NCBI RefSeq assembly: GCF_000281045.1 | Contig: NW_008246112.1 | Coordinates: 200,909 to 248,159 of the forward strand | DNA length: 47,251 bases | Direction of reading: 5' to 3' | DNA from: Saprolegnia diclina VS20 | Taxonomy: Eukaryota > Oomycota > Saprolegniomycetes > Saprolegniales > Saprolegniaceae | Shown: positions 1 to 47,251 of the stretch, in pieces | How the letters are laid out: each line of letters starts with the position of its first letter | Numbering within the stretch: position 1 is the first letter of the stretch | Translations under genes and position numbers: made by a program | Notes under the pieces: model-generated | Database searches by the model: none | Told to the model about the DNA's origin: nothing | Seen by the model: only the letters and a program-made list of their open reading frames with translations

Positions 1-2
1 TC

Positions 3-182
3 ACGGGGGCACCGCCCGAGTTCGAGGCTTTGGATGTGATTCGCCACGCGCTCATCCAGAATTGGAACGCTGCTGCATGCCCATTGTCATCATCTGGCTT
101 CGAGCGGTTCCGAGCACCTCGTACGACGATGGACGTGACTGACGACGACGTGAAGGCCAAAGTCGCCGACAACATGGCATAA
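3..182 (+). CDS. Partial 3' end of an unrecognised gene
   Basis: An open frame enters from the left edge of the window and runs 59 codons to TAA at 180-182, with no start inside the window. The peptide includes FEALDVIRHALIQNW and ends VADNMA; the composition is mixed and soluble, with an acidic stretch TDDDVK. I do not recognise a family. It could be the last exon of a gene lying mainly outside the window or a chance open frame. The bases after it (183-441) hold no supported gene. Confidence 0.3.
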   Translation, partial: TGAPPEFEALDVIRHALIQNWNAAACPLSSSGFERFRAPRTTMDVTDDDVKAKVADNMA

Positions 183-441
183 TCGGACATATGATTTCAT
201 CGTTCCTACCAGCCCACTCCGCCCACTCCCCCGGACCCTAGTTTGTGTCTGGCGATTGTGGATAGCCTCTATAAATTCATATTGGATCGAATTCAGAGGG
301 TTATGACGTGGCGCGAGGATTGATGAGTTTGTATTTCTGTGTTGTACCATTTCGCCGGAAATGGGGCATGCAATGTTGATAGAAATATGTGATATAGTCG
401 CTCATTTTATTTATGCATCATCTATGCTGCTAAAGAGCATG

Positions 442-1950
442 TCACGCTGATGTGGAGCGGGATGGCGACCGAAAGACACCGGGCAGCACCTCCTGGAGCT
501 GATGCAGGCGCAAAAGGTTTTGAATCGTCGACGAGTAATCAGCGTCGGACCTTGCTGTGAACAGATGCAGCCTGACGTTCTGGCAAGCACCGAGTGTCGC
601 CAACAGTAGCTTGACGCTCACGATTGAGAGTTTGTTGCCTGTCAAATCGACCGTCAAAGGGCGTTGGTTCTTACCCGATGCGAGACCGACGGCAACTATC
701 GCAGCGCCGTCATCACCGAGTTTGGTGCCTTGGAGCGATAACGTCTCAAGGCCTCTCGCCATCCACGCCGGCAGCGCGCGCATCAGCTCGACAAGCCCTT
801 CTGTCTGGAGTGTCGTACCGCTCAAGTCGACGACCTTCAAGCAGCGCGAGGTCGAGAGCCACTGAACAAACGCGGCAAGCTCGCGCGGCGTCTCGAAATC
901 CGTGGATCGCACGCGCACGGTGGTCAAGTGCGGCCAGAAACCTGTCATCCGCCTGTCCGCTGTGACGTCGAGGTTGGTGAAGCTGAGCGTCGTCAGCGCG
1001 GGACACACCGCGAGCGCATCGAGCACACTGGTCGTGGCCACCTCGTCGCCTTCGAGGCCTTGGTCCTTCTCGAGCGAGAACGAGAGGACCTTGGTGCGGT
1101 CGAGCTTCCGAAGCAGACCCACGTTCACGTCATGGTTGAATCCTTCGTCGTGCAGAGTTAGCGATGTGATGTGGTGCAAGTTGCTTGAGGACGTCACCAA
1201 GGCTTCTTTCAGGCCGGGTGTATCGACAATGCGCAAGGACGACAACGTAGCGCAGTCTTGGATCGCGGTCGCGAGCGCTGCCAGGTCGCGCACCGAGTTG
1301 CACGTGAGCGAGAGCGACGTCGCGCGAGGTCCTTGGAGCCAAGCGACGATGACCGACGTGTCGATTGCATCGTGGCCCAACGCATCAATCTGGAGCGTAT
1401 GCAGCTGCTTCGTCGAGAGAGCGTCCAAGTACTTGTCGACGGGCGTGTAAAACTCGATTCGAATCGATTGAACGTTGACGCAGCGCGCGAGGATGTCGGG
1501 GACCGGGTCGATACGCATCTTGGCGCCTCTGACAATGACGTTTGTGACGCGGTCGCCCCAGGTGTACGCAAAAGCGCTGCAGGTGCCGAGCTCCTCGGGG
1601 CTCACGACCAGCGTGATTGGCATCGCTGGTGGCAAGGTCGCATCCAGCCACGCGAGGGCGACGATGCCAGGATCCACATAGATGCCAGAGAAAGCAGGCA
1701 GTGCGGTAATCGCGAGGCGTGCATGCTTGGCCGGAATCTTGGTGATGTGCACGACCGGCCAGTGGTCGGCGAGGTTGATAGCGGCGCCAAGGTCGCGGAG
1801 CGCGACAAGCTCGGGCGGCAGCGTCAACGACGGCAACGCGTTGAGCAGCGAAGTGACGTCGCGTCCGTCGCCCAGCATCTCGAGGAGGCCATGGACAACA
1901 ACGCCTGGCAATGCCGGCGACGTGGTGCGCTGGCAAACGCGCTTGGTCAT
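442..1950 (-). CDS. F-box-like / leucine-rich-repeat protein, intact copy 1
   Basis: A single uninterrupted frame of 502 codons starts at ATG 1950. The N-terminal segment (about residues 12-40, LPGVVVHGLLEMLGDGRDV then LNALP) has the hydrophobic pattern of the F-box-like heads seen in saprolegnian LRR proteins. It is followed by a conserved DHWPVVHITKIP block and irregular LRRs (SLTLHDEGF, SLQGTKLGDDGA, TVDLTGNKLS). Such proteins are usually soluble interaction scaffolds, possibly ubiquitin-ligase adaptors, but that role is inference. This is the only full-length, frame-intact member among five closely related copies here and is the reference for judging the others. It lies head to head with the broken copy beginning at 2497; both begin MTKRVCQR. 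Confidence 0.8.
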   Translation of the reverse strand: MTKRVCQRTTSPALPGVVVHGLLEMLGDGRDVTSLLNALPSLTLPPELVALRDLGAAINLADHWPVVHITKIPAKHARLAITALPAFSGIYVDPGIVALAWLDATLPPAMPITLVVSPEELGTCSAFAYTWGDRVTNVIVRGAKMRIDPVPDILARCVNVQSIRIEFYTPVDKYLDALSTKQLHTLQIDALGHDAIDTSVIVAWLQGPRATSLSLTCNSVRDLAALATAIQDCATLSSLRIVDTPGLKEALVTSSSNLHHITSLTLHDEGFNHDVNVGLLRKLDRTKVLSFSLEKDQGLEGDEVATTSVLDALAVCPALTTLSFTNLDVTADRRMTGFWPHLTTVRVRSTDFETPRELAAFVQWLSTSRCLKVVDLSGTTLQTEGLVELMRALPAWMARGLETLSLQGTKLGDDGAAIVAVGLASGKNQRPLTVDLTGNKLSIVSVKLLLATLGACQNVRLHLFTARSDADYSSTIQNLLRLHQLQEVLPGVFRSPSRSTSA

Positions 1951-2496
1951 CGAGCGAGGAATTTCTAAATGACTGTGGTGTCACATGGTTGTATACTGGT
2001 ATGTATTATTAATAGAATGTTATCAAATACGGAACTTTTATCTGACTTGTCTTCGTCGTATCCAGGTGGTTGCCGGATACCGAAATTTTGTGCACGCCTA
2101 TCTACGAAGTCGACATCCTGGACGACAGGGTGCCCTGGGAGCCCCAATGGAAAATATAACGTTAACTTGTGGACCACAAATACTATTTCCACTCTTACCA
2201 AAGAGTTCATCTCTCTGCGCTTCCATACCAGAAACCACTGCTATCTAGCTGTATCATGGTTCGCCCTCGCCACGTTTCTCAACGGCTCACGCAGAAATAC
2301 TGGTCGAGTGGGCCAATGCATTCCGTCCCTTACGAGGTGCAAGGGCACGACTAAAAAGCCCATTCTCACTATCTCTGGCGACATCGCGCAACACGCAAAA
2401 TGCAAACTCGCCTTGCACGTCCTGGCGCCACGTCATAACCCTCGGATCCTAATATTGAGTCTCAGAGGTACCGCGCACGCGCCAGCAGTTGCAACG
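1951..2496. other. Intergenic region between two head-to-head LRR copies
   Basis: About 550 bp, AT-richer than the flanks, separates the intact LRR gene (-) from the broken copy (+) and should contain the promoter of each. A CCGGATA motif lies at 2073-2079, one of a set found upstream of several genes in this window. No further gene is supported. Confidence 0.4.
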
Positions 2497-4145
2497 ATGA
2501 CCAAACGCGTCTGCCAGCGTGCCACGTCGCTGAACCTGCCGGGCGCCGTGCTGCATGGACGGTACGATGACGATTTCCAGTGGCGTCGCGACGGGTAGTG
2601 CTTCTCCAGATGCTGGACGATGGACGCGACGTCACCTCGCTCCTCAAGGCGCTACCGCCACTAACGCTGCCGCTCGAGCTCGTCGCGCTCCGCGACCTTG
2701 GCGCCGCTATCAACCTCGCCGACCACTGGCCGGTCGTCCACGTGATCGCGATTCCGATCGAGCATGCGCGCCTCGCCATCGACGCGCTGCCAGCATTCGA
2801 AGGCGTCTTTGTGAATCTTGGCGTCGCTGCCCTCGTGTGGCTGGATGCAACCTTGCCACCAGCGATGCCAATCACGTTGGTTCTAAGCCCCGAGGAGCTT
2901 GGCACAAGTAGCGCCTTTGCCTATGCCTGGGGCGACCGTATCACCAACGTCATTGTCAGAGGCGCCACGGTGCGTAAAGATCCAATGCCCGACATGCTCG
3001 GGCGCTGCGTCAACGTTCAATCTGTCCTAATCGAGGCCAACTTCGTGCCCGTCGATAAGTACGTGGATGCTCTCTCGACCAAGCAGCTGCATGCACTCCA
3101 ACTGGATGATATGGGCCAAAATACAGTCGACGCGTCAGGCATCGTCGCAAGGCTTGAAGAACCTCGCGCGACGACGCTCTCGCTCACGTGCAACTCGGTG
3201 CGCGACCCGGCACCGCTCGCAACTGCAATCCAAGACTGCTCGCATCTCACCTCGTTGCGCCTCGGCGATGCGCTCGACGTCAAAGCGGCTTCGGTGTCCT
3301 TGCACCACGTCACGTCGCTCGCCATTCTCGACAATGGCTTTGACGACCGCTTACCGGTTGGTCCGCTTCGGAAGCTCGATCGCTCCAAGGTCGTCTCGTT
3401 TTTGCTCGAACACGACGTTGGCGATGAAGGCGACGAGATCCCATGACAAGTGTGCTCGATGCGCTCGCGATGTGTCCCGCACTGACGACGCTCAGCCTCA
3501 CCAACCTCGGACTTACAGCGGACAGGCGAACGACTGGTCTCTGGCCGCACTTGACGACCGTGCGCGTGCGATCCATGGATTTCGAGACGCCGCGCGAGCT
3601 TGTCGCGTTTATTCAGTGGCTCTCGACCTCGCGCTGCTTGAAGTCTGTCGACTTGAGCGGTACGATACTCCAGCAGGTGGCGCAGCAATGGCGCGATGCG
3701 CATGTCTGATCGGAATCGGGCACGAAACACCCATGTGGATGGCGTCGTCCATCCCGAGGCTAGCGGGCGAGTCTCCGCTGTCGGTTGACATGGGTGCATG
3801 TGTAGAAAATGGGGTAAATCGATAAATGGCTTTTATTTTCACAATCAAGGACGACGCCGAGTGCCGCAGCGTCCTCAAACGATGCACCAGGTCATGAAAT
3901 AAAGGTGGCTGTGGCCGTCGCTTCGTTGACAATAGTACGGAGCTTGGCGCGTACCAAGCACCGACTCGCCCATGTCGACGATCGTAGTTATTATTCTTGG
4001 AGGGTGGATGTGGCTATGGGGATACGTCCTGCACCCCGTCTGAGATAAAGTGCTCTTTGGCGCCTCCGCTTCAATACCTTTTGCACCTGCATCGGCTCGA
4101 GGAGGTGTTGCCCGGTGTCTTTTGATGGCCATCCCGCTCCACGAC
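2497..4145 (+). pseudogene. Broken F-box-like/LRR copy 2
   Basis: The start (2497, MTKRVCQRATS) matches the intact copy, but after LHG at about 2556 roughly 41 extra bases break the frame. Homology resumes as LLQMLDDGRDVTSL in the frame running to 3446, then shifts again near 3443 into a frame ending at 3709. The LRR match stops at LSGTILQ near 3675, where the intact protein continues into its last repeats. The missing C-terminal tail reappears in isolation at 4069-4140 (LHRLEEVLPGVF), now with an in-frame TGA where intact copy 1 has arginine. About 390 bp of unrelated sequence lies between. I found no splice pattern that restores one frame, so this is a decayed gene rather than an intron-containing one. 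Confidence 0.85.
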
Positions 4146-4327
4146 AGCATGGCACGCCGTTGAACCGTAACTGACAACATGTAAGAAAGGTCGACAGCTT
4201 CCATTTGTTAAGCGTTTCGTACTTGCACTAGTGGTCTACCTCAACAGCGACAATGGACGGTGTTGACGAGACAAGTAGAGCTGCAGACGCCCTGTCCACG
4301 TGACGGTTACCGTATGTTCTGTGGAAA

Positions 4328-5938
4328 TCACTCCTCAACACGGCCAATTGGCGACTTGCAGCGCAAGCGGTAGAGCGGGTCTGTCTCGGCGTCGCGCAGC
4401 GGCACAACGTCGAGTACTGGCTGCAGACCCAATGTCTCCGCACGAAACACAAGCAAGTCACTCTCGTCCGAGTCGCCTTCCACGATGAGCGTCATCCGCG
4501 TGCAGCGCGCCAAGGCATCGAGGAGACCGTAAATGGCGTCCAGTGGCATCTGTTCCTCGAAGACATGCAACGTCACCTCGGCGGTATTACGCGAGCGCGT
4601 CATCACTTGTGCAAGCGCCGCGGCACTTTGTGAACCAGTTACGTCCAACGTCAGTGCCGTCCCGGAGCGACAAAAAAAGTCGGGCAGCGCGCGAAGCATC
4701 GCATCCGACGAGCCTTCCAAGTAGAAACAGTTCTGGACATTGACGGTTTCGAGCGCCGACGACGTGGCCATGAGCTGCCCGATCGCTGTCATCGTCGCGC
4801 TGTTGACAGTGGCCGACATTACATCCAGATGACGCAATCGCGTCAGCTGCGGGAAGTTGAATAGGACGGCGTGGTGGATCGTCAGGGACGTGAGCTCCGG
4901 GAGACAATCGAGGGTCATGACCGCGTCCGTGACGTCAATGGCCTCACGGATTTGCAGCGTACGCAAGCGCGTTCGCGTCAGCTTAGTCACAAGTCGCATC
5001 ACGTTGACCGCCGATATGGAGGCGACGTCCACGGACGTCAGCTGAACCGGAAGCGGCGGTCCACCTTCCATCAAAAGATGGTCCCAAAGCTCCGACATCA
5101 TGTAGATAGTGATGTTGGCGAGCGTTTTGGATCGCAAAAGCGCATGGGCCAGCGCTTTCAATGCGTGTGGAGTCGCAATCAGCTTGGTGAGACGTAGCGT
5201 TTCCAGCCGGGAATTCGCGAGGGCCGAGCAGAACGCCGTGATATCGTCGTCGAACGGCGCCATGTCAACGACGGCCCTGCTCACGTAGCTGATCGAACAC
5301 AGCTTCGGGCAGCTTTGCAAAAGGTGAGCGATGCCTTGCCACGTCGATCCATCTGCGTCGACGAGGTTGAGCTCGATCATGTTGGCTGCCCAGGCGGCAA
5401 ATTCGTCGACGCTTGAGGCGCTGTAGAACCCGCCGGTGACCTTGGTGTGCGCTGGCAAGACAACGCGGCGCCACACTTGCGGTATCGGAATGAGGTCGTC
5501 GATGGTGATCGCGCTAAAAAGCGGGAGCGCTTTCACGACGAGACCGTAGAGGGCCGGCACGGCTTGGAAGGTGAGCGCAGGCATTCTCATGCCGGTCTGC
5601 TGGACGAGGTTGAACAAGACGGCGACCCGCTCAAAGGCAGCGGGATCGGCCATTGCACAGAGGCGACTCGCGTCGAGCGTGGGCCATACCGCACCGCGCG
5701 AGGGCTCCTCGGCCAAAAGAGCGCGGAGGCTCGTCAAGGCGGGATCCGAGACGACGTCCGTCGGCAGCGCTCGAAGCAAGCGCTCGACGTCATTCACGTC
5801 ACCGAGGCAGCGCACGAGGCTGCGTGCAAGGATGCTCAGGACGAGGCGCCCGGACGGCGTGGCATGGTCGGCGACCTTGGCTCGCTGCGTTACCGGTATC
5901 GCCATCAAGTTCTTGGGTGGACTATGCAACAATGCCAT
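4328..5938 (-). CDS. Diverged F-box-like/LRR protein
   Basis: The open frame could extend to a GTG at 6049, but the first ATG is at 5938 (MALLHSPPKN) and another lies at 5905 (MAIPVTQR). From 5938 the product is 536 residues. It shares the plan of the neighbouring LRR family: an N-terminal helical block (LVLSILARSLVRCLGDV, then LLRALP), a central hydrophobic region, then LRR-like strands such as LETLRLTKLIAT, LTSLTIHHAVLF and LRHLDVMSATVN. Sequence similarity to the other five copies is low, so it is an older relative. No transmembrane segment or signal peptide is evident. It is divergent from the multi-exon LRR gene starting at 6119, sharing a gap of about 180 bp. Molecular function is unknown. 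Confidence 0.75.
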   Translation of the reverse strand: MALLHSPPKNLMAIPVTQRAKVADHATPSGRLVLSILARSLVRCLGDVNDVERLLRALPTDVVSDPALTSLRALLAEEPSRGAVWPTLDASRLCAMADPAAFERVAVLFNLVQQTGMRMPALTFQAVPALYGLVVKALPLFSAITIDDLIPIPQVWRRVVLPAHTKVTGGFYSASSVDEFAAWAANMIELNLVDADGSTWQGIAHLLQSCPKLCSISYVSRAVVDMAPFDDDITAFCSALANSRLETLRLTKLIATPHALKALAHALLRSKTLANITIYMMSELWDHLLMEGGPPLPVQLTSVDVASISAVNVMRLVTKLTRTRLRTLQIREAIDVTDAVMTLDCLPELTSLTIHHAVLFNFPQLTRLRHLDVMSATVNSATMTAIGQLMATSSALETVNVQNCFYLEGSSDAMLRALPDFFCRSGTALTLDVTGSQSAAALAQVMTRSRNTAEVTLHVFEEQMPLDAIYGLLDALARCTRMTLIVEGDSDESDLLVFRAETLGLQPVLDVVPLRDAETDPLYRLRCKSPIGRVEE

Positions 5939-6118
5939 TGGCTGTCTGTCTCTCTGTTCTTGACGGACCCATGAGGTGTCACCATATGATTTTGGCGCAC
6001 GCAACAGAAAGGACGAAGCGCGTGGCCGCGAGGCACGGCGCCACGTCACGGGCTAAGATCGTAACTGCTGATCGTCGTGAAGCGACACCCGTTGTAACGA
6101 CGCCACCCTTGGCTCACA

Positions 6119-7763
6119 ATGGCTGCGCTCACGTTCGAGCCGTCGCACCCCAAGCTAATCGTGCGCCAGCCCAACCTCCGCGGTCTCTCGGATCTAATCA
6201 TCGTAGGAAACGGTCCTCCTGAAGCGCATGACATGTTCTACTTGCGTAGGAAAATGCGTCACGGCTCGTGTGCTTGAACGTCTCGGACAACATCCTCCAA
6301 GACTTGGCCGTCGACTCGACTCTTGTCTATCCTGCGTTGGAGGTCCTCTCTCCAGTATAACGAGTATCTAGTGTGCTTATTATGTGCACATACAAATGTA
6401 GCACCTCAATGGAAGCTGCAATTGGATCTCGGACATGAGCCATTTGCGCTGCTTTGTGTCGCTCGTGCATGTGGATCTCTCGCACAACCAAATTCGCATT
6501 GTGGATGGTCTCGAGAGCCTTCAGCATCTAAAGGTAGACGCTACTTCTAGGTGTTGCTACATTGCATTAGGTTTTGGATCTGAGCCACAATGCGGTACGC
6601 ACCTTTCTCGACGTGCGGTCCATGTCCCTCAACCGCGTACAACGCTGAGAGAGACGCTACCAGATGTGATTAACCATATCTTCTAGTCGCTCCAGAGTCT
6701 CCATCTCCACCACAATCCGATCGCAGATCTCAAAGGCTACCGTGCACGGCTCGCGTCGCTCTTGCCAAGTTTGCTTTTGCTCGACGATGTCCGGTACCCT
6801 CGAAAGCCGAATGCGACATCTATCGACGCGGCAACGTCAACGCCATGTTCGGTCTGTCGTCCCCGCAGCGTGCAGCGAATTCCCGTAGCCTCTTCTAACC
6901 GGGATCGAACCGCCAACCGTTTACACTTGTATTGTAGAGAAAAGGGGCCGCGTCACGGGACCACCAAGCGCTCTCGGATGCGATGCGAAGCAAACCGCGG
7001 GCCCATGCCAGTCACCCGACCACGACCTGTACGGTGCTTGTCCCTAACTTTCATTGCTGTAATGGTAGCACCAGCTAGGTCGAGAGCCCGAGGTTCCGCC
7101 ACCGACTCCTCCCCCGTCCACCTTCTTGTTGAGCTCCACAAAGCCATTGCACCTCCACCGCGCCACGCCACCACTTCAAAATCGAGTTTGAGTTTGATCC
7201 AGCGGGCAACCAAGGACGCTATTCGTGCGATCCCGGTCCGCTCGATAGGTTGATTCAACGCTTGTCTTGATGCAGTGACGTAGACGCCAGAGGACAATGT
7301 GTCGGCAGCGAGCAGAAAGCTGATATTGCAGGATCAAGCGCCGACAACGTGTCCGCCGGCCCTCACCGCTCCCGTGCCGGCCCTCACCGCTCCCGTGCCG
7401 GCTCTCACCGCTCCCGTGCAGGCTCTCATCGCTCCGGTGCAAGCGGCCCCAGTTCAAAAGTGTGTCCCAAGTAGTGTCAGAGATCGGCCGCTCGGGCCAT
7501 TGGAGCAGCTCCTGGACCCGACACGTTCGCTAAACCACGACGATATCATGGCGCTGGTGGCCGTAGCGGCCAACGACGAGCCGTATGAGCCCACGGTGCT
7601 GGAAGAAGTCCTCTTGGGCTTTGAAGCGACGCTCGCGACCTTGCCGACGGTGTGCGATTGCAATGGCTTTGAACGTCGGAACGTCGACGATCCTCGCGCA
7701 GAAATCAACGAGCTGTTGACAAGGGACCGACGGACCAGCGCCCACCGTGCAGCGTACCATTGA
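6119..7763 (+). CDS. Multi-exon leucine-rich-repeat protein with Pro/Ala repeat tail
   Basis: Exons fit at 6119-6202, 6250-6342, 6402-6533, 6571-6636, 6687-7235 and 7284-7763, all joined in phase 0 by GT-AG introns of 37-59 nt. Joined, they give regular LRRs: LVCLNVSDN, then LVHVDLSHNQIRIVDGLESL, then VLDLSHNAV, then LQSLHLHHNPIADLKGY, capped by LPSLLLLDDVRYP. This is the plan of SDS22/LRRC-type scaffold proteins, often cilium or phosphatase associated; the exact role is unknown. The C-terminal part is low complexity with four ALTAPVP-like heptads, then an acidic helical segment. The long exon 5 has two further possible introns (6885-6937, 53 nt; 7029-7068, 40 nt) that together keep the frame, so the protein is 467 or 436 residues. 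LRR exons are secure; the tail is less so. Confidence 0.65.
7359..7442 (+). repeat. Four tandem 21-bp units
   Basis: Four adjacent 21-bp units begin at 7359, 7380, 7401 and 7422 and encode the heptad ALTAPVP, with divergence growing toward the fourth unit. They lie inside the proposed last exon of the LRR gene, and the period is a multiple of three, so copy-number change would keep the frame. Confidence 0.9.
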
Positions 7764-8238
7764 CGTATCTACTACAGCATACCATGGAGACATCGTCTAC
7801 CACGGTGTGGCTCGCCCTGTAGAGCATTTTGCGTCGTTGATTATGGAGTCCAACTGACGTGAAGCATCAAGAACATATTGTCGTATCTAAACAAATAGCA
7901 GCGTGCGCATAGAGTCTATGGAGGCGCTGGACAGATGCGGCAAATGCGTGGAGACCGGTCGACGGTTACTAAATGTATCCATGGATGTCTACCATGCTGA
8001 AGGTTTCTTCTTGTCATGCGCATGATGAACCCATCGGCGAGCTTATGGCGTCTGTGCCCGGGCATTGCCTAACCTAGCTGCTGCTTGCGTGTCGTGTGCT
8101 TGCAGCGTGAGGCCCGAGGAAGCGCGGCGAAGTCCTGGAGCGATCGAGTCATGTCGTGCTCGTCCCGCAGGGCACCGAAGAATAGCGCACGACGACGACT
8201 TATGTTGTTCTATTACCTCGCCTCCACGATATCTCTAC
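7764..8238. other. Gap without recognised gene
   Basis: About 475 bp lie between the end of the LRR gene (+) and the end of the mS23 gene (-), a convergent arrangement. It probably holds both 3' untranslated regions. I see no ORF, RNA gene or repeat I can support. Confidence 0.4.
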
Positions 8239-8751
8239 CTATTCTTCGTGGTGGTATTCCTTCTCCAAGGCCGCAATCTCGGCGGCGTCTTCGAACTCGA
8301 GGCGCATGCCTTCCTTGATGGCACCGGCCTCCTGGTTGGCCCACCGCTCGGTCATCTCGTGCGGCTTGGTGCTCGGGATAAAGGCCTCGCCACGCACTTG
8401 GTAGTACTTTTGCAGGAATCGGTCGCCCTCGACGTGCTCGTACTTCTCCATGAGCATCACAAACGCCTTCTTCTCCGGCACGCCGAGCTCGATGAGCGTG
8501 AGCTGCTCGTCGGCAAACTCGTACGCCGTCTCGTCGTCGGTCGGGAAGCCGCACTTGCGCGCGTAGAGCTCGGCGAGGCGATCCTGCGGGAACTCGAGCT
8601 TGGGCAGCTTGTCGTAGTCCGTCCGGGGCATGGCCGGCGGCGGGAAGCGGTTGACCATCTCGAGCCACTCGGGCGCTTCCATGCCACGGTTGCGCACCAT
8701 GCCCCGCGTGTGCGTGATGACGTTCTTGATGATCTTGCGAGCGCGGCCCAT
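8239..8751 (-). CDS. MRPS23: Mitochondrial small ribosomal subunit protein mS23-like
   Basis: A 170-residue product from ATG 8751 (MGRARKIIKNV). The frame stays open to an upstream ATG at 8811, but that extension (MGCGQWFLLP) looks unlike the family. mS23 (human MRPS23, yeast Rsm25) is a structural protein of the mitochondrial small subunit. The resemblance lies in the N-terminal helix (ITHTRGMVRNRGM), the WLEMVNRFPPPAMPR block matching the family's W-x-V-x-x-x-PP segment, and the following PQDRLAELYARKCGF, equivalent to the EDRIRAKFY region. The C-terminus is helical and acidic. Assignment rests on remembered family pattern, not a search. It shares a 194-bp divergent promoter region with SmD1. 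Confidence 0.65.
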   Translation of the reverse strand: MGRARKIIKNVITHTRGMVRNRGMEAPEWLEMVNRFPPPAMPRTDYDKLPKLEFPQDRLAELYARKCGFPTDDETAYEFADEQLTLIELGVPEKKAFVMLMEKYEHVEGDRFLQKYYQVRGEAFIPSTKPHEMTERWANQEAGAIKEGMRLEFEDAAEIAALEKEYHHEE

Positions 8752-8811
8752 GTCGTCGACTTCCTCCTGCTCTTCCGCGATTGGCAATAAGAACCACTGG
8801 CCGCAACCCAT

Positions 8812-8849
8812 CCGGATAGATTGACCGGATACGCGGCTCGTGTATCCGG
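8812..8849. promoter_or_regulatory. Cluster of three TATCCGG/CCGGATA motifs
   Basis: CCGGATA occurs at 8812-8818 and 8825-8831, and TATCCGG at 8843-8849, in the 194-bp gap between the divergent mS23 and SmD1 starts. The same heptamer recurs upstream of other genes here, so it is a candidate promoter element. Function is inferred from position only. Confidence 0.5.
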
Positions 8850-8945
8850 ATGTCGAAGCCCTCGCTACAAGATCAGCGCCAAGTGCTTGTATCGAGGGCC
8901 ACGGGTTCCATCTTCATCAGTGGTCGAAAGCGCAACACAGGCAGC

Positions 8946-9390
8946 ATGAAGCTCGTCCGGTACGCGGATACGGGGCATGGGCTGGGCGGCGCGAGGGCCG
9001 CCCGCACCCATGGCCGTACCATGCAGGTTGATGCTGATGATCGCGCTATGGCATAGGTTCCTCATGAAGCTCTCGAACGAGACGGTGACCATCGAGCTCA
9101 AGAACGGGACGGTCGTGCATGGCACGGTCACCGGCGTCGACATTAGCATGAACACGCACCTGAAGGCCGTCAAGATGACGGTCAAGGGTAAGAACCCGAC
9201 GTCGCTCGACTCGCTGAGCATCCGTGGCAACAACATCCGCTGCTACATTCTGCCCGACTCGCTCAACCTCGACACACTCCTCATTGACGACACGCCCAAG
9301 CAAAAGGTCAAGGCCACGGGGGCCGGCGCCATGGCCGCCAAGGGCCGCGGCCGAGGCCGTGGGCGCGGTCGTGGGCGCGGTCGCCCGTAA
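8946..9390 (+). CDS. SNRPD1: Small nuclear ribonucleoprotein SmD1
   Basis: Two exons, 8946-8959 (14 nt) and 9057-9390, join across a GT-AG intron of 97 nt to give [19 protein letters not shown], the invariant start of SmD1. The product is 115 residues, close to the human 119. The Sm1 motif ([19 protein letters not shown]), the Sm2 motif ([15 protein letters not shown]) and a C-terminal arginine-glycine tail, the usual target of symmetric arginine methylation and of SMN recognition, are all present. SmD1 is one of the seven proteins of the ring around U1, U2, U4 and U5 snRNAs. The tiny first exon would be missed by ORF-based prediction. A possible SMN homologue lies at the other end of this window. 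Confidence 0.95.
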
Positions 9391-10006
9391 TCGTATGCGC
9401 GACTATGCTCTTCTAATCCATCGTGTTATGTATAAGCGTTGCCATCTCGAGATGCACAACGCGGGATCGAGCCTTTGGGCCATCGTCCCCTGCGTTACGT
9501 AGCGAACAATACCGCGTTGCCACCCGTCGGCGCTCCCTTTCTGCGAGCGTGTGCCAGCTCATGCCCGCTGCTGGATCGCGGTCGTGAGCCCAGCGTGGGG
9601 CCAGGAGGCAACGTCAACACAAGATACCGTACATCGCTAGCCACGTCGCCAGCTCATCCTCCATGGCGCCTTCAGCAATTCCACTGCCATGGACGTGCGA
9701 ATACATGCTCGAGCGCTTGGCGTCCGACCCACGTCCGAGCACCGACCGGTTTGGATCTTGGAAAGGCGCGACGATCGCCATGGTGTCTCTCAAACGCCCA
9801 TTTTGAGATCTGTTTTGAGATTCAGATGCAATTGTACAACGCAGACCCCAATTAGGTACCGTACGAGTGTAGCTGTCGCTGTTCGTGGGCGTTATTATTG
9901 ACCGGACGCCAAGGGACAGCGTGCGGGAGGGACTTCGAACCCCGCTCGACATGCAATTTCGTCGGCGACATATACGTATTTCCACAGTTCCGCCAAATTG
10001 TATCAC
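9391..10006. other. Gap without recognised gene
   Basis: About 615 bp between SmD1 and the next LRR copy. Short open frames exist on both strands but none has a recognisable domain or consistent splice context. It presumably contains the SmD1 3' region and the upstream region of LRR copy 3. Confidence 0.4.
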
Positions 10007-11556
10007 ATGTGGCAGAAACACTCGAATCGGACGCGCGCCAATGGTATCGATCGACGAGACCGCCGGCGCCTTCCCACGAGCTTGTCACGCCTGCCCAGCG
10101 CCGTGGTCTATGCCATTTTGGCGGTCATGGAGGACGGGCGGGACGTCGCCGCCTTTCTTGCAGCGCTGCCGAGCGAGACGCTATCGCCCGAGCTCATTGC
10201 ACTGCGCGACCTCGACGCTGTTGTCGACCTCGCGTACCACTGGCCGGTCGTGCATGTGACCCAGATCCCGGTCCAGTATGCCCGCCTCGGTATGGCTGCA
10301 CTGCCAACGTTCAAGCGTGTCTACGTGGATGCTGGCTTTACCGCCCTCGATTGGCTCGACGCCAAGCTGCCGCCCAAGATGCCCGTGACACTTGTCATCG
10401 ACCAGGCCGTGTCTGGCGCGGCGAGCGCCTTTGCGTACGTCTGGGGCAACCGCATCACGAGTGTCATCGCCAAGGGCCACGAGGTACACCCGGACCCGAT
10501 TCCCGACCTCCTCGGACGCTGCGTCAACGTCCAGTCGGTCAAGATCGCGCACGCTACAATGCCCGTCGATGCTGCGGCGTACGTGGCCGCGATTCCACTG
10601 CAATACTTGCATACACTCGACGTTCATGTCACGGCGTCGGGTGCGCTGGACACGTCAGGTCTCGTGGCCTGGCTACACGGACCCAACGCGACGTCACTCA
10701 CGCTCTCGTGTGACTCGGTGAGCAACCCGACGTCGCTGGTGGCTGCGATCGAAGCGTGCGCGACGCTGTCGTACTTGGACCTCGATGACGCTAGCAACGT
10801 GCAAGACGCCTTGTCGACGTCACCCTTTGTCTTGGAGCACGTTGGTGTGCTTACCCAGAGCCAATGGAGCGATACGTACGCCGACATCCTCACCAAGCTA
10901 CGGCCAGGACACGTGCGCTCTTTTCTGTTCGAGAAGAAGCTCGGGGATCGGCTCGTGCTACCCCACGTCGTCGACGCGCTCGGCGAGTGTCCTCAACTCG
11001 AGGTAGTTGGCTTTATCCGCGTGCACATCCCGCGGATCGTGACGACCGGTGCTCGTCGCTGCTGCGAGATGTCACGTTCAAGCAGTCGACGTTTGAGGAC
11101 CCGAGAGACGTGCTGACGATCGTGCGCTGGCTCTCAACGTCGCGTCATCTCGCGTCGGTTGATTTGGATGGCACGGTGCTCGGCAGAGAAGGCGCCTTGG
11201 AGTTAGCGCGCACGCTGCCGGCGTGGATGCTGCGTGGCCTCGAAACGCTGCAGCTGAGGGGGACGGGGCTCAATGACGAGGATGCGGTCGTCCTTGCGAT
11301 TGCGCTGGCCTCGGGCACGAACCGACGACCGCTGACGATCGACTTGACCGGAAACGAACTGACAATCGCGTCAGCGCCCGTGCTGCTGACGATGCTGGGC
11401 GCAAGTCGAAATGTCACGTTGCGTTTGGACGGGCCGTTCGTGTTGACGGGACAAGACGTCCTTTGCGACCTTGTGCGCGTGCACAGCCTTGACCACTCGG
11501 TGCCAGGCCGGTTCTCATCGCCATCGCACGTGTCGTCACTGTGGCATTCGATCTAG
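10007..11556 (+). pseudogene. F-box-like/LRR copy 3, single frameshift
   Basis: From ATG 10007 the frame encodes an F-box-like head (LPSAVVYAILAVMEDGRDV), the YHWPVVHVTQIP block and most of the LRR body, up to about position 11050 (RIVTTGA). There the frame is lost and homology continues one frame over (LLRDVTFKQSTF to the C-terminus, stop 11554-11556), through LARTLPAWMLRGLETL and the terminal SSPSHVSSLW. Compared with copy 5, about ten bases appear to be missing at the junction. No GT-AG intron restores the frame. Either this is a young pseudogene, since everything else is preserved, or an assembly error. Truncated translation would give a protein of about 370 residues lacking the last repeats. 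It lies in the same orientation as copies 4 and 5. Confidence 0.75.
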
Positions 11557-12210
11557 TAGTCTTTATAATCGAATGTGATTCCTAGGTTAGAGTTAAGGCA
11601 ATTGAGCATTTTGATTTCGGTGGAGATCTTAGTGTTGTAGCAAATTGCTTGATTGTGTGATGCAGTCGAATGCTGCAACGTGGGATGCATCTTGCATGGA
11701 GGCTTGTGCTGCTTGTGCTACAGAATGGTGACACATGTCCGAAATTCCTATCCTGACGTATGCAAATGTCTTTGTGACTCAATCGTGGTCAGTCTTGCAG
11801 CTTTGCTCGGAAAGAAGAGCAACGAGTGCGACTTTCTTCTCCACGGCGTTCTTGCTTTCTCATTGGCAGTTGCTATCACCATGTCGTTCCTAACTTGGCG
11901 ATTATTGTCTCTCGCACGCCCGCAGCTGGTGTCCCCACCGTCCGTCCGTTGACAGAAGCGAATGGCGATCTTTGCGACAAAACATCCGGATGAGATCCTA
12001 TCATTTTGTAACATTCCTTGTACGAGAGTACCAAGGTCTCGCGCTATCGCACAGGGCTCATTTGCTCCACTGTCCAGCACAAACCATTCAGTACGAGGAG
12101 GTACTGTACTAGCATGCAGGGGGAACCTCCGTGGCCGTTGGACAGGCATTTTCGAAGGTTACATGGTATACGTAGTTCGACAGGAAACGTTTGACGGTGC
12201 AATTATTCCG
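11557..12210. other. Gap without recognised gene
   Basis: About 650 bp, AT-rich in its first half, between LRR copies 3 and 4. No gene, RNA or repeat is supported. It is expected to carry the upstream region of copy 4. Confidence 0.4.
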
Positions 12211-13777
12211 ATGCTGGCAACGACCGACGAGACCTCCGGCGAGGCCATCGCGGTGGACCCGCGTCTTTCCGCGAGCTCGCCACGCCTGCCAAGCGTCGTG
12301 GTCTACCTCATTCTGGAGGCCATCGATGCCGGGCGAGACGCTGCCGCTCGAGCTCGCTGCGCTCCGCGACCTCGGCGCCGCTGTCGACCTCGCCGACCAC
12401 TGGCCGGTCGTGCACGTGACCAAGATTCCGATTCAACATGTTCAACTTGCCGTTGCCGCGCTGCCAACCTTTGCCGGTATCTACATTGATGCTGGCTTTA
12501 TGGCGCTGGCGTGGCTGGACGCGACCTTGCCGCCGACGATACCGCTAACACTGGTCCTTGACCCGTCCGAATCTGGTGTACCCGGCGCCATTGCATACAA
12601 CTGGGGCGATCGCATCTCCGAGGTCATTGTCAAGGGCCATGCCGTGGACCCGGACCCGGTCCCCGAATTCCTGTCCCGCTGCGTGAACGTGCAATGTGTG
12701 ACGATCGAGGACGCTGCGACGCCACTCGTCGCCGCAGCATGCTTGGCAGCGTTACCAACCAACCACTTGCATGCGCTCCGAGTCCATGTCGTGTCGCCTG
12801 GTGCGCTTGACGCCGCTGCGATCGTTGCGTGGCTTCATGGACCCTGCGCTGTATGCTTTTCTCTGTCTTGCGAGACCGTGCTGGACCCGACAGCGCTGGC
12901 GATCGCGATTGCATCATGCGAGTCGCTGTCGTCGCTGAGCTTTGAAAACGCCATGGACGTCCAGGACGCCTTGGCGACCTCAGAATACAAGTTGGACCAC
13001 ATTTTGTCGCTCTCGCTGGGTCTCACATCGGGACCGTACGTGAACGTGCTCGCAATTCTGCATCCAAGCGTCGTCGCCCGCATTACACTGGCCAAGACCC
13101 AAGGAGAGGCGTTGGTGCTGCCCTACATCGTCGACGCGCTGGGCGAGTGCACCATGCTCGAGGAGGTTTCGCTTGTCAATGCGCACATTTCACCAATGTC
13201 GACGACAAGGAAGATGGGGCATTGCGTCTGGCTTACGAGTGTTGCGATCAAGTGGTCGACGTTCGCCGCGCTGTGCGACGTGCCCAAACTCATCCAGTGG
13301 TTCTCGACCTCGCGCCAACTCGCGTCAGTCGACTTGACTGGCACCGCGCTCGGCAAGGCAGGCGTCGTCGAGCTGGCGCGGGCGCTCCCTGCGTGGATGG
13401 CGAGAGGCCTCCAGAGTCTCAATCTGGAAGCAATGGGACTTAAAGATGACGATGTGGTCGTCCTTGCGGTCGCGCTTGCGTCGAGCCGCAACTGCCGCCG
13501 GCTGGCGATCAATTTGGCGGGAAATCAACTGACTAACGCGTCGGTGCCGTTGCTATTGACGACGCTGGGGGCATGTCGTGATGTCATATTGCACTTGAGC
13601 GGTCTTTTCGTCGACACTGGTCGCGCCTCGAATGCGCATGACCGGCGTGATTCATATGCGAACGAACGCCAAGCAATCCGAGACCTCATGAAGTTGCACC
13701 AGCTCCAGTACATTGCGTCCAGCACGTTTGCGTCGCCGTCGCGCACCTCATCGCCATGGCACCCCATCTGCTTGTAA
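12211..13777 (+). pseudogene. F-box-like/LRR copy 4, deletion frameshift in head
   Basis: ATG 12211 opens a frame with the family's N-terminal head (LPSVVVYLILEAIDAGRD), which breaks at about 12335. Relative to copy 3, about 35 bases are missing, exactly the stretch encoding AAFLAALP-S. The rest is intact in another frame, from an ATG at 12326 (MPGETLPLELAALRD) to the stop at 13775-13777, so a 483-residue LRR protein without its F-box-like head could still be made. The body has LADHWPVVHVTKIP, LASVDLTGTALGKAG and a C-terminus RTSSPWHPICL. It may therefore be a dying gene or one that has lost its head domain. Same orientation and close spacing to copies 3 and 5. Confidence 0.7.
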
Positions 13778-14060
13778 TTGCATCAATTGCGATTTTCCCT
13801 ACGCTGTACCTCGTCTCTCGAACATGTGCATTATCCAACACGCTGTCGTCATGAGCGATGAACATGAAAATCGTGCGTGCTGGGCCTCGGTTGAGTTCAT
13901 TGTCAAGCCCATGAGCAAGCGCAAGGCAGGGGTATAGTCCGAGGAGCAAGGAGCAAAAGTTACCTCGCGTACTAGTATCCAATTTTGAAAATAATACATT
14001 GCTGGAGGTATTCATTATGACAGTTTTGAGTGGCGCGCTCCGATATTTTGTCTGCCAGTG

Positions 14061-15401
14061 ATGGCCGATGCAACCGAGACCAAGCGGGTTTGTGTGCGCA
14101 AGGCTGTCACACGCTCGCCGAGCCTGCCAAGCGCCGTGGTCTACCTCATTCTTGAAGCGCTCCGCGATGGAAAGAGCGTGACCGCCTTTCTGGCAGCCCT
14201 ACCACCAATGACGCTGCCGCCCGAGCTCATTGCGCTCCGCGACCTCGGCGCTGTCGTCAACCTCGCCCAGCACTGGCCGGTCGCGCAGATCACCGAGATT
14301 CCGCTCCAGTACGCTCGGCTTGGTATGCCAGCGCTACCAGTTTTTGCCGGTGTCTACATTGAATCTGGCTTTACGGCCCTCCATTGGCTCGACGCAACGC
14401 CCAAGAGAGCCGTGACGCTGATCGTGGATCCATCCGTGCCTGGCACGCTCACAACATTTGTGTACAACTGGGGTGATCGCATTACCGCTGTCGTTATCAA
14501 GGGTCACAAGGTCCATCCGGACCCGATCCCGGACATGCTTGTGCGCTGCGTCAACGTCCAGAGTGCGAGCATCGAGGGCGCCGAGACGCAAGCAGCGGCT
14601 GCTGCGTACCTTACGGCGCCATCGAAGCAGCACTTGCGTACGCTCAAGGTGACTGCCAACGCGACGGGCTCGTTGGACACTAGCGCCATCGTCGCCTGGC
14701 TCCAGGGACCCAGTGCAACGTCCCTCGACCTCGCGTGCGCCTCTGTGCGGGATCCGGCGGCGCTGGCCAGCGCGGTGCAAGCATGTGCTACGCTCTCAAC
14801 ATTGCGTCTCGATGGTGTCGTGGACGTTCAAGCCGCCTTGGCGACGGGCAGTTTGCACCACGTCACGCTCCTCTCGTTGCGCTCGTCATCAGGGGAGCAC
14901 GGTATTCCGATCCTCGCCACGTTGGATCGGACCAAGATTCTCTCTTTTACATTCGAAAATACCCATGCGGATGTGCTTCCAGTGGCCAATGCCATTCGCA
15001 CGATGGGGGAGTGCACCGCACTCGAGACTATGACGCTCACGAAATGGCGACTCTCGGCTGTGACGACGACCGGCGCTTGTCCACGGCTCGTGACCGCGAC
15101 GCTGCGTCAACTGACGTGTGCACCGACGAGCGTCTCAAAAATCATCCAGTGGCTCTCGACCTCCCGCCGCCTCACACATGTGGATTTCGCTGGCACCGTG
15201 CTCGGCAACGAAGGCGTCTTGGAGCTGGCGCGGGCGCTGCCTGCGTGGATGATGCGCGGCCTTGAGACGCTCAAACTTGAAGCCACGGGACTCACGAATG
15301 ACGATGCGGTCGTCCTAGCGGTTGATGGGCACGATAAAGTGTTCGTTGAGCTCCTTGCAAATCTTGCGCGCGCTCTAGAGCAACGAGCTTGTCATGGCTA
15401 G
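14061..15401 (+). CDS. F-box-like/LRR copy 5, truncated and chimeric at its 3' end
   Basis: A continuous frame of 446 codons from ATG 14061 (MADATETKRVCVRK). The head (LPSAVVYLILEALRDGKSV), the AQHWPVAQITEIP block and the repeats LETMTLTKWRLS and LETLKLEATGLTNDD follow the family. At about 15321, straight after VVLAV, family homology stops. The last 25 or so residues (DGHDKVFVELLANL and on) are the antisense of a PTPS gene, so roughly 90 residues of normal C-terminus, including the last repeat, are missing. The gene was cut and joined to foreign sequence. Whether a stable protein is made is unknown. Confidence 0.75.
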   Translation: MADATETKRVCVRKAVTRSPSLPSAVVYLILEALRDGKSVTAFLAALPPMTLPPELIALRDLGAVVNLAQHWPVAQITEIPLQYARLGMPALPVFAGVYIESGFTALHWLDATPKRAVTLIVDPSVPGTLTTFVYNWGDRITAVVIKGHKVHPDPIPDMLVRCVNVQSASIEGAETQAAAAAYLTAPSKQHLRTLKVTANATGSLDTSAIVAWLQGPSATSLDLACASVRDPAALASAVQACATLSTLRLDGVVDVQAALATGSLHHVTLLSLRSSSGEHGIPILATLDRTKILSFTFENTHADVLPVANAIRTMGECTALETMTLTKWRLSAVTTTGACPRLVTATLRQLTCAPTSVSKIIQWLSTSRRLTHVDFAGTVLGNEGVLELARALPAWMMRGLETLKLEATGLTNDDAVVLAVDGHDKVFVELLANLARALEQRACHG

Positions 15402-15713
15402 TCCCAACGAGAGGTCGCGCACCGATTTGATCTGGCCAAAGTCCAACACGTAGCCGTCGTGGCCAACCGAGTGGCCGTAGATGGTCACGGACAAACGGTA
15501 GTTGTGGCCATGGAGGCGTTCGCGGAAGCCCTAGTTGATAGCGTGAGGCCATGCTGGTGCGCAATGCCGATGCACCTTGTACGCGATGAAGTGGGCCGCG
15601 TTGAACTTCATGTAGTCCTTCGAGACGAAGACCTTGTAGACATCAGTGGGCTTGGACACTATAGGCAGGCAGGTGTCAGCCACGAACGCTGGTCGTCGAC
15701 GTCGTGAACCCAT
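15315..15713 (-). pseudogene. 6-pyruvoyl-tetrahydropterin synthase (PTPS), 3'-truncated
   Basis: Read on the minus strand, exons 15576-15713, 15423-15530 and 15315-15374 join in phase 0 through GT-AG introns of 45 and 48 nt. The 101-residue product contains the zinc-site pattern MKFNAAHF, LHGHNY and the conserved VLDFGQIKS and RKICKELNEHFIVPIN. PTPS-family enzymes act on 7,8-dihydroneopterin triphosphate in biopterin, folate or queuosine-type pathways. The usual length is about 140-170 residues; here the frame ends right at the junction with LRR copy 5, so the C-terminal third is gone and the stop is supplied by LRR sequence. The catalytic cysteine of classical PTPS, four residues before HGH, is not present; a glutamate lies three residues before it. 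Confidence 0.75.
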
Positions 15714-15780
15714 CGTGGTTGGCACAGCGGGCAGCGGCTGGGGAACTGCGGCGCGCGATGATCGTCCGTTCTTGTCATAA

Positions 15781-15804
15781 CCGGATACCGTAACCCGTAT
15801 CCGG
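15781..15804. promoter_or_regulatory. CCGGATA/TATCCGG pair upstream of PTPS remnant
   Basis: CCGGATA at 15781-15787 and TATCCGG at 15798-15804 form an inverted pair about 70-90 bp upstream of the PTPS start. Another TATCCGG lies at 16015-16021. Candidate promoter element by recurrence only. Confidence 0.4.
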
Positions 15805-15829
15805 TTGAAAGGCTTCGGTGCGAACTTCG

Positions 15830-15873
15830 CCGAAGATCCGGCGACCTTCAACCGAAGATCTCAACCGAAGATC
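15830..15873 (+). repeat. Three copies of a 9-bp CCGAAGATC repeat
   Basis: CCGAAGATC begins at 15830, 15852 and 15865, in the 860-bp gap between the PTPS remnant and HSP70. Spacing is irregular (22 and 13 bp). The remainder of this gap up to about 16500 shows no gene; two CCAAT pentamers lie near 16411 and 16453. Confidence 0.5.
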
Positions 15874-16500
15874 CGGCTGCCTTCGACTGACTAAAGTGCG
15901 GGTTGCGTCGACTGGACATCGCAGGCGACGTAGCGCGTGGGTTTTTGGGGTTTTGGGACAAACCTGTCGCCACGCTTCGCGACACCACAAGCATCCAGTG
16001 GATACTCGGACACTTATCCGGATTATCCTTGCTATTTCACACGCTGGGTGCTTGTTCAAGTGCCTCAAGTCGTCACTCGACGCCCCTCTGCACGACAAGC
16101 AAACGACGATCTTAGTCCCGCGCCATCTCGTCTTCGATGGACCGTTTCGGTCCCGGTTATTGACCTGTCGATTCGAAGGATCCAATGTGCGGCCAACACG
16201 CCTTGTCCTTTTGGTCCCTTAGTTGGACAGGATAGACAACTCTCACGTAGTAGCCTTGACGACTTGACCAGAGCTGTCCTCTCCTCGTCGCCACAGACGC
16301 CTTCGCTTTGTGAATGCATCGATCGACTTGATCATAAACGTCAACAATCCGCACAGCTCCGTGGACTGCAGGGCTTGTAAACCATCGAACTTTCTAGATT
16401 CGGGTTTTCAACCAATCCGCGGGCGACGTGATGGCCGACAATTCAATTTCCTCCAATCACATGCGTTGAAACCAAACGAGCTTGGTGTTTGTATGCGTGC

Positions 16501-16508
16501 TTCTCGAA
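16501..16508 (+). promoter_or_regulatory. Possible heat-shock element half (TTCnnGAA)
   Basis: TTCTCGAA at 16501-16508 is a two-unit heat-shock-factor site (TTCnnGAA), 68 bp upstream of the HSP70 start. A third adjoining unit is not present, so it is a weak element and could be chance. Confidence 0.35.
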
Positions 16509-16544
16509 AGTGCATTTTGCGGTCCCAGTCATTTGACGCGAATT

Positions 16545-16560
16545 TCATTTTCGAATTTGC
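16545..16560 (+). promoter_or_regulatory. Oomycete-type core promoter: Inr plus flanking element
   Basis: TCATTTT at 16545-16551 fits the oomycete initiator consensus YCAYTYY. AATTTGC at 16554-16560 fits the flanking promoter region MWTTTNC immediately downstream. The pair ends 15 bp before the HSP70 ATG, a normal distance for the short leaders of oomycete genes. Confidence 0.6.
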
Positions 16561-16575
16561 TCGCCAAGAATCAAG

Positions 16576-17880
16576 ATGTCTGGTGTCCAAGGTGCTTCCG
16601 TCGGTATCGATCTCGGTACGACCTACTCGTGCGTCGGCGTGTGGCAGAACGACCGCGTCGAGATCATCGCCAACGACCAGGGTAACCGCACGACGCCCTC
16701 GTACGTCGCCTTCACGGACTCGGAGCGCCTCATCGGTGACGCCGCCAAGAACCAGGTGGCCATGAACCCCACCAACACGGTCTTCGACGCCAAGCGCCTC
16801 ATTGGCCGCAAGTTCAACGACCCCGCCACGCAGGCCGACATCAAGCACTGGCCCTTCAAGGTCACGCCCGGCGCCGGCGACAAGCCCCAGATCACGGTCG
16901 AGTTCAAGGGCGAATCCAAGACGTTCCAGCCCGAGGAAATCTCGTCGATGGTGCTCATCAAGATGAAGGAAGTCTCGGAGGCCTTTATCGGCTCGCCCGT
17001 CAACAACGCCGTCATCACAGTCCCGGCCTACTTCAACGACTCGCAGCGCCAGGCCACGAAGGATGCCGGTGCCATTGCCGGCCTCAACGTGCTCCGCATC
17101 ATTAACGAGCCCACGGCCGCCGCCATCGCGTACGGCCTCGACAAGAAGGGCGGTGAGCGCAACGTGCTCATCTTCGATCTCGGCGGTGGTACCTTCGATG
17201 TGTCGCTCTTGACGATCGAGGAAGGCATCTTCGAAGTCAAGGCCACGGCCGGTGATACCCACCTTGGCGGTGAAGATTTTGACAACCGCCTCGTCGACCA
17301 CTTCACGGCCGAGTTCAAGCGCAAGCACCGCAAGGACATGACGTCCAACCAGCGCGCCCTCCGCCGCCTTCGCACGGCTTGCGAGCGCGCCAAGCGTACG
17401 CTCTCGTCGTCGGCCCAGGCCTACATCGAAATTGACTCGCTCTTTGACGGTGTCGACTTCAACTCGACCATCACGCGTGCCCGTTTCGAGGACATGTGCG
17501 GCGACTACTTCCGCAAGACGATGGAGCCCGTCGAGAAGGTCCTCCGCGACTCGAAGCTCTCGAAGAGCCAGGTCCACGAAGTCGTCCTTGTCGGTGGCTC
17601 GACCCGTATCCCCAAGGTCCAGCAGCTGCTCTCGGACTTCTTCAACGGCAAGGAGCCCTGCAAGTCGATCAACCCCGATGAGGCCGTCGCCTTCGGCGCC
17701 ACGGTTCAGGCCGCTATCCTTTCGGGTAACGACTCGTCGGAGAAGCTCCAGGACTTGCTCCTCCTCGATGTCACGCCGCTCTCGCTCGGTTTGGAGACGG
17801 CCGGCGGTGTCATGACGACGCTCATCCAGCGTAACACGACGGTGCCCACGAAGAAGTCGCAGACGTTCTCGACGTACGCC

Positions 17881-17912
<32 letters not shown>

Positions 17913-18534
17913 CGAAGGCGAACGCTCGATGACGCGCGACAACAACTTGCTCGGCAAGTTCTCGCTCGACGGCATCCCGCCCATGCCCCGTGGTGTCCCC
18001 CAGATTGATGTCACGTTCGACATTGATGCCAACGGTATCTTGAACGTCTCGGCCGTCGAGAAGTCGACCGGCAAGGAGAACAAGATCACGATCACGAACG
18101 ACAAGGGTCGCCTCACCAAGGACGACATTGAGCGCATGGTCCAGGAAGCCGAGAAGTACAAGTCGGAGGACGAAGCCAACAAGCTCCGCATCGAAGCCAA
18201 GAACGGCCTCGAGAACTACGCGTACAACCTCCGCAACACGCTCAACGACGAGAAGCTCCAGGGCAAGATCGACGAGGCCGACAAGAAGGCCATCGACGAC
18301 AAGGTCACGGACGTCATCAACTGGCTCGACGCCAACCAGTCGGCCGAGAAGGAGGAGTTCGAGGCCAAGCAGAAGGAGCTCGAGGGCATTGCCAACCCCA
18401 TCATGCAGAAGATGTACGCTGCTGCTGGTGGCGCCCCCGGCGGTATGCCCGGCGGCATGCCCGACATGGGCGGCGCTGGTGCCCCCCCTCCGGCCTCGCA
18501 CGCCCAGGGCCCCAAGATTGAGGAAGTCGACTAA
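16576..18534 (+). CDS. HSP70: Cytosolic heat-shock protein 70 chaperone
   Basis: A single exon of 652 codons plus stop. HSP70 binds exposed hydrophobic segments of client proteins in an ATP-driven cycle with J-proteins and exchange factors. The three family signatures are present: IDLGTTYS at 11-18, [16 protein letters not shown] at 197-212 and [13 protein letters not shown] at about 336-348. The substrate-binding domain follows, then a GGMP-rich tail and terminal EEVD, which marks the cytosolic form that docks TPR co-chaperones. There is no signal peptide or transit peptide. Codon usage is strongly biased to C- and G-ending codons, as in highly expressed genes; the lack of introns is common in inducible HSP70 genes. 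An initiator-plus-flanking core promoter and a weak heat-shock element lie just upstream. Confidence 0.98.
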
Positions 18535-18621
18535 ATTAGATAGTTGCGACCATTAATCTGAGCTTATTTTGAGTACCATCACGACTCTTTTTACTCAGCA
18601 AGCGGAGAGGTCAGCAACCTG

Positions 18622-18647
18622 TATATAAGGTCCCAAGTGTTATCCGG
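18622..18647 (+). promoter_or_regulatory. TATATAA and TATCCGG upstream of ankyrin gene
   Basis: TATATAA at 18622-18628 and TATCCGG at 18641-18647 lie about 90-115 bp before the ankyrin protein start, inside the 201-bp gap after HSP70. Candidate promoter elements only. Confidence 0.35.
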
Positions 18648-18735
18648 CAAATTACGGATAATCTCAGACGAGTCAACAACGCAACAATCACTCTGTTGAC
18701 ACGGATACGGAGCTGCCATTTGCACATTGACGACG

Positions 18736-20892
18736 ATGGCCTCGCCTGTGCTTCGATCATCCGACCTCGTCGAAGTCATTGCGTCGTTCCAAGAAGGACT
18801 GCCGCAGGACTTGGCGGCTGTCCAGCGCCTCGCCGACGCTGTCGAGCTCACGCCGTGCTCGCCATACGCAAACTGTGAGCAAACGGGGTACCTCGCCCAC
18901 GTCCCAGCCCGGTTCGCGTGCCTGCCGTACCTGGAGGGATACCCCCACCCGACAACCAAGCTGCGTCACCACGCGCTCTTTGTCTCGCCGCGCTTCTACG
19001 ACCGTGCCCTCGCGCTCCATCTCTCGATCGTCGACGGTGATATGGCGCTCGTCGAGCGCTGGCTGCGATGGGATGCCTCGCTGTGTACGTCGGCGACGCT
19101 CGAGCTTGCTGCTGCTGCGTCCCAAGGTCCGATTCTGCGTCTCCTTTTTGAGCAGTTTGCTACGCTGGCCACGCCCAAGATGATGGACCTCGTCGCCATG
19201 TCAGGCGACCTGGTGCTTTTGCGTTGGCTCCACGAGGCAGGTGCAAAGTGCTCCACCGCCGCGATGGACGGTGCGGCCATGAACGGGCATGATGACGTAG
19301 CCGTCTTTCTGCACTCGATGCGGACCGAGGGCTGTACGATTGCGGCGGCAACCGCAGCAGCCATCAATGGCCATGCATCGATCGTTCGATTCCTTCTCGA
19401 GCAGCGCACCGAAGGCGTCAACCCGTCGCTTCGATTCCAAGTGCCACATGGGACGCACACGACGCGCAGTGTTCGTGGGGCGACGCACCTCGCGGCCGTC
19501 GACCTCGTCGCAGCCCGCGTCGAGCTGACAAACGCGGCCCTCCAATCGCTGGTGGAGAGAGCGGGGCTTGCGATCCTTCAACACGTCTACGTGCGGGGGT
19601 ACCTAAAGAAGATGACCAAGCCATTCCTGGAGCTGGCAGTCGCCAAGCAAGACCACGCAATGCTGCGCTACGTCCTTCACTGCATTAACCAAGAGAATCT
19701 GCGACCATTCAGCGACGACGAGTGGCTGCCACGTGATGCGCCAAAGGAACCCTCATCGTTGGAGGCTTTACTTGCCGGCGGTGACAGTCCATTCAGCCGA
19801 TGGGAACACTGCCAAGTGATGGAGCTCGCTGCTTTCAACGGCGACATGGCGTCGCTCGAGCTCTTGCACACGAGTCGCCTTCGCGCCGGGTCGGAGCATG
19901 CTATCGTCTACGCAGCCTACCGCGGCCACATGCACGTGCTCGAGTGGCTCCATCAAAACCGACGCGATGGCTGCAATGAAGACGCAATGGCGCTTGCGGC
20001 CGCCCGTGGCCACTTTGACGTCGTGCGCTGGCTTCACGAGGTCTACGGGGTTTGGCGGACGCCTGCTGCCTTGGCCACGGCGGTCTACACAGGTCACCTC
20101 GCGATGGTGACGTACCTCTTGGATGTGCCAACGGGCGGCGTCGACCGACAAAAAAAAGTTGCTAAAAACAGTGGCGTGTGCGCAGCGCTGCCAGAGCGAG
20201 ATGGCTATCTTGGCAGCTCGCAGGGCGACTACGTCCGAGGGTCGCCAGCGCATTGGGCAGCGAGCCAAGGCCACCTTGAGATCTTGGAGCTGCTCGTCGC
20301 TCGTGGCTACGAGGTGCTACCGAGCGCAATGGACGCAGCTGTGGAAAATGGCCACTTGCACATCGTGCGCTACCTGCACGAGGGTCCGGAGCAGCGTTTT
20401 TGCAGCCGTCGACCCCTTGTGAATGCGATTTTGAAGACGCATGATAACACCGTCGCCTACGTCCTCTCGCGCCGCTGCTGGCAACTCGGTTCGGACAGCG
20501 TCGACATGGATTTGTACTGGCTGCTCGTGGCCACCGCACGCAGTGGACGCCTCGACATCTTGAAGCTTCTGAGCGATGCTTTACCGATACCAACGACGCT
20601 ACCAGCTCGCGTCTCGGAGCGCATGATGATCAGAGCAGCGTCCTATAACCACCTCGACATGCTCCGGCATTTGCACGAAGTCGTCGGCTTGGAATGGACG
20701 CCTTTGGTTCACGAGGCAGCGATGCGCCGCGGATCCAAGAAGGTACTGCGCTACTTGCAGACGCTTGGGCCTCCGGCGACCTCCGTCTACGTCGTCGACG
20801 ACCTTACGTTGTGGCAAGAGCACTATGACTTTATTCTCACCATGGAAACAGTCGACGGACACTGGCGTGCGAGACCCATGTACATACGCTAG
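18736..20892 (+). CDS. Ankyrin-repeat protein
   Basis: A single exon from ATG 18736 (MASPVLRSSDLVEVI) encoding 718 residues. Imperfect ankyrin-type helical repeats run through most of the protein, recognisable by modules such as AAINGHASIVRFLLEQ, AAYRGHMHVLEWLHQN, AAARGHFDVVRWLHE, AVYTGHLAMVTYLLD, AASQGHLEILELLVARG and AVENGHLHIVRYLHEG. The WLHE-type repeat is typical of the large oomycete ankyrin families. The first 100 residues form a helical cap without clear repeats. No signal peptide, transmembrane segment or extra catalytic domain is visible, so the role is probably protein binding; the partner is unknown. A lysine-rich insertion (about residue 473, RQKKVAKNSG) interrupts the repeat rhythm and could be a loop. 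Confidence 0.9.
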   Translation: MASPVLRSSDLVEVIASFQEGLPQDLAAVQRLADAVELTPCSPYANCEQTGYLAHVPARFACLPYLEGYPHPTTKLRHHALFVSPRFYDRALALHLSIVDGDMALVERWLRWDASLCTSATLELAAAASQGPILRLLFEQFATLATPKMMDLVAMSGDLVLLRWLHEAGAKCSTAAMDGAAMNGHDDVAVFLHSMRTEGCTIAAATAAAINGHASIVRFLLEQRTEGVNPSLRFQVPHGTHTTRSVRGATHLAAVDLVAARVELTNAALQSLVERAGLAILQHVYVRGYLKKMTKPFLELAVAKQDHAMLRYVLHCINQENLRPFSDDEWLPRDAPKEPSSLEALLAGGDSPFSRWEHCQVMELAAFNGDMASLELLHTSRLRAGSEHAIVYAAYRGHMHVLEWLHQNRRDGCNEDAMALAAARGHFDVVRWLHEVYGVWRTPAALATAVYTGHLAMVTYLLDVPTGGVDRQKKVAKNSGVCAALPERDGYLGSSQGDYVRGSPAHWAASQGHLEILELLVARGYEVLPSAMDAAVENGHLHIVRYLHEGPEQRFCSRRPLVNAILKTHDNTVAYVLSRRCWQLGSDSVDMDLYWLLVATARSGRLDILKLLSDALPIPTTLPARVSERMMIRAASYNHLDMLRHLHEVVGLEWTPLVHEAAMRRGSKKVLRYLQTLGPPATSVYVVDDLTLWQEHYDFILTMETVDGHWRARPMYIR

Positions 20893-21265
20893 CCGCGGAG
20901 GGCGGATAAAGAGGATTTAACATAGCCCGTCAGTATTATGGACGCTTGATATAGCTTAGATCTTGCGAGTGGAAGGAATTGTCCACCATGCACCTGGACT
21001 TGTTGGCGTCGATGAAACCTGCCCTTATCAACTCGCGCCAAGTGAACGGCACGCTTGTGCGCTCGCGTCCCGAGGTGGTTGTTGAAGTTAGAGTCGAGTG
21101 AATGGCTCCCAGCGATGCTGCCACGTCGTCATAGCTCCAACATGACGGGCGATGGCAGAGAAGACACGGCGAGTGCCAAGGTCAGACCGCGTTTTTGGAA
21201 ACGTTGCAAATGATGAGGCTCTATTGATGCTGCTATGTATCGCTCCGTAGGGACATGATGGTCGT
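20893..21265. other. Gap without recognised gene
   Basis: About 370 bp between the ankyrin gene (+) and the end of the double zinc-ribbon gene (-), a convergent pair. It probably holds both 3' regions. A 62-codon minus-strand frame exists, but nothing in it is recognisable. Confidence 0.4.
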
Positions 21266-22311
21266 CTACGCTTCGTCACCGAGCGACTGGAGGGCCTTGA
21301 TGGCCTTGGCCAGCTCCCGCACCAGCTTGGCAATCTCGGCCGCGTCCTTGGGCTTGGTCGCCGCTTCGAGCTGGCCGAGTGCCGTGTCCATTTTCTACGC
21401 AGCAAGAGGGTCGCGGCGCGACATCAACATGCGTCGTGTACCTCGTACAGGACGTCGATCGCCATGCGGTTCATCGCTGCAAAGTCAAACTCGTTGGGCA
21501 CCGAGAGCGCGCGCCGCTTGGCCACTAGATGATCGCAATTCGATCTTCAGTTTCTCAAAGTCGGAACGTACGCGGCGACGTTGGCGGCGGGGGCGGCGTG
21601 TGCTTTGGCGCTACAACCGGGCTTGGCGGCGCCGAAGAGGCCTCCGAGACCGCCGAAGTCTCTGTCGTTGTCTGGGTGTGCGCCGCCATCTCTTCTTCGG
21701 TCATCACATACTGCTCGCAGTTGACGCAGTACATCTAATGCACGTAGACATTTGGAGGACGATGCATGGACAAGCGGCGAACCTGGCCTTCGCGGCTGCG
21801 CATCAATGGCATCAAGCACTCGGGCACGGGGCAATGTAAACCGAGCAGCGTCCAGCCCTACACGACCGGTGCTTCGACTCGAGAGAACTGATCGAGATGG
21901 CATAGTAGTACCTGCAGCATCTTTTCGCCCATCTTGGCGCTGGCCGCGTCGCGCTTCTTCTTCTTCTCGCGGTAGGCCGCCGCTTCGGCCTCGGACTCCT
22001 GCCATGGCGCCTCGACCTTGACAGCCTCAACCTTGGGCTCTGGCGCTTTGGGCTCTGGCACCTTGGTCGTCTCGTTCTTGGCAGCAAGCTCGGTGCTGAA
22101 CCAGCGCTCGCACTTGACGCAGTAAACCTTGTGCGCTTGCTTCTTCGTGCTCATCAACGGCGTGTAGCACTCGTCGACGGGGCATGTCTCGGCGAGCAAT
22201 GCCCAGCCGAGAAGCATCTTCTCCGACATGCGGTTGCTCACCATGTCACTCTCGCTCTACACAGCGCACGCATCACGAGGCCGCCCGGACGCGATGAGCG
22301 CAGCTCACCAT
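21266..22311 (-). CDS. Protein with two ZNRD2 (SSSCA1/p27)-type zinc ribbons
   Basis: Six exons on the minus strand: 22309-22311 (the ATG alone), 21912-22256, 21783-21857, 21572-21734, 21442-21524 and 21266-21394. GT-AG introns of 47-54 nt keep phase throughout and give 265 residues. ZNRD2, the Sjogren/scleroderma autoantigen p27 family, has the pattern MLxGW-x-LL-x-x-x-CP-x-x-x-C-x-x-PLM, then YCVxC. This protein has it twice: MLLGWALLAETCPVDEC then VYCVKC (Cys26, 31, 47, 50), and MLQGWTLLGLHCPVPEC then MYCVNC (Cys125, 130, 144, 147). A lysine/glutamate/proline-rich linker separates them, and a helical C-terminus (LGQLEAATKPKDAAEIAKLV) ends it. The family's role is poorly defined. If the one-codon first exon is wrong, translation would start at 22244. 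Confidence 0.8.
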
Positions 22312-22330
22312 TGCTGCTGCAAAGTCCTTT

Positions 22331-22337
22331 TATCCGG
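22331..22337. promoter_or_regulatory. TATCCGG motif in a 111-bp promoter gap
   Basis: TATCCGG at 22331-22337 lies 20 bp upstream of the double zinc-ribbon start, inside the only 111 bp separating that gene from the end of SF3A1. It is a member of the recurrent heptamer set. Confidence 0.4.
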
Positions 22338-22422
22338 ACAGCGCCGGATCGCACCGATTACAAGATAAAAGACCGTACTAAAAGAACGAAAAAGAAATAG
22401 AAAAAGAATGCGTTGGCACGAT

Positions 22423-24578
22423 TTAGCGACGCCCGCCACGCTGCCGCGCGCTGAGCTCGAGGACGAGGTCCGTGTACATGTTGTAGTGGGCAAAGCTGAG
22501 CGAGTCCTTTAGGAAGCCAACGATCGGCGCCTTGACCTGCTGCTTGGCAATCGGCATCTTGGTGTGCTCCTACGGGCAATACGATCACGCTGGCGACTCG
22601 CAGAGGCAACGTACAAAGACAAACTGCTTGAGCTCGCGCACGCTGGCGCGAATGTCGACCTCGAGCGTGAGCACTTGGCCGTGGAGGGACCAGCCGTTCG
22701 GGTTTTCGGGCTCGTTTGCGACTTGCACGTGGAGGCGAATCGGCGCCTACGGTACCAGCATCATCGTCATGACGACTCTAGCTTCATCCATGGCGATGGC
22801 CTACCGGGTACGCTTCGGCAAACTCGTTCTCGGGCATGAGAATGACACCATCGACGCGCTGGCGCTTTGCAGCGGGCTCCTCGATCGGCGGAGGCGGCTG
22901 CATCGCCGGTGGCGGTGGCACCATGCCCATAAGGTGCGGTGGAGGCGGCGGCGGCATCATGCCTCCCGGCGGCAGCATGCCCATCGGTGGCGGTGGCGGC
23001 ATCATGCCCATGGGCGGCGGTGGCGGCATCGAGGTCGGCGGCGGGGGCACCATACCCCCCGGGCGCGGCGGCTGGATGTGGTATGCGATCGGTGCCTGCG
23101 ACCTTGTCTGCACCGGCAAGTACCCGCTGGCGGCCTCTTCGTTCTACATTCATGGTGTGAGGCGTCATGCGTGGCATCTCATTTGCTCACCGCATCACCG
23201 GTGTCGTCTTGGGACGGCGGCGCGTTGGAGGCCATCGCGGCCGTGAGCTTCGCCTCTTCTTCGGCCGACGACGAAAAGATATCCGAGCGCTTGGACGCGA
23301 ACCGCTTGAAGTTGTCGGCGATGGCCGCGCCAGGCGCGAACGGGCTCTCTTTCTGCTTGTTCAAATGGCGCTGCGTCTCTTCCCGGTACTTGGGCGCCAT
23401 GAGCAGAATGCGCATGTGCTCGTTCGCATCGGCCGTCGAGACCGCGTGGCCGTCGACACTCATCATGTTGACGGACGCGCCCGACGATGCGGCAGCCTTG
23501 GGGACATAGTTTTCGACAACCTATCCACATTGCATGTGATTAAGCGTATGGAGTTGGGAAATATGACCTTGAGCTCGGACGGCTGCTCGTCGTCCATGTC
23601 CATATCCATGTCCATGTCGTCGGGCTCGGCGGCGGCAGCGGACGGCGCCGACGTGGCTTGCGTCGTCGGGTCGTCTTCGAGGTAGTACGGGTTCGTTCCG
23701 TCGGTCACGAGGTCGCTGTCATCAAAGACGATCGTTTCGACAATGACAAAGTCGTGCCAGTCGATCTGCATGTAGGCGAGGCGCTCGGCGTCGCTCTCGG
23801 CTTCTTCCTTTTGCTTGGCTTCGTTCTCGATGCGCATAAACTCGAGCTTGTGCACGCAGCGATCGAGGACGCTCATGCGGTCGACGCCTTCGTCCAGTCG
23901 CTCGAGTAGCGGGTTGGCCTTCTTGCCGCGTTGCGCCTTGGCCGTGAGGATCTTGGCGTAGCTCTCGACGAGGAACGTAAAGTATGCAAAGAGCGGATGC
24001 ACCGGGTTGATAAAGTCAAACTGCGGGTTGCGCTGCTCGCGCGTCGCGAGGCCAGAGAGGAACGCCTTGCCGCCGACGGCCGTAAACTGCGCGGTCAAGT
24101 ACATGATCTCCTGGTCCTGCGCCGTGAGCGTCGGGTGCTTTTGCTTAAACTGCTCTTCGGCCGGCGGTCGCTTCTTGTCCGACTCGGAGAGGTTGCGCAG
24201 CGCCTTGCCAACCACGGCCTCGACAGGCTTGCGCTCGACAACTTCGACCGCGACGCCTTCCGGCTCGGGCACGGGCGCCGGCGCCGCGACTTCGACCGGC
24301 TTCTCGGGCTCGGCGGGCTTCTCGGGCTCGTTGAGCTGGCGCTCAAAGTCCTCGACCTTGTGCTCGTAGTACGCATGGTACGGGTCGCCTGTCTTGAGGA
24401 AGGAAAACTTGGCCGAGATGACTTCGCCGGCGATCTTGCGCTCAAAGGCGCGGCCGTTCTTGGCGACGAACTGCGCCGTCTTGTCGACGACGGCGCGGAT
24501 GTCCGGCGGCGGGTAGATGATGCCCGTCACGCGCCCATGCACGACGCCCGTGTCCACGTCCACCTCGGAGCCGCCCAT
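22423..24578 (-). CDS. SF3A1: Splicing factor 3A subunit 1 (SF3A1/Prp21)
   Basis: Five exons on the minus strand (23568-24578, 23191-23520, 22805-23143, 22615-22746, 22423-22569) with GT-AG introns of 45-58 nt, all in phase 0, give 652 residues. SF3A1 belongs to the SF3a complex of the U2 snRNP and helps recognise the branch site. Seen in order: SURP1 at about 27-76 (IYPPPDIRAVVDKTAQFVAKNG, shown in part; DPYHAYYEHKV), SURP2 at about 155-210 (FINPVHPLFAYFTFLV), the charged Prp21 region to about 300, an acidic run (DMDMDMDMDD), a conserved EHMRILLMAPKY segment, a proline/methionine-rich stretch and a C-terminal ubiquitin-like domain (LTLEVDIRASVRELKQFV). The start at 24578 matches the family; the frame is open further upstream without similarity. 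Human SF3A1 is 793 residues. Confidence 0.92.
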
Positions 24579-25294
24579 TCCAACTTGAAAATGCACCAAA
24601 TTTCCGCCCACTTTGATTGGTGGAAAAGCAGCGCCAATCAAAAAGCAAAGCGCCAAGAATGCGCCATCGCCATCCTCCTCAGTACTGCGTCCGATAACCG
24701 CTGCAGCAACTTTGCATGCTCGGTTCCAAGGCGCCTGCATACAGTGCTATCTACTAACTAGTACTGGTAATAACTACTAAATCTATACTAACTCTCGCTG
24801 CCCGCAGCTGGTCTGGCGCGCCGCACCAGAAGCCTCCACAATTGCACTCGACTGATGGAATGAGCTGCGGCAATCGACGCCGACTGCTCGCGGCAAAGCC
24901 AGCCAATGCAGCGCACTCTGTACAGCAACTTGCGCTAGTAGTGTCGAGTTCATGGCGCGAGTACCCACGGTGCTGCTTCAGGCTAGCGGGTCGTTGAAGG
25001 TTGCAGATTTGAAGTTGCGTTGGCGGCGAGTGGGCGATCTTGATGCGACTTCTCCGACGCTCACTTGGTCGAGGGACATGATCTCGCCGGGTAGCACAAT
25101 CCTGTATATTGTATAATGATGTACAATATTGTCGTACCAGTACAGAGTACTTGACAGCCACGCGCTGGCCTGCAGACCTTGCCACGCTGTCGATCTTTCT
25201 AGAAGCCTTGTGTTTTGTATAGTATACAAAAACCAAGTAATTCCGTGTCAGTGTATTGTGCGTCTTGTCTCGGAAACGGCAAGAAGCGGTGGTC
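24579..25294. other. Divergent intergenic region between SF3A1 and GNL1
   Basis: About 715 bp between two divergently transcribed genes, so it should contain both promoters. The stretch 25100-25260 is AT-rich. Open frames here have no recognisable similarity and overlap on both strands. No motif stands out. Confidence 0.4.
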
Positions 25295-26879
25295 ATGACA
25301 CGGTCCAAGCCCTTTAGCGGCAAGCAGAAGAAGCAGCAGGTACTGGAGCCAGCATGGGCGCCGAGGAGCCTCATGGCGTCTTTAGCTTCAGGCCAAGCGT
25401 GAGAAGGTCAAGGAATCCGAGTGGCGCCGCGCGCAGAAGGAAGAGGACGAGATCAAGCGGCGCATGCGCTCCGGCGACGGCGACGACGCGCAGATTTTTG
25501 ACAACGCAGCCGCCGCCGCGCAGGTGTCGACGGACGTGGGCTTCTCGGGCGACTTGCGCACGATCTTTGCGAAAGAGCCGCAGTGGGCGGTCGACGAGCG
25601 CAAGAAGGACGCGACGCGGGCGCTGGAGCTCGCGCCGGACCGAGGCGACTCGCAGTCGATCTACGCATATGGGCTCACCGACGTCTCGAACCAGCCACCG
25701 ATTCCAGTGCGGCCGCACTGGACCAAGGACACGGGTGCGGACGAGCTTGTGGCGCTCGAAGAAGATGCGTTCCGTGCGTGGCTTACGCACCTTCTCGATC
25801 TGTGCGAGAACCACAAGGCCGGTGCGATCAACGCGTACGAGCGGAACCTCCAGGTGTGGCGTCAGCTCTGGCGCGTGATTGAAAAGTCCAACGTGCTCGT
25901 GCACTTTGCCGACGCGCGCTGCCCGCTCCTGCATCTGAGCCACGCGCTCCTGGCGCACATTGCCGCTGACTACCCGCTCAAGCGCGTGCTCATCGTGCTC
26001 ACCAAGGCGGATTTCGTGTCACCTGACCGCCTCGAGGCGTGGGTGACGTACGTTCGTCAGCGGTACCGCGTTCCCGTCGTCACCTACTCGCGCGACCGGT
26101 CCGACGACGACAACCTCGTCGTCCTCGAAGCCATTGGCGCGCTGAGCCGCGAGACCACGTGCACGGCAGGTCGTGACGACGAGCTCAACAACGGCACACT
26201 GACCGTCGGCCTCGTACGCCTCTGCAATATCTTGATACAAAGTTGATACAAATCTCGTCACCTAGGTCGGCGAACCCAACGTCGGGAAGAGTTCGTTCTT
26301 GAACGGGCTCTTTGGGAAGAAGCTCGTGTCGGTGTCGGCGACGCCAGGCCACACGAAGCACTTTCAAACCCACTTTTACGAGCACCCGAGTCGCCTCGGC
26401 CGGGATGACGTCTCGAAACTCTGCCTCTGCGACTGCCCCGGCGTCGTCTTTCCCCGCTTCAACATTCCCATGGCCCTCCAGGTGCGCGACTCGATCGAGG
26501 CGAGACCAACTAAAACCGACTAGATCCTCTTTGGGAGCTACCCGATCGCGCAGACGCGCGAGCCGTACAGTGCGATTCGGTTCATTGCTGAAAACTGCGT
26601 CCCGACCCTCGAAACCACATACAAGCTCAAGAAGGTCGACGAGGACGACGGTGCGTCTGATGGTGGTATGACTTAAGACCTGAGAACGACTGCGTGCTCT
26701 TAGACTGGTCGCCGTACACACTGGCCGAAGCATATGCGCAACAGCGCGGGTTCCACGTCAAGGGCGGCAAACTCGACGTCTTCCGCGCCGCCAACCTGCT
26801 TCTCCGCGACACGTTGAACGGGAAAAAGGTGATTCTGAGCTTCCCGCCGCCGCTGGATGCAGCGCCCGTGTCACTCTAA
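25295..26879 (+). CDS. GNL1: GNL1-like circularly permuted GTPase
   Basis: Five exons (25295-25339, 25386-26213, 26266-26481, 26524-26650, 26704-26879), introns 42-53 nt, 463 residues. GNL1 belongs to the YlqF/YawG family of GTPases in which the G motifs are permuted (G4-G5 before G1-G3); relatives act in ribosome assembly. The start MTRSKPFSGKQKKQQ matches the family's basic N-terminus. QVWRQLWRVIEKSNVLVHFADAR is the hallmark block (FADAR near 189-193, shown in part as WRQLWRVIEKSN). G4 appears as TKAD at 221-224 instead of the usual NKxD. The P-loop is GEPNVGKSS at about 293-301 and G3 is DCPG at 347-350. The C-terminal half (YPIAQTREPYSAIRFI, then YRAAN-like FRAANLLL) also fits. Human GNL1 is longer through acidic insertions. 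Confidence 0.88.
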
Positions 26880-26955
26880 CAGCCCGTTCATCGACTAAAC
26901 TAAAAGGACTATCTTATCAGTAGTTAATATATATAATACATCCAGACTCACTCGC

Positions 26956-27951
26956 TCATGCCTTGCGAATGCCGGACGCCTTTCGCGGTGACGACGCGGC
27001 CGACGTCGTGGGCGACGGCTTGGTGAGCAGCCGGTCGTTTGTGATGCGGTTGGTGCGGGGCACAAAGGTGCAGTGCCGCAGCTCGCGTTCGAGCTTGAGC
27101 TTCTCGAGCTTGGCATGGCGCTTCTTGATGTAGTCGGGGTCGTACAGCCGGCTCGAGGCCGAGAGGCCTTGTGTGATGTCGGTCTGGGCGCTGGCCGCGC
27201 TGCCGTTGCTACCGACCGACTCTTTCGACGACGCGGGATAGTACGGCTGCGGAATGCCCGTGTGTTTGACGTTCGTGCGCGGCTTGAACGGGCAGTTCAT
27301 GTTGCGCTGGCGCTCCTTGTGCAGCGTCATGCGCAGATCGCGGTCCTGGAGGTGGTTGGGCTGGTACAAGCGCGAGAAGACTGCACCGCCATCGGTTTTC
27401 ACGGAATATTTCGAGCCGCGCGACGTGCGCGAGTGCGACGAGCTGCAGATCGAGCTCTGGTCGCGGTCGAGGGCGTGGAGCGGCGCGCGTGGCAGCCGCG
27501 AGACGTTTTCTTGTGTCAGCGCTGCAATGCGGCGAGGCTCGACATTGGGCGACATGCGTCCGGCGGCGTTGCTATGGCGAGGAATGAGTGGCGACGGGAT
27601 GCGCGACGAGGTGCGCTCCGGCGACGACACGTCGAGGTACTTGGCCTTCTTGGTCGCGGCCGTCGGCGAGAAGAGCTGCGGCGGGCTCGTCACGTCGGGC
27701 GCGGACGCGCGGTGGGGCGTGACGGGCGCGGGGCTCTGCGGTGGCGGCGTCGCATACTCGTTCGAGTCGACGTGCGTGTCCGAGTAGGCGCGCAGGAGCG
27801 GCGAGGGCGGCTGGAGCGACGGCGAGATCGAGACGGGGCGGTCGCGCGGCCGCTGGCGCATGGTCTTCCAGCGCTGCTCGAGGCGCGCGAGGTTCTCGCG
27901 GAGGTCGTCGACGGTCGACGGCGCCGACATGAGCACGTAGTCGTCCATCAT
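26956..27951 (-). CDS. Unknown disordered protein with two RLY...FxPRTN repeats
   Basis: From ATG 27951 (MMDDYVLMSAPSTVDDL) the product is 331 residues. The frame stays open another 315 bp upstream without ATG support near a better context. It starts with a short helical segment (LRENLARLEQRWKTM), followed by serine/proline-rich, apparently disordered sequence. Near the C-terminus two related modules occur: RLYQP...RQRNMNCPFKPRTN and RLYDP...RELRHCTFVPRTN. Each joins an RLYxP entry through a basic helix to a CxFxPRTN exit. Similar FxPxTN modules are found in large coiled-coil or ciliary proteins of protists, which is only a loose hint. It is convergent with GNL1 (76 bp between stops). I do not recognise the family. 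Confidence 0.65.
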   Translation of the reverse strand: MMDDYVLMSAPSTVDDLRENLARLEQRWKTMRQRPRDRPVSISPSLQPPSPLLRAYSDTHVDSNEYATPPPQSPAPVTPHRASAPDVTSPPQLFSPTAATKKAKYLDVSSPERTSSRIPSPLIPRHSNAAGRMSPNVEPRRIAALTQENVSRLPRAPLHALDRDQSSICSSSHSRTSRGSKYSVKTDGGAVFSRLYQPNHLQDRDLRMTLHKERQRNMNCPFKPRTNVKHTGIPQPYYPASSKESVGSNGSAASAQTDITQGLSASSRLYDPDYIKKRHAKLEKLKLERELRHCTFVPRTNRITNDRLLTKPSPTTSAASSPRKASGIRKA

Positions 27952-29168
27952 CTTGGCGGTGTTACTGTATCTGCCACTCGCCACCCGAGTACTGTGTGCT
28001 TTTCTTTGCGTGGGACGGTGCGCGAAGTGGGCGCGTGACGCAGCGGCCTTGCTTCTGGCACCCGACGTACCGTAGAATTTGTGAAACCCACGCTCGGCTT
28101 TGACTTGCATTTTGTATACCAGTCGCTGCTCCTTGAACCGGCTGCCACGCTCGGAAATTTCAAGCCTGCGCGCCGTGCTTCTTTCGCAGTCGCCATACAA
28201 AGTCCAAGTACTTTCCGAGTGTACCTGCGCGGATGGCCCACGACGACCAACTTCAGATTTCACCAAAGTGGCACACCTCGCCCCTCACATGCACGCGACG
28301 GAGCACGAGAGGATGGGCACCAAGTAGCCAAGTCGGTTGAGCTCGAGCTCGAGATGGAGCTCGACGAGGCGGAAGAGGCGGCGAAGGTGGTATCTTTTCT
28401 TTGAGTTTGCACTTTGCATGGGAGGATCTCGGAGGCTCTGAGCAATCAACGACGGCGCCCACGTCTCTTGGGCAAGAAACCACACCAACCCACGCACGCG
28501 AGTCAAGGTGTAATTCACCAGCGTCCGGTGACATGCGCGGTGTAATTGCCCGGGGCAAGAGAGACGCGCGTGCAAAGCAACACGAGAATCAGAGCGATCA
28601 CACGCTTCATAGAGCGATCTCGGGTTCGCGCCTGATAGGCCGTGTTAGGTGCCGCACGCGTGCGTGGCGATCGGCCGTGGTTTCGCTGCCGCTATCACTC
28701 GAAATTTCGCAGCCCAACCTCTGCCCACCTCTGCGAACTGTGGCGAGCGACCTCTGCATCTCGGCACCTCGGATCCGCTCGTCATTTGCATTCAACCGTG
28801 AGGGAGGAACGACGTCGAGACGAGCAGCGAGGCAGCCGTAATCAGGGACACGGCCCTTCTTTAACGCGGCTTTAACGGCCCGCAGCGACGCGGACGCGCT
28901 GGCTTTGCAGCGCGAAGCGCCTGCCTTCCCACCTTTCTTGGAGCTATCGCATCTATGGAGTCACCACGTTTGCGCCCATTGCACGCGGCGAACGTCGGCG
29001 GTCGGCAGCCGCGGCGGTGCAGTCTCGCGCGGTTTATACTCGCACCAACTTGTGTTTAAACGTGTTTGCCCCATCCGGTTGAAGTCCGGATAGTTTTGTG
29101 TTCCGGATACGGGCGCGCAGGGTTTGCCAGCCCTCCGATTCCTCATATTTTCACGCCGGGTGACTGTC
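27952..29168. other. Long divergent intergenic region
   Basis: About 1.2 kb between the divergent unknown protein (-) and DLST (+). It contains CCGGATA at 29086-29092 and 29103-29109, 60-80 bp before the DLST start. Several overlapping open frames exist on both strands, none with recognisable features. A small unrecognised gene cannot be excluded. Confidence 0.4.
29086..29109 (+). promoter_or_regulatory. Two CCGGATA motifs upstream of DLST
   Basis: CCGGATA at 29086-29092 and 29103-29109, in the same orientation, lie 60-83 bp before the DLST ATG. They belong to the recurrent heptamer set seen upstream of mS23/SmD1, PTPS, the ankyrin gene and the double zinc-ribbon gene. Confidence 0.45.
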
Positions 29169-30769
29169 ATGAGCCGCAACTTGATCCTCCGCGTCGGCCG
29201 CTCCATGAGCCGATCGATGCAAGCACCCCGCCTTGTGGGCGGCCGCGCGCCCATGCGCATGTTCTCTACGGCCGACGAGATCATCGTCAACGTGCCGTCG
29301 ATGGGCGACTCCATCTCGGAGGGCACCGTCGTCAGCCTCAAGAGTACGTCGACTGACGTCGCCCAATCAGATCGCTGATGGCATGGCTGTAGGCGTCGGT
29401 GACTACGTGCATGCGGACGAAGCTGTTGTTGTGCTCGAGACGGACAAGGTTCGCCGTCGTCATGGCATTCCCGACGAGCTCATGTGGTATCTAGGTCAGC
29501 GTTGACGTCAACGCGCCCCATGGCGGCTTGATCACGAGCATCTTGGCCAGCATCGACGATGTGGTCAACGTTGGTGCGCCCTTGTTCACGCTCGACAAGG
29601 CGGCTCCTGGTAGGCCTTCAATCACATCGATACCCCGCGCTCATAAATGATGCGCAGCTCCGATTGCCAAGGCGGCCCCGGCTGCGGCTGCCCCTGTCGT
29701 GCCCACGCCTGCTGCGGCGCCGGCGACTCCTGCCCCGGCTGCTGCCAAGGCGCCCGCCCCCAAGAAGCCGGAAACGGCGGCGGCCCCTGCCCCGACGGCT
29801 GCGCCTGTTGCTGGCAAGTTTAACCGCACCGAGACGCGCGTACACTTACACTCTCGAGTGCGCGTTCGGTGGCTTATGCAGCAGCTGTAGGTCAAGATGA
29901 GCCACCTCCACCTGCGCAGCAACCAGCGCATGAAGGACACGCAGGACACGGCGGCGGTCCTCACGACCTTCCAGGAAGTACGTGCTTTGTCATCATCTGC
30001 GTGCATCTCAAAGTGGCGTTTGTGCAGGTCGACATTGGCAACTTGATGGCGCTTCAGAAGGAGCTCGGCGAGACGTTCGAGAAGACGCACAAGGTCAAGC
30101 TCGGCTTCCTCTCTGCCTTTGTCAAGGCCAGCGCCATGGCACTCCAAAAGGTCCCGGCCATCAACGCTTGTACGTCGTCTTGGTGTGGCTCTTGTGTCTC
30201 ATGCATCGTAGCGATCGACGACGAGGCCAAGGACATTGTCTACCACGAGTACGCCGACATCAACGTCGTCGTTGCGACCGAGAAGGGGTACTCATGCCAT
30301 GTCTTTTGGACGCATTTGCGACACGTACCGTAGTGTCACGACGCCTGTGCTCCGCAACGTCGAGTCGCTCTCGATGGCCGACATTGAGCGCTCGCTCACG
30401 GACCTCGGCGCCAAGGTACCCTTAACAATTGGTCGTAGCGATCCTCAATCACTCTATCTTGACTAGGCGGAGGAAGGCTCGCTTGCGATCGAGGACATGG
30501 CCGGTGGCACCTTTTCCATTGCAAACGGCGCCGTCCAGGGCTCGCTCCTCAGCACGTCGATCCTCCATGCGCCGCAGTCGGCCATCATGAGCCTCCACGG
30601 CATCCAGAACCGCGCCGTGTACCACGACGGCAAGGTCGTGTCGCGCCCGATGATGTACATCTCGCTCTCGTACGACCACCGCTTGATTGACGGCCGGGAA
30701 GGGGTCACGTTCCTCAAGACGGTCGCCGACGCCGTCAGCGACCCGCGCCGCCTCCTCCTCGAAATTTAG
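29169..30769 (+). CDS. DLST: Dihydrolipoyl succinyltransferase, E2 of 2-oxoglutarate dehydrogenase
   Basis: Nine exons (29169-29327, 29371-29448, 29495-29609, 29658-29839, 29891-29977, 30028-30169, 30212-30287, 30334-30415, 30467-30769) with GT-AG introns of 42-51 nt give 407 residues. E2 transfers the succinyl group from lipoamide to CoA in the mitochondrial TCA cycle. Seen: an Arg/Ser-rich transit peptide (about 1-35), a lipoyl domain with lipoyl lysine at 79 (VLETDKVSV), a Pro/Ala linker, and the catalytic domain ending in [10 protein letters not shown] (His378, Asp382). No E3-binding domain is visible between linker and catalytic core, as in animal DLST. The first splice is the least certain: the chosen donor after EGT gives a normal lipoyl-domain length, but another GT lies 20 bp on. 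It is tail to tail with THI4. Confidence 0.92.
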
Positions 30770-31083
30770 ACCCGATACACAACCACATCCCTGTGCTACA
30801 GTATTGATGCCACATCCTCGTCTTGCTCTTTTCGAGACGCTTCGGCGACACGCATGCTGGGCTCTACATGGGTATCACATGAAGCCGGGCGAAGGACTGC
30901 GAGTACGAACGGCCATGACGGATGCGACGAGGATGAAGCGCCTGCGCTGCTGTGTGGAAGCAGCCAAGCTTCACGCGTTGGACGTACTGGAGCTCAGGTA
31001 GCGGCAGAGCTGTACACAAAACACTCGGAGTTGGCAACAAGAAGATTTCATTACGCTGCCTCGTACGACAAAACTACTAGTTC
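30770..31083. other. Convergent 3' gap between DLST and THI4
   Basis: About 315 bp between two stop codons on opposite strands. It presumably holds both 3' untranslated regions and polyadenylation sites. I see nothing else in it. Confidence 0.4.
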
Positions 31084-32136
31084 TTACGCGGCCTTGCGGA
31101 CCGGCGACATGGCAAACGACATGTTGGGGTTGATGTGGCTCTTGATGCCGAGCGCTTCGAGCGCCAAGTGCGCCGCCTTCTGGCCCGAGATCATCATGCC
31201 GCCAAAGGTGGGGCCCATGCGCGGCGCGCCGTCGAGCTCGGCCACTTCCATACCGGCGACAATCATGCCGGGGACGATCTCCTTGGTGCCGGCGACAATC
31301 GCGTCTTCGGCCGCGCCCATGTCGAGCGGGCCCATGCCGGGGATGTTCTCGACCATGCCGATGTTCTGGAGGCGCTTGACGCCCGAGGCGCCCATGGGGC
31401 CGTCGTGGCCGCACGCGCTGATCAAGACCTTGCCTTCCATGACGTTCGGGTCCATGCACGACTGCGTGCCGTGGTTGAGGGTCACGAGCGTCCAGTTGGT
31501 GACGACACCGCCGACGCGACCGTTCTTGATGATGAGATCTTCGATGGCCGTCGCGTTGAAGAGCTTGATGTTGTCGGCCTTGAGCACCTTGGACATGACG
31601 GTCGACGTGAAGAGCGCCGCGTGCTTGATGACGACGTGGTCTTCCTTGACGTCGTACGGGATCTCGAGCTCGTCCAAAAAGTGGTGCGCGGGCTTGCGGA
31701 CAATCATGGACGAGAAGAGCTGGCCGCCGAGCCACGCGCCGCCGCCGGGCGCGACGCTTTGCTCAATGATGGCGACGCGGATGTTTGGGTACTTGGAGAG
31801 TTCGTACGCGGCGCAGAGGCCGGCGGACCCGGCGCCCGCGATGATGACATCCGAGTCCGCAAAGTCGTACATGTCCTTCATGTAACGGGTGGTCATTTCG
31901 CGGGACACCTCCGCCTCCTTGACAGGGCTACGCACATGCGTTAGGTGGGCATCGCTCGATGCGTCGGTCGCCTACGCAAAGGTGTAGCCGTCGAAGGGCG
32001 TCGAACGCGCGTTGTTGGCCTTTTGCCACGCTTCGTCCGGAACCCGTCCATTGCCGGCGCGGACAATCTTGGGCGCATGCGGGCCCACAGTGGACATGCA
32101 GCGAGCAGCGAGCGACGAGCGGGCGAGGGCGAACAT
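31084..32136 (-). CDS. THI4: Thiamin thiazole synthase THI4, suicide (Cys) type
   Basis: Two exons, 31976-32136 and 31084-31927, joined over a 48-nt GT-AG intron, give 334 residues (yeast THI4 is 326). The enzyme makes the thiazole half of thiamin from NAD and glycine. In the yeast type the sulphur is taken from its own cysteine, so each molecule works once. Seen: an N-terminal presequence ([17 protein letters not shown]) suggesting organelle import, the nucleotide-binding GAGSAG at 85-90, and [10 protein letters not shown], whose cysteine at about 211 matches yeast Cys205, the sulphur donor. The C-terminal half has the conserved [15 protein letters not shown] riboswitch lies 56-188 bp upstream of the ATG, so expression is very likely repressed by the pathway end product. 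Confidence 0.95.
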
Positions 32137-32191
32137 GATGATGGTTAGGCTGCTGCCAGGACAAGACACGTATTGAGCTCCAAGTACATCA

Positions 32192-32324
32192 CAGCAGTCC
32201 CTCCGCCGGTTTTACCCGGATCAGGTGAAAAGGGTATGATCTCAGCGACCCGCGGGCTGGGCATGTTCACGGAAGAGGAGGACTCCTCTTCCATGGGCCC
32301 ACCCGCGAGAAGCACCCCTCGCTG
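32192..32324 (-). ncRNA. TPP riboswitch (THI element) upstream of THI4
   Basis: Read on the minus strand, the region has every core element of the thiamin-pyrophosphate aptamer in order. P1 is CAGC (32321-32324) with GCTG (32192-32195). GGGGTGC is the 5' side of P2. GCTGAGA lies at 32240-32246, then ATACCC closing P2 and CACCTGATC. A P4/P5 arm CCGGGTAAAACCGG follows, and GCGGAGGGA at 32198-32206. The P3 arm is extended, as is usual in eukaryotes: CGCGGGTGGGC pairs with GCCCAGCCCGCG (one bulge), enclosing a perfect 9-bp hairpin GGAAGAGGA/TCCTCTTCC. A donor-like GTAGTG after CAG at 32381 and acceptors at 32153 or 32150 would place the whole aptamer in an intron of the 5' leader. GTAAAA at 32215 inside the aptamer is another donor candidate. 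Confidence 0.95.
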
Positions 32325-32928
32325 GTTCAGACAATCGACGACTATCGACTACGCATCGACTAACTAGACTAGAAGCACTACCTGAAAATGGACGTGCGCG
32401 ACGGGCGGCAAATTCTCGAATGCCGACGTCCGCACCTTTTGAAATGCTTGTCGTGGATTGGCCCATCGCTCGAGTATACTCAGTTCCAGTCTAAAAACGT
32501 GTCCCATCGCACCCAGGGAGCTGACTACCTCTGACAACGCATGTTATAGTCGCGCGGCCAGTGCATTTGTGGTCGTTGGGGGTTAAACAACCTTTGACAA
32601 TGCATACAGTGAAACGACTGGTGGGGAATAAAAACGACGCACGCAATTTAAATCCAACATTGATAGTTGCATACAATTACCTTGCACGTTGTATGTTGCG
32701 GGCGTATTTTTATTCGAGTACCGAGGCACAGCGCATTAAAATACATCGAAACCAATGTTGAAGTTGAAGAAGTTGGATGAACCAACGCGAAGATTTCGCG
32801 CTCCGGAGTTGCTGCCTCTCTGGAAGACGACGGTAGTCCAACGTGGCAGGCGGCCAGCCGTGACAGAGCCGCTCGTCCAAGGCACGAGAACCTTATTATT
32901 ATCTATCAGGTGGTACTATAGCAGTGTG
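32325..32928. other. THI4 upstream region and gap to MFS gene
   Basis: About 600 bp. The part nearest THI4 holds the probable leader: an initiator-like CCATTTT just before the possible donor at 32381, and a CCAAT pentamer near 32455 (minus strand). The rest, beyond about 32500, is AT-rich and probably the 3' region of the MFS gene. No other gene is supported. Confidence 0.4.
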
Positions 32929-34368
32929 CTATGCTTTGTGGGGCAGCAACGGCGTATGCACGTTGAGAGGCAACGGTGCTTCGTCGCTGACGTCGTCAGC
33001 GACCATGGCAAAGACGTCATGGTCGCCCGCCCAGCAGTGAAAGATAAGGCCTCCGGTCGTCAAGATGACGGCCGCGATCAGAAACACGAGGTCCCAGTTG
33101 CCGCTGCGCTGGAGGATCTCGCCCGTGAGAATGTTGCCGAAAATGCCAGGCAGCGTTGCAATCGTGTTGCTGATGCCCATGACCTACACAAGCAGTGAGT
33201 ACATCCTAACGCCATGCCACGTGAGCCAAGAGTACGTACGTGACCAGCGTGACGCGGCGCCACGTCCAGCATGTTGACCCAGTACCCGGACGCCGCGGCG
33301 CGGGACAAGAAGAGCGTCAGCGAGAGGAGAGCGACGGCCGAGACCGTCGACGAGGCAAAACGCAGCACGTAGAGGCACACGGCCGAGCCGACGAGACCGA
33401 ATCCGTTCGTGATTTTGCGCACGGTGACGAGACGCATGCCGTGTGCAATGAGCCGGTCCGAGAGCCAGCCCCAAAAGAGAATCCCGGCGTATCCTGCAAG
33501 GTACGGGATCGCCGCGGCGACGCCGCTCGAGGCGAGATCGAGATGCAGTTGGAGGCGAAGGTACTGAGGAATCCACCCGAGCAAGATGTACCAGCCATAG
33601 TTGTACGCGAAATGGCTCGCGTAAATGGCCCACAGCGCTTTCGACGAGAAGAACGCGCGCCACGGAAGCTCGACGACCACAGTATGGGGCGTGCCAAACT
33701 CCTTGGCCGCGGCCGTGTGGCGCGTGGCGAGAATGAGCTCCCGCTCGTCGTCCGAGATGCGCGGGTCGTCCTCGGGTCGGCTGGCGCCGCGCCAAGAAAA
33801 GACGACAAGCCAGAGCGTGCTGAGGCCGCCAAAGAAGAAGAAGATCGCCGGGTACCCCCACGAGGCCATAAGCAGCGGCGCGACAAACATGGAGAAGACC
33901 GTGCCGAGGTCCATGCCGCTGGCAATGTGCGCGTTGAGGCGACTGCGCTCGGGAATTGGAAACCACGACGAGGCAAAGTTGTGCATGCACGGAAAGACGA
34001 TGCCTTCGCCGAGGCCCATGCCGGCGCGGACAAGCCAGAGCAGGATGGGCGAGGTAGCGCAGGGCACCGTGAGCACGTCAAAGCACGTCCAGAGCGCGAC
34101 GCCGCCGAGGAGCACGGCCTTGGGGCCGACCTTGCTCGAGAGCCACGCGCCAAAGTACTGCGTGCAAATGTAGCCATAGAAGAAAGCCGAGAGCACATGA
34201 CCCTGGATACCGTGGTCGGCTTGGAACGCGGGAATCGCGACGCCAATGTTGGTACCTAGACGAGGGTTGCAGGAAGATGCTTGTCGAGTTCGACGTACGA
34301 TCGGCGTAGCAGAGGAGCGTGCCAATGGCACAGAGCGCCGCCATCTCGTAGCGCCGGGGCACGGTCAT
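32929..34368 (-). CDS. Major facilitator transporter, anion:cation symporter (SLC17)-like
   Basis: Three exons (34299-34368, 33240-34255, 32929-33183) with introns of 43 and 56 nt give 446 residues. The first exon ends LLCYADR and the second continues TNIGVAIPAF, matching the start of SLC17/plant ANTR-type transporters. About twelve hydrophobic segments are visible, with MFS signatures: WLSSKVGPKAVLLGG between TM2 and TM3, RAGMGLGEGIVFPCMH in TM4, and the conserved GWIPQYL after the central loop. Members carry phosphate, organic anions or vitamins with Na+ or H+; the substrate here cannot be read from sequence. It lies upstream of THI4 on the same strand, but the riboswitch is beyond its stop, so it is not obviously co-regulated. 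Confidence 0.85.
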
Positions 34369-34944
34369 GAGTCAATCAGTCGCGTCCAGCAATACTATAT
34401 GGAAGTGGTCCATTCGCGGCTCGTCCCACAGCAGAAGCCACAACTTCAACCGATCAAGCTCCATCGACTACACCGTCGACTAAAAATCGGCGATCGACTA
34501 GAACTCAGTTGGATTCGACTTGCCCGTAACCGTACCGGTAGCCATTGCGGTTTCAAGGTTGCGAGGATCCTACAAATGCCTTCCATAAGTCGAGATTGCA
34601 AGGCGCTTGTTGACACGAGCCCACACGGCTCTTCTATGCAACGTCCTTTGCTCAGTCCTGCTGTCCATCTTCTGCGCTGGCGTCAGCGATGACGTGGCGT
34701 CCAGCGCCAGCGCGCCGAATCGGTTCAAGAAATGCATTGTCGCAGGTATCTAATGTCACAGGTTTCGAAGCGATCATGTCTCGGAGGTTTCTGTCTTTAA
34801 TATCGCGATGCCAATTTGTATTTAGAATTTGTATTGAGATAGGCCCGTGGGCATAAAAAAGAAAACCTCTGAGAACCAATGGATCCTTCGAATCTTGCCA
34901 ATGACGCCACGCGGGGTAGGGGAGGGACCTTGGCCACAGAACGC
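34369..34944. other. Divergent intergenic region between MFS gene and cyclophilin
   Basis: About 575 bp between two divergent starts, so it carries both promoters. No domain-bearing open frame is visible. The frame that continues cyclophilin upstream to 34879 ([11 protein letters not shown]) has no similarity and is probably untranslated leader. Confidence 0.4.
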
Positions 34945-34951
34945 TCACTTT
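34945..34951 (+). promoter_or_regulatory. Initiator-like TCACTTT before cyclophilin
   Basis: TCACTTT fits the oomycete initiator consensus YCAYTYY and ends 23 bp before the cyclophilin ATG. No good flanking element follows, so this is weaker than the HSP70 case. Confidence 0.35.
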
Positions 34952-34974
34952 GCAACTTGCACCTTCTTCGCAAA

Positions 34975-35490
34975 ATGGCCAACCCTATCGTCTTCTTCGA
35001 CATGACCGTCGGCGGCGCGCCCGCGGGCCGCATTGAGTTTGAGCTCTTCGCCGACAAGGTCCCGAAGACGGCCGAGAACTTCCGCGCGCTCTGCACGGGC
35101 GAGAAGGGCGTCGGCCGCTCGGGCAAGCCGCTCCACTTCAAGAACTCGGGCTTCCACCGTGTGATCCCCAACTTCATGTGCCAGGGCGGTGACTTTACGC
35201 GCGGCAACGGCACGGGCGGCGAGTCGATCTACGGCGAGAAGTTCGAGGACGAAAACTTCCTCCTCAAGCACAAGGGCGAGGGCATCCTCTCGATGGCCAA
35301 CGCCGGCCCCAACACGAACGGCTCGCAGTTCTTCATCTGCACGGTCGAGACCGCCTGGTTGGACGGCAAGCACGTCGTCTTTGGCAAGGTCATCAAGGGC
35401 ATGGACATCGTCAAGAAGATTGAGGGTGTCGGCTCGCAGTCGGGCCAGACCAAGAAGCCCGTCGTCGTCGCCGACTGCGGTCAGCTCTAA
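34975..35490 (+). CDS. Cyclophilin A-type peptidyl-prolyl isomerase
   Basis: A single exon of 171 residues from ATG 34975 ([14 protein letters not shown]). It catalyses cis-trans isomerisation of prolyl bonds and binds cyclosporin. Seen: [20 protein letters not shown] with the catalytic arginine, the [17 protein letters not shown] segment, and [12 protein letters not shown] with the cyclosporin-binding tryptophan. A seven-residue insertion (GVGRSGKPL region) marks the divergent-loop class typical of plant-like and oomycete cyclophilins. There is no targeting signal, so it is cytosolic. Codon usage is strongly biased to GC-ending codons, like HSP70, suggesting high expression. The upstream in-frame extension to 34879 is unlikely to be used. 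Confidence 0.96.
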
Positions 35491-35557
35491 ATGCTCCCAC
35501 GCGCTCTTAATGACACAATTATTCCTTGAAAAACACATCCGCAGCGTGCCTATAGGA

Positions 35558-36647
35558 TTACGCCTGGCGCATGAGCGACCGCATGCGCGCGTCGAAGTCG
35601 GGCAGCTCCTTGAACGACGGAAAGTAGTTGACGTCGATCACAAGGTGCTGTCCCGTACGCGCGTCGATGATCACGTCAAACCCAAAGAGTGACAGCTGGG
35701 TCGCTGCTTGGATGGCACGGCCGATCGCGTGCAGCGACTCGGTCAACGCAGCGCTGATGGCCGACGACGGCGTCGCGACGACGGGCGCCGGCGCGATCGC
35801 AAACGACGCTGCCGTTGGAAACGGGCTCTGCGTGTCAAACTCGACCGACTTGGCGCCGCCACGTTCGAGGTTGGGCAGCGAGACACGCTCAGAGACGAGG
35901 ATCGTCGGGCCGAGGACATAGCCCTTGTAGAGCCGCCCATCATGGTTGACAAATTCCTGTGCAGCATCATGAGAACAACAAAGTACTGCTAAACGTAGCG
36001 TACCTGGAAGAGCAATGGACCGTCCACAGCGAGCGCTTCGACGTCCTCGACGCACGAAATGACTTTCATCATGTGGGAGGCATCCGTGCCTAGTAGACGA
36101 CGATGATGATGTCCATCCAGCTTGAGAACGTACCGCAGGCTTCGAGGGACTTGACGATCACGGGAAGTGAAAACGCGCCAGCAGCGACTTGAGCGAGAAA
36201 GGCGCGCTTGTCGTCCGGCGACGCAATGATCGCGTGGTTTGGAATCGAGAACGGAAGCCCGGACGTGGACGCGAGCGTAGCCAGCATCGCGCAGACGTCG
36301 CGCCGGTTGGTGAGCAACCGAACGCCAGCGAGCGGGTCCACAATGCGCACATGCGGGTGCTTTTGAATGTACTTGTTCATAATGGCCATGTTCTTGATGG
36401 CGGCGATATCGCCGAGCGTCTCAAAGATCATGTCGTGGGCTAGCTTGTGCAGAAGCACGTCGAAGGCGCCGAACTTGGTGGTGATGTCCTCGACGCTCGA
36501 GACCACGTCGAGGTCGATGTGGACAAAGTGAACGCCATCGGCCTGACTGCGCAGCAGCTCCTGCATGCGCCCATTGCGCGTCTTCTTGAGCGGCAAGATG
36601 ACCCCGACACAGACGACCGTGGGGCGCTCCATCGTCGGCGATTGCAT
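35558..36647 (-). CDS. ITPK1: Inositol-tetrakisphosphate 1-kinase (ITPK1)-like
   Basis: Three exons (36134-36647, 36004-36089, 35558-35956), introns 44 and 47 nt, 332 residues. ITPK1 phosphorylates inositol tris- and tetrakisphosphates on the way to inositol hexakisphosphate, using an ATP-grasp fold. Seen: the N-terminal VVCVGVILPLKK and LHKLAHDMIFE segments, VRIVDPLAGVRLLTNR, IPNHAIIASPDD, the glycine-containing VIVKSLEACGTDASHMM after splicing, the EFVNHDGRLYKGYVLG strand and the metal-binding IDVNYFPSFKELPDF at the end. The start at 36647 (MQSPTMERP) or 36632 (MERPTVV) cannot be decided. It is convergent with cyclophilin, 67 bp between stops. Confidence 0.92.
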
Positions 36648-37038
36648 CCTTGGGCAAAAATCTTATTAGGACTTTTGGGCGTGTTGTGCGGCCCGCCCGT
36701 GAAGCTCGCTAAACGCACGCCACTAAGATATCGTTCTCGGTGAACGCGTCTGAGTTTATAGTCTTGAACTCAAGACAGTACGGTACTTGCAAATGGAAAT
36801 CGGCTTGGCAATATGAGCAATGCCCCCCATGAGCGGTGATTCGAGGCTGCAAGGAGCAAATCCCAGCATGACGATGCCAGGTGGCGTGTGCCTAGCCATT
36901 ATTTTATTATTGTACTGTGACTTGTATATTGTATGTTCGTTTTGATCTAGGATTTAAGTTTAAAGTAGGTGTCAAGTAGGACTTTGTGCAAGGAAGCGCG
37001 CACGCCCAGCGGCCCCGTCCTCGCCATCACTTGCCAAG
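36648..37038. other. Divergent intergenic region between ITPK and ALKBH7
   Basis: About 390 bp, AT-rich around 36890-36970. It separates two divergent starts and should hold both promoters. No motif or gene is supported. Confidence 0.4.
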
Positions 37039-37906
37039 ATGCTTCGACCGCTTCGCTGCATGGGCCTGCGCCACCGTCTCGTGCGCCGTCTCTCGACTGC
37101 TCCGGCGCTGCCGTACTCGTGGGCGACCTCCGATAACGTCGACCGGTCTCTCTGCTGCGACCCCTTTCTCCAGCCGAGCGATCTCCAGGTCATGACCGAA
37201 GTGATCTCCGAGGACGACGAGCAGCGCCTTGCGGACGAAGCCGCGACCCTCCTTCGTCGGCGGCGCTACGAGACAGATCATTGGGACCAAGTCATCGTCA
37301 ACTTCAAAGAGATGGAGACGACCAAGTGGAGCGCAGGTACACCCACCACCTTCAACGTCGGGAAGGCGCTTACATGTAGTCTTCGTAGAGGCCAAGGCCA
37401 TCTTGGCGCACTTGCGGTCGCTGTCAGTGATGCCACCGCAACTGACGTACTTTCCAACCGTCCATGTCATCGACCTCGCCGAAGCGGGGTACATCAAGCC
37501 CCACGTCGACTCGATCAAGGTTCACGACCTTCCTGGTGTGTCACCGCTGATCGCTGATCTGTAGTTTTCCGGCCAAATCGTCGCTGGCATTAGCTTGCTC
37601 TCGCCGTCTGTGATGCGCTTCAAAGAAGAGGTTGGGCCGTCGCAGCTCGATGCGCTCCTGCCGCGCCGATCGTTCTACTGCATGAGGTAGCTGTCGATAG
37701 CAGCATTATCGTATCCTCACACGCGTCGTAGTGGCGGTGTCCGCTACCGCTACACGCACGAGATCCTGCCGGGCCACCAGACGTTTCAAGGCCGCGACGT
37801 CGAGCGCACACGGCGTATCTCGATCATGTTTCGTGACGTCTTTGACGAGACCGCCAAGTCCATCTCCGATGACATGCTGCAAATCGCTGCGAGTCGGACT
37901 TCGTAG
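37039..37906 (+). CDS. ALKBH7: ALKBH7-like mitochondrial 2-oxoglutarate dioxygenase
   Basis: Four exons (37039-37336, 37389-37519, 37565-37686, 37732-37906), introns of 45-52 nt, 241 residues. ALKBH7 is an Fe(II)/2-oxoglutarate dioxygenase of the mitochondrial matrix, linked to RNA demethylation and programmed necrosis in mammals. The N-terminus (MLRPLRCMGLRHRLVRRLS) looks like a transit peptide. The family blocks are YETDHWDQVIVNFKEME, GYIKPHVDSIKFSGQIVAG with iron ligands His138 and Asp140, ISLLSPSVMRF, and YTHEILPG with His193; RRISIMFR carries the 2-oxoglutarate-binding arginine. Splicing across exons 2 and 3 restores SIK-FSG exactly. The first intron has two possible acceptors nine bases apart (37379, 37388); the second fits the family better. 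Confidence 0.92.
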
Positions 37907-38489
37907 ATTGCGACAGCCCTAACAACACCCACTAGATAGATAAAGGGCCCTTGACACTACTTGCCCCTGTGCCATCCTATTCTTGATCGCAACGTCACGA
38001 CTGTCCTTGCCCCAACGAGCATGGCCGTGGGAAGAATGCACTGCTTGATTCGGCGTCGTACTGAGCCCCTAATCACCTCGTACTTGACTGCTACGAGTGC
38101 TTGAGCTTCTTCAGGGCCTCGTCGCTGGTATCCTGCGAGCGCTTCTTGCCGCGGGTGCAGCCTTCGGTGGCGACTAGAGAAAGCACGACAGTACACATCA
38201 TCGCCGTGCGAAGCAGACACGTATACTACCTCATTGCTACGATCAGCTTCATCGTGGATCGCGGAAGGGACGCTGAGGTTCACGTCCACGGCCGTGTTTT
38301 CTAAAACATAGTACGTAAGCAAGCGATAAGCGATCGCTGGCTACCAATGTTGTCGGCCCCAGTGCCCATGGGCGGGCAAAGGAGGCTGACCCACACGATC
38401 ATTTCTGCGGAGAGCTTGCGGATGCACTCGGTGCGGTTGGGGCTGCCTCGCTCGGCTTGACGCAACAGTTCGTGATGGCCTTGCGACTA
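37907..38489. other. Gap between ALKBH7 and retroelement remnants
   Basis: About 580 bp. A 36-codon minus-strand frame (38091-38201) begins with hydrophobic MMCTVVLSLVATEG and ends basic; it could be a tiny secreted peptide or chance. The part from about 38340 abuts the retroelement repeat and may belong to it. Confidence 0.3.
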
Positions 38490-38577
38490 CCGCTTCGAAG
38501 ACAACGCCAGACAAAGGGAGGCCGTACTCCCAAACACCGGCGTGTGTACTACGAGACAAATAGGAAACTAAAGCTAG
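38490..38577. repeat. Direct repeat copy A, interrupted by LINE insertion
   Basis: These 88 bp match 40240-40327 with three substitutions and no gaps. The repeat's remaining 18 bp (CTGACTGC and on) are found at 39009-39026, after an insertion. Together they form one copy of a 106-bp direct repeat flanking the gag-protease remnant. Confidence 0.85.
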
Positions 38578-38999
38578 TATTCTAGGCCACGTGCTGCGAC
38601 TGGGTCGCGACGTCCCGGCCAAATTGGCTGCGGACCGCTTCTTTGCCCCATCCGAGGCGCCCCGTTTCTTAGGACGCACCAAGATCACGCTGCCGATCGT
38701 CCTGCACCGCGACCTCCAGTCGCTGACGCCGCCACAGTCGCTGGAGGACCTTGACACACTGCGTAGCTTTGCCGCCGACCGCGACGCCTGGAAAGATTTG
38801 ACCGACCGTGTCGTCACGGGCCGCACCCGCGGCCACAAGCGTCGTAGGGCGACGACAGAAGAGCCAGACGAGCCCCCGCGCCGCCGCCTGCGCAGCCACG
38901 GCCCGGCGAGCGAATGAAGAAGAAGGAGATTGCTAGTCTCTACGTAGGCGAAGTCTTTGTGTGATTATGAAGATAACGCGAAACACGTTCATATGTATA
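38578..38999 (+). mobile_element. 5'-truncated LINE fragment with target-site duplication
   Basis: This 422-bp segment interrupts the direct repeat and is flanked by the 9-bp duplication TAAAGCTAG (38569-38577 and 39000-39008); the second repeat copy at 40319-40327 shows the uninterrupted site. It starts directly in a frame reading ILGHVLRLGRDVPAKL, a pattern of the region after reverse transcriptase in non-LTR retrotransposons. It continues through ADRDAWKDLTDRVV to TGA at 38915-38917, then a short 3' tail ending in AT-rich sequence. Severe 5' truncation is normal for LINE copies. It is not capable of its own movement. Confidence 0.75.
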
Positions 39000-39004
39000 T
39001 AAAG

Positions 39005-39171
39005 CTAGCTGACTGCTTGAGCCCTGCTGTCAACCATCGTGGCGGGAATGGTGTTCAGGCCGCAGCCGCTGTCCGGCACACACGGTACGTCAAGGACGCT
39101 GTTGAGCGTCAAAGCCATGTGGCCTTCGCTGCCCGAAAGAAGCTGGCCGAGACCAGAGGCTCGAAGGTGAC
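39005..39171 (-). pseudogene. Retrotransposon protease start, truncated
   Basis: Immediately after the gag stop, a frame one base back (-1 relative to gag) reads LSHLRASGLGQLL and then VPCVPDSGCGLNTIPATMVD. DSG preceded by hydrophobic residues is the active-site pattern of retroviral-type aspartic proteases. The frame ends after some 50 residues where the direct repeat begins, so protease, reverse transcriptase and integrase are missing. Confidence 0.5.
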
Positions 39172-40170
39172 TCAACTTGGTCTTCTTCTTGTCACCGCCC
39201 CGTTGCCCTCGTTGCCGCCTTGTTTGCTGCCGTCGCCGCCTCCGCCACGACGACTGCTCTTCCAGTTCTTCTTGACGGCAATCGCCTTCTGCTTGGCGCT
39301 CGAACTCGGGCAGTCCCGCAATTTGTGCTTCTTGCTGCCGCAGTGCCAGCACGGACGTTCCGTGCCATCGTTCTTGCGTTCTTGTCGCACTGGCGGCTTG
39401 TTGTCCTTCTGCTTCAACTTGCGCTTCTTCTTCTTGCGCACACCTTGCTGCTCCTTGTGCGACGGTTTCTCGTCTTCGCCGGACGACTCCTTGTCACGAA
39501 GACGCTTCGTCTTGGGGCTCCACGACTTGTAAAAAAATGCCCGCTTGAGGATGATCTTCTCAAGGTGCTGAAGGCCAGCTTGATTGTTGACAGCCAGCTT
39601 CTCTTCGAGCAGCTGCATCACGTCCGTCTCAAGCTCTTGAGGACGGAGCCGTTGAATGAGCGCCTTGAAGATATTGGCCTTGAGCTTGCTGTTCTGCAGC
39701 TTGTCACTGAGGCCATTGTCTTCAATTGCTTGGTCGGCCTTGAAAAGGAAATTGCTGACCCGCGCGCGAACGTCTTCTTCGCCGTAATCGAGCTCGAGCG
39801 AGGTGAAGATCTTGTCGTACGTGAGCACCGCTTGGTTGGCCCGCGTGTCGATGATGGCGTTGATTTGTTCCCAAAGCTTCTCTTCGGGCACGTTCTGCAG
39901 GTTGTAGTCGTCCCAGAGGTCCCACGAGGTCTTCATCAGGAACTCGAGATACCCCACCGGTGTGAACGAGTCACGGACCGGAACACACGTCGCTGCGTAA
40001 CTCCGGTTGGTTTGCTGACACTCGCGCCGCATGGAGGTCTCGTATTCGAGGCGCGCCCGCTTCCACGCGACCACGTCACGACGGGCGATGCTCTTGAACT
40101 CCGGGTGCACAAGCTGCGAGAGCACGACGACGCCACTCATCGCCATCGCCGCTTGTCCTGGAGCCGCCAT
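39172..40170 (-). CDS. Retrotransposon Gag polyprotein
   Basis: From ATG 40170 (MAAPGQAAMAMSG) the product is 332 residues. It has a helical Gag-like region (SWDLWDDYNL, then ALIQRLRPQELE), a strongly basic lysine-rich segment (VRKKKKRKLKQKD) and a CCHC zinc knuckle of spacing C-x2-C-x4-H-x4-C (CWHCGSKKHKLRDC), the nucleic-acid-binding motif of LTR-retrotransposon nucleocapsids. The frame is intact although the rest of the element is gone. The frame is open upstream to a GTG inside the direct repeat. The closest superfamily (Copia or Gypsy) cannot be decided without the polymerase. Confidence 0.75.
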   Translation of the reverse strand: MAAPGQAAMAMSGVVVLSQLVHPEFKSIARRDVVAWKRARLEYETSMRRECQQTNRSYAATCVPVRDSFTPVGYLEFLMKTSWDLWDDYNLQNVPEEKLWEQINAIIDTRANQAVLTYDKIFTSLELDYGEEDVRARVSNFLFKADQAIEDNGLSDKLQNSKLKANIFKALIQRLRPQELETDVMQLLEEKLAVNNQAGLQHLEKIILKRAFFYKSWSPKTKRLRDKESSGEDEKPSHKEQQGVRKKKKRKLKQKDNKPPVRQERKNDGTERPCWHCGSKKHKLRDCPSSSAKQKAIAVKKNWKSSRRGGGGDGSKQGGNEGNGAVTRRRPS

Positions 40171-40239
40171 CGTGTTGCGACCCGAGATCTTCTTCTTGAG
40201 CGAGTAGTGGTCGCTAAAGTCGACTTTGTGTGACCGCTT

Positions 40240-40345
40240 CCGCTTCGAAAACAACGCCAGAAAAAGGGAGGCCGTACTCCCAAACACCGGCGTGTGTACT
40301 ACGAGGCAAATAGGAAACTAAAGCTAGCTGACTGCCCGAGCCCTG
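40240..40345. repeat. Direct repeat copy B (uninterrupted)
   Basis: A 106-bp copy of the repeat, upstream of gag on the minus strand. Compared with copy A it has three substitutions over 88 bp, and two more over the 18 bp beyond the LINE insertion. It shows the empty LINE target site. It lacks the TG...CA ends of a complete LTR. Confidence 0.8.
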
Positions 40346-41389
40346 GCCACAGGCTCCTGTACAGTCCCATCCCAACGGTCTTCCGGTAGGACGATCTACT
40401 GATAGATTGATACAAACACATCGCCTTGTCTCGACCAAGTGGTTCGAGAGCTGTGCGGATATGAATATCCAGTGCTCAACCACTGTTTGAGGCATCTACT
40501 GCCACAGTTGGACCAGTTACGCGCATGGGTTACGCGTCTAGGTTCGCTGGGACGCACGCTCTTCGCGCGTCGCATTCGGCCACATGACCTCCAGGATCGT
40601 ATCCAAACAGCCCCAAAGGCTCGTTGCGATAACGAGCTCAATGTCCTGACGCAGCATCCACTTGGCAGTGCCCTACTCCATGCCTTCAGCATGCGACTGC
40701 GAGGTGAGAATGATGTGAACCTTGTAGTCGAGCTTGCCCGACCCCGTTACGCTATCGAGCCGCGCAGTCGCTGCTACGAACGTGGCGAACTGTCGCGTGC
40801 GTCGGCGTACCATCGGGCAGTGTGGTGCGCGGGGTGCGCCGCTACGTTCACTAGAACCATGAGACACGAGCAGGTGGCAGCACAGAGCACCTCGTCGGCC
40901 ATCCCGTCGGCGGCCACGCCATGTGCCGTGTTCGTCTCTGCCAGAGGCGGTGCATGAGATCCTCCTTCGTGGGTCAGCTTTGATGGGGTAGTCGTAGGCT
41001 GCACCTGGATATGCTCCGAGCCCATTCTGCACTGACGTTACCGATACTGTGGGGTGTAGCTGCACAAGCGCTGTGGTGGACTCTGTCAGCTGCAACCCTG
41101 ACCGCAACCTGTTGGGACAGATAGATCTTCAAGATCGTCCGACTAGGTTCTACGTACGCCAGCCTTCCTCGTCGCTTCGCAGGCCACTGTATAGCTCGTT
41201 TGGCATCGTATTGCTGTTCTGGCTGCTACGAATCCACGCCTGCTCTTGCGCGCTTCATCGCCTGGACGGTCAAGGAGTTGGTCGCGGGCGGTATGCATCT
41301 ACTTATAAACACTATTAATGCCCCAATAAATATAGTATATTGACACTATTTCAGGTACGCACGTCGCCACACACCGAGCACAAGCAAGC
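40346..41389. other. Possible decayed mobile-element sequence
   Basis: About 1 kb between the repeat and Integrator 8. Several medium open frames on both strands (for instance 40439-40957 +) have no recognisable domain and are mutually overlapping. The position next to the gag remnant suggests decayed transposon sequence. The last 60 bp should include the Integrator 8 leader. Confidence 0.3.
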
Positions 41390-44193
41390 ATGGCCACGTG
41401 CCCCGGGACTCCGCGGCCGTCGGCGCAAGAGGTCCAGGACTACATTGACAAGCGTGACATGGTCTTTGGTCTGGGCGGCAACGCCGAGCTCTCGCCGCGC
41501 CCGTCACCTCGCAACCCGTCGCGAGGCGTCCCGACGCCGGACCGCACGTACCGGTCACTGTTCCAGCAGCCGGCGATTGACGTGCAGCTTGCGCACACCG
41601 AGCACGATTGGTACGACTTTCTCTTCCAGCCCACCAAGCTTCTCGACCACACGCGGGCGCTACTGGCGGACCCGACGTCGACGCCGACGGCCCATGACGT
41701 GCTCACGGAGTTGCTCAAGAAGGTCAAGAACCCGGCAGCCGCGTACAGCAACACCAACCCGACCGAGCCGAGCGCGCGCCACAACACGCTGCTGTGCCTT
41801 GCCGCGCTCGTCGTGCTCCAGCTCAAGTTTGACCTCACCGACATTGAAGCCACGGTGCCGACGCAGCTGCAGAGCCTCCTGCTCGACGGTCTCGTCGAGT
41901 ACGCGACCAACCCGCGCGTGCTGCGCCTCCACGAAGTCGAGCACATTAGCGTCGACGAAGCATCCGTGCTGCGTGCGCGCTGGCAGCTGCGCATTGCCGT
42001 CAAGAAGATGCACATCTCGCCGCTCACGCTCGTGGGCAAGCTGCCGCTGAGCGACAACACCAAGCCGCCACCAGACGAGGTCGAGCAGCTCAATGGCATC
42101 TCGCTGCCGTCCATGCAACACATTCTCGACGACCTCGACCGACTCCTCCCGTCGATGGCGTCGCAGCCGCTCCTGCAACACCTTGCCTTCAATGACATGG
42201 GCGTCTACCACTTTCACAAAAAGCAGTTTGCATCCGCGCTGCAGTGCTTTACGAAGGCGCGCGAGACGACGACCGAGGTACGAGCTTGCCACGTCATTTT
42301 CTCACAAAAGTTCGTGGCAGGCGGTCGCACCAGCGCTGGCCGGGTACATCCACGCGTGCGAAGCCGTCTTGGGCACCAATGGTACGTAGCCCACAGCGTT
42401 TATAGCCTAAGAACCAATCTTATGGCCTTTAGTCACCGCCACCGACCATCCATTCCAAGGCGCGTGGGACCGCAATGACTATAGCACGTTGCTCACGTTG
42501 CTGCAAGCCGAGACGCACAAGAAGGCGACGAACGAGCCCGTCGCGCTCTCGCCAACGTACAGTACCGCCCTTGTAGACTGCATCTATACGCTGCCGTATA
42601 GACTCCAAAGCTTCTTGGAAGCGCAAGTGCTGCAATCGCTGCCTCAGAGCCGCGACGCCGAGCTCGAGATGCTGCAGCAAGTCTACCTCGTTCTTCTCGT
42701 CCATCGGGTTTGCTGCATTCCGGCATCGCTCTGTGCATGAACGTATCCTAGGCGCTGCGGTCGTCGATCCTATCGGCTGGGAAAGCTGCCGTGTGCCAGT
42801 ACCACCGAGTGCCCGGTCTTGGCAAGCACCGCACGTTTCTCGTCGCCTACATCCAGAGCGTCCTGGCGGCGTGCCCGGACGCTGCCTTGAAAAAGCTTTT
42901 GGACGTGGTCGCGACAGAGGCGCCGGCGCCGGAGGACGAGCGTCCAAGCACCAAGCGACAGCGCGTAGCGTATGCAGCGCTGGCGGCACCCCAAGACGCT
43001 GGGAGTGCCGTGCACCAGCTATGGGCGCGTGGCGCATACACCGCTTTGCGCGATCCCCAGAGCGAACGTACATCTATTCCTTTACTGGCCTCTGGCTCAT
43101 ACAAACGCGTACATTAGACACCTCGCCGGTCGTGGCGGCGGTCGCAGCTCTCATGGAGTACACGTCGCAGCCGCCGGGTGACTTTGGCGTCAAGCGCGCG
43201 ATCGCGCTGCTCGAAGGCGTCGTGGCCGCGATGAAAGAGTCCAAGCAATCGACCGCGGTGGCGGAACTTCCGATTCCCGCACTTGACGCGCTCATTTCGC
43301 TCTGCGCCGGTCTCTTGCAGCGTGCGTATGCACTCAACCTCGTACGTGCGCGTCCATCGTCGCGCACTCTGGGCTCAGAGATGGTGCGTAGTGTGAGTAC
43401 CGTATTTCGTACGACCTCGTGCCATACAGCGACCTCGCCATCATGCTTGCGTTTGGCCCGAACGATGCGGGCGGCGCGATGGACCCGGTCCAGTCGATGA
43501 AGCTCGCGCAAAGCGACGTTGTCAAGCTGCACCAGCTCGTGCTCAACACGCTTCTCTCGCGGAGTCCGCGGGAGCCGCGCTGGCACGTGGCGATGGCCGA
43601 TGTGTGTGTCAACCCCATCGTGCTCCAAAAGCTGTCGTCGGTCGGCGGTCCGCTTTCGCATTGAGTCACTCGATCGCTCATGGTTGGCTTAGACTACAAG
43701 ACGGCGCTGCGTCACTACTTGGCGGCGGCGTCGCTGGCCACCAACTTTTTCGCGTCCGGTACGGTCGACCTCATTGACCAGAGCTCGCTCGTGCGCTTGA
43801 GCCACTGCCTCGTCAAGCTCGGCGCGCACGTGCCCGCGGCTGTGCTCTACCAGTGTTTCCAGCACGACGAGGTCGTGTACGGGCTGCGGATGCTGCAGCT
43901 CTCGCCGCAGACGCACGACGCAACGTTCTTTCAGTACTTTTGGGAGCTCGCGTTTCTCGAGATGCTCGTGCACGTGCACGCGACGGCCAAGCAAGGCACA
44001 CCGAGGTAGGCAGATGGGGTATATCTATGTATCAAGTTGATATTGTAGTCATGTGCAGCTGCTCACGCAGCTCCTTCAGTGCCCCGAGCTCAACGCGTCC
44101 AACCCCGGGAGCAGCAAGGACGACATGAAGCACCGCATCTTGCGCAGCTACTTTCGCGAACTCTGCCGCGTGTACCTCGTGCAAGACCTTTAA
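41390..44193 (+). CDS. INTS8: Integrator complex subunit 8
   Basis: Eight exons (41390-42277, 42321-42381, 42433-42707, 42752-43067, 43118-43341, 43392-43647, 43693-44005, 44049-44193), all GT-AG introns of 43-51 nt, give 825 residues. INTS8 is a TPR-type scaffold of Integrator, the complex that cleaves snRNA 3' ends and attenuates transcription; in animals it binds PP2A. The match is best at both ends: the early block EHDWYDFLFQPTKLLDH, and the C-terminal YKTALRHYLAAASLATNFF, LSHCLVKLGAHVPAAVLYQC, FFQYFWELAFLEMLVHVH and LLQCPELNASNPGSSKDDM. The middle is weakly conserved, with proline-rich loops. Human INTS8 is 995 residues. All splice joints keep phase. Confidence 0.88.
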
Positions 44194-44811
44194 CGTTCAT
44201 CGATACTTGCATCTAACGTGCGCTTTGGATCGATCCGATCGATGCTGTCTTGGATACGTATTGGATAGGATACGTGCGCACTATCCACACCCTCCACTAA
44301 ACCAGGATCGCTGGAAGAAACAAGATCCAGATACCTTGCGACACCACGTATCGCTGGCTGGCAACTGCGAAGCATCCCGTCGCTCTTGAACCAGCGACGA
44401 CGAGGACACTAGAGTAGAGTGATAGCATTTATTCCCTTGCCTCCTTCGAGCTGTGGCCGCTGGCACAAAAGCTTGCAGTGGGCATTGGACAGATCAAACT
44501 CGCTGGCCAGCTTGAGCTTTGCGCTCTTCAAATATGCGAGGTAGAGCCGTCCAACTCAGGCGGCGCATCTACGTCTGCTTCGAGAGATCGGCGACGTGGT
44601 ATGCTGGGCTTCCGGCTCTTGTCCATTTTGGCCAGCAATTCTACTTTGGCGGGTGCTGAAGACGATGCAAGTCTGGTGCATATTGCGTGCTTCTGTCAAC
44701 TTCGGCAAAGATCGTGATTCCCCCAATCACCGCACAGGATGATATGGATTGGATAAAAAGAAGTGGCCAATCACGTGCGAGCCAAGTGGAGACTGGTTCA
44801 AAGCGCGACCC
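44194..44811. other. Gap with a possible small minus-strand gene
   Basis: About 620 bp between Integrator 8 and RNase H2C. On the minus strand a frame ending at TAG 44409-44411 reads LASEFDLSNAHCKLLCQRPQ and looks coding in composition. It might be joined through a 47-nt intron to an upstream ATG (MDKSRKPSIPRRRS), but the acceptor would be AAG, so I do not call a gene. Confidence 0.25.
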
Positions 44812-45295
44812 ATGAGCGGCCACCAGAAGCTCTGCGCGACGCGGTGTCCTCTGCCGCCGGCGGCCGACGAGCGCGTCCACGTGCTGCCATGCAAGGTCAA
44901 ATACGATGGCAAGGCGCCAATCTCGTCGTACTTTGTCGTCGAGGATGCTGGCGACGCCAAGGCGGCGCGCTTCCGCGGGATCGAGCTCAGTGGCACCGAG
45001 GTGCACCTCGACGCGCTCGGCTACGCGGGCCTCGTCATGGTCGACGAAGGCGTGCCAGATGAGACCGCCGAAGACGACTTTAACGCCTTCTCGTCCGACG
45101 CGCCGTCAGCGCCGAGTTCGATCTGGGAGATCGAAGGCCACTTTGCGACGTTGGTCGACTGGCAGACCAAGGACTTGCCGTCGCACGATGCAATCGTCAA
45201 GCGCTTGGCGCACTGGAACAGCATCTCCGCTGCGGTAATCTACATATGCACGTCTTCCTCGCTCATGCTGCGGCGATTAGATCCATGACGACTGA
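44812..45295 (+). CDS. RNASEH2C: Ribonuclease H2 subunit C
   Basis: Exons 44812-45234 and 45281-45295, joined over a 46-nt intron, give 145 residues (human 164). RNase H2 removes ribonucleotides misincorporated in DNA and RNA:DNA hybrids; subunit C, with B, forms the triple-barrel scaffold for the catalytic A subunit. Seen: VHVLPCKVKYDGKAPISSYF, FRGIELSGTEVHL, YAGLVMVDE and the helical end SIWEIEGHF with LAHWNSISAA. The second exon is just IHDD plus stop, matching the AAIH ending of the family; without this splice the reading continues into an unrelated 17-residue tail. The frame is open upstream to a TTG at 44749; the first ATG is 44812. Its stop lies 41 bp from the SMN stop. Confidence 0.85.
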
Positions 45296-45336
45296 CGGTG
45301 CAAATTCACGTCCTTACGTTGTAGCAGCACTCTATT

Positions 45337-46117
45337 CTATCGTCGAAAGAACGACGCCTTGCTTTCTTGCATCGCCTTGTAGCGACCCGCATAGTACCCC
45401 GACTGATACCATGAGAGGAGGAGCTTGGAGAGATCGTCGTCCTGGACCATCGGTGGCGCCGGCGCCAAGCCTGGCATACCTGGCAGTCCGCCATGTTGCT
45501 GCTGACAGCCGTACGGACACGTCGGCGCGGGGTGTGGCGCAAAGGACGGCGACGCGCCCTGCGCCATAGCATGCGCGTAGGCACGGGCATACGCATCAGC
45601 GTACTGCTCGTTCGATCGCGGTGTGGGCTGCGAGTACGCTGCGTGTGGCGAGGGGTACGCCGCGTGCGGGGGTGTCAGCGGTGGGTAATTGTGCGCTGGG
45701 AAGGCAGCGTGCGAGGGTGTATCATAGCCGTGCGAGTGGTAGTACGCTGCCTCTGGTGGGAAGGTCGACTGATGGGCTTGGAATGAACTGCCGGTTGCGT
45801 GCGGTGGCGTGTGCATGGGTACACTACGATGCGACACAGCGGGCGACTTGGGCGGGCTCAATGCATGCGTGTGCGGTGTGGCGGAAGCATGCGTCGGCGC
45901 GTGGCTCTATGTTGCATGAGGCCGAGCTCCATGGGCGGCGAGGTGTACCGCGGCGCGTGGAGCGTGTTTGGCCGGCTTGGCCTTGCGCTTGTTCACAGCG
46001 GCATCAAATGCCTACTCGAGCATGACGCAGTCGTTCCTTGCAGATGTGCTAGCAGCACGCTACGATGTGTAGTACCTTCATGATAGCCAGGTCATCCCAT
46101 TGCTCGTCGTCCGCCAT
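45337..46117 (-). CDS. SMN: SMN-like protein without Tudor domain
   Basis: Three minus-strand exons (46076-46117, 45949-46011, 45337-45906), introns of 64 and 42 nt, phase 0, give 224 residues. SMN, with Gemin2, loads Sm proteins onto snRNA. The first 35 residues are the Gemin2-binding helix: EQWDDLAIMK joined to AFDAAVNKRK, matching the family WDDTALIKAYDKAV. The last 28 are the YG box (LLSWYQSGYYAGRYK), the glycine-zipper oligomerisation motif. Between them lies only low-complexity His/Pro/Ala/Tyr-rich sequence (PPHAAYPSPHAAYSQP). The Tudor domain, which in animals binds methylated arginine of Sm tails, is absent, as in fission yeast Smn1. The large last exon alone would not be recognised as SMN by its N-terminus. 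Confidence 0.85.
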
Positions 46118-47251
46118 CTCCCTGCGAGCGCTCACTGTGGCGTCCAGTTGGAAACGATTTCTGATTCGCCAAAAGGGTGCATTATATGCACCAATCACAA
46201 CCCAGTGATATTTACGGTTGAATGGTGTAAAAATACCGGTAATGTTACAGTAGAGCTATGGCCAATATTTGTATATATGTGGCCTTGACAGTACGTATAT
46301 TCCTCTCGCACGCTCCAGGTATAGAGTAAGCTGAAGCGCCACCGGACGGTAGTAGGATATCTAGATTAGGATGTTGGGAGGTTAGGAAAAGGTTTAGAGG
46401 CCGATCGTGCGGCTGGGAGGTGTAAAGATCTTATCCGGAAGGGATGACCGGTATATCGGCAATTTGCACGTAGTTTGTCAACGCTAGTGTAAATATACAC
46501 GTACCAGCGTGAAACCGGTGACTCTCGTTGGGCGAAGTTGGGGTTGGTGCAACACATCATGCTGTGTATCGCAGCCGGCTAACAAAGCTACAACACAGCG
46601 CGTGTCCATTTTGGTGCACGCCTTCGCCTTGACAAGGGTCAACCTCGACTCGCTCCGCTCCCGGGACATGGCTGAAAAGTCACATTCGTTCACAGAAGAG
46701 AGGAATCATTGGGCATGCAAACGGATTCCAAATTGGTCAATCGGATGTACAGTGCGGCGCCAAAAGTGCAGATTTTGCAACTCGCGCTCAAACGATGCCA
46801 CGAATTCGTTCAAAATCCCGCTAATTGAAGTGTAGTGAAAAGAAATGTGGCGTCCTTCCTCCCACGGCATCTGGGTGACCATAGACAAATCAAAAAAATG
46901 TCATGTGTGTTGCAACAACACGATCCTCAGCAATCACATTGTATCCAAGGGAGACGCGCGGTAGTATAGATTCAAGGGGAGTCCACAAGCTTGAGCACAT
47001 TTACACAAAATAAATTGATTGTGGAAACATTACCGAGCGTGGAACAGAGCAGGCGGTACCCTCGGGGCAGCCAAGGAAGTCATCGTCTTCGGTAGCGTTG
47101 AAGTTCACGTCGGGTAATCGGTTTTTAAAGCCTATCCGGCTTCGTCGCCCCGCCGGCAACCCACATCTACACGAAGTCCTGAGCCAGGCCTGTCATTTGA
47201 CCTTACAGCCCTGCCAACTCCACCGACTCTTGCCTCAAGTACAGACCCATG
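46118..47251. other. Right end of window without recognised gene
   Basis: About 1.1 kb. The first part should be the SMN promoter. TATCCGG occurs at 46432-46438 and 47133-47139, the second possibly upstream of a gene beyond the edge. Open frames are short and lack recognisable features on both strands. Confidence 0.4.

Follow-up and report, generated by a model that had tools for sequence, protein, structure and literature searches.

A TPP riboswitch aptamer upstream of THI4 in the oomycete Saprolegnia diclina, with a candidate role in leader splicing

The aptamer and its gene

The leader of THI4 in Saprolegnia carries a genuine TPP riboswitch aptamer, in front of the correct gene and on the correct strand. 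In an Rfam scan of the window (the whole 47,251-base stretch of DNA analysed here), the covariance model of the TPP riboswitch aptamer, RF00059, matched the minus strand at 32329-32180 with 56.6 bits and an E value of 1.5e-8, exceeding the family's gathering score of 54.3 bits and spanning positions 1-105 of the 105-position model without being cut off. No other Rfam family reached its gathering score within the window, and the same aptamer was recovered at E 4.0e-9, far beyond chance, in a search of the whole 54.15-Mb genome, which is held in 169 contigs. A TPP riboswitch before THI4 had been proposed by the initial annotation from conserved blocks of sequence, and the scan bears this proposal out.

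Measured from P1 to P1, as given by the core pairs, the isolated fold and the alignment, the aptamer occupies 32324-32192 on the minus strand, exactly the ends at which it had been placed, and the five conserved blocks are all present in the order named, both as letters and in the RF00059 alignment. Its parts are P1 (32324-32320/32196-32192), P2 (32319-32316/32234-32231), the base of P3 (32313-32312/32246-32245) with an extended arm in between, P4 (32225-32223/32202-32200), and P5 (32219-32216/32209-32206), which encloses loop L5 (32215-32210). All 18 of the 18 listed core pairs are standard and the ligand-contact blocks are all intact. Folded in isolation, the aptamer adopts the P1-P5 architecture at -69.2 kcal/mol (z -3.74), a value equalled by 1 of 200 shuffled sequences. 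P3 is in this fold a helix of 13 bp with a 1-nt bulge, capped by a 12-bp apical hairpin; the extended arm described earlier stands, and is somewhat longer than the 11 bp and nested 9 bp first given.

The gene downstream was identified from a 270-amino acid ORF at 31896-31084 on the minus strand, which matches the THI4 (thiamine thiazole synthase) family PF01946 at E 6.7e-103 and aligns from end to end, at 100% identity, with a 334-amino acid protein of Saprolegnia diclina VS20 (P0001), so that the earlier description of an oomycete-like genome was right. When the 334-amino acid protein is read against the DNA, its start codon lies at 32136 and its coding sequence is interrupted by a 48-nt intron (31975-31928), giving a coding region of 31084-32136 in two exons (32136-31976 and 31927-31084). 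The aptamer lies upstream of this gene on the same strand, with 55 nt separating its 3' end (32192) from the start codon. THI4 has one strong match in the genome; seven others, four of them barely above the cut-off, score 24-28 bits over short stretches of the profile.

Other features of the window can be noted in passing. An MFS transporter ORF (PF07690) at 34019-33078 precedes THI4 in the same orientation, and RF00059 gives no separate match for it. Both strands of 442-15401 carry several long ORFs whose proteins are similar by eye and form a local gene family, of which one ORF has a weak LRR_6 match and two others have no Pfam match. A 332-amino acid ORF at 39172-40170 on the minus strand, also lacking a Pfam match, contains towards its end a stretch that by eye looks like a CCHC zinc knuckle and recalls a retroelement gag protein.

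TPP aptamers in the genome and in other oomycetes

Across the whole genome RF00059 has three matches, namely the THI4 aptamer and a tandem pair that precedes the sole NMT1/THI5 match of the genome (PF09084, with an ORF at 5.9e-66). The pair lies on contig C14 of the genome (G000) at 43199-43333 (aptamer A, E 4.7e-9) and 43340-43479 (aptamer B, E 1.3e-9), corresponding to positions 4700-4834 and 4841-4980 of the extracted locus L004, where strong candidate donors at 4652 and 5029 flank the two. No fourth match was found in the genome at E values up to 10, with 49 of 838 first-look candidates scored. Aligned identities are 104/135 between NMT1 aptamers A and B, 88/135 between THI4 and A, and 97/140 between THI4 and B. 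One compensatory change is found in P1, where an A-U pair in THI4 and aptamer B is a U-A pair in aptamer A, and a G-A mismatch closes off one end of this helix in aptamer A, leaving 17 of 18 listed pairs standard there, compared with 18 of 18 in B and in THI4. The P3 arms differ in sequence among the three aptamers, and folding predicts a long helix in each. In the alignment the UAAU motif of L5, described as conserved in PMC5882874, is absent from all three; the loop reads GUAAAA in the THI4 aptamer and UUCGUA in aptamers A and B of NMT1. UAAU is a consensus feature, written in upper case in the Rfam consensus; the Rfam cut-off does not depend on it, and all three aptamers pass.

Oomycete riboswitches of this kind have been reported before. 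Of the 17 oomycete genomes considered by Mukherjee et al. 2018, 15 had TPP riboswitches, associated with NMT1, THI4 and transporters among others (PMC5882874), McRose et al. 2014 named Phytophthora riboswitches (PMC4260697), and Donovan et al. 2018 called oomycete riboswitches probable (PMC5997356). The THI4 riboswitch is therefore an instance of a kind already known since 2018; the genome shares with the reported cases the aptamer family, the genes that carry it and the tandem NMT1 pair of Saprolegnia. The word diclina is absent from the main text of PMC5882874, and no experimental test of any oomycete TPP riboswitch was found in the paper listings and passages searched, mostly from sources available without subscription. 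A riboswitch at a sodium-symporter transporter is described as widespread in oomycetes (PMC5882874); the genome has one such (SSF) match, and its 3384-base locus holds no TPP match at E up to 5, the lone Rfam match there being a sub-threshold snoRNA.

Candidate transcript start and upstream AUGs

A 16-nt oomycete promoter block, INR+FPR (YCAYTYY, a 2-nt gap, then MWTTTNC), occurs in 8-15% of genes in several oomycetes including Saprolegnia (PMC3599244). A similar block, GCATTCG-AG-AATTTGC, is found at 32408-32423 on the minus strand upstream of the THI4 aptamer, and another, GCACTTT-TG-AATTTGC, at L004 4621-4636 upstream of the NMT1 pair; both have the full FPR and the published spacing, with two mismatches to the INR in THI4 and one in NMT1. 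Within 257 kb (20 regions, the window and L004, both strands), CAYTNNNNAATTTGC occurs four times: one copy each belongs to the THI4, NMT1 and HSP70 leaders, and the fourth is in L019. The HSP70 example, at window positions 16546-16576 on the plus strand, stands 30 nt ahead of the start codon of that gene.

Looser versions of the promoter pattern were set aside as evidence. The 257 kb contained 6 and 11 such matches, with 1 and 3 of these near ORF starts (at most 250 bp before the ATG, for ORFs with 200 codons or more) against 0.4 and 0.7 expected by position, and they are thus only weakly enriched before ORFs. THI4 and NMT1 are themselves missing from this count because their start codons are further away or lie behind introns. 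Given the INR mismatches and the little enrichment of the looser patterns, a start of the THI4 pre-mRNA near A32421 is one that we infer from the motif.

The unspliced THI4 leader contains four upstream AUGs. A uORF of 4 amino acids (MRSR, 32342-32356) falls between the candidate donor and the aptamer, and one of 49 amino acids (32294-32145) begins in P3, traverses the aptamer core and ends 8 nt ahead of the THI4 start; the latter would be present only if the leader intron were retained. Splicing from 32381 to either 32153 or 32150 would remove all four AUGs, and in the NMT1 leader a splice from 4652 to 5088 would remove 10 of 10. The uORFs that begin in P3 of the THI4 aptamer and in P3 of NMT1 aptamer A (from L004 4735) read the core in the same frame, with the shared peptide AEIIPF-S/T-PDP..TGGGTA.

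Candidate splice sites of the leader

The initial annotation pointed out a GT at 32381, two AGs (ending at 32153 and at 32150) and the GTAAAA at 32215. All are there as letters, and their quality was judged against 35 introns inferred from 20 regions of 10 kb plus the window in a search limited to 42-80 nt. This reference is small, and a branch-point pattern and the model's own weight matrices had a part in the choice of its introns; a re-selection on coding sequence only gave 42 introns, some of them visibly misassigned. The candidate 5' splice site CAG/GTAGTG (32380-32381, minus strand) falls at the 0.23 quantile of the 35 introns and the 88th percentile of all GT dinucleotides, and is outscored by a neighbouring GT at 32393 (0.29 quantile). 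The candidate 3' splice sites (32150-32154, minus strand) stand at the 0.00 quantile for the AG ending at 32153 and 0.09 for that at 32150. At position -3 the THI4 acceptor has C, whereas T occupies that position in 86% of the 35 introns (T in 28 and C in 6 of the 42 introns of the coding-only selection), and inspection by eye of the stretch shortly upstream of the acceptor found no YTNAY branch point, only CTCAAT. The candidate intron, at 229 or 232 nt, is also much longer than the reference introns, which have a median of 48 nt and a range of 43-79 nt. A leader intron of about 230 nt around the aptamer, as first suggested, is plausible given the start indicated by the INR+FPR-like block and the removal of every upstream AUG that its splicing would bring, but the low scores leave the splice sites in themselves unpersuasive.

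The candidate donors of the NMT1 leader are stronger, with 4652 at the 0.71 quantile (98.7th percentile of all GT) and 5029, GTACGT, at the 0.77 quantile (99.4th percentile); its acceptors at 5088 and 5014 each stand at the 0.09 quantile of the 35 introns.

Folding of the THI4 leader

The folding calculations take no account of ligand, tertiary contacts or co-transcriptional folding, and therefore neither prove nor exclude a mechanism of the fungal type. The unspliced leader is predicted to fold at -111.3 kcal/mol (z -3.19). In the free leader the aptamer pairs have a mean probability of 0.05, and forcing them costs 11.8 kcal/mol. As evidence of an anti-aptamer leader these values were set aside, with equal or lower aptamer probabilities in 42 of 200 random leaders and equal or higher costs in 16 of 200. 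When the aptamer is forced, the mean unpaired value falls slightly at the donor, from 0.44 to 0.35, and rises at the acceptor, from 0.22 to 0.40.

The 3' strand of P1 is complementary to the THI4 acceptor, with 36 of 2000 windows as good when the last 40 nt are considered and 47 of 2000 over the whole stretch to the start codon; for NMT1 aptamer B the corresponding counts were 252 and 793 of 2000. If this strand pairs with the acceptor, TPP would open the acceptor, which is the wrong direction for repression, and the pairing, which is not significant once the many tests of complementarity are taken into account, was treated as a counter-observation and not as support. An antisense match in THI4 between UCAGGU at the donor and ACCUGA in P4 of the aptamer was likewise discarded, since windows as good numbered 1454 of 2000 for the best contiguous helix and 584 of 1000 by duplex energy, and here too the sign is wrong. 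The long-distance pairing that defines Type II riboswitches, in which a segment of the aptamer pairs with an element near the distal donor (PMC5882874), was sought in THI4 and no unusual complement was found between the leader and either the core (1454 of 2000 windows as good) or the 5' part of the aptamer (1088 of 2000). In these calculations, folding of the THI4 leader yields no clean, correctly signed switch.

How TPP may control THI4

In Neurospora, TPP aptamers in leader introns that bear uORFs control splicing, and the same has been inferred for oomycete NMT1 and THI4 (PMC5882874, section 7). By analogy with these fungi and from the logic of the uORFs, a splicing mechanism at THI4 is likely, and we give the model as a whole, in which an aptamer-bearing leader intron is removed at low TPP and retained at high TPP, a probability of roughly 0.6. 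The pre-mRNA would begin near 32421. At low TPP an intron of 229 or 232 nt, from 32381 to 32153 or 32150, would be removed together with the entire aptamer, and the spliced leader, short and free of AUGs ahead of the THI4 start, would allow the enzyme to be made. At high TPP the ligand-bound aptamer would lower the efficiency of the leader splice, and the retained leader would keep its four upstream AUGs, including that of the 49-amino acid uORF, such that translation of THI4 would drop. TPP binding, the splice sites, the direction of the switch and the translational block are what we infer for THI4. The splicing model is favoured because the only strong THI4 and the only NMT1/THI5 of the genome carry all three aptamers, because an INR+FPR-like block is found at the published 2-nt spacing, because AUG removal is complete in both leaders, and because of the Neurospora precedent. 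It is weakened by the low site scores, the C at -3, the lack of a YTNAY sequence, an intron far above the 48-nt median, the low probability and high cost of the aptamer pairs in the calculated leader, and the wrongly signed folding of the acceptor.

The weakness of the leader splice sites for this genome is also an argument for a mechanism with no splicing at all, in which the aptamer would stay in the mRNA leader and the TPP-bound structure, together with the uORFs, would block scanning or initiation. Such an arrangement would recall the Type IV riboswitches, which have no leader splice sites (PMC5882874), and it draws further on the four upstream AUGs and the stable fold of the unspliced leader; however, the uORFs would then burden THI4 translation even at low TPP, a candidate donor and acceptors do exist whose use would clear every upstream AUG, and THI4 is not a single-exon gene here. 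We consider it possible, if unlikely.

It is improbable that L5 supplies an alternative donor, its GTAAAA at 32215 defining an intron of 63-66 nt that TPP would hide or expose. An intron of this size fits the 43-79 nt range of the reference, and L5 differs between the THI4 and NMT1 aptamers, but the donor is weak (0.14 quantile of the 35 introns, 80th percentile of all GT) and its use would still leave the uORFs in the message. The earlier suggestion that TPP binding could hide this site fares poorly in the folding, where the forced aptamer leaves L5 more unpaired (0.45 to 0.67; tertiary docking of L5 is outside the model), and if TPP hid it, the long productive splice would gain, the opposite of what feedback requires. 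Less probable still is a relic that is recognisable and has lost TPP binding or control of THI4, for although the UAAU motif reported to be conserved (PMC5882874) is missing from L5 and folding shows no clean switch, the core pairs and every ligand-contact block are intact and the sole THI4 and sole NMT1 genes both bear aptamers.

Among known architectures, the Type I arrangement has the aptamer inside a 5'-UTR intron whose acceptor directly precedes the coding exon, and two alternative donors flanking a short uORF (PMC5882874). The THI4 leader has weak candidate sites for such an intron, uORFs, and candidate second donors that are weak. It would resemble the Type I NMT1 gene of Neurospora crassa in having an aptamer in a candidate intron, uORFs in the retained part and candidate alternative donors, and differs in lacking a convincing second donor; unlike in the Type II gene NCU01977 of N. 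crassa, complementarity to the core is not unusual in the THI4 leader, and the NMT1 leader may have such a complement. A parallel exists for THI4 itself. In its orthologue thiA of Aspergillus oryzae, from another lineage, thiamin reportedly affects the splicing of a leader intron that contains the aptamer, with experimental support; the case described here comes from sequence analysis.

The tandem NMT1 leader

Twenty-two nucleotides past the NMT1 donor at 4652, GUAGGAAGGGUA (L004 4674-4685) is able to form 12 bp with UACCCUUUCUAC, which stands at 4924-4935 in the core of aptamer B; one of the pairs is G-U. For complementarity of the leader to this core, 18 of 2000 genome windows were as good (31 of 1000 for the duplex energy of the whole leader), which comes to about 0.05 after correction for five tests, further complementarity tests having also been made. 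Complementarity of the leader to aptamer A is ordinary (757 of 2000 windows; 327 of 1000 by duplex energy). Ensemble folding did not single out the leader as an anti-aptamer toward B, random leaders giving an equal or lower probability in 93 of 200 cases and an equal or higher cost in 46 of 200. The leader raises the probability of aptamer A from 0.32 to 0.72, and the donor at 5029 stays shut on forced folding, with an unpaired value of 0.20 when free and 0.23 with both aptamers formed.

One conceivable, though rather unlikely, reading of this leader is a splicing switch with two sensors. At low TPP, GUAGGAAGGGUA would act as an anti-aptamer by pairing with the core of B and would bring the distal donor 4652 towards the acceptor at 5088, and the resulting splice would take out the two aptamers together with every uORF; TPP would break the pairing, the donor at 5029 would be used, and the aptamers and uORFs would be kept. 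A leader with two introns and an acceptor at 5014 is a possible alternative. Tandem TPP riboswitches, with two aptamers in series, are also found in bacteria, where they are not known to act by splicing; the NMT1 leader shares the series of two, while the THI4 aptamer is single.

Implications for thiamin synthesis

The two aptamers of Saprolegnia NMT1 were placed in 5'-UTR introns by Mukherjee et al., who could not infer how the pair works, and two TPP aptamers on one eukaryotic leader thus stood unexplained in 2018 (PMC5882874). The tandem pair is for this reason a better target for follow-up than THI4, and the two-sensor switch, if true, would answer the question that the paper left. For the genome as a whole, the picture is one of three TPP aptamers placed before the genes for the thiazole and pyrimidine halves of thiamin. 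If the switch works as it does in fungi, thiamin would shut down its own synthesis through RNA in this water mould.
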